Notes under the pieces: generated by a model
What the model saw: only the letters and a program-made list of their open reading frames with translations
What the model was told of the DNA's origin: nothing
Database searches by the model: none
Program-made: the position numbers and the translations under genes
Part shown: one piece after another, positions 1 through 64,000 of the stretch
How positions within the stretch are numbered: the stretch's first letter is position 1
Layout: every line of letters begins with the position of its first letter
Source of the DNA: Dyella ginsengisoli LA-4
GTDB taxonomy: Bacteria > Pseudomonadota > Gammaproteobacteria > Xanthomonadales > Rhodanobacteraceae
Reading direction: 5' to 3'
DNA: 64,000 bases
NCBI RefSeq assembly: GCF_000334915.1
Contig: NZ_AMSF01000055.1
Location: forward strand, 62,001 to 126,000

Positions 1-616
1 AGACGCCGTAGAACATCGCGGAATTGCGCGCAGCAACGTGCACCGGCAGCACCGGCGCCCGGCTGCGGAGGGCCAGCCGGGCGAAGCCATCCGACCAGCG
101 GCCATCCCTGAGACCGTCCGCACGCAGACGGGACACCTCACCGGCCGGGAAGACGATCAGCGCCTCGCCGTTGTCCAGTGCGCGATAGATGTCGCGGAGC
201 TTCGAAGCCGCCCCCTTGCCGAACACGTCCACCGGCAACAGCAACGGACGCAACGGCTCGACCAGGGTGAGCCAGTCGTTGCCCAGGATCTTCACGTCGG
301 GGCGCACCGAGCCGACCAGGTCCAGCAGGGCCAGCGCATCCACGATCCCCAGCGGATGGTTGGCAGCCACCACCAGAGGGCCATCCACCGGAATGTTTTC
401 GCGGCCGTCCGGGTTGACCCGGTAGCTGGCGCCCAGAACCCCGAGGGCACGGCTGACGAAAGGCAGTCCCTCGACGCCGCCAGAGGCGATCAGGGCACGA
501 TTGAAGCCGGCCTCGTCTGCCAGCCGTCCCAGCATGCCCGCAACAGGACGGCGCAGGCGGGGATGCTGGGCGAGCCAGGGCAAGCGTTCGGTAAGGCTCT
601 TGTCGATGCTGAGCAT
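1..616 (-). CDS. Lysophospholipid acyltransferase family protein (PlsC-like), 3' end outside window
   Basis: The gene runs off the left edge; about 205 codons are visible. It carries the PlsC/LPLAT hallmarks: NHPLGIVDA (H87 and D92 form the HX4D acyl-transfer motif) and VFPAGE near residues 155-160, matching the FPEG-like substrate motif. Family members move an acyl chain from acyl-ACP or acyl-CoA to a lysolipid at the inner membrane; some are annotated as hemolysin-like or OlsA-like, so the exact substrate is not decided here. Two in-frame ATGs lie at 622 and 616. AAGGAG (628-623) directly abuts the first and sits 6 nt before the second, so I chose 616. About 100 bp without a gene separate it from the marC-like gene. 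Confidence 0.8.
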   Translation of the reverse strand, partial: MLSIDKSLTERLPWLAQHPRLRRPVAGMLGRLADEAGFNRALIASGGVEGLPFVSRALGVLGASYRVNPDGRENIPVDGPLVVAANHPLGIVDALALLDLVGSVRPDVKILGNDWLTLVEPLRPLLLPVDVFGKGAASKLRDIYRALDNGEALIVFPAGEVSRLRADGLRDGRWSDGFARLALRSRAPVLPVHVAARNSAMFYGV

Positions 617-713
617 GACCATCTCCTTGGACTGCCTACATGCTGGCGTCCAATTATGACAGCCGCTCGAAACCCGCAAATGTCTGCGGCGGCCCGCCGC
701 AGACTGGAACGGT

Positions 714-1325
714 TCAGACAGTCAGGTGCAGGTAGGCCGCCACGCCGCCCAGGAACATCTGCACCGACAGGGCGATCAGCAGCATGCCCATCACGCGCTC
801 CAGCGCGGTCAGCACGCTCTCGCCCAGCCAGCGGAACAGGTAGGTGGAGCTGAGCAGGATCGCCGAGGTCGCAAGCCAGGCCAGCACCAGCGCGGTCGCC
901 CAGTCGGCAGTGCGGCCCGGCTGGGTGTTGGTCAGCAGCAGCAGCGCGGCCATCGCCGATGGCCCGGCCACGCCAGGGATCGCCATCGGCACGATGAACG
1001 GCTCGGCCTGCCCAGGCTTGCCGAAGATGCCGCCGCCATCGGCCGGCGGGAACACCATCCGGATGCCGATCAGGAACAACACGATGCCGCCGGCGATGCT
1101 GATCGATTCCTGCCTGAGCTGCAGCGCCTTGAGGATCAGCTGGCCGCCGACCAGGAAGCCCAGCAGCACACCCAGCGCGATCAGCAGCTCGCGCACCATC
1201 ACGATGCGGCGTCGGCGCGGCGGCACATCCTTGAGCAGGCTCAGGAAGAACGGGATGTTGCCCAGCGGATCCATGATCAGGAACAGCAGGATTCCCGCCG
1301 ACAACGTGGTCATCTGCGTTTCCAT
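714..1325 (-). CDS. MarC family integral membrane protein
   Basis: A 203-residue protein, nearly all hydrophobic, with about six predicted membrane segments. The opening region TLSAGILLFLIMDPLGNIPFF is typical of the MarC/NAAT (UPF0056) family, which includes E. coli YchE and YhgN. The transport role is unproven: MarC was first linked to multiple antibiotic resistance and later shown not to be responsible. The reading frame stays open upstream to 1379, but the ATG at 1325 has GAGG eight bases ahead and gives the usual family N-terminus. It is followed by a short gap and the acyltransferase gene on the same strand. Confidence 0.85.
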   Translation of the reverse strand: METQMTTLSAGILLFLIMDPLGNIPFFLSLLKDVPPRRRRIVMVRELLIALGVLLGFLVGGQLILKALQLRQESISIAGGIVLFLIGIRMVFPPADGGGIFGKPGQAEPFIVPMAIPGVAGPSAMAALLLLTNTQPGRTADWATALVLAWLATSAILLSSTYLFRWLGESVLTALERVMGMLLIALSVQMFLGGVAAYLHLTV

Positions 1326-1375
1326 CGAATCAACCTCGGTAATGCGTGGTGCCCGGCGCCTCGGCCGGACATGAA

Positions 1376-2140
1376 TCAATGCCTGCGAAGATCGAGCACG
1401 GCACCGCGCGCGGCAACGCCGCCGGGGCCAAGCAGATGGACGATGGCCGCTGCGGTGGCGTCCGGCGGCGGCTGCTTGAGCGTGTCCTCGCCGAAGTACG
1501 CCTCGCGGCGCAGCGCCGTACGCATCGGCGCCGGCAGCACCGCCTGCACCCGGAACCCACCCCGATCGTGCTCTTCGTGAAGAATCGCCGCCAAGCGCTC
1601 CAGCGCCGCCTTGGATGCGCCATAGGCGCCCCAGTGAGCGCGCGACACCAGTTCCGGATCGTCCAGCACGAACACCACCGCGCTGTCATCCGCCCGCTTG
1701 AGCAGCGGCAGGCAGGCCTGGGTGATCGCGAACGGCGCAGACACGTTGACGTGCATCGCGCGAAGGAAGTGGTCGGGCTTGTGCATCGCCAGCGGCGTCA
1801 ACCCGGTGAAGCTGACCGCGGCATGCACGATGCCATCGAGTCGCCCGAGATCACGCTCCACCGCATCGGCAAGCGCTTCGTAATCGACCGGAGTCGCGAC
1901 CTCCAGATCGACCGGATGGATCACCGGCTCCGGCAGCCCGGCCCGCACCATCTCGTCATAGAGCTGTTCGAGCTGGCGCTTGCGACGACCGGCGAGAATC
2001 ACCGTGGCACCTGCGCGCGCAGCGGCCTTGGCGACCGCCGAACCGAGACCACCATAGGCTCCGGTCACCAGCACGACCTTTCCGGCGAGCAACCCTGCCG
2101 GCGCTTCGTCGACCGGCAGTCGGACCAGCGGCAGGGCCAT
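1376..2140 (-). CDS. SDR family oxidoreductase, YciK-like, without the usual catalytic serine
   Basis: A 254-residue short-chain dehydrogenase/reductase. The Rossmann nucleotide-binding loop TGAYGGLG lies at residues 26-33 and the YxxxK pair is Y173/K177 in WGAYGASK. The sequence resembles the YciK group, whose substrate is unknown. The serine expected 13 residues before the tyrosine is replaced by aspartate (D160, in VLDDPE), so catalysis may differ or be lost. The start overlaps the grxD stop by one base (TGATG), implying co-translation with the glutaredoxin. SDR membership is secure; the substrate is not known. Confidence 0.85.
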   Translation of the reverse strand: MALPLVRLPVDEAPAGLLAGKVVLVTGAYGGLGSAVAKAAARAGATVILAGRRKRQLEQLYDEMVRAGLPEPVIHPVDLEVATPVDYEALADAVERDLGRLDGIVHAAVSFTGLTPLAMHKPDHFLRAMHVNVSAPFAITQACLPLLKRADDSAVVFVLDDPELVSRAHWGAYGASKAALERLAAILHEEHDRGGFRVQAVLPAPMRTALRREAYFGEDTLKQPPPDATAAAIVHLLGPGGVAARGAVLDLRRH

Positions 2141-2463
2141 CAGTGCACGACTCCGGCCACGTCGTGGGCCATGCGCTCAAGTTCGCCGGCCACATGCAGA
2201 TCCTCGATGATGTCGCAGCCACCGATCAGCTCGCCCTGGATGTAGAGCTGCGGGAAGGTCGGCCAGTTGGCGTAATGCGGCAGCGCGGCACGCACCTCCG
2301 GATCGGCCAGCACGTTGACGGGATGAAACCTGGCCCCGGCGGCCTGCAGCGCCTGCACCGCGCGACTTGAAAATCCACACATGGGGAACTGCGGCGTGCC
2401 CTTCATGAAGAGCACCATGGGGTGCTCGGCGAGCACCGCCTTGATTCGTTCGTTAACGTCCAT
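2140..2463 (-). CDS. grxD: Monothiol glutaredoxin Grx4/GrxD
   Basis: A 107-residue CGFS-type monothiol glutaredoxin. It contains the CGFS active site, the TFPQLY cis-proline segment and the GGCDI glutathione-binding motif. Family members carry [2Fe-2S] clusters, often with BolA, and deliver or sense iron-sulfur status in the cytoplasm. The start at 2463 (MDVNERIK) matches the E. coli GrxD N-terminus; the frame stays open to 2481, giving a six-residue extension that I consider less likely. It is divergent from sodB, a sensible pairing of iron and oxidative-stress genes, and overlaps the downstream SDR gene by one base. Confidence 0.93.
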   Translation of the reverse strand: MDVNERIKAVLAEHPMVLFMKGTPQFPMCGFSSRAVQALQAAGARFHPVNVLADPEVRAALPHYANWPTFPQLYIQGELIGGCDIIEDLHVAGELERMAHDVAGVVH

Positions 2464-2585
2464 AGCTCTGGATTTCATCACTACAATGCAGGCAAGCCGC
2501 TAGTGTATCAGCCGCTTCCCCGGCCACGCTCGGGGGCGGCTACTCCCTTTTCCCCTTTTCCAGCCAACGTCAAGGAGCCATCGCC

Positions 2586-3164
2586 ATGGCGATCGAACTA
2601 CCCGCCCTGCCCTACGAAAAGAACGCCCTCGAGCCGCATATCTCGGCCGAGACGCTGGAGTACCACTACGGCAAGCATCACCAGGCCTACGTCACCAACC
2701 TCAACAACCTGATCAAGGGCACCGAGTTCGAAGGCGCAGCACTCGAGGACATCGTCAAAAAGTCCTCCGGCGGCACCTTCAACAACGCCGCCCAGGTGTG
2801 GAACCACACCTTCTACTGGAACTCGATGAAGCCCAATGGCGGCGGCGAGCCGACCGGCAAGCTGGCCGACGCGATCGCCAAGGCGTTCGGCTCGTTCGAG
2901 AAGTTCAAGGAGGAATTCTCCAAGTCCGCGGCCGGCAACTTCGGCTCGGGCTGGACCTGGCTGGTGCAGCGCCCGGACGGTTCGCTCGGCATCGTCAACA
3001 CCTCCAACGCCGCCACGCCGATCACCGGCAGCGACAAGCCGCTGTTCACCATGGACGTGTGGGAGCATGCCTACTACGTCGACTACCGCAACGCCCGCCC
3101 GAAGTACATCGAGGCGTTCTGGAACCTGGTGAACTGGGACTTCGCGGCCAAGAACCTGGCCTGA
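2586..3164 (+). CDS. sodB: Superoxide dismutase, iron type
   Basis: A 192-residue Fe/Mn superoxide dismutase, almost the length of E. coli SodB (193). It converts superoxide to hydrogen peroxide and oxygen in the cytoplasm. Metal ligands are recognisable: the N-terminal histidine in HYGKHHQAY, the histidine of WNHTFYW, and the Asp and His of [18 protein letters not shown] and the Gly/Gln context favour the iron enzyme over the manganese one. The ATG at 2586 has AAGGAG ten bases upstream. A strong bidirectional terminator follows and separates it from convergent purK. Confidence 0.96.
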
Positions 3165-3186
3165 TCCCGATCCAGCGTTCGACCAA

Positions 3187-3219
3187 GAAAAGCGGAGCCG
3201 GCGACGGCTCCGCTTTTTT
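3187..3219. terminator. Rho-independent terminator between sodB and purK
   Basis: A perfect stem AGCGGAGCC / GGCTCCGCT with a six-base loop, flanked by A-rich DNA on the left and TTTTTT on the right. It can therefore end sodB transcription rightward and purEK transcription leftward. Confidence 0.9.
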
Positions 3220-3249
3220 CATGCCTGACGTGCGCCAGGCCCGCCAGCC

Positions 3250-4407
3250 TCAGTCGCCGAACGCCCTGCGCACGCCGGCCACGGGGGACTCCCAGCCGAT
3301 CACCCGGGCCAGCGCCTCGGACCGCTCGAGCAAGGTTGCGGCATCCGGCGCGCACAGCGTGGCGTGGCCCACCTTGCGGCCCGGGCGTGCCTGCTTGCCG
3401 TAGTCGTGCCAGTGGCCGTCGATGGTGCGCAGCACCGACGCCGGGTCGGGCAGCTCGCCGATCCAGTTGAACATCAGCGAGGCACCGCGGGCGCCCGTAT
3501 CGCCCAGCGGCAACCCGAGCACGGCCCGCACATGGTTCTCGAACTGGCTGGCGTGCGCTCCCTCGATCGTCCAATGCCCCGAGTTGTGCACCCGTGGCGC
3601 CATCTCGTTACCCAGCAGATCGCCGTCCTTCACGAACAACTCCAGCGCGAACACGCCGACATAGTCCAACCGCTCGGCCAGCTTTCGCGCCAATGCGGTG
3701 GCACGCGGCTGCAGCGCCTCGATGTCCGGCGCCGGCGCAAGGCTGAGGCTGAGTACGCCGTCGGTATGCCAGTTGCGCGTCAGCGGCCAGGTACGGAATT
3801 CGCCATTGCGACCACGCACGGCAATCACCGACAACTCGCGCTCGAACGGGACGAAGGCCTCGAGAATCAGGCCATGGATTGCCGCCTGGGCGCCAAGCGC
3901 CTCCCAGGCGGCATCGGCATCGGCGTCCGAGCGCAGGCGGAATTGGCCCTTGCCGTCGTAGCCCAGACGCCGTGTCTTGAGAATCGCCGGGGCGCCGGTG
4001 ACGGCAAGCGCGCGATCCAGGTCATCGCGGGTATCCACGGCAACGAACTCGGGTGTGGCCAGACCGCACTCGCGGAAAAGGGTCTTCTCGGTCAGTCGAT
4101 CCTGCGCCACCGCCAGCGCCCCCGGATTCGGGTAAACCGCCACCCGCCCGGCCAGCCACTCGGCGGTACTCGCCGGCACGTTCTCGAAATCGAAGGTCAC
4201 CGCGTCGACCCGGCTGGCGAAGTCCGCCAGCGCCTCGCGGTCGGACCAGTCGGCCGCGATCAGCGGCGCCACCTGGCCGGCGCAGGCCTCGGCGGAGGTG
4301 TCGACCACCAGCGTCTTGATGCCCAGTGGAGCAGCGGCGAGCGTAAGCATCCGCGCCAACTGGCCACCCCCAAGGATGCCGAGCACCGGCTGTCGACGGT
4401 CGCTCAT
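3250..4407 (-). CDS. purK: N5-carboxyaminoimidazole ribonucleotide synthase
   Basis: A 385-residue ATP-grasp enzyme that converts AIR, ATP and bicarbonate to N5-CAIR in de novo purine synthesis. The N-terminus [12 protein letters not shown] is the family signature; later come [12 protein letters not shown] (ATP-grasp loop) and [17 protein letters not shown], the conserved catalytic and product-binding block. The start codon overlaps the purE stop by four bases (ATGA), so purE and purK form one translationally coupled operon. The gene ends just before the sodB/purK terminator. Confidence 0.97.
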
Positions 4408-4907
4408 GCGCGTGGATCCGGGTGGTTCAGCACCTGGCGGGTCTGGTTGTCGCGGAACGCCTCGAGCGCCCGGGCCAGCTCGGGATCATGGAGCGCCAGC
4501 ACGGCCGCCGCCAGCAGCGCGGCATTCACCGCACCGGCCCGACCGATCGCCAGGGTCCCGACCGGGATGCCCGCCGGCATCTGCGCGATCGACAGCAGGG
4601 AGTCCATCCCGTTGAGTGCCTTGGACTGCACCGGCACGCCGAACACCGGAAGCCGGGTCTTGGCCGCCAGCATGCCCGGCAGGTGGGCGGCGCCGCCGGC
4701 ACCGGCGATGATCACCTGGATCCCGCGCCCCATCGCCTCGTCGGCATAGCGGAACAGCAGATCCGGAGTGCGGTGGGCAGAAACCACCTGGACCTCGTGG
4801 GGCACGCCCAACTGGGTCAGGTAGTCGGCGGCGTGCTGCATGGTTTCCCAGTCGGACCGGGATCCCATGACCACGCCCACCCGCGGCGGCACGGCGGTAA
4901 TCGTCAT
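4404..4907 (-). CDS. purE: N5-carboxyaminoimidazole ribonucleotide mutase
   Basis: PurE class I mutase, about 167 residues, which converts N5-CAIR to CAIR after PurK. The glycine-rich start [13 protein letters not shown], the SAHRTPD segment and [11 protein letters not shown] are the canonical substrate-binding motifs. An upstream in-frame ATG exists at 4922, but a -10-like TACAAT on this strand (4936-4931 when read leftward) would place the transcript start near 4924, so 4907 is favoured. It overlaps purK by four bases. Confidence 0.96.
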
Positions 4908-4967
4908 GGCTGGGCCATCCAAAAACCGCTATTGTAAAAGCTTTCCCGCTGCCCTACATCCCGCCCC

Positions 4968-5237
4968 ATGGACAAGCGCCTGCTCGACATCCTGTGCTGC
5001 CCGGTCAGCAAGACTCCCGTCAGACCGGCCACCCGGAACGAGCTGGACAGCATCAATCGCACGGTCGCCGCCGGGGAGCTGGTGACGGTCGCGGGAGCGC
5101 CGGTCAAGGCAAAAGTGGCCGAGGCCCTGATCACTGTCGATCGCAAGGTGCTGTATCGGGTCGATGACGGGATCCCGGTCATGCTGCCCGAGGAGGGCAT
5201 CGGCACCCTGCAGATCGCCGATTTCCCTCACGCGTAA
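4968..5237 (+). CDS. Trm112-like small protein with degenerate zinc site
   Basis: An 89-residue Trm112/YcaR-family protein: MDKRLLDILCCPVSK at the start and VLYRVDDGIPVMLPEE near the end are family signatures. In eukaryotes and archaea Trm112 activates methyltransferases; the bacterial role is less clear. The usual CPxC knuckle reads C11-P-V-S14, so one zinc ligand is missing and no other cysteine replaces it. It lies between divergent purE and the DUF1631 gene with no operon partner. Confidence 0.85.
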   Translation: MDKRLLDILCCPVSKTPVRPATRNELDSINRTVAAGELVTVAGAPVKAKVAEALITVDRKVLYRVDDGIPVMLPEEGIGTLQIADFPHA

Positions 5238-5351
5238 TCGGAAAACTGCGGGCTGACACATGGTTTGGGGCTGCTTTTCGGCTTATCGTGAGATGGCTTG
5301 CGCCCATGGCGGGCGCGACTGTCCAGGCGGCCAACGCCCCAGGGGGCGGCG

Positions 5352-7619
5352 ATGAAAGACGCGATCGAACCGAGCAGGATCGTCAACCTGAACCAGCACC
5401 CCAACGCGCCGGAGCGCGGTGGTGATCTGCTGCATGCGGTACGGGACACGTCCAGTCGTCGGCTGCAGCAACTTCTCGGCAACATGTTCGAGCACGTCGA
5501 CGATGCGCTGTTTGACCTCGCCGAGAAGGCTGAGAACAACGCCGCCCAGATGCACTATTTCGACGGCATGCGGGAAGTGCGCAAGCGTCGCCCGGCGGTG
5601 GAGCGCAGCTACCTCGCCCAGTTCAGCCGGGAGCTGACCGACTTCGCCGCGCAGCGCCGCAAGGCTCCGGTCGAGGCCGAAACGATCGGTGCGGTAGAGC
5701 TCACCCTGGTGGCCGAGAACGAGCTGGAGGAATCGCTCGCCATCACCAGCATGATCAGCAAGAACGAGTCCCGCCTGGCGCGCGACCTGTTCGCGGTGAA
5801 CCAGCGGCTGGCCGTCATCTGCGGCGGCATTCAGGTCTCCGAGGCCAACAGCCCGGTAGGACCGGCCGTGTTGACCCAGGCGTTCCGTCAGGCGATGCGC
5901 GAGTTGCAGGCGGACATGCGCGTCAAGCTGATCATCTACAAGCTGTTCGACCGTTACGTCCTGTCCGGCATGGAAGAGCTCTACGGCGAACTGAACGACC
6001 TCCTGGCCAAGGCCGGGGTGCTCCCCAACCTCAGGCACGAGCATGCACGCAGCACTGCCGCCCGCACGACCAGCGCGCCCCGGGCGCAAGCGGCCGGCGA
6101 GGATAACGCAGGGTCTGCGGGCACGGTCACCGACGAGGCCGGCAACATCCTCACCACCCTCCAGGCCCTGTTTACGGCGCGTCGTGGTCATGCCGCCGGC
6201 TCGTCGTCCGTCACACTGGGCCCGCAGTCGATTCCCACGGCCAACGAGCTGCTCGGCGCACTGAGCGTGCTGCAGGGCCAGATCGTCAGCCACGGCCTGC
6301 CCGCCGTCGGCGAAAGTGGCGTCGGCGACGTTTCCGCCGAGGTCGCTCACCTGAAGGATCATCTGCTCAACCAGATCGGGGCCCTGCGAGGCGAACGACC
6401 CAGTCACGTGTCCTCCATCGACGAGGACACCATCGACCTGGTGGGCATGCTGTTCGAGTTCATCCTCGAGGACCGGAATCTGCCACCGCAGATGCAGGTG
6501 CTGCTTGCGCGCCTGCAGATCCCCTACCTCAAGGCCGCGATCCTCGACCGCAAGCTGTTCGCGCACCGCCAGCATCCCGCGCGCCGTCTGCTCGACGGCC
6601 TCGCCGAAGCGGCCAAGGGCTGGTCGGAGGAGTCCGACAAGGACCGCCGCCTTTACGACAAGATCAAGTCCGTCGCCGAGCAACTGCTGAACGAGTTCGA
6701 CGACGACATGGGCATCTTCGACCGCCTGCTCGGCGAGCTGCAGGAGTTTCAGGATCTTGCGCGCAAGCGCGCTGAGCTGGCCGAACAGCGGGTGGCCGAG
6801 TCGACCCGCGGTCGCGAGAAGCTGGAGCAGGCGCGCCGGCGTGCCGCCCGGGAAATCCTCGATCGCATCGATGGCAAGCCATTGCCCCCCCTCATGCACG
6901 GTGTACTCGCACGCGCGTGGGCGAACTATCTGGTACTGATCCTGCTGCGGCAGGGCGACGACTCGCCCGAGTTCGCCGAGGCACTGCGCTTCGTCAACGA
7001 GCTGGTGGCGAGCACCCGGCTGCCGAAGGATGCCAACGGACGCGACACGCTGCGGCAGATGTTGCCCAACATCGAACGGGCGCTGCGCAAGGGACTGACC
7101 AACGTTGCCTTCCAGGAACACGACGTCGAGCGCCTGCTCGATCAGTTGCACTCCCACTACGCCGGGCAGCTGGGCGAATCTTCCGAAACGGCCCCCCGGG
7201 AGGTCGTGGCACCGGCGATACCGGAAAGCATCCAGTCGCTGGTGGAGAATGTCCCGGATACGGCACCGCTGGCGCCGGAGGATACCGCTGAGCAGCTGGA
7301 GATCCTGCCACCGGAGGTGCGTGCGCAGCTCGAGCAGGTACAGGCGATGAAGCCCGGAACCTGGCTGCAGTTCGAGCCTGCGGAAGGCGCGCCGGAGCGG
7401 GCAAAGCTGTCGTGGATCAGCCCGATGAGCGGCCGCTACCTGTTCGTGAACCGCCGCGGACTGAAGGTTGGCGACTACTCACCACAGGAGCTCGCCGCGA
7501 TCATGGCCGAGGGCCGGGCCAGCGTCCTGGCGTCCAACGCCCTGTTCGACCGGGCGATGGATGCCATCGTCGGCAAGCTCAGCCAGCCAGCCCCAGCCAC
7601 GGCGACGGAGCAGGAATGA
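5352..7619 (+). CDS. DUF1631 domain-containing protein
   Basis: A 755-residue cytoplasmic protein of the DUF1631 family, common in Pseudomonas and Lysobacterales and sometimes mis-annotated as thymidine phosphorylase. It is mostly helical and charged, with coiled-coil-like stretches around residues 440-520 (many E, R and A) and no signal peptide or membrane segment. The C-terminal block after about residue 660 (GTWLQFEP to LKVGDYSPQELA) is the compact beta-rich part of the family. I chose the ATG at 5352, preceded by AGGGGG, over the open frame from 5298. Its stop overlaps the nadC start by four bases. No function is established. Confidence 0.85.
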   Translation: MKDAIEPSRIVNLNQHPNAPERGGDLLHAVRDTSSRRLQQLLGNMFEHVDDALFDLAEKAENNAAQMHYFDGMREVRKRRPAVERSYLAQFSRELTDFAAQRRKAPVEAETIGAVELTLVAENELEESLAITSMISKNESRLARDLFAVNQRLAVICGGIQVSEANSPVGPAVLTQAFRQAMRELQADMRVKLIIYKLFDRYVLSGMEELYGELNDLLAKAGVLPNLRHEHARSTAARTTSAPRAQAAGEDNAGSAGTVTDEAGNILTTLQALFTARRGHAAGSSSVTLGPQSIPTANELLGALSVLQGQIVSHGLPAVGESGVGDVSAEVAHLKDHLLNQIGALRGERPSHVSSIDEDTIDLVGMLFEFILEDRNLPPQMQVLLARLQIPYLKAAILDRKLFAHRQHPARRLLDGLAEAAKGWSEESDKDRRLYDKIKSVAEQLLNEFDDDMGIFDRLLGELQEFQDLARKRAELAEQRVAESTRGREKLEQARRRAAREILDRIDGKPLPPLMHGVLARAWANYLVLILLRQGDDSPEFAEALRFVNELVASTRLPKDANGRDTLRQMLPNIERALRKGLTNVAFQEHDVERLLDQLHSHYAGQLGESSETAPREVVAPAIPESIQSLVENVPDTAPLAPEDTAEQLEILPPEVRAQLEQVQAMKPGTWLQFEPAEGAPERAKLSWISPMSGRYLFVNRRGLKVGDYSPQELAAIMAEGRASVLASNALFDRAMDAIVGKLSQPAPATATEQE

Positions 7620-8473
7620 CCCAGGCGGGCCGCTTCTCCGCCCCCTCGCGGGAGCAGATCCTTTCCGATATCGAACGGGCATTTTCCGAGGACGTCGGCG
7701 GTGGCGACGCCACCGCCGAGCTGCTCCCGGCGGAGTCCACGGCCCGCGCCACGTTGACCTGCCGGGAGTCGGCCGTGCTCGCCGGAAGGCCCTGGTTCGA
7801 TGCCTGCTTCCGGGCGCACGACCCTCGCGTCTCGATCGAGTGGTTCTTCGACGACGGTGACGCCGTGCCCGCCGACGCCAGGCTCTGCGAGGTCTCAGGT
7901 CGTGCGCGGGCGCTGGTGACGGCAGAGCGCTCCGCCCTCAATTTCCTGCAGTTGCTCTCGGGCACCGCGACGACCACGGCCGCCTATGCGGCCGCGCTGG
8001 CCGGCACCGGCACCCGCCTGCTCGACACGCGCAAGACCGTGCCGGGCCTGCGGCTGGCGCAGAAATACGCCGTACGCTGCGGGGGCGGCGTCAACCATCG
8101 CATCGGCCTCTACGATGGCGTGTTGATCAAGGAAAACCACATCATTGCCGCAGGCGGCATAGCCGCCGCCGTCGCCGCTGCAAGGCGGCTGCATCCCGGC
8201 CTTCCGCTGGAGGTCGAGGCAGAGAACCTCGAAGAACTCGACCAGGCGCTGTCGGCCGGCGTCGACCGCGTGATGCTGGACAACTTCGACCTGGCCTCCA
8301 TGCGCCGGGCAGTCAATCTCGCTGGCGGTCGGATTCCGCTGGAAGTTTCGGGCAACGTGGAGCTCGCCACGATTCGGGAGATAGCCGCCACCGGGGTGGA
8401 CTTCATTTCGGTCGGCGCCCTGACCAAGCATGTGCGCGCCATCGACCTCTCGCTGAGACTGCATCTGGACTGA
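7616..8473 (+). CDS. nadC: Nicotinate-nucleotide pyrophosphorylase (carboxylating)
   Basis: A 285-residue quinolinate phosphoribosyltransferase, which makes nicotinate mononucleotide from quinolinate and PRPP in de novo NAD synthesis. Motifs seen: NFLQLLSGTAT, DTRKTVPGLR (substrate-binding R and K), GGGVNHRIGLYDGVLIKENHI, and EVSGNVEL plus DFISVGALTKH near the end. The start follows from the ATGA overlap with the DUF1631 gene. The length matches E. coli NadC (297). Confidence 0.97.
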   Translation: MTQAGRFSAPSREQILSDIERAFSEDVGGGDATAELLPAESTARATLTCRESAVLAGRPWFDACFRAHDPRVSIEWFFDDGDAVPADARLCEVSGRARALVTAERSALNFLQLLSGTATTTAAYAAALAGTGTRLLDTRKTVPGLRLAQKYAVRCGGGVNHRIGLYDGVLIKENHIIAAGGIAAAVAAARRLHPGLPLEVEAENLEELDQALSAGVDRVMLDNFDLASMRRAVNLAGGRIPLEVSGNVELATIREIAATGVDFISVGALTKHVRAIDLSLRLHLD

Positions 8474-8522
8474 GGCACCACCCCACCTTGCGAACCGGGT
8501 CGAGCGCACACACACTTCGGCC

Positions 8523-8963
8523 ATGGGGAATTTGCACGATCTCGCGCTGCTGTTGATCCTCGGTGCCGTGGTGGCCGCATGGATGGAGCTTGCCCGCGCC
8601 CGCGAGCTGGCCGTGGCGGCTGCACGGCGGCATTGCGAGCTGCAGGGCCTGCAGCTGCTGGACGAGACGGTCGGGCTGCGTTCGCTTCGACTGCGTACGA
8701 TCAGCGGCAGCCGTGGACTTGAACACGGCTATGCGTTCGAAGTCAGCATCGACGGCGACGACCGCGAGCCAGGCCGGATCTGGATGCAGGGCCGCCGCGT
8801 CACCGGACTGAGCCTGCCGACCGTCCACTGGCTGGCCGGAGTTCCCGGCAACGACAATGGGCTTCCGGGCATACCCCCTGCGGCACCACCACTGGACACC
8901 ACGGCGCAGCCGCGCACGAACAACGTCGTTCCGCTCCGGCGACGCATGCCGCGCGACGACTGA
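8523..8963 (+). CDS. DUF3301 domain-containing protein
   Basis: A 146-residue protein with one N-terminal membrane segment (LALLLILGAVVAAW) followed by RARELAVAAARRHC and a beta-rich domain containing LQLLDETVGLRSLRLR, typical of DUF3301. The C-terminal 40 residues are proline-rich and poorly conserved. It is probably inner-membrane anchored; the function is unknown. It lies 50 bp after nadC on the same strand and ends 18 bp before convergent sspB. Confidence 0.82.
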   Translation: MGNLHDLALLLILGAVVAAWMELARARELAVAAARRHCELQGLQLLDETVGLRSLRLRTISGSRGLEHGYAFEVSIDGDDREPGRIWMQGRRVTGLSLPTVHWLAGVPGNDNGLPGIPPAAPPLDTTAQPRTNNVVPLRRRMPRDD

Positions 8964-8981
8964 GCCGCCGAAGCCGGCGAG

Positions 8982-9431
8982 CTATTTCACGATACGCAGG
9001 TGACCGCCACGCCGGGGCTTGTCGTCGTCCGGCGCAGGCTCGGGTGCGCCTGCCGGCTCCCCGCCATCCGGCGGCGAGGGCGGTGGTTCGGCGTCCGAAT
9101 CCTCGGCGGGAAACATCATTCCCTGGCCGTTTTCCTGTGCGTAGAGCGCGAGCACCGAAGATACGGGGACAAGAATGGAATGGCTCACCCCGGAGAAGCG
9201 CGCCTGGAAGCTGATCCATTCGTTGCCCAGGTCGAGGTTGGCCACCGCACGCATCGCGAGGTTGAGCACGACCTGACCGTTCTTGATCACGTGCGGCGGG
9301 ACGCGAACACCCTCCCGGGTCGCATCGACCAGCACGTAGGGCGTGAGATTGTTGTCGGTGATCCAGTCGTAGATCGCCCGCAGCAGATAGGGGCGATTCG
9401 AGCTCATCGCAGGTGTGTCGGACTGTCCCAT
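8982..9431 (-). CDS. sspB: ClpXP protease specificity-enhancing factor SspB
   Basis: A 149-residue SspB adaptor. The folded domain (RPYLLRAIYDWITDNNLTPYVLVDA, LNLAMRAVANLDLGNEWISFQARFSG in two blocks) binds ssrA-tagged proteins and SspA. A disordered acidic and proline-rich linker leads to the C-terminal RGGHLRIVK, the XB motif that docks on ClpX. The start at 9431 overlaps the sspA stop by one base (TGATG); an internal ATG at 9407 just before SSNRPYL is an alternative. It is the last gene of petABC-sspAB. Confidence 0.94.
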   Translation of the reverse strand: MGQSDTPAMSSNRPYLLRAIYDWITDNNLTPYVLVDATREGVRVPPHVIKNGQVVLNLAMRAVANLDLGNEWISFQARFSGVSHSILVPVSSVLALYAQENGQGMMFPAEDSDAEPPPSPPDGGEPAGAPEPAPDDDKPRRGGHLRIVK

Positions 9432-10054
9432 CAGGGTCGCATCGCCTTTTCTTCCGCGGTGAGGCTTCGGGCATAGCCCTGGCTGTTGAACAGACGTTCG
9501 CCGTAATCGACGATCGGGCGGCCCTCCTTGCCGAGATCGACGCCAAGCCAGGGCAATCGCCACACGACCGGCGCAACCAGGCAGTCGGCCAGGCTCATTT
9601 CCGGATTGACGAAGAACCGGGCGGCCTTGAACAGCGGCAGCGAGGCCAGCAGCTGCTCTCGCAGACGCTTTCGGGCGGCATCGGCAGGACGCCCGCCGGC
9701 GCGAATCGTGTCGACCTCCGGCAGCCAGTCGCGCTCGATCCGTACGGCGGCGAGACGCAGGCGTGCGCGTGAAAGCGGATCGATCGGCATCAGCGGGGGA
9801 TGCGGATAGCGCTCGTCGAGGTATTCGCAGATCACCGAGGTGTCGTAGAGAACGAGGTCGCGGTCGACCAGGGTCGGCGTGCTGGCATAGGGGTTCAGGT
9901 CGACCAGATCCTCGGGCGGCTGGCCCGGTTCCACCATCACCCGCTCGTAGCTGACGCCCTTCGCGGCGAGCAGCAGGCGGACACGATGACACTGGATGTC
10001 ATCCGCCGTGGTGTAAAGAGTGAGCACCGTACGCGAGCGGGCGCTTTGAACCAT
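9431..10054 (-). CDS. sspA: Stringent starvation protein A
   Basis: A 207-residue protein with a glutathione S-transferase fold: an N-terminal thioredoxin-like domain (LYTTADDIQCHRVRLLLAAKGV, TPTLVDRDLVLYDTSVICEYLDE) and a helical C-terminal domain. SspA binds RNA polymerase and modulates transcription in stress. The start has GGGGAG seven bases ahead. It sits 73 bp after petC, with a GC hairpin in the gap, and overlaps sspB by one base. Confidence 0.95.
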   Translation of the reverse strand: MVQSARSRTVLTLYTTADDIQCHRVRLLLAAKGVSYERVMVEPGQPPEDLVDLNPYASTPTLVDRDLVLYDTSVICEYLDERYPHPPLMPIDPLSRARLRLAAVRIERDWLPEVDTIRAGGRPADAARKRLREQLLASLPLFKAARFFVNPEMSLADCLVAPVVWRLPWLGVDLGKEGRPIVDYGERLFNSQGYARSLTAEEKAMRP

Positions 10055-10080
10055 GCGCGATCTCCCCAGCTGACAACGGA

Positions 10081-10106
10081 ATGCGGCGGCCCGAAGGCCG
10101 CCGCAT
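10081..10106. other. GC-rich hairpin between petC and sspA
   Basis: A perfect 11-bp stem (ATGCGGCGGCC / GGCCGCCGCAT) with loop CGAA, read TTCG on the operon strand. No run of T follows in either direction, so it looks like an mRNA processing or stability element, or a partial attenuator, rather than a full terminator. Confidence 0.5.
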
Positions 10107-10127
10107 GCGTGCCCTCCAACCTTGCGG

Positions 10128-10859
10128 TCAGTGGACGTCCTTCCAGTATTCCTTCTTGAGCATGTAGGCCAGGAGAGTGAAGCCCGCCAGGAACAGCAGC
10201 ACCCAGATTCCGTAGTGCTTGCGCTGCAGCGCCGCCGGTTCGGACACGTACTCGAGGAAGTTGGTCAGGTCGCGGGTCGCCTGCTGATACTGCTCCGGGG
10301 TCATGGTGCCGGGCTTGGACAGCTCCAGCTTCTCGACCTCTTCGCTGCCGTCCTTCCTCACCGCGGTCTGAATGCCCTGCAGCTCCCAGAGCGGATTTGG
10401 CATCGAAGCGTTCGGGAACACCGTGTTGTTCCAGCCGACCGGGCGGCTTGGATCGAGGTAGAACGAATTGAGATAGGCATTGACCCAGTCGGCGGTCTTG
10501 GCCCGCACCTCGAGCGACAGGTCCGGCGGAGCCTTGCCGAACCACTTCGCCGCATCTTCCGGCGGCATGTGCGACTCGATCGTCTGCCCGTAGTTGACGC
10601 CGGTGAAGTTGAGGTTCTGCATGACCTCCTGCTCGGTCAGGCCCAGGTCCTCGCCGATCCGCGAGTAACGCATGAACTTGATCGAGTGGCAGCCCACGCA
10701 GTAGTTGAAAAACAGCTTGGCGCCGCGCTGCAGCGACGCCTGGTCGCTGATGTTGTTGCCGGCCTTGGGCAGCTCGGGACCTTCGGCGGCAAGCACCGAG
10801 GTGCTGCCGACCAGCAGGCCGAAGGCCAGCGCGATGGAGGAGAAATAGCGCTTAGTCAT
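10128..10859 (-). CDS. petC: Cytochrome c1 of the cytochrome bc1 complex
   Basis: A 243-residue precursor. The signal peptide ends near SVLAAEG; heme c is attached at CVGCH (about residue 56) and the C-terminal anchor is GIWVLLFLAGFTLLAYMLKKEYW. It passes electrons from the Rieske protein to cytochrome c at the periplasmic face. The start lies inside petB (8-base overlap), which fixes it and implies coupled translation. Confidence 0.97.
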   Translation of the reverse strand: MTKRYFSSIALAFGLLVGSTSVLAAEGPELPKAGNNISDQASLQRGAKLFFNYCVGCHSIKFMRYSRIGEDLGLTEQEVMQNLNFTGVNYGQTIESHMPPEDAAKWFGKAPPDLSLEVRAKTADWVNAYLNSFYLDPSRPVGWNNTVFPNASMPNPLWELQGIQTAVRKDGSEEVEKLELSKPGTMTPEQYQQATRDLTNFLEYVSEPAALQRKHYGIWVLLFLAGFTLLAYMLKKEYWKDVH

Positions 10860-12153
10860 GCATCGTCACCCGTTCCGGAACCGGCTTGGTCTTCTCCCAG
10901 CCCAGGCGCGTATAGAACCCGAGGAAGACGAAGAAACCGAAGTACAACAAGGTCATCGCGCGCCCGAACAGGTTCTCCCAGAACGTCACGTCGACGTCGC
11001 CGAACCATGCGGGAATCACCTCGGCCGTCACACCGGCACCCACGGCGCCGAGCATGATGAAGGACAGCACGAACAGCCCCAGCGCCACCTTGAAACCGGT
11101 GCCGCGGTAGCGGATCGACTTGACCTGGCCGACGTCGATCCACGGCAGCGCGAACAGCAGCGCGATCGCGCCGAACATCCCCAGCACGCCCCACACGGCA
11201 GTGCCGAAGAACGACGGGATCATGCGCAGGATCGCGTAGAACGGGGTGAAGTACCACACCGGCTTGATGTGCGACGGCGTCACCAGGTTGTTGGCCGGGA
11301 TGAAGTTGTCGTGCTCGAGGAACCAGCCGCCGAAGGTCGGCGCGAAGAAGATGATGAAGGCGGCGATCATCAGGAAGAAGCCCGCACCGAACAGGTCCTT
11401 CACCGTGTAGTACGGATGGAAGGGAATGCCATCGGCGGGCTTGAGCGCATCCCAGCGGTTGCCCTTCGGCCCCTTCTTGATCTCCACGCCGTCCGGATTG
11501 TTCGATCCCACCTCGTGCAGCGCGGCGATATGCAGCACCACCAGCAGCAGCAGCACCAGCGGCAGCGCGATCACATGCAGCGCGAAGAAGCGGTTGAGCG
11601 TGGCGTCGGCCGGGATGTAGTCGCCCATGATCCACTGCACCAGCGAGTCGCCGATGTAGGGGATGGTGCCGAACAGCGAGATGATCACCTTGGCGCCCCA
11701 GAACGACATGTTGCCCCACGGCAGCACGTAGCCCATGAAGGCCTCGGCCATCAGCGCCAGGAAGATCAGCATGCCGAGGATCCACACCAGTTCGCGCGGC
11801 TTCTTGAACGAGCCGTACATCAGGCCGCGGAACATGTGCAGGAACACCACCACGAAGAACAGCGAGGCACCGGTGGAGTGCATGTAGCGGATCAGCCAGC
11901 CCCACTCCACGTCGCGCATGATGTACTCGACCGAGGCGAACGCTTCCGCCGCGCTGGTCTTGTAGTTCATGGTGAGGAAGATGCCGGTGACGATCTGGTT
12001 GACCAGCACCAGAATCGCCAGCGAGCCGAAGTAATACCAGAGGTTGAAGTTCTTCGGCGCGTAGTACTCGGTCATGTGCTTGCGGTAAGCAGGCATCATG
12101 TTCGGCGCGCGCTCGTTGACCCAATCGCCGATGCGGGTGAAGACGTTAGCCAT
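10852..12153 (-). CDS. petB: Cytochrome b of the cytochrome bc1 complex
   Basis: A 433-residue inner-membrane protein with about eight helices plus a short extra C-terminal segment. It carries the quinol oxidation motif region (PWGNMSFWGA; the PEWY equivalent is degenerate: KPVWYF), paired histidines for hemes bL and bH, and the RFFALHVIALPL segment. It forms the quinol-oxidising core of complex III. It begins one base inside the petA stop and overlaps petC at its end. Confidence 0.97.
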   Translation of the reverse strand: MANVFTRIGDWVNERAPNMMPAYRKHMTEYYAPKNFNLWYYFGSLAILVLVNQIVTGIFLTMNYKTSAAEAFASVEYIMRDVEWGWLIRYMHSTGASLFFVVVFLHMFRGLMYGSFKKPRELVWILGMLIFLALMAEAFMGYVLPWGNMSFWGAKVIISLFGTIPYIGDSLVQWIMGDYIPADATLNRFFALHVIALPLVLLLLVVLHIAALHEVGSNNPDGVEIKKGPKGNRWDALKPADGIPFHPYYTVKDLFGAGFFLMIAAFIIFFAPTFGGWFLEHDNFIPANNLVTPSHIKPVWYFTPFYAILRMIPSFFGTAVWGVLGMFGAIALLFALPWIDVGQVKSIRYRGTGFKVALGLFVLSFIMLGAVGAGVTAEVIPAWFGDVDVTFWENLFGRAMTLLYFGFFVFLGFYTRLGWEKTKPVPERVTMHD

Positions 12154-12758
12154 CAGCCGGCCTCCTTCGGATCCACGCCAATCTGGATGGTGGTGTCGTT
12201 CACGAAGTGATACGGCGGCACCTGCAGGTTCTTCGGCGCGGGAACGCCGCTGAACACGCGACCGGCCATGTCATAGCGCGACTTGTGGCAGGGGCAGTAG
12301 AAACCGCCTTCCCAGTTCGGGTCGAACGGCTCGGGCTTGATCTCCGGGAAGAAGTCCGGCACGCAGCCCAGGTGGGTGCAGATGCCGATCACCACCAGCC
12401 ACTCCGGCTTGATCGAGCGCGTCTCGTTCTGTGCGTACTTGGGCTGCTGCGCGGCCGAAGTGCCGTCCGACTTGGGATCGACCAGTCGGGAGTCCACCTT
12501 CGGCAGCGCCGCCAGCTGGGCGGGCGTGCGGTTGACCACGAACACCGGCAGGCTGCGCCAGGGGAAGGTCACCTTCTGGCCGAGCTCGATCTTGCTGATG
12601 TCCACGGTCACGGGGGCACCGGCGGCCTTGGCGCGTGCGCTGGGCTCCCAGGTCTTGATGAAAGGCACGGCTGCTACCACGACTCCCGCACCACCAACCA
12701 CCGCAGTGGTTGCGGTGAGGAAGCGGCGGCGACCATGGTCGACGACTTCGTTCGCCAT
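12153..12758 (-). CDS. petA: Ubiquinol-cytochrome c reductase iron-sulfur (Rieske) subunit
   Basis: A 201-residue Rieske subunit. The N-terminus [15 protein letters not shown] is a Tat-type targeting and anchor segment. The [2Fe-2S] cluster is held by CTHLGC and CPCHKS. I chose the ATG at 12758, which has GGAG seven bases ahead and puts the twin arginine about ten residues in; the frame stays open to 12860. It is the first gene of petABC-sspAB, divergent from the DegS-like protease across a 320-bp gap. Confidence 0.96.
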
Positions 12759-13078
12759 CAGGCTCTCCGGAACTTGCATTGCCATTGAGACACGAGCGAA
12801 GGGCTTCGGCAGGCGCGTGCGAAACGATCCGCCGGGGTCCGGACGGAGTGGGCCGACCACTTTAAGAAGCGATCATCCTCCCCCGAGAACCGCCGTCGGA
12901 CCGACCGGGAGCTCCAGTCGGGCCGCTTCGCCAGCACCGGTCAAAATCCGGCACCCGCAAAAATCGCGTTAGTGTAGCGTCAGCCCCCCGCCCGTACAAT
13001 CGAACTGCCGGCTTTGTGCAAGCAGCCGGGCCGCCCTTGACCTCGCACCCCACGCACCATTTTACGAAAGCCGACCCC
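12759..13078. promoter_or_regulatory. petA / degS-like divergent intergenic region with back-to-back promoter candidates
   Basis: A 320-bp gap with no convincing gene. Leftward, TTGTAC (12999-12994) and TACACT (12976-12971) are separated by 17 bp, a plausible petA promoter with a leader of about 200 nt. Rightward, TACAAT at 12995-13000 could serve as the -10 for the protease gene, although its -35 is poor. The two elements overlap, so the promoters would compete for polymerase. Matches to consensus are partial. Confidence 0.35.
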
Positions 13079-14263
13079 ATGAAACACGCCGCCGGCCTGC
13101 TCGCCTTTGTCGCCCGATTCGTGGTTCTGGGGCTGGCGCTGGCTTTCGTGGTGGGCCTGCTGTGGCCGGGCACCGGTGAGCGGCTTCGCCAACGCTTCGG
13201 GCTGGATGCCGGCCGGGCGGCCCAGGTCGCGGCACCCGCGCCCGGCGCAGCCGCCGCGCCGACGCTGTCCTATGCCGACGCCGTGGCGCGCGCAGCTCCA
13301 TCGGTGGTGAACATCTACGCGAACAAGACGGTGACCGAGCAGGCGCTGCGGATGTACACCGACCCGTGGATGCAGCAGGTGTTCGGCGGCGTCCCGGTGG
13401 GCTCGGTCAAACGCAAGGAACAGAGCCTGGGCTCGGGCGTGATCGTCAGTGCCGACGGCTACGTGCTGACCAACAACCACGTGATCGCCAACGCGGACGA
13501 CATCCAGGTGCTGCTCTACGACGGCCGCGTGGCCAAGGCGACTCTGGTCGGCGCCGATCCGGAAACCGACCTGGCGGTGCTGAAGATCGATGCAGGCAAC
13601 CTCCCGGTCGCGCACATCCTGCCGCACACCACCCTGCGCCCCGGAGATGTGGTGCTGGCGATCGGCAATCCGTTCGGCCTCAACCAGACGGTGACCATGG
13701 GCATCGTCAGCGCGATCGGACGCCAGCTGAGCAGTTCCAGCCCCGAGGACTTCATCCAGACCGACGCCGCGATCAACCTGGGCAACTCGGGTGGAGCGCT
13801 GGTCGATGCGCACGGCAACCTGGTCGGCATCAACACGCTGCTGATCGGCAAGGCGGCCAACGCCGAAGGCATCGGCTTCGCGATCCCGGTGGACAGCGCC
13901 AAGAAGGTGCTGGACCAGATCATCGACACCGGTCACGTCGTGCGCGGCTGGCTCGGGGCGGATTACACCTTCGTCCCCGTGGCCGCCAACGGCGGGCTGC
14001 CGGCAGCGGCCCGCGGCGTGATGGTGGCCGATGTCTATCCGGGCGGACCGGCGGCCCTGGCCGGCGTCCAGCCACGCGACATCCTGCTGGAGATCGGCGG
14101 CCAGGACATCACCGACCCGTCCAACCTGCGCAAGCGCGAGGCGGCGCTGAAGCCCGGCAGCAAGGTCGAGGTGTCCGGGCTGCGCAACGGCGTACCGTTC
14201 CATGTCGAACTGACCATCGCACAACGCCCGGCACAACTGGACGACGGCTCACTGGACGGCTGA
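13079..14263 (+). CDS. DegS/AlgW-like membrane-anchored serine protease with one PDZ domain
   Basis: A 394-residue S1C (HtrA-family) protease. An N-terminal membrane anchor (residues 10-28) is followed by a trypsin-like domain with the triad H134 (NNHVI), D164 (ETDLAVLK) and S237 (GNSGGA), then one PDZ domain from about residue 290. A single PDZ plus an anchor matches DegS/AlgW, which cleaves the anti-sigma factor RseA/MucA in the envelope stress response; DegQ and DegP have two PDZ domains and a cleaved signal. The start MKHAAG fits the anchor. Its last 15 bp overlap the end of the convergent lytic transglycosylase gene. Confidence 0.88.
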   Translation: MKHAAGLLAFVARFVVLGLALAFVVGLLWPGTGERLRQRFGLDAGRAAQVAAPAPGAAAAPTLSYADAVARAAPSVVNIYANKTVTEQALRMYTDPWMQQVFGGVPVGSVKRKEQSLGSGVIVSADGYVLTNNHVIANADDIQVLLYDGRVAKATLVGADPETDLAVLKIDAGNLPVAHILPHTTLRPGDVVLAIGNPFGLNQTVTMGIVSAIGRQLSSSSPEDFIQTDAAINLGNSGGALVDAHGNLVGINTLLIGKAANAEGIGFAIPVDSAKKVLDQIIDTGHVVRGWLGADYTFVPVAANGGLPAAARGVMVADVYPGGPAALAGVQPRDILLEIGGQDITDPSNLRKREAALKPGSKVEVSGLRNGVPFHVELTIAQRPAQLDDGSLDG

Positions 14264-15370
14264 GCCGCCCGCGGCACCGCTGGAAGCCAGCGGACGATGC
14301 AACGCCTTGCCGTAGCGCTGGCGCAGTTCCTCGACGCGGGCCACGTAGACCCGCGTCTCGGCGTACGGCGGAACCCCTTTGTAGCGCTCCACGGCGCCAG
14401 GGCCGGCATTGTAGGCCGCCGCCGCGAGGCGCTCGTCGCCCTTGAAGGTCTGCAGCAGCTGGCCCAGGTAGCGCGCACCGCCGCGGATGTTCTGCTCGGC
14501 ATTGAACGCATCCAGCACACCCATGTCGCTGGCGGTCGCAGGCATCAGCTGCATCAGGCCCTGGGCCCCCTTGATCGAGAGTGCATGCGGATTGAACGCG
14601 CTTTCGGCATGGATGATCGCCCGCAGGAACGCCTCGTCCACGCCGAAGTCGACGCTGGCCCGGCGGGTCACGCTGGCGTAGTCCTGGAGGTTGAGCCGCA
14701 CCGAATTCCAGTGGATCGGCGAATGCAGGTCGCAGGCCATGCAGGTGGCGATGTAGGTGAACAGCATCGTCACCGCCCGGCCCTTGCCGCCGACCGGCGG
14801 GATGTTGGTGTACTCAACGCTGCCGTCGGCACGCTTCACGCGATAGACGGCGCCGCGCAGCACGCGATCGCCCGGCCCCGCCGACGCAACAGTAGTGGCG
14901 GCCGAACGGGACTCGCGATAGGCCCAGCCCCCCGGCTTGCCGCCCGGGGCCGCCGGCTGCGGCGCATCGGCAAGCGCCCGGCCAGTGGTGTGCACCGACG
15001 TTTGCACGTCGGCAAAGGCTCCACGCATCGGTAGTCGCCCTGAGAGCACGCGCGCCGAGGTATCGACCGAAGCGGCAACACCCTCGAACGATGCGCGTGC
15101 CACCGCCGGGGCCCGGCGCGGCACGCGGCGCGACGGTGCCGCGTAGGATCCGATCCGGCGACAGCCCCGGTACCCCGCCGGCTTGCTGGTGAACACGGCT
15201 TCGCCACTGGCCCCGGTGCAGCGGTACATCGCCTCGGCATGTGCGCGCATCGGCACCAGCGCTCCCAGCAGCAGGATGCAGAGCAACCCGACCCGGCGAG
15301 GGATCGGCGAATGCGGGAAGCAGCGGCGGGTCCGACCGGCGCTTCCCCACTGGCGCAAGGCGACAATCAT
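14249..15370 (-). CDS. Lytic transglycosylase (SLT domain) with N-terminal DUF4124-like segment
   Basis: A 373-residue exported protein. The signal sequence (PRRVGLLCILLLGALVPMRAHA) is preceded by an unusually long n-region, so a later start is possible; no good ribosome site helps. After cleavage comes a DUF4124-like patch (MYRCTGASGEAVFTSKPAG), a low-complexity linker, a second such patch (VYRVKRADGSVEYTNIPP), then a Slt/MltC-type catalytic domain with HAESAFNPHALSIKGAQGLMQ split around the catalytic Glu and AAAYNAGPGAVERY. It cleaves peptidoglycan glycosidic bonds in the periplasm. Confidence 0.87.
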   Translation of the reverse strand: MIVALRQWGSAGRTRRCFPHSPIPRRVGLLCILLLGALVPMRAHAEAMYRCTGASGEAVFTSKPAGYRGCRRIGSYAAPSRRVPRRAPAVARASFEGVAASVDTSARVLSGRLPMRGAFADVQTSVHTTGRALADAPQPAAPGGKPGGWAYRESRSAATTVASAGPGDRVLRGAVYRVKRADGSVEYTNIPPVGGKGRAVTMLFTYIATCMACDLHSPIHWNSVRLNLQDYASVTRRASVDFGVDEAFLRAIIHAESAFNPHALSIKGAQGLMQLMPATASDMGVLDAFNAEQNIRGGARYLGQLLQTFKGDERLAAAAYNAGPGAVERYKGVPPYAETRVYVARVEELRQRYGKALHRPLASSGAAGGSAVQ

Positions 15371-15584
15371 GGCCGGCAGTGTGCAGCGATCGCCCGGCAG
15401 CGCCAAGTCCACGACGCCGGTGGCGTGCGGTGCTTCGCATCCGGCCCCACCGGGCGAGCGGCCTGGCCGGCCCGACCCGGGCGCAAGTGCTTGATCCGGC
15501 AGTGGCCGCCATGCGTTGGCGCGGGTAAACTGCGCGGTCCAGCGGACGCCCGCCGCCCCACTCCGAACCACGGTACATCGCCCC

Positions 15585-16931
15585 ATGAGCGGCAAGCTTT
15601 TCATCAAGACCCACGGCTGCCAGATGAACGAGTACGACTCGGCCAAGATGGCCGACGTGCTGAAGGCATCGCACGGCCTGGAGCTGACCGACAACGAGGC
15701 CGAGGCCGACGTCATCCTGGTCAACACCTGCTCGATCCGCGAGAAGGCGCAGGAGAAGGTGTTCAGCCAGCTCGGCCGCTGGAAGGAGCACAAGGCCGAC
15801 GGCAAGCCGGTGCTGATCGGCGTCGCCGGCTGCGTGGCGAGCCAGGAGGGCGAGGCGATCGTCAAGCGCGCACCGTTCGTCGACCTGGTGTTCGGCCCGC
15901 AGACGCTGCACCGCCTGCCCGAGCTGATCGAGTCGCGCCGCGCCACCGGCAAGCCGCAGGTGGACATCTCCTTCCCCGAGATCGAGAAGTTCGACCACCT
16001 GCCGGAGCCGCGCGCCGAGGGCCCGACCGCCTTCGTCTCGATCATGGAAGGCTGCTCGAAGTACTGCTCCTACTGCGTGGTGCCCTACACCCGCGGCGAG
16101 GAGATCAGCCGCCCGTTCGACGACGTGATCGTCGAAGTCGCCCAGCTCGCCGAACAGGGCGTGCGCGAGGTCAACCTGCTGGGCCAGAACGTCAACGCCT
16201 ACCGCGGCGCCACCCACGACGGCGGCACCGCGGATCTGGCCGTGCTGATCCATGCGATCGCGCAGATCGAGGGCATCGGCCGCATCCGCTTCACCACCTC
16301 GCATCCGCTGGAGTTCTCCGACTCGCTGATCGAGGCCTACGCCAGCGTGCCGAAGCTGGCCAACTTCCTGCACCTGCCGGTGCAGGCTGGATCGGACCGC
16401 ATCCTCGCCGCGATGAAGCGCGGCTACACCGCGCTGGAGTTCAAGCAGAAGATCCGCAAGCTGCGCGCGGTGCGTCCGGACATCTGCATCAGCTCGGACT
16501 TCATCGTCGGCTTCCCCGGCGAGACCGACGAGGACTTCGAGAAGACCATGAAGCTGATCGACGACGTCGGCTTCGACCAGAGCTTCAGCTTCATCTTCTC
16601 CTCGCGCCCCGGCACCCCGGCGGCGAACCTGCCCGACCCGACCCCCGCCGCCGTCAAGCACGAACGGCTGACCCGGCTGCAAGCGGCGATCAACGCCAAC
16701 GCCAGGGCGATCAACGAGGCGATGGTCGGCACCGTGCAGCGCGTGCTGGTGGAAAAGCCCAGCCGCAAGAACGCCAGCGAACTCAGCGGCCGCACCGAAA
16801 ACATGCGCTACGTGAACTTCCCCGGCCCGGCGCGGCTGATCGGCCAGTTCGTCGACGTGCAGATCACCGAGGCGATGAGCAACTCGCTGCGCGGCCGCCT
16901 GCACAGCCACGAAACGGCTGCCGCAGTGTAG
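15585..16931 (+). CDS. miaB: tRNA-2-methylthio-N6-dimethylallyladenosine synthase
   Basis: A 448-residue methylthiotransferase of the radical SAM superfamily, which adds the 2-methylthio group to i6A37 in tRNAs. Domains: UPF0004 ([30 protein letters not shown]), radical SAM with CSKYCSYC at about residue 156, and a C-terminal TRAM domain ([24 protein letters not shown] in part). The ATG at 15585 is the standard start (MSGKLFIKT). The TAG stop is provided by the GTAGGAGC box of a REP element. Confidence 0.97.
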
Positions 16932-17008
16932 GAGCCCGCTCCCGGGCGATGCTTTTCGCTTTGAATGTGCATCAGGAGCAGGAGCATCGCCCGCAAGCGG
17001 GCTCCTAC
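16928..17008. repeat. REP pair (BIME), GTAGGAGC family, unit 1
   Basis: Two head-to-head REPs: GTAGGAGCCCGCTCCCGGGC at the left and its inverse ending GCGGGCTCCTAC at the right, separated by a spacer containing GAATGTGCATCAGGAGCAGG. The left REP overlaps the miaB stop codon. Confidence 0.9.
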
Positions 17009-17102
17009 AAAAAGCCGCCGGATCAATCCAGCCGCTGGGCGGAACTACAGCTTCGCGGCGACCTCCATCGTCAAAGCTGCCACGACTAGACCGCGATCTT
17101 CT

Positions 17103-17177
17103 GTAGGAGCCCGCTCGCGGGCGATGCTTTTCGCTTTGAATGTGCATCAGGAGCATCGCCCGCGAGCGGGCTCCTGC
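17103..17177. repeat. REP pair (BIME), GTAGGAGC family, unit 2
   Basis: A second inverted REP pair, nearly identical to the one 95 bp to the left, with the same spacer words (TTTTCGCTTTGAATGTGCATC). It ends 14 bp before the stop of the ABC permease gene, so the pairs fill the gap between convergent miaB and the ABC operon. Confidence 0.9.
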
Positions 17178-17190
17178 GGCAGCGGCCGGA

Positions 17191-18300
17191 TCAATCCAGC
17201 CGCTTGCGGAAGCGCAGGATCGCCGCGGTCATCATCACCGCGGTGAACACCACCAGCGCCAGCGCATCGCCCCACAGGTCGAACAGGCCCGCGTTGCGCA
17301 GCATGATGCCGCGGATCAGCCGCAGGAAATGGGTCAGCGGCAGCAGCTCGGCGATCCACCGCGCGACCGTCGGCATGCCCGAGAACGGAAACATGAAGCC
17401 GGACAGCAGGATCGACGGCAGGAAGACGAAGAAGGTCATCTGCATCGCCTGGAACTGCGACCGGGCGCCCGAGGAGATCAACAGCCCCAGCGTCAGGTTG
17501 CTGGCGATCAGCAGCAGCGCGGCAAGGTAGACGTCAAGCAGGCTGCCGCGGATCGGCACGTCGAACAGCCAACGCCCCAGCGCCAGGATCACCGTGGTCT
17601 GCACCAGGCCGATCAGCACGTACGGCACTACCTTGCCCAGCATCAGCTCGCTGCTGGTCAGCGGCATGGCGATCAGCAGCTCCATGTTGCCGCGCTCCCG
17701 CTCGCGCACGATGGCGATGGCGGTGAACAGCACCATGGTCATGGTCAGGATCACGCCGATCAGCCCGGGCACGATGTTGATCGCCGAACGCCGCTCCGGG
17801 TTGTAGAACGAGGTCACCACGATGCGCGGCACCGGCGGCGTGCTGGTGTACGGCGCACGGGCATCCGGCAGCCGGCTGTCCACCGGCGTCTGGGCCAGTT
17901 GCGCGGCCGCGCCGGCCACGGTGGCATCGCTGCCGTCGACCAGCACCTGCGCCACCGGGCGTCCATCCTGCCTGCGCGCCTCGAAGTCCGGCGGAATCAC
18001 CACGCCCACGTTGATGCGGCCGCGACGGATCAGGTCGACCACCTCCTCCGGGGTGTGCGCCGTGGCCACCGGGCGGATGACGTCGGTGGCCAGCATGTCC
18101 ATCACCAGCGCACGCGAGCCGCTGGTCTGCGCCTGGTCGGCGATCGCCGCGTCCAGCCCGCGCAGGTTGAGGTTGATCGCGTAGCCGAACAGCACCAGCT
18201 GCACGATCGGCATCACCAGGATCATCGCCAGCGTGATGCGGTCGCGCCGCATCTGGCGGACTTCCTTCTGCATGATGGCCCACAGGCGTCGGAGGTTCAC
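17191..18300 (-). CDS. ABC-2 type transporter permease (YhhJ/YbhS-like)
   Basis: A 369-residue ABC-2 permease: one N-terminal membrane helix (LAMILVMPIVQLVLFGYAIN), a large extracytoplasmic domain (about residues 45-170), then five helices ending LALVVFTAVMMTAAI and RFRKRLD. It forms the membrane part of an exporter with the ATPase and HlyD-like lipoprotein upstream. The start is GTG at 18300, in a GTGA overlap with the ATPase stop. E. coli ybhFSR and yhhJ systems are the closest known arrangement, but those use two permeases or a double ATPase. Confidence 0.9.
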   Translation of the reverse strand: MNLRRLWAIMQKEVRQMRRDRITLAMILVMPIVQLVLFGYAINLNLRGLDAAIADQAQTSGSRALVMDMLATDVIRPVATAHTPEEVVDLIRRGRINVGVVIPPDFEARRQDGRPVAQVLVDGSDATVAGAAAQLAQTPVDSRLPDARAPYTSTPPVPRIVVTSFYNPERRSAINIVPGLIGVILTMTMVLFTAIAIVRERERGNMELLIAMPLTSSELMLGKVVPYVLIGLVQTTVILALGRWLFDVPIRGSLLDVYLAALLLIASNLTLGLLISSGARSQFQAMQMTFFVFLPSILLSGFMFPFSGMPTVARWIAELLPLTHFLRLIRGIMLRNAGLFDLWGDALALVVFTAVMMTAAILRFRKRLD

Positions 18301-19244
18301 GCGGCACGCTCCCGTTCGGCCGACCGCGTGGCGGCGACGAACACATCCTCCAGGCTGGGAGACGTCGATCGCAGCCGCACCGACAACCCGGCCTCGCGCA
18401 GCCGGTGTTCCACCCTGCCACCGAATCCGTCGCCCTGCCCCTCGTCCGCGAGCAGGCGCAACGCATGGCCGACCTGGGCGATGCCGAGCACGCCGGGCGC
18501 ACCGACCAGCGCATGCTGCGCACGCCGCGGACTGTCCGATTCGACCAGCCAGGTGCGCCCTTCCAGCGCGCCGGTGAGTGCATCCGGCGTCCCGTCCGCC
18601 ACCAGCCGCCCGCGGTCGAGGATCGCCAGCCGATGGCAGCGCTCGGCCTCGTCCATGAGGTGGGTGGATACCAGCAACGTGGTGCCGGCGTCGGTGAGCT
18701 CGAACAGCGCCTCCCAGAAGTCGCGGCGGGACTCGGGATCCACCGCGCTGGTCGGTTCATCGAGGAACAGCAGTTCGGGCTCGTGCATCACGGCGCAGGC
18801 CAGCGCAAGGCGCTGCTTCTGTCCGCCACTCATGGTGCCGGCCAGCTGGTCGCGGCGATCGGCCAGGTGATAGCGCTCCAGCAGTTCGCCGATGCGCGCG
18901 CGCTTGCGATCCCGTGGCACGCCGAGGATTTCGGCGATGAATTCGAGGTTCTCGCCCACGGTGAGGTCGGTGAACAGCGAGAAGCTCTGCGTCATGTAGC
19001 CGATCCGGCGGCGCAGGTCCTCCGCCTGCTGCGGCACGCGCAGGCCGAGCACTTCGATGTCGCCGCCGGTCGGCGTGAGCAGGCCGCAGAGCATGCGGAT
19101 GGTGGTGGACTTGCCCGAGCCGTTCGGTCCGAGGAAGCCGTACACGCGCCCGCGCGGCACGTCCAGGTCGACATGGTCGACCGCGAGCAACTGGCCGAAC
19201 CGCTTGGTCAGGCCGCGCACATGGATGGCCGGGGCATCGCTCAC
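18297..19244 (-). CDS. ABC transporter ATP-binding protein
   Basis: A 315-residue ATPase with a single nucleotide-binding domain: Walker A GPNGSGKST (about residues 39-47), Q-loop, signature MSGGQKQRLALA, Walker B LLFLDEPTSAVDP and the H-loop STHLMDEAE. A C-terminal extension of about 90 residues resembles the regulatory tail of DrrA-type exporters. It starts with GTG in a four-base overlap with the HlyD-like gene and overlaps the permease start in the same way. Confidence 0.93.
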   Translation of the reverse strand: MSDAPAIHVRGLTKRFGQLLAVDHVDLDVPRGRVYGFLGPNGSGKSTTIRMLCGLLTPTGGDIEVLGLRVPQQAEDLRRRIGYMTQSFSLFTDLTVGENLEFIAEILGVPRDRKRARIGELLERYHLADRRDQLAGTMSGGQKQRLALACAVMHEPELLFLDEPTSAVDPESRRDFWEALFELTDAGTTLLVSTHLMDEAERCHRLAILDRGRLVADGTPDALTGALEGRTWLVESDSPRRAQHALVGAPGVLGIAQVGHALRLLADEGQGDGFGGRVEHRLREAGLSVRLRSTSPSLEDVFVAATRSAERERAA

Positions 19245-20194
19245 GGCGCGGCCGGCGTCACGTGGACCGGCAGGCCAGCCGGAAGATCGGAGGGGCGGTC
19301 CAGCGCGACCTCCGCCAGATAGCTGAGCCGTGTGGCATCGTCGCCGCTCAGCGCGTAGTACGGCGTGAACACCGGTTCCGAACGCAGCAGGCGCACATGT
19401 CCTGCCAAGGCCTGGTCGCGCCCCTGCACGCGTATCTGCACGGCGCTGCCGACCTTCAATGCACTGCGCATCGCTACCGGCACGTAGATCCGCGCATACG
19501 GGCGATCGCCGACCAGCTCGATCGCCAGCGGCGCGCCGACCGGAGCCTGGTCGCCGAGCCGGTAAGGCACGTCATCGATGCGGCCATCGCGTGGCGCCAC
19601 CACGTGCAGCTTGCCGAGGGTGACGCGCAGCGCATCCACCTGCGCCTGGGCGGCATCGACCGCGGCACGGGCCTGTGCCAGCTGTTCGCTGCGCGTGCCG
19701 TGCAGCAACTGGTCGAGCGCAGCGCGGGCGGCGTCGGCCTGGCCTCGGGTGTCCTGTGCATTGGCGCGGGCGCGGTCCAGGTCGGAGGCGGCCACGGCGT
19801 CGCGGTCCTGCCGGGCAACCGCCTGCAGACGCTCGAGGTAGCTGTTTGCGTCGTGCGCCTGCGCTTCGGCCGCCGCCAGCGTGGCGCGGGCGCGGGCGAT
19901 GTCCTCCCGGCGGGGGCCGGCCACCCCCTCGGCGAGCGCCTGCCGCTGGCGGTGCAGCTCGGCCAGCGCGGCATCCAGGTTGGCCTGGGTGTGGGCCGGA
20001 TCGAGGTCCAGCAGCGGCTGCCCCGCCCTCACCGCCTCGCCAGCGCGCACATGCATGGCGACGATGCGCTCGGCAGCCGGTGCCGGCAGGGTGATGCGGT
20101 CGTACTCCAGCGTGCCAGGGGCCTCTTCGGTGGAACGCTGGCAACCGGCCAGCATGCAGGCGAGAAGGCCAAGGGCGAACAGTCGGCCGGTCAT
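19241..20194 (-). CDS. HlyD/YbhG-family periplasmic adaptor lipoprotein
   Basis: A 317-residue membrane-fusion protein. The lipobox LAGC lies at residues 15-18 (MTGRLFALGLLACMLAGC), so it is probably a lipoprotein rather than membrane-spanning as in E. coli YbhG. It has a biotinyl-lipoyl-like half (MHVRAGEAVRAGQPLLDLD), a long alpha-helical hairpin rich in A, Q, R and D (about residues 75-190), then the second lipoyl half and a beta-barrel. The start overlaps the TetR stop by four bases. It would link the ABC exporter to an outer-membrane channel. Confidence 0.9.
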   Translation of the reverse strand: MTGRLFALGLLACMLAGCQRSTEEAPGTLEYDRITLPAPAAERIVAMHVRAGEAVRAGQPLLDLDPAHTQANLDAALAELHRQRQALAEGVAGPRREDIARARATLAAAEAQAHDANSYLERLQAVARQDRDAVAASDLDRARANAQDTRGQADAARAALDQLLHGTRSEQLAQARAAVDAAQAQVDALRVTLGKLHVVAPRDGRIDDVPYRLGDQAPVGAPLAIELVGDRPYARIYVPVAMRSALKVGSAVQIRVQGRDQALAGHVRLLRSEPVFTPYYALSGDDATRLSYLAEVALDRPSDLPAGLPVHVTPAAP

Positions 20195-20865
20195 CGGGAT
20201 CTCTCCGGAGTGGGCATAGCGAGGCCGTGAGCGAGCAGCGCGAGGGTGTGGGAAACCAGGGCCGGCATGTCCAGTCCCGGCATGCCGAAGGCCTTCTGCC
20301 AGATCGGCGCACCGGCCGCGGGGAACAGGGTCAAGCCGACCAGCGAGACCACCAGCAGGCGCGGGTCGATGCCCGGCGCAAGCTGGCCGGCCCCATGCGC
20401 CGCGGTGAACCGCTGCGCCAGCACCTGCGGCAGCGAGGGCATCACTTCCCGGAACACGAACTCGCGCAGCGCACCGCCCTCGCACAGCACCTCGCGCACC
20501 CAAAGCGCAGGCAGCCACGGCAGCTTCGCGACGATGCCGGACACGCCCTGGGCGAATGCCTGCGCCAGTTCCAGCGGCGTCTCGCCGGCCGAACCCAGGG
20601 TCTCCACCAGTGGGCGGACGTTCGGGAGCAGGCGTTCCTCGACGAGTGCGCGCACCAGCGCGTCCTTGTTGCCGAAGTAGTAGTGCAGCATCGCCGGGGT
20701 CACGCCGGCGGCCTGCGCGATATTGCGCAGCGAAGCCGCGGCGATGCCGGTGCTGGCGAACTGCGCGGCGGCCACATCGAGCAGGCGGCCACGCAGGTCG
20801 CCGTCGTCGCCGGCAGGGCGGCCGACGCGGCGTCGCCGTGTCTTGCTGGTGGCCTGGACTGGCAT
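20191..20865 (-). CDS. TetR/AcrR family regulator (CecR/YbiH-like)
   Basis: A 224-residue TetR repressor and first gene of the operon tetR-hlyD-ATPase-permease. The HTH is at about residues 28-70 (GIAAASLRNIAQAAGVTPAMLHYYFGNKDALV). The C-terminal ligand domain resembles the CecR/DUF1956-type arrangement seen in front of E. coli ybhGFSR. A perfect AT-rich palindrome lies just upstream of its start and probably is its operator, implying autorepression and ligand-induced export. Confidence 0.9.
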   Translation of the reverse strand: MPVQATSKTRRRRVGRPAGDDGDLRGRLLDVAAAQFASTGIAAASLRNIAQAAGVTPAMLHYYFGNKDALVRALVEERLLPNVRPLVETLGSAGETPLELAQAFAQGVSGIVAKLPWLPALWVREVLCEGGALREFVFREVMPSLPQVLAQRFTAAHGAGQLAPGIDPRLLVVSLVGLTLFPAAGAPIWQKAFGMPGLDMPALVSHTLALLAHGLAMPTPERSR

Positions 20866-20870
20866 GCGGA

Positions 20871-20894
20871 TAAATTAATTCATCAATTAATTTA
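20871..20894. promoter_or_regulatory. AT-rich palindromic operator candidate for the TetR regulator
   Basis: Perfect 10-bp inverted repeat TAAATTAATT-CATC-AATTAATTTA, ending six bases before the TetR start codon. Such AT-rich symmetry is exceptional in this GC-rich DNA and fits a TetR dimer site overlapping the promoter or leader of its own operon. It also lies 85 bp upstream of divergent phoH. Confidence 0.75.
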
Positions 20895-20978
20895 AATGCA
20901 AGTGCGACCGCGCCCACCTCAGGCCGACACCCCGCCAGGCGGCGGAACTACCCGCTTCCGCGTTATGCTGGCCGGTCT

Positions 20979-21971
20979 ATGAGCCCCCTGAACCAACGCG
21001 ACTTCACCCTCGATCCGATCGACAACGCCCGCCTGGCCAACCTGTGCGGTCCGTTCGACGAGCACCTGCGCCAGGTCGAGCTGCGCCTCGGCGTGGAGAT
21101 CAACCACCGCGGCGGCATCTTCCAGGTGATCGGCGACGACCCCGCCACCGGTGCAGCGGAAAAGGTGCTGCGCGCCCTGTACGACGCCACCGAAACCGAA
21201 TCGCTGACCGGTCCGGTGATCCACCTGCATCTGGCCGAATCGGGCATCGACGCGATGGCGGCCGAAGCCGCCGAGTCGGCGCAGGAGGTGGTGATCAAGG
21301 TCAAGCGCGGCATGATCAAGGGGCGCGGCCCGAACCAGGCGCGCTACCTGCACGCGATCACCGGCCATGACATCAACTTCGGCGTCGGCCCGGCCGGCAC
21401 CGGCAAGACCTACCTGGCTGTGGCCAGCGCGGTCGAGGCGCTGGAAGCCAACCGCGTGCAGCGCCTGCTGCTGGTGCGCCCGGCGGTGGAAGCGGGCGAA
21501 AAGCTCGGCTTCCTCCCGGGCGACCTCAGCCAGAAGGTCGATCCCTACCTGCGCCCGCTGTACGACGCGCTGTACGAAATGCTCGGCTTCGAGAAGGTGG
21601 CCAAGCTGATGGAGCGCAACGTGATCGAGATCGCGCCGCTGGCCTACATGCGCGGGCGCACCCTCAACGACTCCTACGTGATCCTCGACGAGGCGCAGAA
21701 CACCACCGTCGAGCAGATGAAGATGTTCCTCACCCGCATCGGCTTCGGTTCGGTGGCGGTGATCACCGGCGACGTCAGTCAGGTCGACCTGCCGCGCAAC
21801 GTGCGCTCCGGCCTGCGCCATGCGATCGAGGTGCTGCGCGGCGTGGACGGCATCAGCTTCACCTTCTTCACCTCGCGCGACGTGGTGCGCCACCCGCTGG
21901 TGGCCAAGATCGTGCGCGCGTACGAGTCGTTCGAGGCCGCGGCCGAGGCGGCCAAGGGCAGCGGCGCATGA
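20979..21971 (+). CDS. ybeZ: PhoH family ATPase (YbeZ)
   Basis: A 330-residue PhoH/YbeZ protein. An N-terminal KH-like region (about 1-110) is followed by a P-loop ATPase/helicase-type domain with [11 protein letters not shown] (Walker A) and [12 protein letters not shown] (Walker B). It partners with YbeY in rRNA processing and ribosome quality control in E. coli. The stop overlaps the ybeY start by four bases. The upstream gap is shared with the TetR operon. Confidence 0.94.
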
Positions 21972-22603
21972 GCACGAACGCACTCGTGCACGTCGGCTAC
22001 GCGGTGCCGCGCGCCGGCGCGCCGTCCGCGGCCAGCTTCCGCCGCTGGGTGGAGGCCGCGCTTCGGGGCGCCAGGCGTCGTCGCGCCACCGAGCTGTCGA
22101 TCCGGCTGGTCGATGCCGACGAGGGCCGCACGCTCAACCGCGACTACCGCGGCAAGGACTACGCCACCAACGTGCTCTCGTTCGAGGCCGACCTGCCGCC
22201 CGAACTCAAGCTGCCGCTGATCGGCGACATCGTGATCTGCGCCCCGGTGGTGGCACGCGAAGCGGCCGAACAGGGCAAACTCCCGCGCGACCACTGGGCC
22301 CACCTCACCGTGCATGGCGTACTGCATCTGCTCGGCCATGACCACATCGCCGAGGCCGAGGCCGAGGCGATGGAGGCGCTGGAGACGCGCATCCTGGCCA
22401 GCCTCGGCATCGCCGATCCGTATCGCCCGCAGGAGCCGGAGCCCGACGGCTCGCGGCGGGAGGGGCTTCGGCCCCGACAACCCACATCGCAAGCCACCGG
22501 CGTCGCGGCTGAAGCCGCTCCCACAAAACCATTGCTCAGCACACCTGTGGGAGGGGCTTCAGCCCCGACAACCCATATCGCAAGCCACCGGCGTCGCGGC
22601 TGA
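21968..22603 (+). CDS. ybeY: Endoribonuclease YbeY with REP-encoded C-terminal extension
   Basis: A 211-residue YbeY. The metal site is [11 protein letters not shown] (three histidines), preceded by [15 protein letters not shown]. The enzyme matures rRNA 3' ends. Normal family length is about 155-165 residues, and here conservation ends at [15 protein letters not shown]. From about residue 163 the frame enters two tandem copies of the GGGAGGGGCTTC-type REP, so the last ~48 residues (such as [20 protein letters not shown]) are repeat-encoded, and translation stops at a TGA inside the second copy. Translation is coupled to ybeZ. Confidence 0.93.
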
Positions 22604-22661
22604 AGCCGCTCCCGCAAAACCATTGCTCAGCACACCTGTGGGAGGGGCTTCAGCCCCGACC
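22456..22661. repeat. REP array (GGGAGGGGCTTCAGCCCC family), two full units and one half
   Basis: Units begin at 22456, about 22548 and 22638. Each full unit pairs GGGAGGGGCTTCRGCCCCGAC with GCGTCGCGGCTGAAGCCGCT, giving stem-loops on both sides of a 25-bp spacer. The family is the same as around the RAYT gene at 26-27 kb, with G/C swaps in the arms (GGGAG instead of TAGGAG). The array lies in the 3' end of ybeY and in the gap before corC. Confidence 0.9.
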
Positions 22662-22775
22662 ATGACGCGGCCCCGCTGCGCGCTGCCTCCCCACGCTCCC
22701 CAATGCGCTGAATCGACAGGTCATTTCGGCTAGACTGGCCCTTCCGCCCGGCTTCGGGCAGAGCTTCCAAGAGTA

Positions 22776-23627
22776 ATGAACGACGACCCTGGCAGTACCG
22801 GCGGCCCGGCCCACCGATCGTGGTGGGATCGACTGGGCCACATGTTTTCCGGCGAGCCGCGCAATCGCGAGGAACTGGTCGAGGAGCTGCGTGCAGCCCA
22901 GGCCAACGGACTCCTCTCCAAAGACACCCTCACCATGGTCGAGGGTGCGCTGAAGGTCACCGAACTGAGCGTGGACGACGTGATGGTCCCGCGCGCGCAG
23001 ATCGTGATGATCTCGGCCGACTCCCCGCTCAATGACATCCTCGCCGCGGTGGTCGAATCCGGCCATTCCCGCTTCCCGGTCCACGGCGAGGACAAGGACG
23101 AGATCCTCGGCATCCTGCTGGCGAAGGATCTGCTGAAGTACTTCGGCGACGGCGAGCATTTCGACATCCGCGCGATCCTGCGCCCGGCGGTGCTGATTCC
23201 CGAGTCGATGCGGCTGAACGTGCTGCTGGCCGAGTTCCGGCTCACCCGCAACCACATGGCGCTGGTGGTCGACGAGTACGGCGGCGTCGCCGGCCTGATC
23301 ACCATCGAGGACGTGCTCGAGCAGATCGTCGGCGAGATCGACGACGAGCACGACGACGAGGAAGAACCCACCCTGATGCACGCCCAGCCGGGCGGCGACT
23401 GGCTGGTCAGCGCACTCACCCCGATCGCCGACTTCAACGAACAGACCGGTTCGACCTACTCCGACGAGGAGTTCGACACCATCGGCGGCATGGTCACCTC
23501 GGAGTTCGGCCATCTGCCGGAGGTCGGCGAGGAGATCGCCGTCGGCGACTACCTGTTCCACGTCACCGAGGCGGACGACCGTCGCGTGCAGCAGTTCCGC
23601 GTGAGTCCGAAGCCGGCCCAGGACTGA
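22776..23627 (+). CDS. corC: CorC/HlyC family CBS-domain protein (YbeX)
   Basis: A 283-residue soluble YbeX/CorC protein: an N-terminal linker, a pair of CBS domains (VDDVMVPRAQIVMISAD, SRFPVHGEDKDEILGILLAKDLL in part, then LLAEFRLTRNHMALVVDEYGGVAGLITIEDVLEQIVGEI), and a C-terminal CorC_HlyC transporter-associated domain (TIGGMVTSEFGHLPEVGE). It is linked to ribosome maturation with YbeY/YbeZ, and by older work to CorA-mediated magnesium and cobalt efflux; a corA gene lies 1.4 kb downstream. Confidence 0.94.
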   Translation: MNDDPGSTGGPAHRSWWDRLGHMFSGEPRNREELVEELRAAQANGLLSKDTLTMVEGALKVTELSVDDVMVPRAQIVMISADSPLNDILAAVVESGHSRFPVHGEDKDEILGILLAKDLLKYFGDGEHFDIRAILRPAVLIPESMRLNVLLAEFRLTRNHMALVVDEYGGVAGLITIEDVLEQIVGEIDDEHDDEEEPTLMHAQPGGDWLVSALTPIADFNEQTGSTYSDEEFDTIGGMVTSEFGHLPEVGEEIAVGDYLFHVTEADDRRVQQFRVSPKPAQD

Positions 23628-23633
23628 GCCTGC

Positions 23634-23657
23634 CGCCGCGCCCCGCCGGGCGCGGCG
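23634..23657. other. GC hairpin after corC
   Basis: A 10-bp perfect stem (CGCCGCGCCC / GGGCGCGGCG) with loop CGCC, seven bases after the corC stop. No T-tract follows, so it is a stability or attenuation element rather than a clear terminator. Confidence 0.4.
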
Positions 23658-23720
23658 ATCATCGACACCCCCGCCAGCGACCACTACAGTTGCGCCTTTC
23701 CAAGACCCCGGCCGGTCCCG

Positions 23721-24953
23721 ATGCACCTGCTCCGCCGCGGCTTCGCGCTGCTTCTGCTGATTCTCCTTGGCACCCACGCCCTGCCCGCCCGCGCCGGCAT
23801 CGCCGACGCCCCGGGCGACCGGCTGCAGGTCACCGTGATCACCTACGGCCCGGGCGACACGTATTGGGAACGCTTCGGGCACATCGCCATCGAACTGCGC
23901 GACACCCGGGACGGCGAGGCGATCAGCTTCAACTACGGCGTGTTCGACTTCGACGAGAAGGGCTTCCTGCTCAACTTCGCCCGCGGCCGCATGCATTACC
24001 TGATGGACGCCGAGCCTACCGACGCCGATACCGCCTGGTATGTGCAGGCCGGCCGCTCGATCACCCGCCAGCGCCTCGCCTTCACGCCCGAACAGGCCTC
24101 GGCGCTGCGCGATTTCCTGTTGTGGAACCTGCGCCCGGAAAACGCCCGCTACGACTACGACTACTACGTCGACAACTGCAGCACGCGGGTACGCGATGCG
24201 TTGGACAGGGCGCTCGGCGGCATTCTCAAGGCGACCCTGGATGCCCGGCCGGGCGGCATGACCTTCCGCCAGCAGACCGACCGCCTGATGAGCGCGCAGC
24301 CGTGGCTGATGCTGCTGCTCGATTTCGGGCTCGGCCCCTACGCCGACCAGCCGCTCACCGGTTGGCAGGAGAGCTTCATCCCGATGGTGCTGCAGCGTGA
24401 GCTGCGCTCGGTGAAGGTGCCCGACGGCCACGGCGGCGAGCGGCCGCTGGTCGTGGACGAGCAGGAGGTCTCGCCGAACCGTGTCGAGGCTCCACCGTCA
24501 CGGGCACCCGACCTGCGCGGCCCGCTGGGGCTGGCCGGAGCGACGATCGCGTTGCTGCTGGCCCTCGCCCGCCGCCGGGCACCGGTCATGTTCGCCATCC
24601 TCGGCACGCTGTGGCTGCTGCTGTCCGGACTGGCGGGACTGCTGATGCTCGGCCTGTGGACGCTGACCACCCATCACTCGGCGTGGGCCAATGCCAACCT
24701 GCTGCTGTTCAACCCATTCGCACTCGCGCTGATTCCCGCCGTCTGGCGCGCGGCGCGCCAGCACCCCGCGCGGAAGTGGGAAGACCCCCTGCTGATCGCC
24801 CAGCTGGTGGCAGGCCTGGTCGCGCTCGCGCTGCACCTGTTGCCAGGCGCGGTGCAGCAGAACCAGCCCTGGTTGCTGCTGGGGCTGCCGGTGTGGCTTG
24901 CGCTGGCCTGGTCGCTGCGTGCGGCACGAGGAGCGACCACCGGCGTGGCGTGA
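23721..24953 (+). CDS. DUF4105 (Lnb N-terminal periplasmic domain) membrane protein
   Basis: A 410-residue protein. The signal peptide or first helix (LRRGFALLLLILLGTHALPARA) precedes a DUF4105 domain of about 230 residues, with WERFGHIAIELR (candidate catalytic His) and YYVDNCSTRVRDAL (candidate catalytic Cys, about residue 153). Four C-terminal membrane helices follow. DUF4105 is the domain of Lnb, the lipoprotein intramolecular transacylase of some Firmicutes; activity in Proteobacteria is not established. It occupies the slot after ybeZ-ybeY-corC where lnt usually lies in gammaproteobacteria. The start ATG has no strong ribosome site. Confidence 0.83.
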   Translation: MHLLRRGFALLLLILLGTHALPARAGIADAPGDRLQVTVITYGPGDTYWERFGHIAIELRDTRDGEAISFNYGVFDFDEKGFLLNFARGRMHYLMDAEPTDADTAWYVQAGRSITRQRLAFTPEQASALRDFLLWNLRPENARYDYDYYVDNCSTRVRDALDRALGGILKATLDARPGGMTFRQQTDRLMSAQPWLMLLLDFGLGPYADQPLTGWQESFIPMVLQRELRSVKVPDGHGGERPLVVDEQEVSPNRVEAPPSRAPDLRGPLGLAGATIALLLALARRRAPVMFAILGTLWLLLSGLAGLLMLGLWTLTTHHSAWANANLLLFNPFALALIPAVWRAARQHPARKWEDPLLIAQLVAGLVALALHLLPGAVQQNQPWLLLGLPVWLALAWSLRAARGATTGVA

Positions 24954-24989
24954 TTGCCCCTTCACGCTTCAGGCGGGCATGATTCGGCC

Positions 24990-26009
24990 ATGCCGCTACC
25001 CACGCCCGCCTGCACCGACACCCCCGTTTCGCCCGGCCAGATGGTGGTGAACTGCGTCGCCTACCATCGCGACGGCCGACGCATCGGCGACATCACCATC
25101 GACGCGATCAGCGACGTCCTGGCCGAACCCGACACCTTCGTCTGGGTGGGCCTGCACGAACCGGACGAGCCGCTGCTGGAAAAGCTGCAGGAGGAATTCG
25201 ACCTGCACGACCTGGCGATCGAGGACGCCCATCACGCCCACCAGCGCACCAAGATCGAGTCCTACGGCGACTCGCTGTTCATCGTGGTGCAGACCGCACA
25301 GCTGGTGACCGGCAAGCTGGCCTTCGGCGAGACGCACATCTTCCTCGGACCGCGTTATCTGGTGACGGTGCGCCATGGCGCCTCGCTCTCCTACGCGCCG
25401 GCGCGCCGCACCTGCGAACACTCGCCCGAACTGCTCTCGCACGGACCGAGCTACGGCCTGTACGGTGTGCTCGACTTCATCGTCGACAACCTGATGCCGA
25501 TCGTGCGCGACTTCCGCGAAGAGCTGCAGGAACTCGAGCAGGACATCTTCGCCGAGACCTTCAACCGCGAGACGGTGAAGCGGCTGTACGACATGCAGCG
25601 CGACCTGATGACCCTGCGCCTGGCCGTAGCCCCGCTGCAGGACGTGATCAGCCAGCTGGTGCGGCTGCATCCGAACCTGATTCCGGACGAGCTGCGCGCC
25701 TACTTCCGCGACGTCTACGACCACGTGTTCCGCGTCAACGAGTCGGTCAGCGCCATGCGCGAGATGCTCGGCGCGACCATCAACATCAACCTGTCGCTGG
25801 TCACTTTCGGCCAGAACGAGGTGATGAAGAAGCTCGCCGGCTGGGCAGCCATGCTGGCGGCACCGACCCTGATCACCAGCTGGTACGGCATGAACTTCCA
25901 CCACATGCCGGAACTGGACAAGCCCTGGGCCTATCCGACCATGATCGTGGTGGTCATCGCGGTGGTCGCCGGGATCTTCGCCTGGCTGCGCAAGTCGCGC
26001 TGGCTGTGA
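24990..26009 (+). CDS. corA: Magnesium/cobalt transporter CorA
   Basis: A 339-residue CorA-type channel: a cytoplasmic alpha/beta N-domain (IEDAHHAHQRTKIESYGDSL), the long helical stalk (about residues 155-265), and two C-terminal membrane helices with the signature YGMN in the first-to-second loop (TLITSWYGMNFHHMPELDKPWAYP in part), ending with basic RKSRWL. It conducts Mg2+ as a pentamer. Possible starts are 24990 and 25041; neither has a good ribosome site, and I took the longer. REP arrays follow. Confidence 0.93.
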   Translation: MPLPTPACTDTPVSPGQMVVNCVAYHRDGRRIGDITIDAISDVLAEPDTFVWVGLHEPDEPLLEKLQEEFDLHDLAIEDAHHAHQRTKIESYGDSLFIVVQTAQLVTGKLAFGETHIFLGPRYLVTVRHGASLSYAPARRTCEHSPELLSHGPSYGLYGVLDFIVDNLMPIVRDFREELQELEQDIFAETFNRETVKRLYDMQRDLMTLRLAVAPLQDVISQLVRLHPNLIPDELRAYFRDVYDHVFRVNESVSAMREMLGATININLSLVTFGQNEVMKKLAGWAAMLAAPTLITSWYGMNFHHMPELDKPWAYPTMIVVVIAVVAGIFAWLRKSRWL

Positions 26010-26056
26010 GCGGACGGAAACATCGCCACGGCTCGATCCGAACGACCGCCCTCCCA

Positions 26057-26347
26057 GTGGGAGAGGCTTCAGCCCCGACAACCACCGCCGCAAGCCGCCA
26101 GCGTCGCGACTGAAGTCGCTCCCACAAAGCCCGGCCCCTCGCCCCCGCAGGAGGGGCTTCAGCCCCGACACCCCCGCCGCAAACCGTCGGCGCCGCGACT
26201 GAAGTCGCTCCTACAAAGCCCGGCCCCTCGCCCCCCGTAGGAGGGGCTTCAGCCCCGACAGCCCACCTCACGCCCACAGCGTCGCGACTGAAATCGCTCC
26301 TACAAAGCCCGGCCCCTCGCCCCCGTAGGAGGGGCTTCAGCCCCGAC
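26057..26347. repeat. REP array upstream of the RAYT gene (three units and a half unit)
   Basis: Units start at 26057, 26147, 26237 and 26324, a period of about 90 bp. Each unit has a left arm GTAGGAGGGGCTTCAGCCCC (first unit GTGGGAGAGGCTTC) and a right arm GCGTCGCGACTGAAGTCGCT followed by CCTACAAAGCC, so arms form REP stem-loops in opposite orientation. The last unit keeps only the left arm. The array fills most of the 467-bp space between corA and the RAYT gene; the remaining ~130 bp before the gene show nothing else I can name. Confidence 0.93.
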
Positions 26348-26476
26348 ACCCGACCAAGCCCGGCAGAGCCGGTTCGGCACCGCCCCGGGGAAATGTGACC
26401 ACGCCACGGTTGGGCACCACACCCTTTTCGGTTGCAACCGACAGACCAGCACCCAGCTACCGGTGATCCTGCCGGC

Positions 26477-26986
26477 ATGACTCAGCAAGCTAACGCCGGG
26501 TACCGACAACTGCGCCGCGGCCGACACTCGATCCCGGGCGGTCTATACCTGCTCACCGCCGTCACCGCAGGCCGCCGGCGCATTTTTCTGGATCGGCAGT
26601 TGGCCAGCGTGGTTTCCTCACTCTCGGCGACAGCCAAGACGTGGGGCCCAGGCAGATGTCTGGGCTGGGTGCTGATGCCCGACCACTGGCATGGCTTAAT
26701 CGAACTCGGCCATGGCACTACGCTCGCAGCCACGATGCAGCGATTCAAGGGAACAACGGCTCACGCCGTGAACAGGTCTTGCCAACGTCATGGAGCTGTC
26801 TGGCAGACGGGCTTTCATGATCGCGCCTTGCGTCAGGACGAGGGCATTGCCGCGACGCTGCGCTACATCATCGCCAATCCAGCGAGAGCCGGACTGGTGG
26901 AGCATCCCCTGGACTATCCGTACTGGGATACGACCTATACCGCCGACCTGGCATGGCTGCATGACGTGCAAGCATGTCGCGACTGA
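26477..26986 (+). CDS. REP-associated tyrosine transposase (RAYT, TnpA_REP)
   Basis: A 169-residue Y1-family (IS200/IS605-like) single-strand transposase. The metal-binding HxH motif is H70-W-H72 in MPDHWHGLIEL and the nucleophile is Y130 in ATLRYIIANPARAGLV. An early segment (RRGRHSIPGGLYLLTAVTAGRR) is typical of RAYTs. It is flanked on both sides by REP arrays that are presumably its substrate, forming a REPtron. The last three codons and the stop (CRD then TGA) lie inside a REP right arm. The start MTQQANAGYRQ gives normal family length. Confidence 0.93.
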   Translation: MTQQANAGYRQLRRGRHSIPGGLYLLTAVTAGRRRIFLDRQLASVVSSLSATAKTWGPGRCLGWVLMPDHWHGLIELGHGTTLAATMQRFKGTTAHAVNRSCQRHGAVWQTGFHDRALRQDEGIAATLRYIIANPARAGLVEHPLDYPYWDTTYTADLAWLHDVQACRD

Positions 26987-27456
26987 TGTCGCTCCTACAA
27001 AGGCCTGCCCATACGCTGCACATGTAGGAGGGGCTTCAGCCCCGACCGTCCACCTCACCCCCACAGCGTCGCGACTGAAGTCGCTCCTACAGAAGCCGCC
27101 CACACTCCGCGCCTGCAGGAGGGGCTTCAGCCCCGACAGCCCACCTCACGCCCGCAGCGTCGCGACTGAAGTCGCTCCTACAGAAGCCGCCCATACCCCG
27201 CGCCTGTAGGAGGGGCTTCAGCCCCGACAGCCCACCTCACGCCCACAGCGTCGCGACTGAAGTCGCTCCTACAAAAGCCGCCCATACGCCGCGCCTGTAG
27301 GAGGGGCCTCAGCCCCGACAGCCCACCTCACGCCCACAGCGTCGCGACTGAAGTCGCTCCTACAAGAGCCGCCCATACGCCGCACCTGCAGGAGGGGCTT
27401 CAGCCCCGACAGCCCGCCTCACGCCCGCAGCGTCGCGACTGAAGTCGCTCCTACAA
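26972..27456. repeat. REP array downstream of the RAYT gene (one half unit and five full units)
   Basis: After a half unit overlapping the RAYT stop (about 26972-27001), full units start at 27023, 27114, 27206, 27297 and 27388, a regular 91-bp period. Arms are GTAGGAGGGGCTTCAGCCCC (GCAGGAGG in some) and GCGTCGCGACTGAAGTCGCT plus CCTACA. Spacers inside a unit (CAGCCCACCTCACGCCCACA) and between units (GCCGCCCATACGCCGC) are also almost identical, so this half grew by tandem duplication. It covers the 480-bp gap to the S9 peptidase gene. Confidence 0.93.
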
Positions 27457-27465
27457 CGGCCGCAC

Positions 27466-29559
27466 CTAAGGGCTTGCAGCCCCCGCGGTCCACTTCTTCA
27501 GCCATGCGTTCACCGTCTCGTGCCACTGCACGCTGTTCTGCGGCTTCAGCACGAAGTGGTTCTCGTCCGGGAAGGTGAGAAACTCGCTGGGGATGCCCCG
27601 GCGCTGCAGGGCGGTGAACGCACCCAGGCCCTGGGTGATCGGGATGCGGAAGTCGTGGCCGCTGTGCACCACCAGCATCGGCACGCGCCAGTCCTTGACG
27701 TGGTCGACCGGGTTGAAGCGCTCGTAGTTCTGCGGGTGCTCGAACGGCGTACCGCCGTTCTCCTTCTCCTCGAACCAGAGCTCGTCGGTGGCGTAATACA
27801 TCATCCGCGCGTCGAACACGCCGTCGTGGTCGACGAAGCACTTCCAAGGCTGGTTCCACACGCCCGCCATCCAGTACACCATGTAGCCGCCGTAGCTGGC
27901 GCCGAGCGCACATGCACGGTCCCCGTCGAGGAAGGCGTACTTTGCCAGCGCCGCCTTCCAGCCAAGCTTCAGATCCTCCAGCGGCTTGCCACCCCAGTCG
28001 CCGGAGATGGCGTTGGTGAAGGCCTGGCCGTAACCGGTGGAGCCGTGGAAGTTGATCGTGACCACGGCAAAGCCCTGGCCGGCGTAGGTCTGCGGGTTCC
28101 AACGGTAGCTCCAGCCGTTGTTCATCGCACCCTGCGGGCCACCATGGACGATGAAGGCCACCGGATAGCGCTTGCCGCGCTGGTAGCCGGCCGGCTTCAC
28201 CACGTACCCCTGCACCGTCTGGTCGCCGGCACCGGAGAAGGTGAAGAACTCGAAGTCGCCCATCTGCACGGGCTTGAGCCGCGCCGCATTGGCGTGGGTG
28301 ACCTGGCGCAGGCCGCGACCGTTGGCCTTCACGGTGTAGAGGTCGGCCGGATGCCTGAGGTCATCGCGCGCCAGCAGCAGCGTGTCGCCGGCCATCGAGT
28401 AGCCGCCGACCGTGCCCTCGCCGACCAGCTTGCGCACGGCAGCGCTCGCCGCATCGATGGCGAAAAGCGGATGCTGCCCCTCATCGTCGGCGGTGGCGAA
28501 CAGGGTCTTGCCGTCGGCCGAGATCGACAGGCTGCCGGCGGAGCGGTCCCAGTGCGGATCGACCTCGCGGATCGCGCCGCTGGATAGGTCCATCGCCATG
28601 ATCGCGAAGCGGTCGGACTCGAAGCCCGGCTCCTTCATCGCCAAGTAGTACAGGGTGCGACCGTCCGGCGAGGGCACCGGGTAGGCATCCCAGGCCAGGT
28701 TGGCTGCGGTGAGGTTGCGAGGTGGCGCGGAACCATCCGCCGGCACCTGGTAGACGTCAAAATTGGTCGACCACGGCTCGCTGCTGCCGGCGATGCGTGC
28801 ACCGAAGTACACGCTGCGGCTGTCCGGCGAAAACGCAATCTCTTCCATGCCGCCGAACGGCTTGCTCGGCACGTCGCCGTCGATGCCCTTGCTGAGCCTC
28901 GTGGGCTCGGCCGGCAACTGGCCCTGTGCGTCGAAGCGCGCGATGTACAACTGGTTGCGGCGACCCGTCGCCCAGGCATCCCAGTGGCGCACGAACAACT
29001 TCTTGTAGAGCGTGCCGGTGGACTTGTCCGAGGCATTGCCGTCCATGCGCTCCTTGGTGCAGGCCAGGTCGGCGCAGTCCGGGTACACCTCGTAATCCAG
29101 GGCTACGGCGCGGCCATCCGGCGAGAGCGCGTAGCCGCCAAGATCGAGCACGCCGTGGCTCACCTGCACCGGCGTGCCGACCTGGACACCCCTGGCAGGG
29201 TCCATCGTCACCCGCCACAGCTGCGCCACCCCATCGGCCGGCGCCACGTAATACAGGCTGCGTCCGTCCGGCGCCCAGCGCGCCGAGCCGGCATGGTCGG
29301 CCACCCGTACCGGCTGGTGCGAACCCTTCAGGTCCAGCACGTACACGGCGGTGATGCCCTTGTTCGCCGCATAGTCGGTCCGCCGCTCGCTGAAGGCGGC
29401 ATAGCGGCCATCCGGCGAGAGCTGGGGATCGCTGACCCGATCGAGCATGACCAGGTCGTGGACGGTGAAGGGGTGGGCCCCCTCCGATCGGGTACCGGCC
29501 GCATGCGCGCCCAGAGGCGCCAGAGACAGGCAGAGCAACACTAATCCCAGCGGTTTCAT
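27466..29559 (-). CDS. Secreted S9 family prolyl oligopeptidase-like peptidase
   Basis: A 697-residue precursor with signal peptide MKPLGLVLLCLSLAPLGAHA. Residues ~30-430 form the WD40/TolB-like beta-propeller (repeats such as LSPDGRYAAFSERR, WAPDGRSLYYV, FSPDSRSVYFG). The C-terminal alpha/beta hydrolase holds the nucleophile in GASYGGYM (about residue 555), the acid in HSGHDFRIPI and the His in DENHFVL. It is a dipeptidyl or acyl-aminoacyl peptidase acting in the periplasm or outside the cell. The gene ends 10 bp from the REP array. Confidence 0.93.
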   Translation of the reverse strand: MKPLGLVLLCLSLAPLGAHAAGTRSEGAHPFTVHDLVMLDRVSDPQLSPDGRYAAFSERRTDYAANKGITAVYVLDLKGSHQPVRVADHAGSARWAPDGRSLYYVAPADGVAQLWRVTMDPARGVQVGTPVQVSHGVLDLGGYALSPDGRAVALDYEVYPDCADLACTKERMDGNASDKSTGTLYKKLFVRHWDAWATGRRNQLYIARFDAQGQLPAEPTRLSKGIDGDVPSKPFGGMEEIAFSPDSRSVYFGARIAGSSEPWSTNFDVYQVPADGSAPPRNLTAANLAWDAYPVPSPDGRTLYYLAMKEPGFESDRFAIMAMDLSSGAIREVDPHWDRSAGSLSISADGKTLFATADDEGQHPLFAIDAASAAVRKLVGEGTVGGYSMAGDTLLLARDDLRHPADLYTVKANGRGLRQVTHANAARLKPVQMGDFEFFTFSGAGDQTVQGYVVKPAGYQRGKRYPVAFIVHGGPQGAMNNGWSYRWNPQTYAGQGFAVVTINFHGSTGYGQAFTNAISGDWGGKPLEDLKLGWKAALAKYAFLDGDRACALGASYGGYMVYWMAGVWNQPWKCFVDHDGVFDARMMYYATDELWFEEKENGGTPFEHPQNYERFNPVDHVKDWRVPMLVVHSGHDFRIPITQGLGAFTALQRRGIPSEFLTFPDENHFVLKPQNSVQWHETVNAWLKKWTAGAASP

Positions 29560-29685
29560 CGCTTCCCCTCGGTCTTGGCCATGGCCGCAGACGGTAGGGC
29601 GACCGCGGGCACGGGCGCAAGGGTGGCACCTCGTGCTGGTGGCACAGAGCGGGTAAGGTGCGTCGCTTCAACACGGAGGCAGCTC

Positions 29686-31086
29686 ATGCGGGATCCAGCT
29701 CTTCGCAAGGCCGGCATGAACAACGCGAGTCTCAGCCATCCGGCCTGGTGGCTCGCCATGGCCGCCGTCGGGTTATGCGCATTGCTGATCCGCTGGTATT
29801 ACCTGAGCCATGCGGTGGTGGACCACCCCGTACGCGGTGACGCCATCCAGTACTACGCCTACGCCTGGAATCTGGTGCACCACGGCACCTTCTCCATGGC
29901 GCCCCCCGGTTCCGCGCAGGTCCTTCCTGACAGTTTCCGTGATCCGGTCTACCCGGCCTTTCTCGCCATCTGGATGTATGCGAGCGCGGATGCCTCCAGC
30001 TGGTACTGGCACGTGCTGGCCAGCCAGGGACTACTGGGTGCGCTTACCGTCGTGTTGCTGGCCAATGCGGCGCGTGGCTGGCTCCCTGATCGCTGGCTGA
30101 TCGCCACCGGCCTGTTGATGGCGATCTGGCCGCACAACGTGAGCATCAATGGTTATCTGCTGACGGAAACCCTCTACGGATTTCTCTGCGCCCTGGCCTT
30201 CGTTTTTCTGCGTCTCGCGCTGCGCAGGGCAAGCGTCGGCTGGATGACCGCCGCCGGCCTGGCATTCGGCCTGGCGGCACTGACGAACGCCGTGCTGGTT
30301 CCATTCGCCATCCTCCTGGCCATCTACATGGCCGTCCGGAAGCTGTCGCCTCGGCGGCTGACCATGACGCTCGCGCTGTCGGCTCTGCTGATTCCGGGAT
30401 GCTGGAGCATGCGCAACATGCAACTCCCGGCAGACGCGTCGTCGAGCGGCCGTGCGCTGATCAACCTGGTGCAGGGCTCACGGCCCGACTATCACAGCAG
30501 CTTTCGCGCGATGGCCGATGGCGATCCGGAAGGCCTGCGAACCTATCGGGCGATCCAGCACGAGGCCGATGTCGCCGCAGCCAACCCGAGAGAAGGCCTC
30601 TCGCGCATCGGCGCACGCATGGCCGGGGCACCCGTGCGCTATCTCCGCTGGTACCTCAGCAAGCCCGCCCTGCTGTGGGACTGGGGCATCCGTATCGGCC
30701 AGGGGGACATCTACGTCTACCCGACCTATGCATCCCCCTTTCTGCGGAACCCGGCTTTCCGCATCCTGGCGTCGCTGTGCTGGGCATTGAATCCGTTGGT
30801 GATGGTGCTTGCCCTCGCCGGTTGCATCAGCCTCTTGTGGCGGGGTGCCCGCAAATGTCCGACAAGCCAGGCGGCAGCGCTGTTGCTTGTCTACGTGACC
30901 CTGGTCCACTCCATTCTCCAGGCCGAACCCCGCTACGCGATTCCCTATCGAGGATTCGAAATTCTCGTGGCCGGCCTGGGGCTGCATGTGATCATTCACT
31001 GGCTCCTGCGCCAGCGGAGAGGGGACACGGCACCCGCGGCCCGAGGATCAAGGGAAGATCCGGGTGAAGCGACCCGGGGCGGGTGA
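29686..31086 (+). CDS. GT39/ArnT-like membrane glycosyltransferase family protein
   Basis: A 466-residue polytopic protein with about ten membrane helices. The first periplasmic loop carries VRGDAIQYYAYAWNLVHHG, typical of GT-C enzymes of the GT39/GT83 type that use a lipid-linked sugar donor, and DPVYPAFLAIWMY follows. The start at 29686 is fixed by GGAGG six bases upstream; the frame is open to 29575. It lies just upstream of the pilin genes on the same strand, so it may act in pilin or surface glycosylation, but the donor and acceptor cannot be told. Confidence 0.75.
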   Translation: MRDPALRKAGMNNASLSHPAWWLAMAAVGLCALLIRWYYLSHAVVDHPVRGDAIQYYAYAWNLVHHGTFSMAPPGSAQVLPDSFRDPVYPAFLAIWMYASADASSWYWHVLASQGLLGALTVVLLANAARGWLPDRWLIATGLLMAIWPHNVSINGYLLTETLYGFLCALAFVFLRLALRRASVGWMTAAGLAFGLAALTNAVLVPFAILLAIYMAVRKLSPRRLTMTLALSALLIPGCWSMRNMQLPADASSSGRALINLVQGSRPDYHSSFRAMADGDPEGLRTYRAIQHEADVAAANPREGLSRIGARMAGAPVRYLRWYLSKPALLWDWGIRIGQGDIYVYPTYASPFLRNPAFRILASLCWALNPLVMVLALAGCISLLWRGARKCPTSQAAALLLVYVTLVHSILQAEPRYAIPYRGFEILVAGLGLHVIIHWLLRQRRGDTAPAARGSREDPGEATRGG

Positions 31087-31536
31087 TCCATGCCACCCGG
31101 GCTTCAACAAGGCGATGTCACCCCACCAGGCAGCGAATGCCGGTTGTCCCGGTATTGAACTCGCGACGACGGGTGAAGCTCCGACCCATAGCCATGGTCT
31201 GCCAGCCGTAAACCCTACGGATTCCAAGTTCGCGTCGACACGGATTGTCAGAATGTGACGTCAAGGGGCAGATATGTACCTGCCTCACAGTTCACGCTTT
31301 GCGGATCCCGTTTGGTCCAGCCATTCCCTTGTAAGTCTTTCGTGACCGCATGCACAATCGGCGCCGTCGCCAACGTGGAGAAATTGGCGCCGCAGGCTGG
31401 CATGCTCAGTGCTTGTCATCCTGCGAGCTTCCTGGTCGTTCCTGACCGTGAAAGGGGTCCGATCCCGCCTAGGGGGATATGGGACTGGGGCTCAGGGGGC
31501 ATCATCCGGTTAGCTAACCAAAGAAGAGGAACCACC
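31087..31536 (+). promoter_or_regulatory. Upstream region and sigma-54-type promoter of the first pilin gene
   Basis: A 450-bp non-coding gap. TGGCAT-GCTCA-GTGC at 31398-31412 has GG and GC exactly ten bases apart, as required for RpoN (sigma-54) promoters, and type IVa pilA genes are classically transcribed by RpoN with the PilS/PilR pair. Transcription would start near 31424, leaving a leader of about 113 nt. GTCA/TGTGA-type words near 31245-31262 might be activator sites, but this is weak. AGAAGAGGA is the ribosome site before the ATG at 31537. Nothing else is identified in the gap. Confidence 0.6.
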
Positions 31537-31980
31537 ATGAAGAGCATGCAGAAGGGCTTCACCCTGATCGAACTGATGATCGTGGTTGCGATCATCGCGA
31601 TCCTGGCAGCCATCGCCATCCCGCAGTACCAGAACTACGTCACCAAGTCGCAGTTCTCTGAGTCGCAGACCATCGCCGACGGCCTGAAGACGCCGATCGT
31701 CGAGTACTACAACCAGACCGGCAAGTGCCCGACTCCGGGTACTGGCGGCATCTCGCAGGCTGTCAGCTACTCCGGCAAGTATGTCACCTCAGCCACCGCG
31801 GGCGGCACCGAGCCCAACTGCACGATCACGGTTGCGTTCAAGAGCACGGCGGGTTCCGTCTCGACGCCGCTCAAGGGTCAGAGCGTCACCTTCACTGGCA
31901 CGGACAACGGCGGCAGCTTCTCGTGGGTCTGCTCCGCCACAGCCATTGCCTCCAAGTACAAGCCGGAAGCTTGCCAGTAA
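31537..31980 (+). CDS. pilA: Type IVa major pilin PilA
   Basis: A 147-residue prepilin. The short leader MKSMQKG is cut by PilD before FTLIE; Glu+5 and the hydrophobic N-terminal helix (LMIVVAIIAILAAIAIPQYQ) are canonical. The globular part has four cysteines, the last two (WVCSATAIASKYKPEAC) forming the D-region disulfide loop near the C-terminus. It polymerises into the pilus used for twitching, adhesion and DNA uptake. A good ribosome site, a sigma-54-like promoter and a strong terminator mark it as an independent, highly expressed unit. Confidence 0.95.
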   Translation: MKSMQKGFTLIELMIVVAIIAILAAIAIPQYQNYVTKSQFSESQTIADGLKTPIVEYYNQTGKCPTPGTGGISQAVSYSGKYVTSATAGGTEPNCTITVAFKSTAGSVSTPLKGQSVTFTGTDNGGSFSWVCSATAIASKYKPEACQ

Positions 31981-32010
31981 TCAAAAAGCAGGACTTCATC
32001 GCAATATTAA

Positions 32011-32040
32011 AAGGACCTCTCTTCGGAGAGGTCTTTTTTT
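32011..32040 (+). terminator. Rho-independent terminator after pilA
   Basis: Stem GACCTCTC / GAGAGGTC with a stable TTCG tetraloop, preceded by AAAAG and followed by seven T residues. It separates the first pilin from the second. Confidence 0.93.
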
Positions 32041-32100
32041 ACGACCGTGGCATAACGGCTGCATACTTCTGCGGGACCAATCAGGGGGTTGAATTCCGTC

Positions 32101-32535
32101 ATGAAAACAACGCGCGGTTTCACGTTGATCGAGCTGATGATCGTGGTGGCCATCATAGCCATCCTCGCCAGCATCGCCATTACCGTCTACAACAACTCCA
32201 TTGGCAAGGCCGAACTGAGCGAGGCATTCACCGTCGTCGACGGGCTCAAGACGGATGTGGCCGAGTACTACAGCCAAGCCGGCAGCTGCCCCAGCAACGG
32301 CAGCGGCAGCATTGGCGCCCCTGCAAGCTACTCGGGCAAATACGTAGCCAGCGCCACTGTGGGCAGCGGAGTCAGTGGCTGCACGATCACTGCGACGATG
32401 CGCGACACCTCGGTGTCCGTCAAATTGCAAGGTAAGCAGGTGTTGTTCAGCATGAGCCCAGCCGCCGACGGCAACTTTACCTGGAGTTGCAGCACCGATG
32501 CTCCGGCAACATTTACGCCCACCGCATGCAAGTGA
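32101..32535 (+). CDS. Second type IVa pilin
   Basis: A 144-residue prepilin with leader MKTTRG and FTLIELMIVVAIIAILASIAI. It is a diverged tandem paralogue of the pilin 120 bp upstream: both share GLKT, EYY, CP(T/S), SYSGKYV and the C-terminal WxC...AC loop (WSCSTDAPATFTPTACK). The ATG at 32101 is preceded by AGGGGG 12 bases upstream, a long spacing that suggests weaker translation than the first pilin. It could be an alternative major pilin or a regulated variant. It lies after the pilA terminator and 70 bp before a GT-C glycosyltransferase. Confidence 0.92.
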   Translation: MKTTRGFTLIELMIVVAIIAILASIAITVYNNSIGKAELSEAFTVVDGLKTDVAEYYSQAGSCPSNGSGSIGAPASYSGKYVASATVGSGVSGCTITATMRDTSVSVKLQGKQVLFSMSPAADGNFTWSCSTDAPATFTPTACK

Positions 32536-32605
32536 TCATGCTCAGCTGATTCACCGAGACCCATTCAATATGCCATGCTCCCAGCTCTCAGGGGAGCCGT
32601 TTTAC

Positions 32606-34543
32606 ATGACCGCATCACGTTCGCAGCTGTTTCTGCTCGGGGCCACGTTAGTTGTCTGCACTCTGATTTACTGGCCCGCGTTGCACGGCCCGTTCCTGTT
32701 CGACGATTTCCCCAATCTCGCCGCCCTGACCAGCATCGACCATGTGTCGAGCTGGCGCGACCTGGGCATCTACCTGTCGCAGCCGCGGGATTTTCCCGGC
32801 CGGCCGGTGGCGATGCTGAGCTTCCTGCTGCAGAAGTCCGACTGGCCGGATCATCCGTTTCCGTTCAAGCTGGTGAATCTCTCGCTGCACCTGGTGGTGG
32901 GATTGCTGGTGTATGTGCTGACCAGGCGCCTGGCTAGGCTCTGGCTCGCCACCACCCAGGACGAGGACACGGCTCGCGCAGCGCGCGCCGACTGGGCCGC
33001 CCTGTTCGCCGCCGCGGCGTGGTTGCTCAACCCGATCCAGCTGTCCGGGGTCTCGTTGGTGGTGCAGCGGATGACCCTGCTGATGGCGCTGTTCACCGTC
33101 ACCGGGCTGCTGACATACCTGCACGGCCTGTTGCGCGAGGATCTCCCCTCATGGCGTCGTGGCGCCTGGATGGCGCTCGGGCTGGGCGCCGGCACCGGTC
33201 TGGCGCTGCTCAGCAAGGAGAACGGCCTGCTGCTCCCGCTCTACGCGCTGGTGATCGACAGCACGCTGATCAGCGACCGGGTGAAGCGACTGCCGCGCGC
33301 ACTGGCCTGGTGGCGACGGCTGCTGATCTGGCCCATCGTGCTGTTCGTGGTCGGCTTCCTGCTGTGGATCATCCCCATCAGCCTGCACGCCGGAATACGC
33401 GACTTCTCACTCGGCGAGCGCCTGCTGACCGAGCCACGGGTGCTCGCCAGCTACCTCGGCAAGATCTTCCTGCCGCGCTTCGGCCTGTACGGGCTGTACC
33501 ACGATGACTTCATGGTCTCGCGCGGCCTGCTCTCGCCCTGGACCACCCTGCCGGCGCTCGCCCTCGTGCCGGCGATAGCAGGTGCCGCGCTGTTCGGCCG
33601 GCGCCGCTGGCCGCTGTTCGCGCTGGCAGTGCTCTGGTACCTGGGCGGGCAGTTGCTGGAGAGTTCAACGATCATGCTCGAGCTGTATTTCGAGCATCGC
33701 AACTACGTGCCGATCATCGGCCCGTTCGTGGCGCTGGGGCTGGCCCTGGCACGAACGGCTCCGGGCACGGCGCGACGCCTGGCTTCGGTGCTGGCCGTGG
33801 CCTGGCTGGCCGCCTGCACCCTGACCACCGCGCTCAGTGCACGCACCTACAGCTCGGCCGACCGGCTGGCGCTGACCTGGGCCAACACCGACCCCGATTC
33901 GATCCGCGCGCAGACGTTCCTGGTCGAGCGCCTCACCCAACACGGCCAGTTGCGGGCCGCGCTGGATGTGCTAGACCGGTCCATCCGGCAGTATCCATTC
34001 AGCAGCAACCTAGCCGGTGATCGCGTGTATCTGCGTTGCCTGCAGGGAACGCTAGACGAGTCAGACCTTGATCATCTCGAAAGGACTTTCAGGGAGGCCC
34101 CCTTCGATCGCGCCGGCTTCAGCAACATGGAGCAACTGCGAAACCTGGCAGCGGCCCACCAGTGCACGGCACTTACGCCAGGACGCTGGTGGTCGCTGAG
34201 CGATGCCATGCTGGCCAACCCGGCCTATGCACAGAACGGCGTGGCCGCCGGCTTCCTGCATTACCAGCGACACTTCTGGGCGGTGAGCCAGGGCAACCTC
34301 GCACTGACCATCGCCGAGCTCCAGGCCGCCTATCAGAACGATCCGGACGCCGAGATCCCGCGGCTGGAGGCGAAGTACCTGGTCAGTGCAGGACTTTACG
34401 ATCGGGCGATCGACACCCTGCAGCATGCGGACTACCGGCGGCTGCCGCAATTGCGCCGGCTGCTGGTAGATGACCGGGCGATCAACGCGGAAGACATCGC
34501 GACCATCCGCCAGATGCAAGCCAAGAACGGGGCGGGTCACTAA
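32606..34543 (+). CDS. GT-C fold membrane glycosyltransferase with C-terminal TPR-like domain (copy 1)
   Basis: A 645-residue protein with about ten membrane helices up to residue 430, then a soluble helical TPR-like region. The first loop has FDDFPNL (acidic GT-C motif); later RMTLLMALFTVTGL, LLSKENGLLLPLYAL, GLYGLYHDDF and LYFEHRNYVPIIGP are characteristic of TMTC-like (DUF1736-related) glycosyltransferases. Similar genes often sit next to pilA in gammaproteobacteria, so pilin glycosylation is a fair inference, not proven. The ATG at 32606 (AGGGGAG upstream) is preferred to 32570. Copy 2 follows directly. Confidence 0.75.
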   Translation: MTASRSQLFLLGATLVVCTLIYWPALHGPFLFDDFPNLAALTSIDHVSSWRDLGIYLSQPRDFPGRPVAMLSFLLQKSDWPDHPFPFKLVNLSLHLVVGLLVYVLTRRLARLWLATTQDEDTARAARADWAALFAAAAWLLNPIQLSGVSLVVQRMTLLMALFTVTGLLTYLHGLLREDLPSWRRGAWMALGLGAGTGLALLSKENGLLLPLYALVIDSTLISDRVKRLPRALAWWRRLLIWPIVLFVVGFLLWIIPISLHAGIRDFSLGERLLTEPRVLASYLGKIFLPRFGLYGLYHDDFMVSRGLLSPWTTLPALALVPAIAGAALFGRRRWPLFALAVLWYLGGQLLESSTIMLELYFEHRNYVPIIGPFVALGLALARTAPGTARRLASVLAVAWLAACTLTTALSARTYSSADRLALTWANTDPDSIRAQTFLVERLTQHGQLRAALDVLDRSIRQYPFSSNLAGDRVYLRCLQGTLDESDLDHLERTFREAPFDRAGFSNMEQLRNLAAAHQCTALTPGRWWSLSDAMLANPAYAQNGVAAGFLHYQRHFWAVSQGNLALTIAELQAAYQNDPDAEIPRLEAKYLVSAGLYDRAIDTLQHADYRRLPQLRRLLVDDRAINAEDIATIRQMQAKNGAGH

Positions 34544-34544
34544 G

Positions 34545-36524
34545 ATGGCCCGAGGCGACCCTTTCGGTCGCCGCTCGTCTACTACGGCTCCGATGCGCCA
34601 TACCAAGCTTCCGCCCATGCCCAGGGCATGGCCGCTGTACCTGGCCATGCTGGTCACCGCCTGCGTCTATTGGCCGGGTCTGTCCGGCGGCTGGCTGTTC
34701 GACGACTACCCGAACATCGTCGACAACCATGGCGTCCAGCCCGATCACGCCAGCGTGGCCATGCTGACGCGGGCAGCGCTCTCCTCGCCGTCGAGCCAGT
34801 TCAAGCGCCCGCTGTCGTCCCTCACGTTCGCCGCCAACTACCTCGCCGCCGGCCTCGATCCGTTCTGGATGAAGGCCACCAACCTGCTGATCCACCTGCT
34901 GAACGGCGCACTCGTGTTCGCCCTGTCGCGAAGACTGCTTCGCTGCGCCTCGCGGGACGCCCCCGGCGACCCCGCCCGCGAAGCCGTCCTCGCCGGGTTG
35001 ATTGCCGCGGCCTGGCTGTTGCTGCCGGTCAACCTGACCGGGGTGCTCTATGTGGTGCAGCGCATGGAGAGCCTGGCCAACCTGTTCGTGCTGATGGGCT
35101 TGCTCGGGTATGTCGCCGGCCGCCAGAGGATGCTCGAGGGCCGCACCACGTCCGGCCTGTGGCTGTGCTGCGCCAGCGTCATCGCCGGCACCGCCATCGG
35201 ACTCACCGCCAAGGAAACCGCCGCCATGCTCCCGCTCTATGCCGCACTGGCAGAGTGGGTGCTTTTCGATTTTCGCGATCGTCAGCGGCGCCGCAGCCTT
35301 CCGGTCCTGGGCCTGTTCGTGGTCACGCTGCTGCTGCCGCTGGTGCTCGGCCTGGCCTGGCTTCTCCCTGGCCTGCTGCAACCGGCTACCTGGGCCACAC
35401 GGGATTTCACCCTGCGCACCAGGCTGCTGAGCGAGGCACGCATCGTCTCGGACTACATCGGATGGACGCTGGCGCCCACCCCGGGTGACCTCTCGTTCTA
35501 TCACGACGATTTCCATGTCTCGCAAGGCTGGCTGCAGCCATGGACCACGCTGCCGAGCGCACTCTTGCTGGTCTCGCTCGGCTGGATGGCGGTGCGCCTG
35601 CGCCGACGGTATCCGCTGGCCTCGCTGGGCATCGCGCTGTTCCTGGGATGCCACCTGCTCACCGGCACCATCCTGCCGCTGGAGCTGATCTACGAGCACC
35701 GCAATTATTTCGCCAGCTTCGGACTGCTGCTGGCGGTCATACCGGCGCTTGCCGCGATGCCTGCACCGGCACGCCCGGCATTCGCGTTGACCCGCCGCAC
35801 ACTGCTGGGCGCCCTGCTTGCCTGGTGGGCCCTGCTGACCGCCATGACGGCACAGGCCTGGGGCAATCCGCTGTCGCTGGCGGTGGAGCTGGCCGACCGG
35901 GCTCCCCACTCGCCGCGCGCGCAGTACGAATTGGGCCGGACCTACATCATCTACTCGCGCTACGACCCGGAATCCCGCTTCACCCGGCTGGCGTACGCGC
36001 CGCTGGAGCGCGCCATGAAACTGCCCGACAGCTCGATCCTGCCGGAGCAGGCGCTGATCTTTATGAACTCCCGGATGCATCTCCCGATCAAGGATGCATG
36101 GTGGGACAGCCTGATCGGCAAGTTGAGGGCCCGGAAGCCTGGCGTACAGGACGAGAGCTCACTTGCAGCGTTGACCCAGTGTGCCCGCGATGGACACTGC
36201 CCACTGCCTACAGAGAAGATGGTCGCAGCCTTCCAAGCCGCCATTTCCCACGCAGCCCCCAGCCCCAGACTGCTTTCGAGCTATGGCGATTACGCCTGGA
36301 ATATTCTAAAGGACCACGAGCTGGCCTTCAGGATGGCAAAAGCGGCAAGTGCCGCCGATCCACGCGAGCCAGCCTATCGGATCACCTTGGCGCGGGAGGC
36401 CCTGGCGCTGGATCAGGTCAGCGAAGCGCGAATCCAGATCCGGGAGCTAGAGAAGCTAGATGTGGCGGGCTCCCTGGATGCGGACATCCATGAACTGACC
36501 GCCGAACTCCCCGCTAGTCATTGA
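34545..36524 (+). CDS. GT-C fold membrane glycosyltransferase with C-terminal TPR-like domain (copy 2)
   Basis: A 659-residue paralogue of the preceding gene with the same landmarks in the same order: FDDYPNI, RMESLANLFVLMGLLGY, LTAKETAAMLPLYA, DLSFYHDDFHVSQGWL and LIYEHRNYFASFG. The C-terminal ~210 residues are helical and TPR-like, more diverged than the membrane part. The start chosen (34545) lies one base after the copy 1 stop, with GGGGCGGG upstream; later ATGs at 34593 and 34617 are possible. Tandem duplication followed by divergence suggests two acceptor or donor specificities. Confidence 0.75.
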   Translation: MARGDPFGRRSSTTAPMRHTKLPPMPRAWPLYLAMLVTACVYWPGLSGGWLFDDYPNIVDNHGVQPDHASVAMLTRAALSSPSSQFKRPLSSLTFAANYLAAGLDPFWMKATNLLIHLLNGALVFALSRRLLRCASRDAPGDPAREAVLAGLIAAAWLLLPVNLTGVLYVVQRMESLANLFVLMGLLGYVAGRQRMLEGRTTSGLWLCCASVIAGTAIGLTAKETAAMLPLYAALAEWVLFDFRDRQRRRSLPVLGLFVVTLLLPLVLGLAWLLPGLLQPATWATRDFTLRTRLLSEARIVSDYIGWTLAPTPGDLSFYHDDFHVSQGWLQPWTTLPSALLLVSLGWMAVRLRRRYPLASLGIALFLGCHLLTGTILPLELIYEHRNYFASFGLLLAVIPALAAMPAPARPAFALTRRTLLGALLAWWALLTAMTAQAWGNPLSLAVELADRAPHSPRAQYELGRTYIIYSRYDPESRFTRLAYAPLERAMKLPDSSILPEQALIFMNSRMHLPIKDAWWDSLIGKLRARKPGVQDESSLAALTQCARDGHCPLPTEKMVAAFQAAISHAAPSPRLLSSYGDYAWNILKDHELAFRMAKAASAADPREPAYRITLAREALALDQVSEARIQIRELEKLDVAGSLDADIHELTAELPASH

Positions 36525-36552
36525 ACCACCCGCCCAAACCGGAATCGATCGC

Positions 36553-37740
36553 GTGGCAACCAAGCGCATTCAAACCACCAAAGACCTGGCGATCAACGGA
36601 GCACCACCCGCCTTCGAGGAGCCGCTGCACGTCGGTCGTCCGAACATTGGCGACCAGAAACGCTTCCTCGAGCTGACCAGCCAGATCCTCGATAACCGCT
36701 GGCTCACCAACAACGGCCCCTTGGTTCGCGAACTTGAGTCGAAAATCGCGTCCCTGCTGGGCGTGAAGCATTGCATCGCCATGTGCAATGGCACCGTGGC
36801 GCTGGAAATCGCCATTCGAGCACTGGGTCTGGAAGGCGAGGTGATCGTACCTTCCTACACGTTCATCGCCACCGCTCACGCCCTGCACTGGCAGGCGATC
36901 ACACCCGTTTTCGCAGACATCGACCCTTCCACGCACAACCTCGACCCTGACTCGGTGCGGCGAATGATCACCCCGCGCACCACGGGCATCATCGGTGTGC
37001 ACTTGTGGGGTCGCGCCGCTCCGGTCGATGAGCTACAGGCCATTGCAGACGAGCATGGGCTGAAGCTCATGTTCGATGCCGCGCACGCCTTTGGCAGCAC
37101 CTACAAGGGGCAGACCATCGGAAGCTTTGGCGCCTGCGAGGTGCTCAGCTTCCATGCAACCAAAGCTTTCAACACCATGGAGGGCGGTGCCGTCGTCACC
37201 AATGACGACGAGCTCGCCGAGACTATCCGCCTGATGCGCAACTTTGGCTTCAACGGCTATGACAACGTCATCCACCCCGGCACCAACGGCAAGATGATCG
37301 AAGTATGCGCCGCCATGGGGCTCGCCAACCTCGACGGCTTCGATGACATCGTCGCGGTCAACCGGCGCAACCATGACGCCTACAAGCGCGCGTTGAACGA
37401 CATTCCTGGCATATCAGTGCTGGAATACGGATCCTCCGAGAGGAACAGCTATCACTACCTAGTAGTAGAAGTGGGCGCGCGTTGCCCGGCAGGCCGTGAT
37501 GAGATTGTTGCCGCTCTCCAAGCTGAAAACATTCTGGCACGCAAGTACTTCTGGCCTGGCTGCCACAAGATGAAACCCTATCGCGACCTATATCCCCACG
37601 CTGGTTTGCTGTTGCCCAACAGCGAAGCTGTAGCCGGTCGAGTTATCGTGCTCCCGAACGGCGCCGCGGTGGATGATGTCGCGGTGTCCACCATCCGCGA
37701 CGTCATCGTCGCACTTATCGACAAAAGGCCCATATCGTGA
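36553..37740 (+). CDS. DegT/DnrJ/EryC1/StrS family sugar aminotransferase
   Basis: A 395-residue PLP enzyme of the nucleotide-sugar aminotransferase family. K204 in FHATKAFNTMEGGAVV is the Schiff-base lysine and D175 (FDAAHAF) pairs with the PLP nitrogen. The FHATK form is typical of VioA/RffA-like enzymes that aminate C4 of dTDP-4-keto-6-deoxy sugars. The start is GTG at 36553. The stop overlaps the ACP start by four bases, so sugar amination and ACP chemistry are translationally coupled. No dehydratase (rmlB-like) is present nearby. Confidence 0.9.
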   Translation: MATKRIQTTKDLAINGAPPAFEEPLHVGRPNIGDQKRFLELTSQILDNRWLTNNGPLVRELESKIASLLGVKHCIAMCNGTVALEIAIRALGLEGEVIVPSYTFIATAHALHWQAITPVFADIDPSTHNLDPDSVRRMITPRTTGIIGVHLWGRAAPVDELQAIADEHGLKLMFDAAHAFGSTYKGQTIGSFGACEVLSFHATKAFNTMEGGAVVTNDDELAETIRLMRNFGFNGYDNVIHPGTNGKMIEVCAAMGLANLDGFDDIVAVNRRNHDAYKRALNDIPGISVLEYGSSERNSYHYLVVEVGARCPAGRDEIVAALQAENILARKYFWPGCHKMKPYRDLYPHAGLLLPNSEAVAGRVIVLPNGAAVDDVAVSTIRDVIVALIDKRPIS

Positions 37741-37976
37741 CCATCGACGACTTCATCGAGAAATTCGCCTTCGCCATTGAGGTCGAAGCCGACACGCTCA
37801 CGCCGGACACCCGTTTCAAGGAGCTCCCGAGCTGGGATTCACTCAACACGCTGGCGGTCATCGCCATGGCGGATGCCGACTATGGCGTGACCGTGACCGG
37901 ACGTGACATCGAGGCGTCCTCAACGGTGAACGATATCTGGGCCATCGTTTCTTCGAAGAGCACGGCGGCAAAATGA
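37737..37976 (+). CDS. Dedicated acyl carrier protein
   Basis: A 79-residue ACP-like protein. The phosphopantetheine attachment serine is S35 in SWDSLNTL; the downstream helix (VIAMADADYGVTVTGRDI) is also typical. It is diverged from the fatty-acid ACP (DSLD replaced by DSLN, fewer acidic residues around the site), as in pathway-specific carriers. It starts with GTG in a GTGA overlap with the aminotransferase and overlaps the first KASIII by four bases. Confidence 0.9.
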   Translation: MTIDDFIEKFAFAIEVEADTLTPDTRFKELPSWDSLNTLAVIAMADADYGVTVTGRDIEASSTVNDIWAIVSSKSTAAK

Positions 37977-39034
37977 ACGCAGTCACGGGCGTCGCGCTCC
38001 GCGCGGTGACGGCAGCGACGCCGACCCGCGTGGCGCGCACGGCGGACTATGCCTATCTCGAACCTGAGGAACGCCAGCGTTTCCAGAAGGCTACCGGCAT
38101 CGCCGAGCGCCGCATTGTGGCCGCGGGGCAGTGCGCGTCCGACCTTTGCCTGGCGGCAGCCAGGGCGGCACTGGCCCACCTCGACTGGGATCCGGCCAGC
38201 CTTGGTGCGCTGATCCTGATCACCCAGACCGGCGACCAGCCGGTCCCGGCAACCAGCATCGTGCTGCAGGACAAGCTCGGCCTGCCGTCGACCTGCATGG
38301 CGTTCGACATCAACCTCGGATGCTCGAGCTACCCCTATGGGCTGGCCGTGGCCGGCTCGGTGATGCGCACGCTGGGCATCACCCGCGGACTGCTGCTGAT
38401 CGGGGACGTCTCCAGCCGTGTTTGCGCCGAGCATGACAAAAGCGCCTGGCCCTTGTTCGGCGATGCCGGTTCCGCCACCGCGCTGGAGCTGGACGAAAGC
38501 GCGCCTCCCATCCATCTCGACCTGTGCTCCGACGGTGCCGGCAAGGAGGCCATCATCATTCCCGGCGGCGGCCTGGCGTCCCGGCTGCCACCCGTCGACG
38601 GACGCATTGCCGATGTCACCGGCAGCGACGGCGTGCAGCGCCGCGCCGACAACCTGGTGCTGCGCGGCGCGGACATTTTCAGCTTCGCCATTTCGCGCGT
38701 GCCAGGCAGCATCCAGCGTGCCATCGCCAGCAGCGGCCGCGCGGCGCAGGACTTCGATTTCCTGCTGCTGCACCAGGCGAACCGGATGATCAACGACACC
38801 ATCGCCCGCAAGCTCGGGTTCGCGCCGGATCGGGTGCCCACGTCGATCGAGCACTACGGCAACACGAGCTCGGCGTCCATCCCGGTGACCTTGTGCGCCA
38901 ACGCCGCCTTGTTCGATGTACCCCGCTGGGTGGTCGCCTCGGGCTTCGGCGTGGGCCTGTCCTGGGGGAGCGCCACCTTCCAGCTGCCGGCGGCCGCCGT
39001 GCTCCCCTGCATCGACACCGACGATGTCTATTGA
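37973..39034 (+). CDS. 3-oxoacyl-ACP synthase III-like enzyme (first of two)
   Basis: A 353-residue thiolase-fold condensing enzyme with the FabH triad Cys117 (NLGCSSYPYG), His267 (LLLHQANRM) and Asn297 (HYGNTSSAS). It would condense a short acyl-CoA or acyl-ACP with malonyl-ACP on the dedicated ACP encoded just upstream. It is longer than housekeeping FabH (about 320), with an insertion around residues 175-230, and carries FGVGLSWG near the end like the second copy. It overlaps the ACP (4 bp) and Rieske (11 bp) genes. Confidence 0.88.
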   Translation: MNAVTGVALRAVTAATPTRVARTADYAYLEPEERQRFQKATGIAERRIVAAGQCASDLCLAAARAALAHLDWDPASLGALILITQTGDQPVPATSIVLQDKLGLPSTCMAFDINLGCSSYPYGLAVAGSVMRTLGITRGLLLIGDVSSRVCAEHDKSAWPLFGDAGSATALELDESAPPIHLDLCSDGAGKEAIIIPGGGLASRLPPVDGRIADVTGSDGVQRRADNLVLRGADIFSFAISRVPGSIQRAIASSGRAAQDFDFLLLHQANRMINDTIARKLGFAPDRVPTSIEHYGNTSSASIPVTLCANAALFDVPRWVVASGFGVGLSWGSATFQLPAAAVLPCIDTDDVY

Positions 39035-40061
39035 TCGGCGCTGCTACGGCGATCCCGGCGTCTTCGCGCGCGAGCTGGAGACGATCTTCGCCGAGCGGTT
39101 GTTCGTCGGTACGCAGGCCGACTTTGCCCGGCCCGACGACTACCGCAGCCTGCGGATCGGCCGCAAGGCGGTGACCATTCGCCGCACGCGCAGCGGCGTG
39201 CGCGCGTTCGACAACGTCTGCCTGCACCGCAATGCGCTGATCGACTTGCCGGGTTGCGGCAACCGGCCGTTCCGTTGCGGCTACCACGGCTGGAGCTACG
39301 CCGACGATGGCGCACTCGCCGCGGCCCCGCTGGCCGATAGGGCCGGCATCGCCAGGTGCCGGCTGGGCAGTTACCCGGTCAGCGAATCGGACGGCCTGCA
39401 TTTCCTTGGGCTGGGTGGCGCGGCACCGGTCGTCGACGAGGTGGCGCAGGTGCTGGCCGACACCGGCGTCGTGCCGGATACGCCGTTCCATGCCGCTGTC
39501 ATGGAGCATGCCTGCAACTGGAAACTGCTGGTGGAGAACGTGCTCGAGGGCTACCACCTCAGTTTCGTCCATGGCAACAGCTTCAGGCCTGCGGGCTTCA
39601 CCTCCACCGGCCGCTACGCCTGGCATGGCGGCCGACACACCTCGTGGAGCGAATTGCTCTCCGCCGACGCGGCGGACAAGACCGCGGCGCTTCGCCGCCT
39701 CGCGCCGCAGGCCGGGCACTTCTATCGCCATGCCTACGTCTTCCCGGACCTGTTCCTGTCCAATACCAATGGCCTGGTCGGTTTCCTCAGCCACGTCATC
39801 CCGGAGGACGCGACGCGCACGCGGCTGGCCTGGCGGCTGTTCGAGCTGCCTGCCCTCAAGGCGCTGCCGCCTGCGCTGCGGCAGCACATGCAAGAGGAGG
39901 CGATCGCCTTCACGCAGCAAGCGCTGGCGGAGGACAAGGTCCTGGTCGAGGCTTGCCAGCAGGGGCTGGAGGCGGAAGGCTTTGAGGTGCAGTTGCAGCC
40001 CCAGGAGGCGCGCATCGCGCACTTCCATGCGCTTTACCTGGCGAGGACGAACGATGTTTGA
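39024..40061 (+). CDS. Rieske [2Fe-2S] ring-hydroxylating-type oxygenase
   Basis: A 345-residue oxygenase alpha-subunit-like protein. The Rieske cluster ligands are C66-x-H68 (VCLHRN) and C85-x2-H88 (CGYHGW). The mononuclear iron site has H178 and H183 in EGYHLSFVHG, with E175 in the bridging position. It probably hydroxylates or desaturates a small substrate using electrons from a reductase that is not encoded nearby. It overlaps the KASIII gene by 11 bases and the SDR gene by 8, so it belongs to the ACP pathway. An oxygenase of this type is unusual in a glycan cluster. Confidence 0.87.
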   Translation: MSIDRRCYGDPGVFARELETIFAERLFVGTQADFARPDDYRSLRIGRKAVTIRRTRSGVRAFDNVCLHRNALIDLPGCGNRPFRCGYHGWSYADDGALAAAPLADRAGIARCRLGSYPVSESDGLHFLGLGGAAPVVDEVAQVLADTGVVPDTPFHAAVMEHACNWKLLVENVLEGYHLSFVHGNSFRPAGFTSTGRYAWHGGRHTSWSELLSADAADKTAALRRLAPQAGHFYRHAYVFPDLFLSNTNGLVGFLSHVIPEDATRTRLAWRLFELPALKALPPALRQHMQEEAIAFTQQALAEDKVLVEACQQGLEAEGFEVQLQPQEARIAHFHALYLARTNDV

Positions 40062-40788
40062 AGGCAAGACGCTGCTCGTTACGGGCGCTACTTCGGGGAT
40101 CGGTTTCGCCACGACACGGCGATTGCTGGCCGAGGGCGCCAAGGTGGTGGCCGTCGGCCGCAATCCGCAGCGCCTTGCGGAACTTGTGCAGCATGGCGGC
40201 GACGCGGTGTTGCCACTGGCTTTCGACCTCACCGATTTCGCGCGCTATCGCGAGGTGCTCGCTCCGGTGCCGGCACTGGATGGCGTGGTCCATTCCGCCG
40301 GCATCGTGGAGAACAACCCGTTGCGCTTCTTCTCGCTGGAAACGCACCAGCGCATCGTGGCGATCAACCAGACGGCGCCACTGGCCCTGGTGGCCGAGCT
40401 CGCGCGCGGCAACAAGCTCAATGCCGGTAGCGCGATCGTCTTGCTTTCCTCCATCCTCGGTCCGGAAGTAGGCATCAAGGGCACGGCCAGCTATGCGGGC
40501 ACCAAGGCGGCGTTGACTGCGTTTGCGCGGGTGATGGCACTGGAACTGGCACACAAGGGCATACGCGTGAACTGCGTGGCTCCCGGCATGGTGCAGACCG
40601 AACTCGTGGACGATCTCCATCAACTGTCGGAGGAGGCGTTGCAGGCCGATCGCGCCCGCTACCCGTTGGGCAAGCGCTACGCGACGGCTCTCGAGGTCGC
40701 CGCCGCCATCCGCTTCCTGCTCTCGTCCGATGCGGCCTTCATGACTGGCCAGACGCTTGTCGTCGATGGCGGATTCACGGCCCAATGA
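40054..40788 (+). CDS. SDR family reductase, FabG-like
   Basis: A 244-residue short-chain dehydrogenase. TGATSGIG (10-17) binds NADP(H), S132/S133, Y147 and K151 form the active site, and VDGGFTAQ ends the protein as in FabG. In this operon it most likely reduces the 3-oxoacyl-ACP made by the KASIII enzymes to 3-hydroxyacyl-ACP. It overlaps the Rieske gene by 8 bases and the acyltransferase gene by four. Confidence 0.92.
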   Translation: MFEGKTLLVTGATSGIGFATTRRLLAEGAKVVAVGRNPQRLAELVQHGGDAVLPLAFDLTDFARYREVLAPVPALDGVVHSAGIVENNPLRFFSLETHQRIVAINQTAPLALVAELARGNKLNAGSAIVLLSSILGPEVGIKGTASYAGTKAALTAFARVMALELAHKGIRVNCVAPGMVQTELVDDLHQLSEEALQADRARYPLGKRYATALEVAAAIRFLLSSDAAFMTGQTLVVDGGFTAQ

Positions 40789-41414
40789 GCGCGAAGCCCC
40801 TCCTGCTGCTGGGTCGTGGCGGCTTTGGCCGCGAGGTGGCTGCGTGGATCTCGGCGCGAGCCATGCCGTTCGCCGTCATGGGCTTTCTCGACGATGAAAA
40901 CCCCGGCGAGCCCGACGTGCTGGGACCGATCCAGGGCCATGAGCCGCGGCAGGACGCAAGCTACCTCACCTGTTTCGGTGACGGGCGTGCACGGCACAAG
41001 GTCCGCACGCAATTGCAGGCGCGCGGCGCGCGTTTCGCCAGCCTGGTTTCCCCCGACGCGATGACCGCGACGCCGCTGGAGGATGCAATCAACAGCATTT
41101 TCCTTGGCGCCTGCAGCATCTCCGCCGGCGTGGCGCTGGGTGACGACCTGCTGGTGCAGGGGTTCGCCGTGGTGGGTCACGACGTCGCCATCGGCACCGG
41201 CGTCACCATCAGCTCGCATGCCTTCATTGGCGGCCACGCCAGGCTGGGGCCGTTCTGCACGATTCATCCGCACGCCGTGGTGTTGCCGCATATCGTGGTC
41301 GGAGAGGGGGCCGTCGTTGGCGCAGGAGCCGTGGCAATCAGGGACGTCGCGCCATACACCACCGTCTTCGGCTCACCCGCCAAGGTCATCGCATACGGCA
41401 AGCCTCATGACTGA
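40785..41414 (+). CDS. NeuD/PglD-like hexapeptide-repeat acyltransferase
   Basis: A 209-residue sugar O/N-acyltransferase: an N-terminal Rossmann-like half with GRGGFGREV (10-18) and FLDDE, then left-handed beta-helix hexapeptide repeats from about residue 105. H132 (VVGHDVAIG) corresponds to the catalytic histidine of PglD. Relatives acylate the amino group of UDP- or dTDP-4-amino sugars. In this context it may use the acyl group from the dedicated ACP rather than acetyl-CoA. Overlaps: four bases upstream, eight downstream. Confidence 0.88.
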   Translation: MSAKPLLLLGRGGFGREVAAWISARAMPFAVMGFLDDENPGEPDVLGPIQGHEPRQDASYLTCFGDGRARHKVRTQLQARGARFASLVSPDAMTATPLEDAINSIFLGACSISAGVALGDDLLVQGFAVVGHDVAIGTGVTISSHAFIGGHARLGPFCTIHPHAVVLPHIVVGEGAVVGAGAVAIRDVAPYTTVFGSPAKVIAYGKPHD

Positions 41415-42381
41415 CGTCTATCTCAACCTGATTGCCTCCGCACATGGCTCGCAAACCGAGTTCAACGATGCCGACACGTTGGGGCAGCCTGCCGCAGACT
41501 GCGATCGTATCGTCAAAAAGACTGGGGTACTGAGCCGACCGATCGTCGGGGAGAGGGAATACACCAGTGACCTGGCTTTGCGTGCCACGGAGCAATTGCT
41601 TCTGCAAAGCACGAGTACCGCCAGTGAATTTGACGGGCTGATCGTTTGCACGCAGACGCCCGATCACTTGATTCCCGGCGTCTCGTCGCGAGTACACGGC
41701 AAGCTTGGCTTCAGACAAGACTGCTACACCATGGACATCAACCAGGGTTGCAGCGGATTCATCTATGGCGCCCATCTCATGGCTGCGATGGTGCGGAGCA
41801 AGGCGTTGCAACAAGCAGTCTTGGTAAACGCCGACTGCTACACGCGGCTGATTCGGCACGATGACCTCACAACCCGCGTGTTGTTCGGCGACGCGGCGAC
41901 TGCAACCATCTTCTCGACCCAGCCCAGTGGCTTTCGATTGCTCTATTCCCGCTGCTATGCGGACGGCACCGGCTATGAGGACTTCATCGCCCGGGGCTCG
42001 GCTATCCAGCCTGACAGAGGCATTGCCCAGGGCATCCATATGAATGGACCGGGCATCCTGTCATTCGCTCTGCGGGTGGTGCCAGACGCTGTTGATTCCG
42101 CATTGAAGGACAACGGGCTAAACAGGAAAGATATTCGGATGTTTGCTTTTCATCAGGCGAACAGTTTCGTTCTCGGCAAGCTTGCCTACAAGATGGGCCT
42201 GGAGAATGACCAAGTCCCGCAGAACTGCGCGGAACTGGGAAACACGGTGTCCGCGTCCATCCCGCTGCTGTTGCTGGACCAGCAGGATCATCTGAAGCGT
42301 GGTGATCTGGTTCTGGCGATAGGCTTCGGCGTAGGTCTGTCCTGGGGGGGAGCGCTGCTTGAGTATGTAGGCAACGACTGA
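41407..42381 (+). CDS. 3-oxoacyl-ACP synthase III-like enzyme (second of two)
   Basis: A 324-residue KASIII with Cys115 (INQGCSGFIYG), His249 (FAFHQANSF) and Asn279 (ELGNTVSAS). The overall identity to the first KASIII looks low apart from these sites and the shared FGVGLSWGGA ending, so the pair is not a recent duplication. Either two successive condensations or two starter choices are possible. The start overlaps the acyltransferase stop by eight bases. It is the last of the tightly overlapping genes; the flippase follows after 26 bp. Confidence 0.88.
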   Translation: MTDVYLNLIASAHGSQTEFNDADTLGQPAADCDRIVKKTGVLSRPIVGEREYTSDLALRATEQLLLQSTSTASEFDGLIVCTQTPDHLIPGVSSRVHGKLGFRQDCYTMDINQGCSGFIYGAHLMAAMVRSKALQQAVLVNADCYTRLIRHDDLTTRVLFGDAATATIFSTQPSGFRLLYSRCYADGTGYEDFIARGSAIQPDRGIAQGIHMNGPGILSFALRVVPDAVDSALKDNGLNRKDIRMFAFHQANSFVLGKLAYKMGLENDQVPQNCAELGNTVSASIPLLLLDQQDHLKRGDLVLAIGFGVGLSWGGALLEYVGND

Positions 42382-42407
42382 ACCTGCTACTCACGGCGCT
42401 TACACAT

Positions 42408-43865
42408 ATGTCAAATCTCGAACGACGTGCGGCCAATGCAGCATGGTGGAGCACGCTGGAGATCCTGACACGCTACGGCGTGCAGTTTCTTGTCATGGTT
42501 GTGTTGGCGCGACTGCTCTCGCCGGCCGATTTTGGCCTGATTGCGATTTTGTTGGTATTTACCAGCGTCGGCACGCTGCTGGTCGACTCGGGTTTCGGGG
42601 CGGCACTGGTACAGCGCCAGCGCACAACAGCTGACGACGAAACTACCGTCTTCATCTTCACGGTCGGCGCGAGCATTCTCACCGCCAGCATTCTGGTGCT
42701 CGCCGCTCCGGCCATTGCAGTCTTTTTCCACGAGCCAAGGCTGGCAAATCTGACTCGCGTCATGGCGCTGGTGTTGCCGCTCGGAGCTCTCGCTTCAGTG
42801 CCAGATGCGCTGTTGACGATGCGGCTCGACTTCAAGGCGCGCGCACGTGCGGAAGTGATTGCCTCGTTGTGCTCGGGAGCCGTAGCGGTGGTGCTGGCAT
42901 TGCGTGGGTTCGGCGTGTGGAGCCTGACGTGGCAGAGCATCGTTTCGATCGGCGCACGAGGACTCCTGTTGTGGCTCTATTCCGGATGGCGGCCGCGCGG
43001 TCGCTATAGCGGAGCATCGTTCCGCAGCCTGTTCGGGTTCGGTGGCTACATGCTGCTCTCGGGATTGCTCAACGCGGCTGCCATGCGCCTGCAATCGCTG
43101 TTGATCGGCAAGTTGTTCGATGCAAGCTCACTGGGGTACTACACCCTCGCGCAGAATACCCAACAGGCTCCCGCCTCGTTGATTGACGGCATTCTTAAAC
43201 GGGTGGGCTTACCGGTCTTTTCCACGATCGCGCAGGACCGGGCCAGGCTGCGATCTGCCTTCAGGGCGTCGCTGCGCATGGCGATGTTCCTGTTTGTCCC
43301 CTGCATGGTGGGTATCGCGCTAGTCGCCAGGCCGCTGATCGAACTAGTTTACGGAGCACGCTGGAGCCCCGCGGCGCCCATCCTGAGCATTCTGTCCCTG
43401 AGCGCCGCACTGTGGCCCATCCACGTACTCAACTTGGCGGCCATCGGTGCACAGGGGCGATCGAATCTGCTGTTGAGGGTGGAAGTTATCAAGCAAGTCG
43501 TAGGTATCCTGCTGATCGCCAGTGCCTCACCCTGGGGACCGCTTGCCATCGCCTGGGCCGTACTTTTCTCTAGCCTTTTTGGCGTAGGCATGAACGCCTA
43601 TTACTCGAAAAGACTGCTCGATTACGGCCCATTCGCGCAGTTGCTAGATCAGTCCGCGACCTTCGCATTGTCGCTGGTGGCGGCACTGGTTGGCTGGATG
43701 ATTCTGCAATGGGCGAGGCCCGGGCCCGCGTCGATGCTTGGTGCCATTGCGGCGGCAGGCATGGTTTATGGCACGCTGGCCGTTCTTACGCGAAATACTG
43801 CGCTGAACGGCTTGTTGACCATCGTGCGCACGCTGCGCGAGAGGTCCGACACACCGACCCAATGA
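42408..43865 (+). CDS. Lipopolysaccharide/oligosaccharide flippase (Wzx/MOP superfamily)
   Basis: A 485-residue polytopic protein with about 14 predicted helices, opening with MSNLERRAANAAWWSTLEILTRY, VMVVLARLLSPADFGLIAI and SGFGAALVQRQ, as in WzxC/TuaB-type exporters. It would flip a lipid-linked saccharide to the periplasm, where the GT-C enzymes or a polymerase could use it. It is AT-richer than the housekeeping flanks, like the genes on either side. Confidence 0.88.
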   Translation: MSNLERRAANAAWWSTLEILTRYGVQFLVMVVLARLLSPADFGLIAILLVFTSVGTLLVDSGFGAALVQRQRTTADDETTVFIFTVGASILTASILVLAAPAIAVFFHEPRLANLTRVMALVLPLGALASVPDALLTMRLDFKARARAEVIASLCSGAVAVVLALRGFGVWSLTWQSIVSIGARGLLLWLYSGWRPRGRYSGASFRSLFGFGGYMLLSGLLNAAAMRLQSLLIGKLFDASSLGYYTLAQNTQQAPASLIDGILKRVGLPVFSTIAQDRARLRSAFRASLRMAMFLFVPCMVGIALVARPLIELVYGARWSPAAPILSILSLSAALWPIHVLNLAAIGAQGRSNLLLRVEVIKQVVGILLIASASPWGPLAIAWAVLFSSLFGVGMNAYYSKRLLDYGPFAQLLDQSATFALSLVAALVGWMILQWARPGPASMLGAIAAAGMVYGTLAVLTRNTALNGLLTIVRTLRERSDTPTQ

Positions 43866-43887
43866 TGCCTGTCAACGAGACCGCAAC

Positions 43888-44910
43888 ATGACGCCAGCGT
43901 CCAACAGTGACGTATCGCACGATAGCCACGAAATCAGTGACCACCTTGCACTGGTCAAGCAGCCTGTTGTCAGTGTGCTCATGCTCGCCTACAACCACGG
44001 CCCCTACCTGGCGCAAGCGATCGACAGCGTGCTGGCCCAGCGAACCGACTTGCCGATCGAGTTGCTTATCGGCGAAGACTGCTCGACCGACAACACCCGT
44101 GACGTCGCACTGCGGTATCAAGAGGCGCATCCGGACATCATCCGGGTCATCACTGCCGACAGGAACGTTGGCTCGACCTTGAATCATCGACGAATCCTGC
44201 TCGCTGCGCGTGGCGAGTTTTACGCCTATCTCGACGGCGACGATTACTGGCTTCCGGGAAAGCTTCTTCGTCAAATCAACTACTTGCGCGAGCATTCTGA
44301 CTGTGTCGCAGTCTTTACCAATGCCCAGACGGTCGATCAGAACAGCCAAAGCATCGGTATATTCAATGATGTCGGAGATGGGCAGTTCGGCTTGGGCGCA
44401 CTTTTGCGTCGAGGCAATTTTCTCAACAACAGCTCGGTGGTCTATCGCGCGACATCTCGCTCAGCCCTGCTCGAAATCGAAGTTGCATCAATCGACTATC
44501 GCGGGCATTTACTGCTGGCTCGAAACGGCTTCTTGGCACATTTGTCAGAACCGTTGGTTTCCTACCGTATCGGTTCGACTGGATCGATGGTGGCACACGA
44601 TAACAACCGTGTTCGCCAGCTCTACTGGGAGGCAATTATGAGTGTGCCTCGTGAGATGGTCACAGATGATGACCTCGCACACGGCATCGCCGACTTCATC
44701 CGACGCGTATTCTATCGGTCGCTGCGGACGCGCCAGATCAAGCTGCTGAGGGAGTGGTTGCCACGCGCGTTGCGCGCATCGCCATATGGAACGACACGGA
44801 CTATTTTACTGGCAGCTGGATCGATTCTGCGCATTGCTTACAAGGAAGTCATCGGCCGAATCCGCAAAGACGCGCGCGGTAATCCATCCAAAGTGCTATA
44901 TCGTCGCTAG
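43888..44910 (+). CDS. Family 2 glycosyltransferase (VioT-like)
   Basis: A 340-residue GT-A enzyme. VSVLMLAYNHGPYLAQAIDS, LLIGEDCSTDNTRD and YLDGDDYWLPGKL (DxD metal motif) mark the catalytic domain; the C-terminal 100 residues are basic and helical. This GED-CSTD subtype includes transferases of N-acylated amino deoxysugars. It begins 22 bp after the flippase and is visibly low in GC compared with the pil genes, suggesting transfer. Confidence 0.87.
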   Translation: MTPASNSDVSHDSHEISDHLALVKQPVVSVLMLAYNHGPYLAQAIDSVLAQRTDLPIELLIGEDCSTDNTRDVALRYQEAHPDIIRVITADRNVGSTLNHRRILLAARGEFYAYLDGDDYWLPGKLLRQINYLREHSDCVAVFTNAQTVDQNSQSIGIFNDVGDGQFGLGALLRRGNFLNNSSVVYRATSRSALLEIEVASIDYRGHLLLARNGFLAHLSEPLVSYRIGSTGSMVAHDNNRVRQLYWEAIMSVPREMVTDDDLAHGIADFIRRVFYRSLRTRQIKLLREWLPRALRASPYGTTRTILLAAGSILRIAYKEVIGRIRKDARGNPSKVLYRR

Positions 44911-44926
44911 CGTGCCTCACTGGAAC

Positions 44927-45706
44927 ATGATGAAACTCGTCAAACTCGCCAAATATGTGCTAGCGGGCTGGGTACCTGGCGGCCGGTGCCGGTGTGTGTT
45001 ATGTGGCCACCGAGTATGGCGTTTCATGCCTTACATGCATGGGTCGGCAGGCGTGCCTGAACTTATGCGCGTAATCGACACTGTTGGCAGCGACCCCGAT
45101 TGGTTTGAATGTCCCCGTTGCGGAGCACACGACCGAGAGCGGCACTTATTGATGTATCTGGAGAAGACCAACATGCTGGCGGGCATGCGTGGTAAGTCCG
45201 TGCTGCATTTCGCACCGGAAAGGCGACTTGCACTACGCATTATCGATGTGGCGCCCGCTCGATACGTTCCCTGCGACCTCTACCCGAGCTCCCCCAATGT
45301 ACAGCGTGTCGATATGCTTCAAATGCAGTTCGCCGATCAGTCGTTTGACCTGGTCATCGCAAACCACGTACTAGAGCACGTCGACGACGATGTGAGGGCG
45401 CTCAACGAAGTTCGTCGCGTGCTCAAGCCCGGGGGGTATGCCATCCTGCAGACGCCGTACAGCGAAAAATTGCATCGTACTTGGCAGGACCCGGGCATCG
45501 ACACGGATGCTGCGCGACTGCAGGCTTATGGCCAAGCCGATCATGTCCGCCTGTTCGGGCGGGACATCTTCGATCGCATCGCATCGCAGGGATTCGACAA
45601 CCTGGTCGGGCGACACGACGAACTGTTGCCCGGTGTCGACACCTTGCACACCGGCGTCAATCCGGCCGAACCGTTTTTCCTGTTCCGCAGAAGGTCAACC
45701 GGCTAG
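44927..45706 (+). CDS. Class I SAM-dependent methyltransferase with N-terminal zinc-ribbon-like cysteines
   Basis: A 259-residue protein. N-terminal cysteines C21, C23, C26 and C62, C65 (CRCVLCG and CPRCG) resemble a zinc ribbon. The SAM domain is compact: VLHFAPERR, then VDMLQMQFADQSFDLVIANHV, LEHVDDDVRALNEVRRVLKPGG. It is probably a sugar O- or N-methyltransferase finishing the cluster product. Start codons at 44927 or 44930 are preferred although the frame opens earlier. Its TAG stop shares a CTAG with the convergent glycosyltransferase. Confidence 0.82.
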   Translation: MMKLVKLAKYVLAGWVPGGRCRCVLCGHRVWRFMPYMHGSAGVPELMRVIDTVGSDPDWFECPRCGAHDRERHLLMYLEKTNMLAGMRGKSVLHFAPERRLALRIIDVAPARYVPCDLYPSSPNVQRVDMLQMQFADQSFDLVIANHVLEHVDDDVRALNEVRRVLKPGGYAILQTPYSEKLHRTWQDPGIDTDAARLQAYGQADHVRLFGRDIFDRIASQGFDNLVGRHDELLPGVDTLHTGVNPAEPFFLFRRRSTG

Positions 45707-46740
45707 GTCAGGTCAGGCAAGCCGTGCCGGACCAGCACGCGGAGTTTCTGGGGGATCTTGTCCAGCAACCCGACATAACTCCAGAAGCCCATGACGCGCC
45801 CGGCCTGCGCTGCACTGCGCGCCTTGATCAGCGTCGGCAGGAGGCCAACGGCCCCCTTGATCGCCGGCCAGTAGATGCGTGTCCAGACACCGACGTCACG
45901 CATCAACGCACACAGGGCGAAGCCTTCAAGACAGAGCACCGCTAGATGGATCAGGAACCAGGGCCAGGCAGCCCAGGTCGGGGTACAGACCAGCACCAGG
46001 CACGCCCTGTTGCGCTCGCTGAGAAAACGCCGCCGATAGCTCGTCCGCAACTTGCCGTCGACGACGCGATTGCCGCCGAAACTTGTTCCCTGCCGATGGA
46101 GATAGCCGCTGCGTTCCACTACGGAGACGACGCCTCCCTTCAAGCGTGCAAGCAGGCACAGGTAGGTATCCTCCACGTTCGAGACCATCCACTCGGGAAA
46201 GCCGCCGAGGGCCATCCACGCGCTCCTGCCGATGAACAGACAGGCGCCCTGGACGTACGCCAGATCGGCCCGGCCCGGGAGCCGCGAAGGCATCGGCGTG
46301 TGGAACACGTCCAGCCGCACGCCCCTGTCGACAAGCGCCCCGGACTCCGGGTCGTACTGCGGTAGCGAGAGGACCGTCAGTTCCGGCTGACCTTCCGCCG
46401 CATCGACGAGAACCTCGAGCGCATCGGGCCTGAGGGTCGCGTCATTGTTGAGCAAGAGCAGAAACCGCCCTCTTGCCCTCAAAGCCATGCGGTTGTTCGC
46501 CAGGCAGTACCCGACATTCTTCGAGCTCTCGATGACTTCCACACGTGGATGGCGTGACCTCAGCACCGCAAGGGATGCATCGCTGGACGCATCATCATGC
46601 ACGATGATTTCAACGGGGTATGGGAGGGTCTGTGCGTAGACGGACTCGAGGCACGGGTCGAGTAGTTGCTCTCCGTTGAAATTCGCTATGCATACGCTGA
46701 CCAGAGGATCCGGAGCGCCCCGCTCACGGTCCGTATTCAT
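45703..46740 (-). CDS. Family 2 glycosyltransferase (rhamnosyltransferase-like)
   Basis: A 345-residue GT2: VSVCIANFNGEQLLDPCLES, VHDDASSDAS, NVGYCLANN and LLLNNDATLRPDAL are the donor- and metal-binding motifs of the rhamnosyltransferase-like (WcaA/RfbF) group, followed by GACLFIGRSAWMALGGFPE. The C-terminal third has one or two hydrophobic helices. It is the third gene of a leftward GT operon, overlapping the upstream GT4 gene by four bases. Confidence 0.9.
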   Translation of the reverse strand: MNTDRERGAPDPLVSVCIANFNGEQLLDPCLESVYAQTLPYPVEIIVHDDASSDASLAVLRSRHPRVEVIESSKNVGYCLANNRMALRARGRFLLLLNNDATLRPDALEVLVDAAEGQPELTVLSLPQYDPESGALVDRGVRLDVFHTPMPSRLPGRADLAYVQGACLFIGRSAWMALGGFPEWMVSNVEDTYLCLLARLKGGVVSVVERSGYLHRQGTSFGGNRVVDGKLRTSYRRRFLSERNRACLVLVCTPTWAAWPWFLIHLAVLCLEGFALCALMRDVGVWTRIYWPAIKGAVGLLPTLIKARSAAQAGRVMGFWSYVGLLDKIPQKLRVLVRHGLPDLT

Positions 46741-47903
46741 GCAAGGCTCCGGTAAAGATCCAGATGCATGCGCGCGATCGTGGGCCAGTCATAGCCGCTG
46801 ACGGCCCGAAGCTGGAGCTGCCCGGCAACGGCAAGCGTATCGGGAGCACGCAGCTTTTCGAGCAGCCTGCGGGCAAGCTCGTCCGCGTCCCCTGGGCGGA
46901 CTATCCAGGTGTCGTCGATGGCCAGGTCGGGAAGCGCGCCGACGCGACTGACCAGGACGGGACAACCCATCGCTGCCGCACGACAGGCTGCGCCGGATTG
47001 GCCGGAGAGCCGACGATAAGGGAATACCGATAGTGCGCTGACCCTGATCAACGCGTCGATGTCCTCGTCGCTCTGAAACCCTTCCAACAGAACGATTCGG
47101 TCGCGCAAGGCGCGGCCTTCAAGCATCGCCTGGATGCCGGCCGCCTCCTCGCCGGTGCCGGCCAGGGAAGCAGCCAGTCTCCCGCCGATGCCCTGCCGAC
47201 CGCCCCACAGCCGCCCCGCGATCACCAGGACGACGTCGTCGAGTTCCGATCGCACGCTCGACCAGGCTTCGAGCAGCACATCCAGCCCCTTGTAACCCCG
47301 CAGATTCCCGAACAGCAGGACATGCCGCCGGGAGGGAGAGAGGCCGAGGCGCCGGTAATCCTGCTCGCTGGCCGGTGCTGGCTGCCGGAGTGGCGCGAGA
47401 CCATGCGGAACGACGTGCACGGGTGGCGTGCGGCGTCCCAATCGTCGCAGCACGTCTTCGCGCGCCGCCTCCCCATGCACCACCAGCGCGTCGGCGCTGC
47501 GCAGCAGCCGGTCTTCGAGCATCCGGAACATGCCGGACTTTTCGTGCGGCAGCGGATTGTGGACCGTCACGAGGACCTTCTTGCCCCGGCGATGCGCCAT
47601 CGCGGCAAGGGGCCATAGATAGCTCGAAAGGGGCGGGGCCCAGTGCTGGATATGAATGACATCCGCCGGCGCCCGTGCGACCTGGTTCCAACTGAGGGGG
47701 CTGGCCCAATGCAGGGCGCCGCCCGGTCCTTTCGCGCCCCCTCGCTCCGCGGGATGAAGCACGGACGGATAGGCGCTGGCAAAATCCACCCTGTCGACCT
47801 GTAGCCCCTCTTCCCGAGGCATGCTCCCGAACAGCGCATCACCATACGGACTGAGCCCGCGCACCGGTTGCCCGAACTGACAAACGAGCTGGACCCGCGT
47901 CAT
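46737..47903 (-). CDS. Family 4 glycosyltransferase
   Basis: A 388-residue GT-B enzyme of family GT4. The N-domain starts VQLVCQFGQPVRGLSPYGDALF. The C-domain has HVLLFGNLRGYKGLDVLLEAW and the EX7E-like region VSALSVFPYRRLSGQSGAACRAAAMGCP in parts. It transfers a sugar from a nucleotide or lipid donor at the cytoplasmic face. Middle gene of the leftward operon, 48 bp after the polyprenol-phosphate GT and overlapping the next GT by four bases. Confidence 0.9.
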   Translation of the reverse strand: MTRVQLVCQFGQPVRGLSPYGDALFGSMPREEGLQVDRVDFASAYPSVLHPAERGGAKGPGGALHWASPLSWNQVARAPADVIHIQHWAPPLSSYLWPLAAMAHRRGKKVLVTVHNPLPHEKSGMFRMLEDRLLRSADALVVHGEAAREDVLRRLGRRTPPVHVVPHGLAPLRQPAPASEQDYRRLGLSPSRRHVLLFGNLRGYKGLDVLLEAWSSVRSELDDVVLVIAGRLWGGRQGIGGRLAASLAGTGEEAAGIQAMLEGRALRDRIVLLEGFQSDEDIDALIRVSALSVFPYRRLSGQSGAACRAAAMGCPVLVSRVGALPDLAIDDTWIVRPGDADELARRLLEKLRAPDTLAVAGQLQLRAVSGYDWPTIARMHLDLYRSLA

Positions 47904-47951
47904 GGGTGTGAACGCCGTTCGTGGAGGCCGGGGAGTTCTTCCTCACTCATG

Positions 47952-48839
47952 TCAGTTCGACTGACGGTAGATCAGGCTCGTGATCTGCTCCGACACCAGG
48001 CCAATCAGAAAGACGATGACGGCAGCGCTCCACAACAGCGTGCTCATGTTGGTCAGGCGGTTGTATGCATGCAGTGTGTACGCATAGTTCAAGCAGCCGA
48101 GCAGGAAGAAGACCGCGCTCGCCGGAACGAAGAGCTTCAGGGGCGAGTACAGCGTGGCGATCTTGAAGATGATCAACAGAAAGCGCATGCCGTCGCGCAG
48201 CGGCCGGATATGGCTGGTGGTGCCGTCGCGCTGGGCCACGTGGATGGGTTCGTAGGCCAACGGGTAGGCGCTGCGGAAGAACGCCATCGTGCTGGTGGTG
48301 GGATAGCTGAAACCGTTGGGCAGCAGATACAGGAATTCGCGGAACTTGTCCGCGCGTACCGCACGGAAGCCGGAGGTCAAATCCATCACGCGGTGGCCCG
48401 TCATCTGCGTGGCCAGCCAGTTGTAGAGGGTGTTGGCGACGCCTCGTCCGACCCCCGCCTGTCCCTCCCAGGAGCGAGCTCCGACCACCATGTCGTAGCC
48501 CTGCTCCAGCCGGGCAAGCAGGCGGGCGACATCGGCCGGATCGTGCTGGCCGTCGCCATCCATGAACACCAGCACATCACCCGTGGCCGCCCGGGCACCG
48601 CGCTTGATCGCCGCGCCGTTGCCCATCGAGTAAGGGGAGGACAGGCAGGTCACCCCGGATCGGGCGCAGACCTCCCGGGTGTCGTCGGTCGAGCCGTCGT
48701 CGACCACGATGATTTCCGCCTCCGGGTACAGGGAGTTCAGGGCGGGCAACAGATGGGCGAGCGCTGGCGCCTCGTTCTTGGCGGGAAGGATGATGCTTGT
48801 CTTCAAACCAGGATTCCCCCGACGGTGGCTGGTGATCAT
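47952..48839 (-). CDS. Polyprenol-phosphate-type family 2 glycosyltransferase with two C-terminal helices
   Basis: A 295-residue DPM1/GtrB-like GT2: TSIILPAKNEAPALAHLLPAL, EIIVVDDGSTDDTREV, VFMDGDGQHDP and MDLTSGFRAVRA; two C-terminal membrane segments (SAVFFLLGCLNYAYTL and LLWSAAVIVFLIGLV). Such enzymes make the polyprenyl-phosphate sugar used by GT-C transferases, which links it functionally to the three GT-C genes in this region. The start is uncertain: 48839 gives 295 residues, but no ribosome site is obvious. First gene of the leftward GT operon, divergent from pilB. Confidence 0.88.
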   Translation of the reverse strand: MITSHRRGNPGLKTSIILPAKNEAPALAHLLPALNSLYPEAEIIVVDDGSTDDTREVCARSGVTCLSSPYSMGNGAAIKRGARAATGDVLVFMDGDGQHDPADVARLLARLEQGYDMVVGARSWEGQAGVGRGVANTLYNWLATQMTGHRVMDLTSGFRAVRADKFREFLYLLPNGFSYPTTSTMAFFRSAYPLAYEPIHVAQRDGTTSHIRPLRDGMRFLLIIFKIATLYSPLKLFVPASAVFFLLGCLNYAYTLHAYNRLTNMSTLLWSAAVIVFLIGLVSEQITSLIYRQSN

Positions 48840-48928
48840 AGCGCGGCGACCTCGCCTGCCGCTGCGCCCCGCCCCGGCCAAAGCCGGGACTGCTTCGCAT
48901 CTCCCGGAAATGGGTCCGACCGGAGCGC

Positions 48929-48970
48929 TTGCGAGTGATGACCGCCCTGCTAGAGTGGAGTAAATTCCAC
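48929..48970 (+). promoter_or_regulatory. Candidate pilB promoter with overlapping inverted repeat
   Basis: TTGCGA (48929-48934) and TAGAGT (48951-48956) are 16 bp apart, each matching 4 of 6 consensus bases. GTGGA-GTAAAT-TCCAC (48955-48970) is an inverted repeat covering the expected start point and could bind a regulator. It lies 30 bp before the pilB start codon. Confidence 0.35.
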
Positions 48971-49000
48971 GTGAATCAGCGGGCTGGGGCAGATTTCACC

Positions 49001-50728
<1,728 letters not shown>

Positions 50729-50861
50729 AGCGCCGGGTTCCGTGGCCCGCGACACATTGCGGATGCGTGTCCTGCCACGGAAAACGGCATCGGAAATGCA
50801 ATAAGCTGTACCAGTTACCGCCGGCCACGGGCCGGTTCAAGGTGGGATGAGGGGGAGACGC

Positions 50862-52124
50862 ATGGCTACGGCGACGGCAAAGAATCCGCGGGATCTGGGC
50901 GCCCAGCGGGCCCAGGTCAGTCAGGCGACCGTGTACGACTGGGTGGCCCTGGACAAGCGCGGCAAGCGCATGAAGGGCGAGATGCCCGCCAAGAACGCCT
51001 CGCTGGTCAAGGCGGAACTGCGCCGCCAGGGCATGAATCCGCAGACGGTGAAGGAACGGGGCAAGCCGCTGTTCGGCGCCACCGGCAGTACGGTCAAGCC
51101 GCGCGACGTGGCCATCTTCAGTCGCCAGATCGCCACCATGATGGCTTCGGGCGTGCCGATGGTGCAGTCCTTCGAGATCATCGCCGACGGCCAGAAGAAC
51201 GTCCGCTTCAAGAACATCCTGACGGACGTGAAGCAGGGCATCGAGGGCGGCGCCTCGCTGAACGAGGCCTTGGCCAAGTACCCCGTCCAGTTCGACGAGC
51301 TCTACCGCAACCTGGTCCGCGCCGGCGAATCGGCCGGTGTGCTGGATACCGTGCTGGACACGGTGGCCACCTACAAGGAGCGGATGGAGGGCATCAAGGC
51401 CAAGATCAAGAAGGCCCTGTTCTACCCGGTGATGGTGCTGGCCGTGGCGCTGCTGGTCAGCATGATCATGCTGCTGTTCGTGGTGCCGGTATTTGCCCAG
51501 ACGTTCCGCGACGCCGGCGCGGAGCTCCCCGCGCCCACCCAGATCGTGATCAATGCCTCGGAGTTCATGAAGGCGTACTGGTGGCTGGTGATCGGCAGCA
51601 TCGTCGGCGGCGTCGTGGCGCTGGTGATGGGCAAGAGGCGTTCGGTCAAGTTCGCCCATTTCCTCGACCGCCTGATGCTGAAGCTGCCGGTGATCGGCAA
51701 CATCCTGCGCCAGTCGGCCATCGCCCGCTTCGCCCGCACGCTGGGCGTGACCTTCAAGGCGGGCGTACCGCTGGTGGAAGCACTCGATGCGGTGGCCGGC
51801 GCGACCGGCAGCGTGGTCTACAGCGACGCCGTGAAGGCCATGCGCGACGACATCGCCGTCGGCCACCAGCTGCAGCTGGCCATGCGCCAGACCGGCCTGT
51901 TCCCCAACATGGTGGTGCAGATGACCGCGATCGGCGAGGAATCCGGCGCCCTGGACAGCATGCTGTTCAAGGTGGCCGAGTTCTATGAGGAAGAGGTCAA
52001 CAACGCCGTCGATACCCTGTCCACCCTGCTCGAGCCGCTTATCATGGTGATCCTGGGCGTGCTGGTGGGCGGCATGGTGATCTCGCTCTACCTGCCGATC
52101 TTCAAGCTGGCGGCGACCGTCTAG
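50862..52124 (+). CDS. pilC: Type IV pilus inner-membrane platform protein PilC
   Basis: A 420-residue PilC/GspF protein with two cytoplasmic T2SSF domains (FSRQIATMMASGVPMVQSFEI around residue 85; FARTLGVTFKAGVPLVEALDAV around residue 290) and three membrane segments, the last at the C-terminus (MVILGVLVGGMVISLYLPIF). It couples PilB and PilT motors to pilin assembly. The ATG at 50862 has GGGGGAG five bases ahead. A terminator follows before pilD. Confidence 0.96.
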   Translation: MATATAKNPRDLGAQRAQVSQATVYDWVALDKRGKRMKGEMPAKNASLVKAELRRQGMNPQTVKERGKPLFGATGSTVKPRDVAIFSRQIATMMASGVPMVQSFEIIADGQKNVRFKNILTDVKQGIEGGASLNEALAKYPVQFDELYRNLVRAGESAGVLDTVLDTVATYKERMEGIKAKIKKALFYPVMVLAVALLVSMIMLLFVVPVFAQTFRDAGAELPAPTQIVINASEFMKAYWWLVIGSIVGGVVALVMGKRRSVKFAHFLDRLMLKLPVIGNILRQSAIARFARTLGVTFKAGVPLVEALDAVAGATGSVVYSDAVKAMRDDIAVGHQLQLAMRQTGLFPNMVVQMTAIGEESGALDSMLFKVAEFYEEEVNNAVDTLSTLLEPLIMVILGVLVGGMVISLYLPIFKLAATV

Positions 52125-52145
52125 GAGAGCCCGCCCGGGTCTCGT

Positions 52146-52180
52146 GGCCCCTTCCCCCGCGGGAAGGGGCCTTTTCTTTT
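52146..52180 (+). terminator. Rho-independent terminator between pilC and pilD
   Basis: An 11-bp perfect stem GGCCCCTTCCC / GGGAAGGGGCC with loop CCGC, followed by TTTTCTTTT. It lies between co-directional genes with only 72 bp separating them, so it probably lowers pilD-coaE expression relative to pilBC. Confidence 0.85.
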
Positions 52181-52196
52181 CCGCGACAGGCAAACC

Positions 52197-53054
52197 ATGA
52201 CCGACCTGCCCCTCTGGATGTGGATCGTTTCCGCCGGCGTGCTCGGCCTGCTGGTGGGCAGTTTCCTCAACGTGGTGATCCTGCGCCTGCCCGCCAGGCT
52301 CGAAGCCGAATGGCGGGCCGATGCCATCGCCGTGCTCGAACTGGAGGGAGAGCCGCAGGCACCGCCGCCGGGCATCGTGTTCGAGCCTTCGCACTGCCCG
52401 AAGTGCAAGCACCGGCTGGCGTTCTACGACAACATCCCGGTCTTCGGCTGGCTGCTGCTGCGAGGGCGCTGCCGCTATTGCAGCGAACCCATCTCGGCAC
52501 AGTATCCGCTGGTCGAGCTGGTCACCGGCCTGTGCAGCGCGGCGATCGTCTGGCGTTTTGGCGCAGGCTGGCCGGCACTGGCCGGACTGGCCTTCACCTG
52601 GGCCCTGATCGCCCTGTCCGGCATCGACCTGCGCACGCAGCTGCTGCCCGACCAGATCGTCTATCCGTTGCTGTGGCTGGGTCTGCTGCTGTCGCTGGCC
52701 CCCTTCCTCGTACAACCGGGCCCGGCCATTCTCGCCGCGGCCATCGGCTACCTCAGCCTGTGGAGCGTGTACTGGGGGTTCAAATTGCTCACCGGGAAGG
52801 AGGGCATGGGACACGGCGACTTCAAGCTGCTCGCCGCCCTTGGCGCCTGGATGGGGCTGGGCTGCCTGCTGCCGGTCGTGCTGCTGTCGTCGCTGATCGG
52901 TGCGATCGTGGGTGGCACGCTGATGGCGCTGAAGCGCCACGAACGCGATGTCCCGATGCCGTTCGGTCCTTTCATCGCGGCCGCGGGCTGGGTCTGGTTC
53001 GTCGCGGGCGACCAGCTGTGGGCGGCCTACGCCCACCTCACCGGATTGCACTGA
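52197..53054 (+). CDS. pilD: Prepilin leader peptidase / N-methyltransferase PilD
   Basis: A 285-residue bifunctional aspartic protease of the inner membrane, with eight predicted helices. The N-terminal cytoplasmic loop has two CxxC pairs (CPKCKHR, CRYCSEP) for the methyltransferase zinc site. The catalytic aspartates lie in LSGIDLRTQLLPDQ and GMGHGDFKLLAALGAW (the GxGD motif). It processes both pilins in this window. Followed by coaE after seven bases. Confidence 0.96.
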   Translation: MTDLPLWMWIVSAGVLGLLVGSFLNVVILRLPARLEAEWRADAIAVLELEGEPQAPPPGIVFEPSHCPKCKHRLAFYDNIPVFGWLLLRGRCRYCSEPISAQYPLVELVTGLCSAAIVWRFGAGWPALAGLAFTWALIALSGIDLRTQLLPDQIVYPLLWLGLLLSLAPFLVQPGPAILAAAIGYLSLWSVYWGFKLLTGKEGMGHGDFKLLAALGAWMGLGCLLPVVLLSSLIGAIVGGTLMALKRHERDVPMPFGPFIAAAGWVWFVAGDQLWAAYAHLTGLH

Positions 53055-53061
53055 GGCATCC

Positions 53062-53667
53062 GTGTCCGGCTTCGTGGTCGCACTCACCGGGGGCGTCGCT
53101 GCGGGCAAGAGCGCCGTGGAAGACCGCTTCCGCGCCCTCGGCGTCGGCGTGCACGACGCCGACCGCGCGGCACGCGAGGTGATCGAGCCGGAGACACCTG
53201 GCCTGGCCGCCATCGTGGAGGCTTTCGGCGGTGAGGTGCTGGGCGCCGACGGACGCCTCGACCGCCCATCCATGCGACGTCGCATTTTCGCCGACCGCGA
53301 TGCCCGCCATACGCTCGAGGCGATCATCCACCCACGCGTTCGCCAGTGGCTGCGCGACCGCGCCGACGATGATCCGGGGCCTTACTGCATCCTGGCCATC
53401 CCCCTGCTGGTGGAAAACCTGGCGCATTACCGCTGGGTCGATCGCGTGCTGGTGGTCGACGTGGATCCGCAGGAACAGGTGCGCCGGCTGATGCGGCGCG
53501 ACGCCGTGGACGAGGCACTGGCCCGGCGCATGCTGGCCAGCCAGGCATCGCGCGAACAACGACTGGCCATCGCCGACGACGTGATCGACAACGGCGGCCC
53601 CGAAGACGCCCTGGACGAGCAGGTGCGCGCCCTGCATGCGCGCTATCTCGCGCTTGCCCGCGCCTGA
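53062..53667 (+). CDS. coaE: Dephospho-CoA kinase
   Basis: A 201-residue P-loop kinase catalysing the last step of coenzyme A synthesis. Walker A is GGVAAGKS (residues 10-17), then HDADRAAREV and IPLLVE(N). The start is GTG at 53062, with TGAGG five bases upstream just after the pilD stop. The pilD-coaE pairing is conserved in many gammaproteobacteria. Confidence 0.95.
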   Translation: MSGFVVALTGGVAAGKSAVEDRFRALGVGVHDADRAAREVIEPETPGLAAIVEAFGGEVLGADGRLDRPSMRRRIFADRDARHTLEAIIHPRVRQWLRDRADDDPGPYCILAIPLLVENLAHYRWVDRVLVVDVDPQEQVRRLMRRDAVDEALARRMLASQASREQRLAIADDVIDNGGPEDALDEQVRALHARYLALARA

Positions 53668-53671
53668 GAAG

Positions 53672-54070
53672 TCAGCTCCCGAGCAGGGTCCGGAGAATCG
53701 CCTGGTCGGCTGGCGCCAGTTGCGTGGGGGTGAGCGCCTCGGGTCGATGCCATTGCAGGCCCTGCCCCTCCAGCGGGCAGGGAGTGCCGTCCCAGGCGGT
53801 CACGACCCAGGTGTCCAGCAACAGGTGAAACGCGTCGTACCGCCAGGGCAGCACCAGCAGCGGATACGCCTCGCGCACCTCGATGCCCAGCTCCTCGCGC
53901 AGCTCGCGCACGAGTCCGGCGAACGGAATCTCGTCCGGCTCGAGCTTGCCACCGGGAAACTCCCATAGCCCGGCCAGATGCTTGCCGGGCGGGCGCTCGG
54001 TGACCAGCACCGCACCATCATGCCGGCGCAGCACGCCGGCCATGACATGCAGCGGTCCGGGCAGGGCCAT
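53672..54070 (-). CDS. mutT: MutT-type Nudix hydrolase (8-oxo-dGTP diphosphatase)
   Basis: A 132-residue Nudix protein with the complete box GGKLEPDEIPFAGLVREL-REELGIE (G-x5-E-x7-REUxEExGU). It removes 8-oxo-dGTP from the nucleotide pool. The WEFPGGK lead-in and short length match MutT. Convergent with coaE (four bases apart) and overlapping the folA stop by one base (TGATG). Confidence 0.92.
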   Translation of the reverse strand: MALPGPLHVMAGVLRRHDGAVLVTERPPGKHLAGLWEFPGGKLEPDEIPFAGLVRELREELGIEVREAYPLLVLPWRYDAFHLLLDTWVVTAWDGTPCPLEGQGLQWHRPEALTPTQLAPADQAILRTLLGS

Positions 54071-54558
54071 CAGGCGTTGCGGATGTACTCGACCATGTCG
54101 AAGTCGTACGCGTGGTCAGCGTCCGCCTTGTGGTGGGTCCGCGAAACCTCGGTCCACTCGCTGAAATGGACGCCCGGGAAAAAGGTGTCAGCGCCATCCA
54201 CTGCAGCGTTCACCCAGGTCAGGTACAGGCGCTGGGCTACCGGAAGCGCCTCGGCATAGACCTGGCCACCGCCGATCACCATCAGGCCCGTGCCGTCGGC
54301 ACGCGCACGCGCCTCCTCGATCGAGCGCACCGTGACCTGCCCCGGAAACGGCGCCTCGTGGCGCTTGCTGAGCACCAGATTGGTGCGGCCCGGCAACGCC
54401 TTGCCGATCGCCAGCGCGGTGTTGTAGCCCATCAGCACGTACTTGCCGAGGGTGAGCTCCTTGAACCAGCGCAGGTCGTCCGGCAAGTGCCAGGGCAACT
54501 GGCCCTTGCGGCCGATGGCGAAGTTCTCGTCGAGGGCGGCGATCAGCGAAACGGCCAT
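54070..54558 (-). CDS. folA: Dihydrofolate reductase
   Basis: A 162-residue DHFR reducing dihydrofolate to tetrahydrofolate with NADPH. Motifs: SLIAALDENFAIGRKGQLPWHLPDDLRWFK in its two halves (active-site acid D27-equivalent in LPDDL), and VIGGGQVYAEALP. It follows thyA, whose reaction generates its substrate, in the order thyA-folA-mutT on the same strand with 136 bp between thyA and folA that hold nothing I recognise. Confidence 0.96.
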   Translation of the reverse strand: MAVSLIAALDENFAIGRKGQLPWHLPDDLRWFKELTLGKYVLMGYNTALAIGKALPGRTNLVLSKRHEAPFPGQVTVRSIEEARARADGTGLMVIGGGQVYAEALPVAQRLYLTWVNAAVDGADTFFPGVHFSEWTEVSRTHHKADADHAYDFDMVEYIRNA

Positions 54559-54694
54559 GACAATCCTTGCTGCGAAAGTGGCAACGCAGTGCGCCCGGGG
54601 CGCACCGTTAACCGGCGGATTCTACCGCGCATCGACGGGCACGGCACCCTTGACGGCCGGGTACGGGGTCCCGCAGGCGGTCATGCGGGGTCGA

Positions 54695-55489
54695 TCAGAC
54701 GGCCACGGGGGCCTTGATCGCCGGATGCGACTGGTAACCCTCGATGGCCACGTCCTCGTAGCGGAAGTCGAAGATCGAGCGTACCCCGGGGTTCAGCCGC
54801 AGCGTCGGCGGCGGCAGCGGCTCGCGTGTGAGCTGCAGCCTCGCCTGCTCCAAATGGTTGTTGTACAGGTGCGCGTCGCCCAGCGTGTGGACGAAATCCC
54901 CGACCTCGAGGCCGCAGACCTGCGCCACCATGTGGGTCAACAGGGCGTAGCTGGCGATGTTGAACGGCACGCCGAGGAAGATGTCGCCCGAGCGCTGGTA
55001 CAGCTGGCAGCTCAGCCGCCCGTCCGCGACGTAGAACTGGAACAGCGTGTGGCAGGGCATCAGCGCCATTTTCGGCAGCTCGCCCACGTTCCATGCGCTG
55101 ACGATCAGCCGGCGCGAATCGGGATTGCGGCGGATCTCGTCCACCACCCAGCGGATCTGGTCCACCGCGCCACCATCGGCCGTGGGCCAGCTGCGCCACT
55201 GCGCGCCGTAGACCGGCCCGAGATCGCCGTGGGCATCGGCCCACTCGTCCCAGATGCTGACCCCGTTCTCCTTGAGGTAGGCGATGTTGGTTTCGCCGCG
55301 CAGGAACCAGATCAGCTCGTGGACGATCGAGCGCAGGTGCAGCTTCTTGGTGGTGACCAGCGGGAAGCCCCGCGCCAAGTCGAAACGCATCTGCCAGCCG
55401 AACACGCTGCGCGTGCCGGTGCCGGTGCGGTCGGATTTTTCGGTGCCGTGTTCCAGCACATGGCGAAGCAGGTCGAGGTAGGCGCGCAT
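54695..55489 (-). CDS. thyA: Thymidylate synthase
   Basis: A 264-residue ThyA, the same length as the E. coli enzyme. It makes dTMP from dUMP using methylenetetrahydrofolate. The nucleophile lies in [31 protein letters not shown] is the dUMP-binding block and APVAV the conserved C-terminus that closes the active site. Divergent from the GYF_2/AIM24 gene. Confidence 0.97.
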
Positions 55490-55598
55490 CCGCCAAGATT
55501 ACCAGCCGCCGCCCGTCGACCGGGAGGCATGACAAGGGTCACTCCCCGGCACCGGCGCACGCGCCTAGACTCGGACTTTTCCCAGGGAGGCAACGCAG

Positions 55599-56615
55599 AT
55601 GGCCCAGTGGTACTTCAGCTACGGCAAGGACGCCGAACGGATCGGCCCGCTCGACGACATGGCGGCCCGCGAGCAGGCGCGGCGCCAGCCCGACGGCTAC
55701 TGCTGGCGCGAGGGGTTCACCGAGTGGAAGCCGGTCCGCGCGGTCGGCGAGCTGGCCTCCGGCCTGGGAACGACGTCGATGCCACCACCGGCGCCGCCGC
55801 TGCAGGGAGCCGGCGCCGACGAGATCGACTACCGCATCGTCGGCACCGACATGCAGTTCGTCGAGATCGAGCTGGACCCGGGCGAGAGCGCCGTGGCCGA
55901 GGCCGGCGCCCTCATGTACAAGGAATCCGACATCCAGATGGATACGGTCTTCGGCGACGGCTCGGCCGCCAGCCAGGGCGGCGGCCTGATGGACAAGCTG
56001 CTGTCGGCCGGCAAGCGCGTGATCACCGGCGAAAGCCTGTTCACCACCGTATTCACCCATGCCGGCAGCGGCAAGGCCAAGGTGGCGTTCGCCGCGCCCT
56101 ACCCCGGCACGGTGATGGCGATGAAGCTGTCCGAGCACAACGGCCGGCTGATCTGCCAGAAGGACTCGTTCCTGGCCGGCGCGCGGGGCGTGCAGCTGGG
56201 CATCTTCTTCCAGCGCAAGATCCTCACCGGCCTGTTCGGCGGCGAGGGCTTCATCATGCAGAAGCTCGAAGGCGACGGCTGGGTGTTCGTGCATGCCGGC
56301 GGCACCGTGGTGCAGCGCGAGCTCAAGGCCGGCGAGCGGCTGGATGTGGACACCGGCTGCGTGGTCGCCTTCCACGATACGGTGAGCATGGACGTGAAGC
56401 CCGTCGGCGGCATCAAGAGCATGTTCTTCGGCGGCGAGGGCATGTTCCTGGCAACCCTGACCGGGCCCGGCACGGTGTGGCTGCAGTCGCTGCCGTTCTC
56501 GCGCATGGCCGGACGCATGCTGGCGGCGGCGCCGCAGGGCGGCGGACAGCGGCGCGGCGAGGGTTCGATCCTCGGCGGACTGGGCGACATCCTCGGCGGC
56601 GACCGCAACTTCTGA
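55599..56615 (+). CDS. TIGR00266/AIM24 family protein with N-terminal GYF_2 domain
   Basis: A 338-residue protein. Residues 2-50 (WYFSYGKDAERIGPLDDMAAREQ, WREGFTEWKPV) are a GYF_2 domain, often a bacterial protein-protein interaction module. From about residue 80 the AIM24/TIGR00266 beta-rich domain begins (VGTDMQFVEIELDPGESAVAEAGALMYKE in parts; GLFGGEGFIMQKLEGDGWVFVHAGG). The C-terminal tail is glycine and arginine rich. Function unknown; no signal or membrane segment. Start set by AGGGAGG eight bases upstream. Confidence 0.88.
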   Translation: MAQWYFSYGKDAERIGPLDDMAAREQARRQPDGYCWREGFTEWKPVRAVGELASGLGTTSMPPPAPPLQGAGADEIDYRIVGTDMQFVEIELDPGESAVAEAGALMYKESDIQMDTVFGDGSAASQGGGLMDKLLSAGKRVITGESLFTTVFTHAGSGKAKVAFAAPYPGTVMAMKLSEHNGRLICQKDSFLAGARGVQLGIFFQRKILTGLFGGEGFIMQKLEGDGWVFVHAGGTVVQRELKAGERLDVDTGCVVAFHDTVSMDVKPVGGIKSMFFGGEGMFLATLTGPGTVWLQSLPFSRMAGRMLAAAPQGGGQRRGEGSILGGLGDILGGDRNF

Positions 56616-56640
56616 GGTCCCGCAAGGCGCTCGTCACACG

Positions 56641-56726
56641 GTAGGAGCCCGCTCGCGGGCGATGCCTTTCCTGCCCGCTTCGATGCGGATCAGGAGCAGG
56701 AGCATCGCCCGCGAGCGGGCTCCTAC
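56641..56726. repeat. REP pair (BIME), GTAGGAGC family, third copy
   Basis: Same inverted REP pair as at 16.9-17.2 kb: GTAGGAGCCCGCTCGCGGGC at the left, inverse ending CGGGCTCCTAC at the right, spacer with GATGCGGATCAGGAGCAGG. The right REP supplies the TAG stop of lgt (read on the minus strand). Confidence 0.92.
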
Positions 56727-57601
56727 CCGGCCGCCAGCGGCAGCACCGGGGCGCGCCGCGACATCGCGAGCAGCACCAGCCCCACGACGATCAGCGGGAT
56801 CGACTGCACCTGGCCCATGGTCAGCCAACCCCAGGCCAGGTAGCCCAGCTGCGGATCCGGCACGCGCACGAACTCCACCGCGAAGCGGAAGCAGCCATAC
56901 AGCAGCGCGAACAGGCCGGAGACGAGATAGCGCGGCCGCGGCTTGAGCGACACCAGCCAAAGCACCGCGAACATCAACACGCCTTCCAGCGCCAGCTCGT
57001 ACAGCTGCGAGGGGTGACGTGGCAGGCCGCCGAACTGCTGCAGGCGCTCGGTCAACGAGGGGTTGCCGGCCGCCAGTTGCAGATCCTCTTCGCGTGAACC
57101 GGGGAAAATCATCGCCCACGGCACGTCGCCGGGCTTGCCCCACAACTCGCCGTTGATGAAGTTGCCCAGCCGCCCCAGCCCCAGACCCAGAGGCACCATC
57201 GGCGCCACGAAATCGATCGTGTCGAACGGATGCAGCCGGTGCCGGCGCGACCACCACCAGCCCGCCAGCACCACACCGAGCAGGCCGCCGTGAAAGCTCA
57301 TGCCTCCGTCCCACACCTTGAACAGGGCCAGCGGGTCGCGCCAGATCCAGCCGGGGCCGCCGGCGTAGTAGAACAGCATGTACCAGACGCGGCCGCCGAC
57401 GATCACGCCCATCATGCCGTAGAACATCAGGTCGCCCAGCGCGTCGCGGCTCACCGGCAACCGGCCCCTGCGCCGACGGTACTCGGCCAGCGTCGCGACC
57501 AGCAGAAAGCCTAACAGGTACATCAGTCCGTACCAGTGCACCTGCAATGGCCCGAGGCTGAAGGCCACGGGATCGAACTGGACGACAAAGGGCTGGGTCA
57601 T
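56723..57601 (-). CDS. lgt: Phosphatidylglycerol-prolipoprotein diacylglyceryl transferase
   Basis: A 292-residue Lgt with seven membrane helices. It adds diacylglycerol to the lipobox cysteine, the first step of lipoprotein maturation. Conserved: [20 protein letters not shown] (essential His), [13 protein letters not shown] (signature), [13 protein letters not shown]. The C-terminus ([12 protein letters not shown]) is read into the REP, whose CTAC gives the TAG stop. It is separated from thyA, its common neighbour, by the AIM24-family gene. Confidence 0.96.
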
Positions 57602-57729
57602 GGCGAGCCGACGGCAAAAAGGGCAAGTCTAGCCGTCGGCCCGCCGTTCCGGAAAACCGAAGGGGTGCCGCGGCGGATGGATATACTGCCCATTCAGGGA
57701 AACAGGGGACCCGGTCGAGTTGCCGGGAC

Positions 57730-57758
57730 ACCGGGCGCGAGGCTCCTCCGCGCCCGGT
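57730..57758. other. Leader hairpin upstream of the second S9 peptidase gene
   Basis: A 10-bp stem ACCGGGCGCG / CGCGCCCGGT with a nine-base loop, 31 bp before the start codon at 57790. No T-tract follows. It could be a 5' stabilising element or a weak attenuator; nothing else stands out in this 188-bp gap. Confidence 0.35.
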
Positions 57759-57789
57759 CGCGCATGGAGGAGCATCCAGGGGGATACAC

Positions 57790-59745
57790 ATGCAGAAGCA
57801 TCTTGGGATGGCGCTGTTGGGCGCAGTGCTGGGTTGCGTGACGGTGGCCGCCGGCGCCACCGATCTGATTCCAGTCGAGTCGTTCGCCAGGCATCCCGCG
57901 ATATCGACGCCACGCCTGTCGCCGGACGGCCAGTACCTCGCGGTACGCATGGATGGCGACGATGGCGCGCACGCGCTGGTGGTTTTCCAGGTTGCCGACA
58001 TGAGCCATCCGGCCAGCATGCTGCGGATGCCCAAGTACGAGGTGCCAGCCAATTTCGTCTGGGTAAGCCCGACCCGGCTGATCATCGAGAAGGGCCGCGA
58101 GTACGGCTCGATCGAGCAGCCCAGGCTGACCGGCGAGATCCTCGCTACCGACTTCGACGGCAAGAACCAGGATTACCTGTTCGGCATCGATGCCATGAAG
58201 TACGGGAGGCGCGCATCCACCCGCGGCACCGACCGCGGCTGGGGCTTCTTCGACGGCAAACCGGACCACGCCAACGGCCATTTCTACATGGCCGCCGAAG
58301 GCTGGGACAGTAACCACCAGAGCTCGCTGTACGACGTGGATGCCGAGCGCAACACGCGACACCTGATCGGTGACATCGGCGTGTCGGGCATGAGCTTCAT
58401 GGTCGGCAAGGATGGCCAGGCACATTACGCCTTCGGCACCAACATCGACTTCGACTACGTCGTCTACCACCGGGTGGGCTCGAGCTGGTCGCCGATGACG
58501 CCGTCCCAGGTCGGCGTCCGGTTCAACCCGCTGGAAAGCACGCCCGACGGCCAGCACGTGTATGCGACCTACAGCGCTGACGGCGGCCCCAGTTCGCTCG
58601 TATCGATGGCCGAGGACGGCAGCGACCGCCAGGTGATCGCCCGCGCGGACTTCGGCAGCGTGGGCGTGATCGAATGGACGGCGAAGCCGGAACAGCCCTT
58701 CGCGACGACGCTGGCTACCGGTGTGCCGACGCCCCGCTACGTCGATCCGAACGCGCCGATGGCCAAGCTGCACCGGGCGCTGAGCCTGAAGTTCCCGGGC
58801 AGCTACGTGCACTTCGTCAACTTCAGCGACGACGGCAGCGAGCTGCTGTTCGGCGTCAGCAGCGACCGCACGCCAGGCACCTACTTCCTCATCAATACCC
58901 GTACCTACAAGGTGCAGAAGCTGTTCGACGTGGAGCCATGGATCAATCCGGCGCAGATGGCCGAACGGCGGCCGGTGACCTTCATCGCCCGCGACGGCAC
59001 GCCGATCGAGGCGATCCTGACGCTGCCCAGAGGCGCCGGCGAAAAGAACCTGCCGATGGTGCTGCTGCCGCATGGCGGCCCGATCGGCATCGAGGACGAC
59101 TGGTTCTACGACAGCGACGCGCAGTTCCTCGCCAACCGCGGCTATCTGGTACTGCAGATCAATTTCCGCGGTTCGGGCGGACGCGGCGTGGACTTCCAGC
59201 AGGCCGGCTACCAGCAGTGGGGCACCGGCATCGTGCAGGACCTGATCGACGGGACCAGGTGGACCATCGCCCAAGGCTACGCCGATCCCAAGCGGATCTG
59301 CGTCTATGGCGCCAGCTACGGCGGCTATGCCGCGATGATGGCGCCGATCCGCGCCCCCGGCCTGTTCAAGTGCGCCGTCGGCTACGCCGGCATCTACGAC
59401 ATGGCCATGCGCTACAAGAAGGGCGACACTCGCGAGAGCGAGCTGGGGCGCAACGCCTTGCGCGCCGAAATGGGCGACGACACCGCCACGCTTGACGCCA
59501 ATTCGCCGGACAAGCTCGCCGACAAGATCGACGTCCCCGTGCTGCTGATCCACGGCGAAGACGACCAGCGCGCGCCCTTCGCCCAGTTCAAGGCCATGAC
59601 CGCCGCGCTCGATGCGGCACACAAGCCTTACCAGACCCTGGTCAAGCCGGGAGAAGGACACGGCTTCTACGACGAGAAGAACAACATCGACCTGCTGAAC
59701 ACACTGCAGGCCTTCCTCGAGAAGCACATCGGCAAGGGCGGCTGA
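57790..59745 (+). CDS. Secreted S9 family prolyl oligopeptidase-like peptidase (second)
   Basis: A 651-residue precursor with signal peptide MQKHLGMALLGAVLGCVTVAAGA. The beta-propeller half (PRLSPDGQYLAVRMDGDD and similar) is followed by an alpha/beta hydrolase with nucleophile in YGASYGGYAAMM (about residue 510), acid in IHGEDDQRAPF and His in GEGHGFYDE. Dipeptidyl or acylaminoacyl peptidase, periplasmic or secreted. It differs strongly from the S9 enzyme at 27-29 kb. GGGGGATACAC precedes the start. A strong terminator follows. Confidence 0.93.
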   Translation: MQKHLGMALLGAVLGCVTVAAGATDLIPVESFARHPAISTPRLSPDGQYLAVRMDGDDGAHALVVFQVADMSHPASMLRMPKYEVPANFVWVSPTRLIIEKGREYGSIEQPRLTGEILATDFDGKNQDYLFGIDAMKYGRRASTRGTDRGWGFFDGKPDHANGHFYMAAEGWDSNHQSSLYDVDAERNTRHLIGDIGVSGMSFMVGKDGQAHYAFGTNIDFDYVVYHRVGSSWSPMTPSQVGVRFNPLESTPDGQHVYATYSADGGPSSLVSMAEDGSDRQVIARADFGSVGVIEWTAKPEQPFATTLATGVPTPRYVDPNAPMAKLHRALSLKFPGSYVHFVNFSDDGSELLFGVSSDRTPGTYFLINTRTYKVQKLFDVEPWINPAQMAERRPVTFIARDGTPIEAILTLPRGAGEKNLPMVLLPHGGPIGIEDDWFYDSDAQFLANRGYLVLQINFRGSGGRGVDFQQAGYQQWGTGIVQDLIDGTRWTIAQGYADPKRICVYGASYGGYAAMMAPIRAPGLFKCAVGYAGIYDMAMRYKKGDTRESELGRNALRAEMGDDTATLDANSPDKLADKIDVPVLLIHGEDDQRAPFAQFKAMTAALDAAHKPYQTLVKPGEGHGFYDEKNNIDLLNTLQAFLEKHIGKGG

Positions 59746-59763
59746 GCCTTGACGCCCGAAAGG

Positions 59764-59794
59764 AAAGAGGCCGCCCCTGGGCGGCCTCTTTCTT
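59764..59794. terminator. Bidirectional terminator between the S9 peptidase and TPM-domain genes
   Basis: AAAGAGGCCGCC / GGCGGCCTCTTT, a 12-bp perfect stem with A-rich and T-rich ends, so it can stop transcription from both sides of this convergent junction. Confidence 0.9.
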
Positions 59795-60297
59795 CAGAGC
59801 AGCACGGGACGATCCGGCAGCTCGTCCGGGTTGTCCCGGCCGTCGCTGGGGAAACTTGCCACGGCCAACGCATGGATCGCGGTGATTCCTTCCAGGCTGC
59901 CTTCGCGCCAGTGCCCGGCGGCGAACGCCGCGCGCATTCCGGCGCAGACACGCTCCCATGCCCCCCGCTCCACCCGTTCGACCAGACCGCGATCAGCGAC
60001 GATCTCGATCCGGCGCTCCGCCAGCAGCACGTAGATCAACACACCGGTATTGAGCTCGGTATCCCACACACCCAACTGGGAGAACACCTGCTGCGCCCGC
60101 TGGCGTGCGGTCACTCCCGCCCAGACTGCCGATGGCGACAGGCGCGACTCCACTGCGAAACGCAGCTCGCCGCAATGGTGGCGCTCGCCGTCGTGGATCG
60201 CCGTGGCCATCTCGTCCAGCAGCGTGGAAGGAAAGCAGCGTCGCAGCTGGAACCAGGCGCCGAACAGGTTGCGTGACAGTCGCTCGATCCGTCCCAT
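59794..60297 (-). CDS. Small TPM domain-containing protein
   Basis: A 167-residue protein with a TPM (DUF477) domain variant: STLLDEMATAIHDGERHHCGELRF, VWDTELNTGVLIYVLLAERRIEIVADRGL, and WERVCAGMRAAFAAGHWREGSLEGI. No clear signal peptide, in contrast to the larger TPM protein whose stop overlaps its start by one base (TGATG). It commonly follows lemA and the ygcG-like gene; the role in the set is unknown. Confidence 0.86.
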   Translation of the reverse strand: MGRIERLSRNLFGAWFQLRRCFPSTLLDEMATAIHDGERHHCGELRFAVESRLSPSAVWAGVTARQRAQQVFSQLGVWDTELNTGVLIYVLLAERRIEIVADRGLVERVERGAWERVCAGMRAAFAAGHWREGSLEGITAIHALAVASFPSDGRDNPDELPDRPVLL

Positions 60298-61199
60298 CAC
60301 CAGCTCCCCGAAGAACCGCCGCCGCCGAAGCTGCCGCCGCCACCGCTGAAGCCGCCGCCACCGAAGCCACCGCCGCTGCCGCCGCCGAATCCGCCCCCTC
60401 CAAACCCGCCGCCGCCCCAGCCGCCGCCGCCGAATCCGCCCCAGCCGCCCCAGCCACCGCCACCGATGGAACGCCCGCCACCGCCAGGCATCAGCATCAC
60501 GATGCCGCCGATGACGGCACCGAGCACTCCCACACCCACCGTCGCGGCGAGCAGCCACAGCAGGCCGCCGGTCAGCGCCGCGCCCAGCGGCGTGCGCACG
60601 ATCACGTGGGCCCGGCCGAACAGGCGGCGCAGGAACAACGCCACGAACAGGCCGATCAGCATCGCATGCCCGATATCCAGACCGCCCCGCGATCGGCTTG
60701 ACTCCTTGGGCGCCGGCAGGGGCTCCCCGTCGATCAGCTTGGTCAGCGCGTCGACGCCGGCATCCAGCCCGCCGTAGAAATCGCCCTGCTTGAAGCGCGA
60801 CTCGATGTACTCACGGCGGATCCTCGCGGTGGCCGCGTCCGGCACCGCACCCTCCAGCCCGTAACCGACCTCGATGCGGTCCTTGCGGTCGTTCTTGGCC
60901 ACCAGCAGCAGGATGCCGTCGTCGGTGCCCTTGCGGCCGATCCTGTTGGCCTCGGCCACCGCCAGTGAGTAGCTCTCGATGTCCTGGCCGTCCAGCGAGG
61001 GCACCATCAGCACCACCAGCTGGGCGCCCTTGCGCTGCTCCAGCGCCACCAGCTTGGCGTCCAGCGCGTCGACCTGCTGCGGCGTGAGCGTGCCGGTGAG
61101 ATCGGTGACGTGGCGCGTAAGGTGCGGCACGTCCGCTGCACGCAGCGGCGTGACGCACGCCAGCGCGAGCAGCAGGAGCAGGTGCGTCAGGCGACGCAT
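60297..61199 (-). CDS. YgcG-like TPM domain membrane protein with glycine-rich tail
   Basis: A 300-residue precursor: signal peptide (LTHLLLLLALACVTPLRA), TPM domain (LTRHVTDLTGTLTPQQVDALDAKL, LLLVAKNDRKDRIEVGYGLEGAVPDA), two membrane helices near residues 180-235, and a C-terminal tail of about 60 residues almost entirely G, S, F and W. This is the YgcG architecture. It is thought to act at the envelope with LemA. It sits between lemA (four bases upstream) and a small TPM gene (one-base overlap). Confidence 0.92.
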   Translation of the reverse strand: MRRLTHLLLLLALACVTPLRAADVPHLTRHVTDLTGTLTPQQVDALDAKLVALEQRKGAQLVVLMVPSLDGQDIESYSLAVAEANRIGRKGTDDGILLLVAKNDRKDRIEVGYGLEGAVPDAATARIRREYIESRFKQGDFYGGLDAGVDALTKLIDGEPLPAPKESSRSRGGLDIGHAMLIGLFVALFLRRLFGRAHVIVRTPLGAALTGGLLWLLAATVGVGVLGAVIGGIVMLMPGGGGRSIGGGGWGGWGGFGGGGWGGGGFGGGGFGGGSGGGFGGGGFSGGGGSFGGGGSSGSW

Positions 61200-61203
61200 C
61201 GGA

Positions 61204-61824
61204 TCAATGCGCCGAGGCGGGTGCGGCCGGCGCGGCGGAGCCGAAGTCGACCTTCGGTGCGGTGGAGATGGCCTGCTCGTTCTCCACGCTGAAGTTGGGC
61301 TTGACCTGGTAGCCGAACATCTTCGCCGTGAGGTTGTTGGGGAAGGTGCGGATCAGCGTGTTGTACGCCTGCACCGCCTGCACGTAGCGGTTGCGCGCCA
61401 CGGTCACCCGGTTCTCGGTGCCCTCCAGCTGGGCCTGCAGGTTCTGGAACAGGCCGTCGGCCTTCAGCTGCGGGTAGTTCTCGCTGACCACCATCAGCCG
61501 CGACAGCGCGCTGGACAGCTCGCCCTGCGCCGCCTGGAACTGCTTGAGCTTCGCCGCATCGTTGACGGTGTCGGCGTCGACCTTGATCGAGCCGACCTTG
61601 GCGCGCGCCTCGGTCACCTCGACGAACACCTTCTCCTCGTGCTGGGCGTAGCCCTTCACGGTGGCGACCAGGTTGGGCACCAGGTCGGCGCGTCGCTGGT
61701 ACTGGTTGATGACCTCGGACCACGAGGCCTTCACCGCCTCGTCCTGGCGCTGGATGGCGTTGTAGCCGCAGCCGGACAGCCCGGCCACCAGAAGCAGGAT
61801 CAGGCAGGTTCGCAGCAGTTTCAT
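61204..61824 (-). CDS. LemA family lipoprotein-like protein
   Basis: A 206-residue LemA protein. The N-terminus MKLLRTCLILLLVAGLSGC ends in an LSGC lipobox, so it is probably a lipoprotein. The core NAIQRQDEAVKASWSEVINQYQRRADLVPNLV is the LemA signature, followed by long helices. Start with GGGAG seven bases upstream. First gene of lemA-TPM-TPM. Function in bacteria is poorly defined. Confidence 0.93.
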   Translation of the reverse strand: MKLLRTCLILLLVAGLSGCGYNAIQRQDEAVKASWSEVINQYQRRADLVPNLVATVKGYAQHEEKVFVEVTEARAKVGSIKVDADTVNDAAKLKQFQAAQGELSSALSRLMVVSENYPQLKADGLFQNLQAQLEGTENRVTVARNRYVQAVQAYNTLIRTFPNNLTAKMFGYQVKPNFSVENEQAISTAPKVDFGSAAPAAPASAH

Positions 61825-61904
61825 CGCTTCACTCCCGTGAATGGAGACGGCGGGGCAATCCCCGATCCCCACCAGCATACGACGCCCGCGCCGATGCCGC
61901 CCGC

Positions 61905-62279
61905 TCAGAGCCAGCGCGGCCCCAGGATCAGCCCCCAGCACAGCACGGTGAGCAGCAGCAGCAGGAACACGGCGGCCGAGCCCATGTCCTTGGCGCGCCC
62001 GGCCAGTTCGTGGAAGTCGGGACTGACCTTGTCCACCACCGCCTCGATCGCCGAATTGAGCAGCTCGGCGGAGAGCACCAGCACCGCCGGCAGCACCAGC
62101 GCGATCTTCTCCAGCGGCCCGTGACCCAGCCACAGGCCCAGCGGCACCAGCACCACCGCCAGCATGGCCTCGAGCCGGAACGACGCCTCGTGCCGCCAGC
62201 CCGCCTGCAGCCCCTTCATCGACCAGCGGAACGCGTTCCAGAGCTGGCGCGGGTTGCCGCGAAATCCACTGCCGGGCAT
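61905..62279 (-). CDS. dgkA: Diacylglycerol kinase
   Basis: A 124-residue integral membrane kinase with three helices that recycles diacylglycerol to phosphatidic acid. RWSMKGLQAGWRHEASFRLE and the signature ELLNSAIEAVVDKV with AKDMGSAAV are diagnostic. The length matches E. coli DgkA (122). Divergent from the POT transporter gene across about 220 bp with no other feature I can support. Confidence 0.95.
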   Translation of the reverse strand: MPGSGFRGNPRQLWNAFRWSMKGLQAGWRHEASFRLEAMLAVVLVPLGLWLGHGPLEKIALVLPAVLVLSAELLNSAIEAVVDKVSPDFHELAGRAKDMGSAAVFLLLLLTVLCWGLILGPRWL

Positions 62280-62502
62280 CGGTTTCTTTCTCCAGGATCA
62301 ATCTGAAGCCCCCGCCGCAGGGGCGGGATGCGAGTGGGCCGCATCATGCCACACGTTCCTGCGGATGCCCTTTGCCCTTTTGCGGTGCAACTACAAGGCC
62401 GGGCCGAATCGGGTACCCTTCCGAGGCTGTGCCCTGCCCGGGGCCACACTCGAGAGGTGCTGCCACGTGCGGTGCCAAGGCATGAACCCGCACGGAAAAG
62501 GT

Positions 62503-64000
62503 ATGGCCATCCAGAATCCGCCCGTCTCGCAGACCCGCTCCTTCAGTACCGTCTTCCTGATCGAAATGTGGGAGCGCTTCGGCTTCTACGGCATGCAGGT
62601 GCTGATGGTCACCTACATGATCAAGAAGCTCGGCTTTGTCGACACCCGCTCCAACCTGGTGTGGGGCGCGGCGGCGGCGCTGATCTACGTGACGCCGGCG
62701 ATCGGCGGCTGGGTCGGCGACAAGCTGATCGGCACCCGCCGCACCATGCGCATGGGCGCGATCGTGCTGATGCTCGGCTATGCGCTGCTGTGGATCCCCA
62801 CCGAGAGCGCCGGCTTCCTGTACATCTCGCTGGGCGTGATCATCGTCGGCAACGGCATGTTCAAGCCGAACGCCGGCAACCTCGTGCGCAAGATCTACGA
62901 GGGCGACGACACCAAGATCGACAGCGCCTTCACCATCTACTACATGGCGGTGAACATCGGCTCGACCATCTCGATGCTGCTCACCCCGTGGATCCGCGAC
63001 TACGTCGGCCAGCACTACGGCGACGACTGGGGCTGGCACACCGCCTTCGGCGCCTGCGCGGTCGGTCTCGCGCTGGGCCTGGTCAACTACGCGCTGATGA
63101 GCCGCACGCTCGCCCACATCGGTTCGCCGGCGGACAACAAGCCGGTCGACCTGAAGAAGCTCGCCGGCGTGCTCGGCGCGGGTATCGTGCTGGTGTTCGT
63201 CTCGGCCTTCATCCTGCAGAACGAGGCGGTCGCGCGCGTGTGCGTGTACGCCGCCGGCGTGGTGATCCTGGGCATCTTCATCCACCTGATCCGTTCCAGC
63301 CACCGCGACGAGCGCGCCGGCCTCACCGCCGCGCTGGTGCTGACGGTGCAGACGATCTTCTTCTTCATCTTCTACCAGCAGATGTCCACGTCGCTGAACC
63401 TGTTCGCGCAGAAGAACGTGAACCTGGATTTCAGCCTGTTCGGCTGGCACGTCTTCACGTGGATTCCGGAGCAGTTCCAGTCGCTCAACGCGATCTGGAT
63501 CGTGCTGCTCAGCCCGGTGCTGGTATTGATCTACAACTCGCTGGGCCGCGCCGGCAAGGACATCTCCGTCGCCGCCAAGTTCGCCTGGGGCTTCGCCGCG
63601 GTGGCAATCGGCTTCTTCATCTACGGCGTCGGCGCGCGCTGGGCCGTCAACGGCCAGGTGTCGTCGTGGATCATGGTGTGGGGCTACGGCCTGTATTCGC
63701 TGGGCGAGCTGCTCGTGTCGGGCCTGGGCCTGGCGATGATCGCCCGCTATGTGCCGGCGCGCATGGGTGGCTTCATGATGGGTGCCTACTACGTGGCCTC
63801 GGGCATCTCGCAGTACCTGGGCAGCGTCGTGGCGAACTATGCGCACATTCCGGAAGGCATCAAGGATCCGGTGCAGTCGCTGGACATCTACACCAGCCTG
63901 TTCAACAAGCTCGGCATGGTCGGCGTGGGCTGCACGGTGATCGCGATCGCGGTGCTGCCTTTGATGAACCGGCTGTCGGCCAGTCACTCCGACGTGGCGA
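62503..64000 (+). CDS. POT/PTR family proton-dependent peptide transporter, 3' end outside window
   Basis: The gene runs off the right edge after about 499 codons. It shows the PTR2 signatures: EMWERFGFYGMQ in helix 1 (ExxER-type proton-coupling motif), GGWVGDKLIGTRRTM, and FTIYYMAVNIGSTISMLLTPWI. At least 12 helices are visible. It imports di- or tripeptides with protons. An alternative in-frame ATG lies at 62482; neither start has a well-spaced ribosome site. It may use peptides released by the secreted S9 peptidases in this window. Confidence 0.92.
   Translation, partial: MAIQNPPVSQTRSFSTVFLIEMWERFGFYGMQVLMVTYMIKKLGFVDTRSNLVWGAAAALIYVTPAIGGWVGDKLIGTRRTMRMGAIVLMLGYALLWIPTESAGFLYISLGVIIVGNGMFKPNAGNLVRKIYEGDDTKIDSAFTIYYMAVNIGSTISMLLTPWIRDYVGQHYGDDWGWHTAFGACAVGLALGLVNYALMSRTLAHIGSPADNKPVDLKKLAGVLGAGIVLVFVSAFILQNEAVARVCVYAAGVVILGIFIHLIRSSHRDERAGLTAALVLTVQTIFFFIFYQQMSTSLNLFAQKNVNLDFSLFGWHVFTWIPEQFQSLNAIWIVLLSPVLVLIYNSLGRAGKDISVAAKFAWGFAAVAIGFFIYGVGARWAVNGQVSSWIMVWGYGLYSLGELLVSGLGLAMIARYVPARMGGFMMGAYYVASGISQYLGSVVANYAHIPEGIKDPVQSLDIYTSLFNKLGMVGVGCTVIAIAVLPLMNRLSASHSDVA

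Follow-up and report, generated by a model that had tools for sequence, protein, structure and literature searches.

Between the pilin and pilus assembly genes of Dyella ginsengisoli LA-4 lie seven tightly packed genes that combine a sugar aminotransferase with an acyl carrier protein, two KASIII enzymes and a Rieske oxygenase. What do these genes make, and to which surface structure is the product attached? N-acyl groups on amino sugars can determine serotype, phage binding and recognition, and to our knowledge the biosynthesis of oxidised acyl groups is largely unassigned. Here we investigate the locus within a 64,000-nucleotide stretch of the genome, the window, to which all coordinates refer. 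The cassette and the three genes that follow it are:

36553–37740, + strand: DegT/DesI-like sugar-nucleotide 4-aminotransferase (DegT; Pfam DegT, 9e-109)
37737–37976, + strand: dedicated acyl carrier protein (ACP; Pfam PP-binding, 5.5e-05)
37973–39034, + strand: KASIII-1, FabH-like, proposed first condensation (Pfam, NCBIfam)
39024–40061, + strand: Rieske non-haem iron oxygenase, alpha subunit only (Pfam Rieske and Ring_hydroxyl_A)
40054–40788, + strand: FabG-like SDR ketoreductase (Pfam, NCBIfam)
40785–41414, + strand: NeuD/VioB/PglD-like hexapeptide N-acyltransferase (TIGR03570, 6e-41)
41407–42381, + strand: KASIII-2, FabH-like, proposed second condensation (Pfam, NCBIfam)
42408–43865, + strand: Wzx-type flippase (Pfam Polysacc_synt_3, 2e-89)
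43888–44910, + strand: family 2 glycosyltransferase of 340 aa (GT2; Pfam)
44912–45706, + strand: SAM methyltransferase with a GTG start (MT; Pfam)

From DegT to KASIII-2 (36553–42381) neighbouring genes overlap by 4, 4, 11, 8, 4 and 8 bases in turn, and Wzx, GT2 and MT follow after gaps of 26, 22 and 1 bases. The re-derived order, starts and spacing agree with a first-pass annotation of this DNA, which had described seven genes with overlaps of 4–11 bases followed by a flippase, GT2 and methyltransferase. Every gap from 32609 to 45706 is 46 bases or less, and the packed unit may start further upstream, with two 644-aa TPR-tailed proteins (32609–36524) that lay outside that earlier set. Transcription units were drawn from spacing only, because promoter-like sites (1 found, 2.8 expected) and terminator-like sites (9 found, 9.1 expected) were at or below chance.

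Gene content, order and active-site motifs can be read directly. Pfam backs the enzyme class of every cassette gene, and NCBIfam returns identical classes with every score below its curated cutoff. DegT scores 494 bits against DesI (TIGR04427; cutoff 650 bits), has DesI (PDB 2po3, 8e-122) as its best relative among solved structures and keeps its HATK motif in 11/11 aligned copies. The NeuD-like protein scores 140 bits against TIGR03570 (cutoff 160.8) and is closest among solved structures to VioB (PDB 7txp); its GHD motif is present in ten of the 11 copies, the Variovorax protein having GYD. The WDSL serine motif of the ACP and the Cys-His-Asn triad of KASIII-1 are each kept in 11/11 copies, and the YxxxK motif of the SDR in 13/13 alignment rows. 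By family, one unit thus holds the sugar 4-aminotransferase, ACP, KASIII, ketoreductase and NeuD/VioB-type N-acyltransferase of a viosamine-type island. Because DegT and the NeuD-like protein score below their curated cutoffs, the identity of the sugar is likely rather than fixed; the sugar nucleotide is probably dTDP-Qui4N (viosamine), and the genome encodes an RmlB that scores above its cutoff.

We consider it probable that the seven genes form an exchangeable module for a nucleotide 4-amino-4,6-dideoxy sugar with a purpose-built N-acyl chain, which is transferred to pilin. The reactions that we infer, and their order, are as follows. DegT would aminate dTDP-4-keto-6-deoxyglucose. On the dedicated ACP, KASIII-1 would build a chain of the acetoacetyl type, the SDR would reduce it, and KASIII-2 would most likely extend it by a second two-carbon unit to the 3,5-dihydroxyhexanoyl type. 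The substrate of the Rieske enzyme would be either this chain or the sugar once acylated, and N4 would receive the chain from the NeuD-like enzyme. The sugar would enter a short lipid-linked glycan through GT2, MT and an AglJ-like glycosyltransferase, Wzx would flip this glycan, and GT-C/TPR proteins would transfer it to pilin. The stretch of the route from DegT through ACP, KASIII and SDR to the NeuD-like enzyme had already been proposed and fits DesI (2po3), VioB (7txp) and the available portions of two published accounts (PMC3927599, PMC6519341).

Might the chain be shorter? The leading alternative, somewhat unlikely in our judgement, conflicts only with the chain-length part of the preferred explanation: the product would be a 3-hydroxybutyryl-type amide as in Pseudomonas syringae, KASIII-2 would serve in acyl transfer or proof-reading, and hydroxylation of the sugar or the short acyl group would fall to the Rieske enzyme. 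KASIII-fold enzymes can work as acyltransferases, and the Xanthomonas flagellar islands pair one KASIII with a Rieske gene, both of which would suit such a product. It sits less well with KASIII-2 itself (32% identical to KASIII-1), which has the complete Cys-His-Asn triad in 9/9 copies and is found in every pilin-type copy, or with the two-KAS precedent from Flavobacterium psychrophilum, which bears a six-carbon chain according to the available part of its description (PMC6519341).

Family searches of genes between 29713 and 48881 found no ferredoxin or reductase partner for the Rieske enzyme. Other Rieske systems also borrow electron-transfer partners. The iron-ligand motifs, which we take to be CxH...CxxH for the cluster and D/E-xx-H-xxxx-H plus Asp for the iron, are kept in 9/9 copies. 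This type of oxygenase is familiar mostly from aromatic and betaine/carnitine catabolism, and the best matches of the window protein point likewise. A Rieske match of at least 358 bits occurs in exactly the seven cassette genomes of the 398 searched; seven other genomes have weaker matches of 109–115 bits. The pilin-type and Xanthomonas-type proteins may share one origin. In a tree of 45 rows, the former joined the latter at 99/95, via long branches flagged by the program; an alternative topology that places 14 non-cassette Rieske proteins with the pilin type, a grouping picked after the tree had been viewed, gave a p-AU of 0.055. The viral contigs searched held no Rieske relative, and 484 plasmid records had a Rieske match, all below 60% identity (27–30% for the ten matches listed). 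Genome contigs yielded 118 stretches encoding a relative. Among the best 80 of these 118, four are 49–96% identical, one from Variovorax (26%) belongs to a DegT-ACP-KAS-SDR-SDR-NeuD-Rieske-Rieske cluster, and the remaining 75, many of them mycobacterial, include none whose stretch shows at least two additional cassette genes.

Does the cassette travel as a unit? Its identical seven-gene order is present in 7/398 Xanthomonadales genomes, the window's own among them, a recurrence that makes the order more than chance and answers the first-pass annotation's call for a co-occurrence check in related genomes. The same order is found in two further named records, Rhodanobacter lindaniclasticus and the metagenome bin LL2.bin48. 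In 7/7 of the genomes the module is downstream of pilA and the GT-C/TPR genes, with a 591-aa ORF in between in one (G280). In LL2.bin48 it lies between flgL and two fliC-like genes (flgJ/flgK/flgL upstream, two fliC-like stretches downstream) at a flagellar locus with a 1391-aa glycosyltransferase, and there it probably serves flagellin. The bin's ACP, KASIII-1, Rieske and SDR proteins match at 92–98% identity, and along the seven genes one pilin-locus copy and one flagellin-locus copy share 84–97% identity. Between genomes the block from ACP to NeuD has been exchanged, with sharp breakpoints near 37.65–37.75 kb and 41.15–41.3 kb. Because of the shared order at pilin and flagellin loci and this block exchange, all observed directly, the seven-gene set looks like a movable module; its target is probably set by the neighbouring genes. 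The Variovorax locus has a less clear context than the other copies, with a pilin gene about 4.5 kb off and no flagellin found.

The Dyella lutea cassette holds an extra 330-aa gene (L024:8660–9649, minus strand). Its product has no Pfam match at E 5, an unconvincing best PDB match (E 0.11) and a single-sequence model with pLDDT 34. An H139-x-D141...H265 pattern in 3/3 aligned copies resembles what we take to be the Fe/2-oxoglutarate oxygenase motif, a likeness only.

The genes around the cassette bear on the acceptor:

31537–31980, + strand: PilA-like type IV pilin 1, likely glycan acceptor (Pfam Pilin 7.1e-19, N_methyl)
32101–32535, + strand: PilA-like type IV pilin 2 (Pfam Pilin 4.1e-22; 52% identical to pilin 1)
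32609–34543, + strand: TPR1, GT-C-like by homology to TPR2 (37% over 434 residues)
34590–36524, + strand: TPR2, GT-C-fold glycosyltransferase-like with C-terminal TPR (AF2 model, mean pLDDT 82)
45703–46740, − strand: family 2 glycosyltransferase (family search)
46737–47903, − strand: family 4 glycosyltransferase (family search)
47952–48881, − strand: AglJ/ArnC/DPM-like polyprenyl-phosphate glycosyltransferase (TIGR04182 117 bits, cutoff 325; PDB ArnC 9hwj, 5e-16)

The region is flanked by two pilA genes, identified by Pfam Pilin, and by pilB, pilC and pilD, named by reading translations, which bears out the placement first given to it. TPR1 and TPR2, like a 457-aa protein at 29713–31083, belong to no recognised family (Pfam and NCBIfam in the case of TPR1). 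Residues 5–436 of the TPR2 model match Stt3 with Z 19.4, Pmt with 17.5–18.1 and ArnT with 17.2, where Z up to about 14 can occur by chance in helical proteins. Foldseek placed mainly TPR proteins on top, its one match at E<=0.001 being a TPR-type protein complex; the GT-C match comes from a second aligner. As modelled, TPR2 has a GT-C membrane fold, and a shared fold shows no function. Relatives of TPR2 at E<=1e-40 are present in 159/197 family genomes, and in 5/5 cassette-free loci compared, one of which is truncated where its contig stops, pilA-pilA-TPR1-TPR2 is constant and the cargo different. Wzx has 'O-glycosylation flippase' as its best NCBIfam match (267 bits, cutoff 720); it was not found in 3/7 pilin-type stretches (G001, G280, G184), and G001 has a different flippase-family gene in its place.

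It is from this location that we infer pilin as the acceptor. A pilin or surface glycan had been suggested before, and the locus fits, with a GT-C-fold model beside pilA here and the same cassette between flagellar genes elsewhere. It is unlikely, though less so than the last alternative below, that the acylated amino sugar goes to LPS or another surface polysaccharide and that the pil neighbourhood is incidental. The F. psychrophilum two-KAS cassette does serve O-antigen, as the available text states (PMC6519341). A Wzx flippase and several glycosyltransferases would also suit an LPS or capsule glycan, and the cargo at relatives' cassette-free pilin loci includes other glycan genes; yet the module keeps its place behind pilA and the TPR genes, and another organism has a near-identical copy with flgL on one side and fliC-like genes on the other. 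Nor was a Wzy or ligase found by family among the genes searched, where the family-less 29713–31083 protein and TPR1/TPR2 could hide one. That the genes yield a free small molecule or lipid (a signal or antibiotic) and no glycan is very improbable: KASIII, ACP, SDR and oxygenase families are also found in small-molecule pathways, but DegT/DesI-like, VioB-like, Wzx, GT and MT genes share one packed unit here, and copies with enough context sit at pilin or flagellin loci, Variovorax less clearly.

Going beyond the pilin-directed module that we prefer, we tentatively raise a bolder possibility, with the odds against it. Recombination may carry the module between genera and back and forth between pilin and flagellin loci, re-targeting a single cell-surface sugar code from one fibre to the other, and the Rieske enzyme may oxidise an ACP- or sugar-bound six-carbon chain to give an undescribed glycan amide. 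All steps of this compact module are open to tests in vitro, it gives a Rieske oxygenase a testable place in glycan biosynthesis, and comparing pilin-locus and flagellin-locus copies would tell the synthesis of the donor apart from the choice of target.

How does the cassette compare with known systems, as described in the available portions of the papers cited? The kind is already known, from the P. syringae islands, the F. psychrophilum two-KAS cassette and the Xanthomonas flagellar islands. The first-pass annotation had drawn the parallel with P. syringae, and its logic fits: the viosamine island (vioA, B, S, R, acp, M, T) shares with the window an aminotransferase, N-acyltransferase, KASIII, ketoreductase, ACP and methyltransferase, and its product is N-(3-hydroxybutyryl)-2-O-methyl viosamine, with mutants read by MS (PMC3927599). 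That island contains a single KASIII gene and a 1,173-aa VioT, its target is flagellin and its seven named ORFs include no Rieske gene, whereas the window has the 340-aa GT2, Wzx and pil genes. By enzyme classes, Rieske included, the Xanthomonas islands are closer (PMC3826837).

Across ten mapped loci, the Xanthomonas flagellar islands are like the window in holding DegT, ACP, KASIII, SDR, acetyltransferase and Rieske genes in one cluster. The gigX1-10 island of X. oryzae is presumably the counterpart of XCV2007-XCV2013. The latter contains these six classes beside fleQ and flagellin, in a genome table (PMC3826837) that was the only source found, in a literature search on Rieske with pilin, flagellin or glycan, to show a Rieske gene next to genes for flagellar glycans; the literature found assigns that gene no step. 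A ten-gene Xanthomonas island and an acetyltransferase are reported as required for flagellin glycosylation (PMC8657755, PMC4875605). These islands have one KASIII, mostly two SDR and the Rieske gene last (DegT-ACP-KASIII-SDR(-SDR)-NeuD-Rieske) at a flagellar site, whereas the window has two KASIII in the order DegT-ACP-KASIII-Rieske-SDR-NeuD-KASIII at a pilin site, and the proteins are 23–45% identical.

The oxygenase and second KASIII had been read as signs of a different product, but each has a precedent, the Rieske gene in Xanthomonas (PMC3826837) and the second KAS in F. psychrophilum (PMC6519341). The latter's O-antigen R1 cassette, wfpC-wfpG, has two KAS, an ACP, a ketoreductase and a PglD-like N-acyltransferase, all present in the window by enzyme class only. 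It is predicted to make the 3,5-dihydroxyhexanoyl group seen by NMR, and R-group genes vary among strains. Unlike the window's set, it acts on UDP-Qui2NAc4N for LPS, and no Rieske gene was seen in the available description (PMC6519341). TfpW/TfpO of P. aeruginosa, like TPR1/TPR2, associate a glycosyltransferase gene with a pilin gene, and TfpW is termed a GT-C enzyme (available part of PMC11841053), but TPR1/TPR2 bear a TPR tail. As far as our literature searches reach, three features are new: the combination of two KASIII genes with a Rieske gene in one cassette, the placement of this cassette at a pilin locus, and its interchange between pilin and flagellin sites.

The gene order of the locus was re-read, and the seven-gene set described in the first-pass annotation is as claimed: aminotransferase (DegT), ACP, KASIII-1, Rieske oxygenase, SDR, NeuD-like acyltransferase and KASIII-2, with successive overlaps of 4, 4, 11, 8, 4 and 8 bases. 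Family searches (Pfam, NCBIfam) back the enzyme name of each cassette gene. 3' of KASIII-2 the gaps are 26 bases (to Wzx), 22 (to GT2) and 1 (to the methyltransferase), and 5' of DegT are two 644-aa TPR-tailed proteins, with spacings of 46 and 28 bases, preceded by two pilins. The seven-gene set is real, well conserved and ordinary in kind. The features of the window discussed here are:

29713-31083: 457-aa protein, 5' of the pilins
31537-32535: tandem pilin genes
32609-34543: TPR1
34590-36524: TPR2
36553-42381: seven-gene set, DegT to KASIII-2
47952-48881, minus strand: AglJ/ArnC/DPM-like gene, score below cutoff

The tandem pilin genes have a mutual identity of only 52%, and 11 of the 12 mapped loci from relatives have a pilin pair. 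Pfam and NCBIfam searches with the 457-aa protein returned no match; its relatives lie near pilA in four fetched loci (L023, L136, L182 and L185).

KASIII-1 matches at E 1e-60 or better were found in 31 of 398 Xanthomonadales genomes. Co-occurrence in related genomes, the check proposed in the first-pass annotation, is seen in all seven of the KASIII-1 genomes from the family of D. ginsengisoli, which hold the seven genes together and in identical order; the D. lutea cassette has one additional gene between Rieske and SDR. Named contigs with the cassette come from Rhodanobacter lindaniclasticus, a Lysobacterales bin (taken to be G369), D. lutea and the metagenome bin LL2.bin48. All seven same-family cassettes are downstream of pilA and TPR genes. 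Six of these loci have two of each, and G369 shows a single pilA and a single TPR gene; TPR2 and DegT of G280 are separated by a 591-aa ORF. Another 20 of the 31 genomes are Xanthomonadaceae of two genera, all with adjacent DegT-ACP-KAS-SDR, and each of the 10 loci read over 20 kb also encodes NeuD and Rieske and shares its stretch with fliC and fliD. The last four have KASIII without the remaining cassette genes, with a weak ACP-like match adjoining in two. Rieske matches of at least 358 bits are confined to the seven same-family genomes; seven others score 109-115 bits. A Variovorax cluster (L051:1479-12959) contains a TPR-GT41 protein, DegT, ACP, KASIII, two SDR, NeuD, two Rieske, a hexapeptide protein and an FkbM methyltransferase, with about 4.5 kb between its second Rieske and a pilin gene.

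Identity was profiled in 300-base windows. Between our sequence and both G280 and LL2.bin48, identity is 63-80% over most of DegT, 87-99% from ACP through most of NeuD and 60-66% in KASIII-2, with steps near 37.65-37.75 kb and 41.15-41.3 kb. The flanks in G280 are lower than the block (TPR2 69%, pilB 83%). G280, a pilin locus, and LL2.bin48, a flagellin locus, are 84-97% identical over the entire module. D. lutea presents the reverse mosaic, with TPR2 at 97% and the first half of DegT at 91-99%, then 58-79%. From these profiles, the ACP-to-NeuD block behaves as an exchangeable unit.

In LL2.bin48 the module is 3' of flgJ-, flgK- and flgL-like genes (Pfam; gene names by reading). Beyond it are an opposite-strand 1391-aa protein with GT4 and GT2 domains and two fliC-like genes (tblastn). 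Identity to the window is 92% for ACP, 98% for KASIII-1, 96% for Rieske, 98% for SDR, 78% for DegT, 89% for NeuD and 58% for KASIII-2. No TPR2 relative was found in this bin, the completeness of which is not stated. At a flagellin locus, then, the module adjoins a large GT, and at pilin loci it adjoins GT-C/TPR genes; this arrangement fits a separation of donor synthesis from target choice.

The region between pilA and pilB is a variable glycan locus. The pilA-pilA-TPR1-TPR2 order is unchanged in five cassette-free loci, one of which ends at a contig edge, and those extending past TPR2 have different glycan genes there. The genes after TPR2 in L181, L183 and L185 include an ABC transporter, another DegT, and GT-like and epimerase-like ORFs (the last two by reading). 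TPR2 relatives at E 1e-40 or better are present in 159 of 197 family genomes, their genomic place being known for the fetched loci. No Pfam or NCBIfam family matched either of the paralogues TPR1 and TPR2, which adjoin pilA in the loci read. Modelled TPR2 (pLDDT 82) combines a TPR tail with a GT-C fold at its N-terminus, the latter matching Stt3 at Z 19.4, Pmt at 17.5-18.1 and ArnT at 17.2; Foldseek alone lists chiefly TPR proteins. TPR1 and TPR2 are probably an uncharacterised pilin glycosyltransferase family. The AglJ/ArnC/DPM-like gene has a relative in four of the five cassette-free loci, the fifth being cut by the contig end. A fair reading is that a lipid-phosphate-linked short glycan would be moved by the GT-C enzyme.

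The relatives of DegT and NeuD point to dTDP-4-amino-4,6-dideoxyglucose, because the nearest solved structures are DesI (2po3, E 8e-122) and VioB (7txp), respectively; both scores are below curated cutoffs (494 bits against 650 for the DesI model; 140 against 160.8 for TIGR03570). RmlB is encoded in the genome, scoring above cutoff. Nine window-type copies were aligned (the window, G002, D. lutea, G280, G184, G369, G199, R. lindaniclasticus and LL2.bin48), and all nine retain the lysine motif for PLP, the serine of ACP, the triads of KASIII-1 and KASIII-2, the histidine motif of NeuD, YxxxK in SDR and, in the oxygenase, the ligand motifs for the Rieske cluster and the mononuclear iron. The Variovorax NeuD has Tyr at the histidine position.

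The unassigned Rieske step is the one enzymatic point of interest in the cassette. Further oxygenase-like genes recur, with a second Rieske in G199 and two in Variovorax. The additional D. lutea gene (L024:8660-9649, minus strand; 330 aa) is a candidate oxygenase, as suggested by an HxD...H pattern that we take to be an iron/2-oxoglutarate oxygenase motif. Its relatives occur in five of 398 genomes, all five also with a KASIII-1-type cassette. Four are Xanthomonadaceae with a flagellar-type cassette; in each, the relative lies away from that cassette by coordinates, and its surroundings, read in two of them, contained no cassette gene; these four are not independent because all are of one genus.

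The wfpC-wfpG genes of F. psychrophilum have, by class, the same enzymes as the window: two KAS, ACP, a ketoreductase and a PglD-like protein. Their polymer has 3,5-dihydroxyhexanoyl at N4, with gene roles predicted (PMC6519341), and a P. syringae set with one KASIII makes N-(3-hydroxybutyryl)-2-O-methyl viosamine (PMC3927599). A six-carbon dihydroxyacyl group before oxidation is therefore favoured. The F. psychrophilum R-group genes seem to be exchangeable in the manner of the block described here. The idea of a Rieske-containing cassette is not new, since Xanthomonas flagellar islands already combine such enzymes with a Rieske gene (a table in PMC3826837); a review reports that a ten-gene X. 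oryzae island determines flagellin glycosylation. As far as our literature searches reach, what is new is the two-KASIII architecture at a pilin locus and the exchange between fibres.
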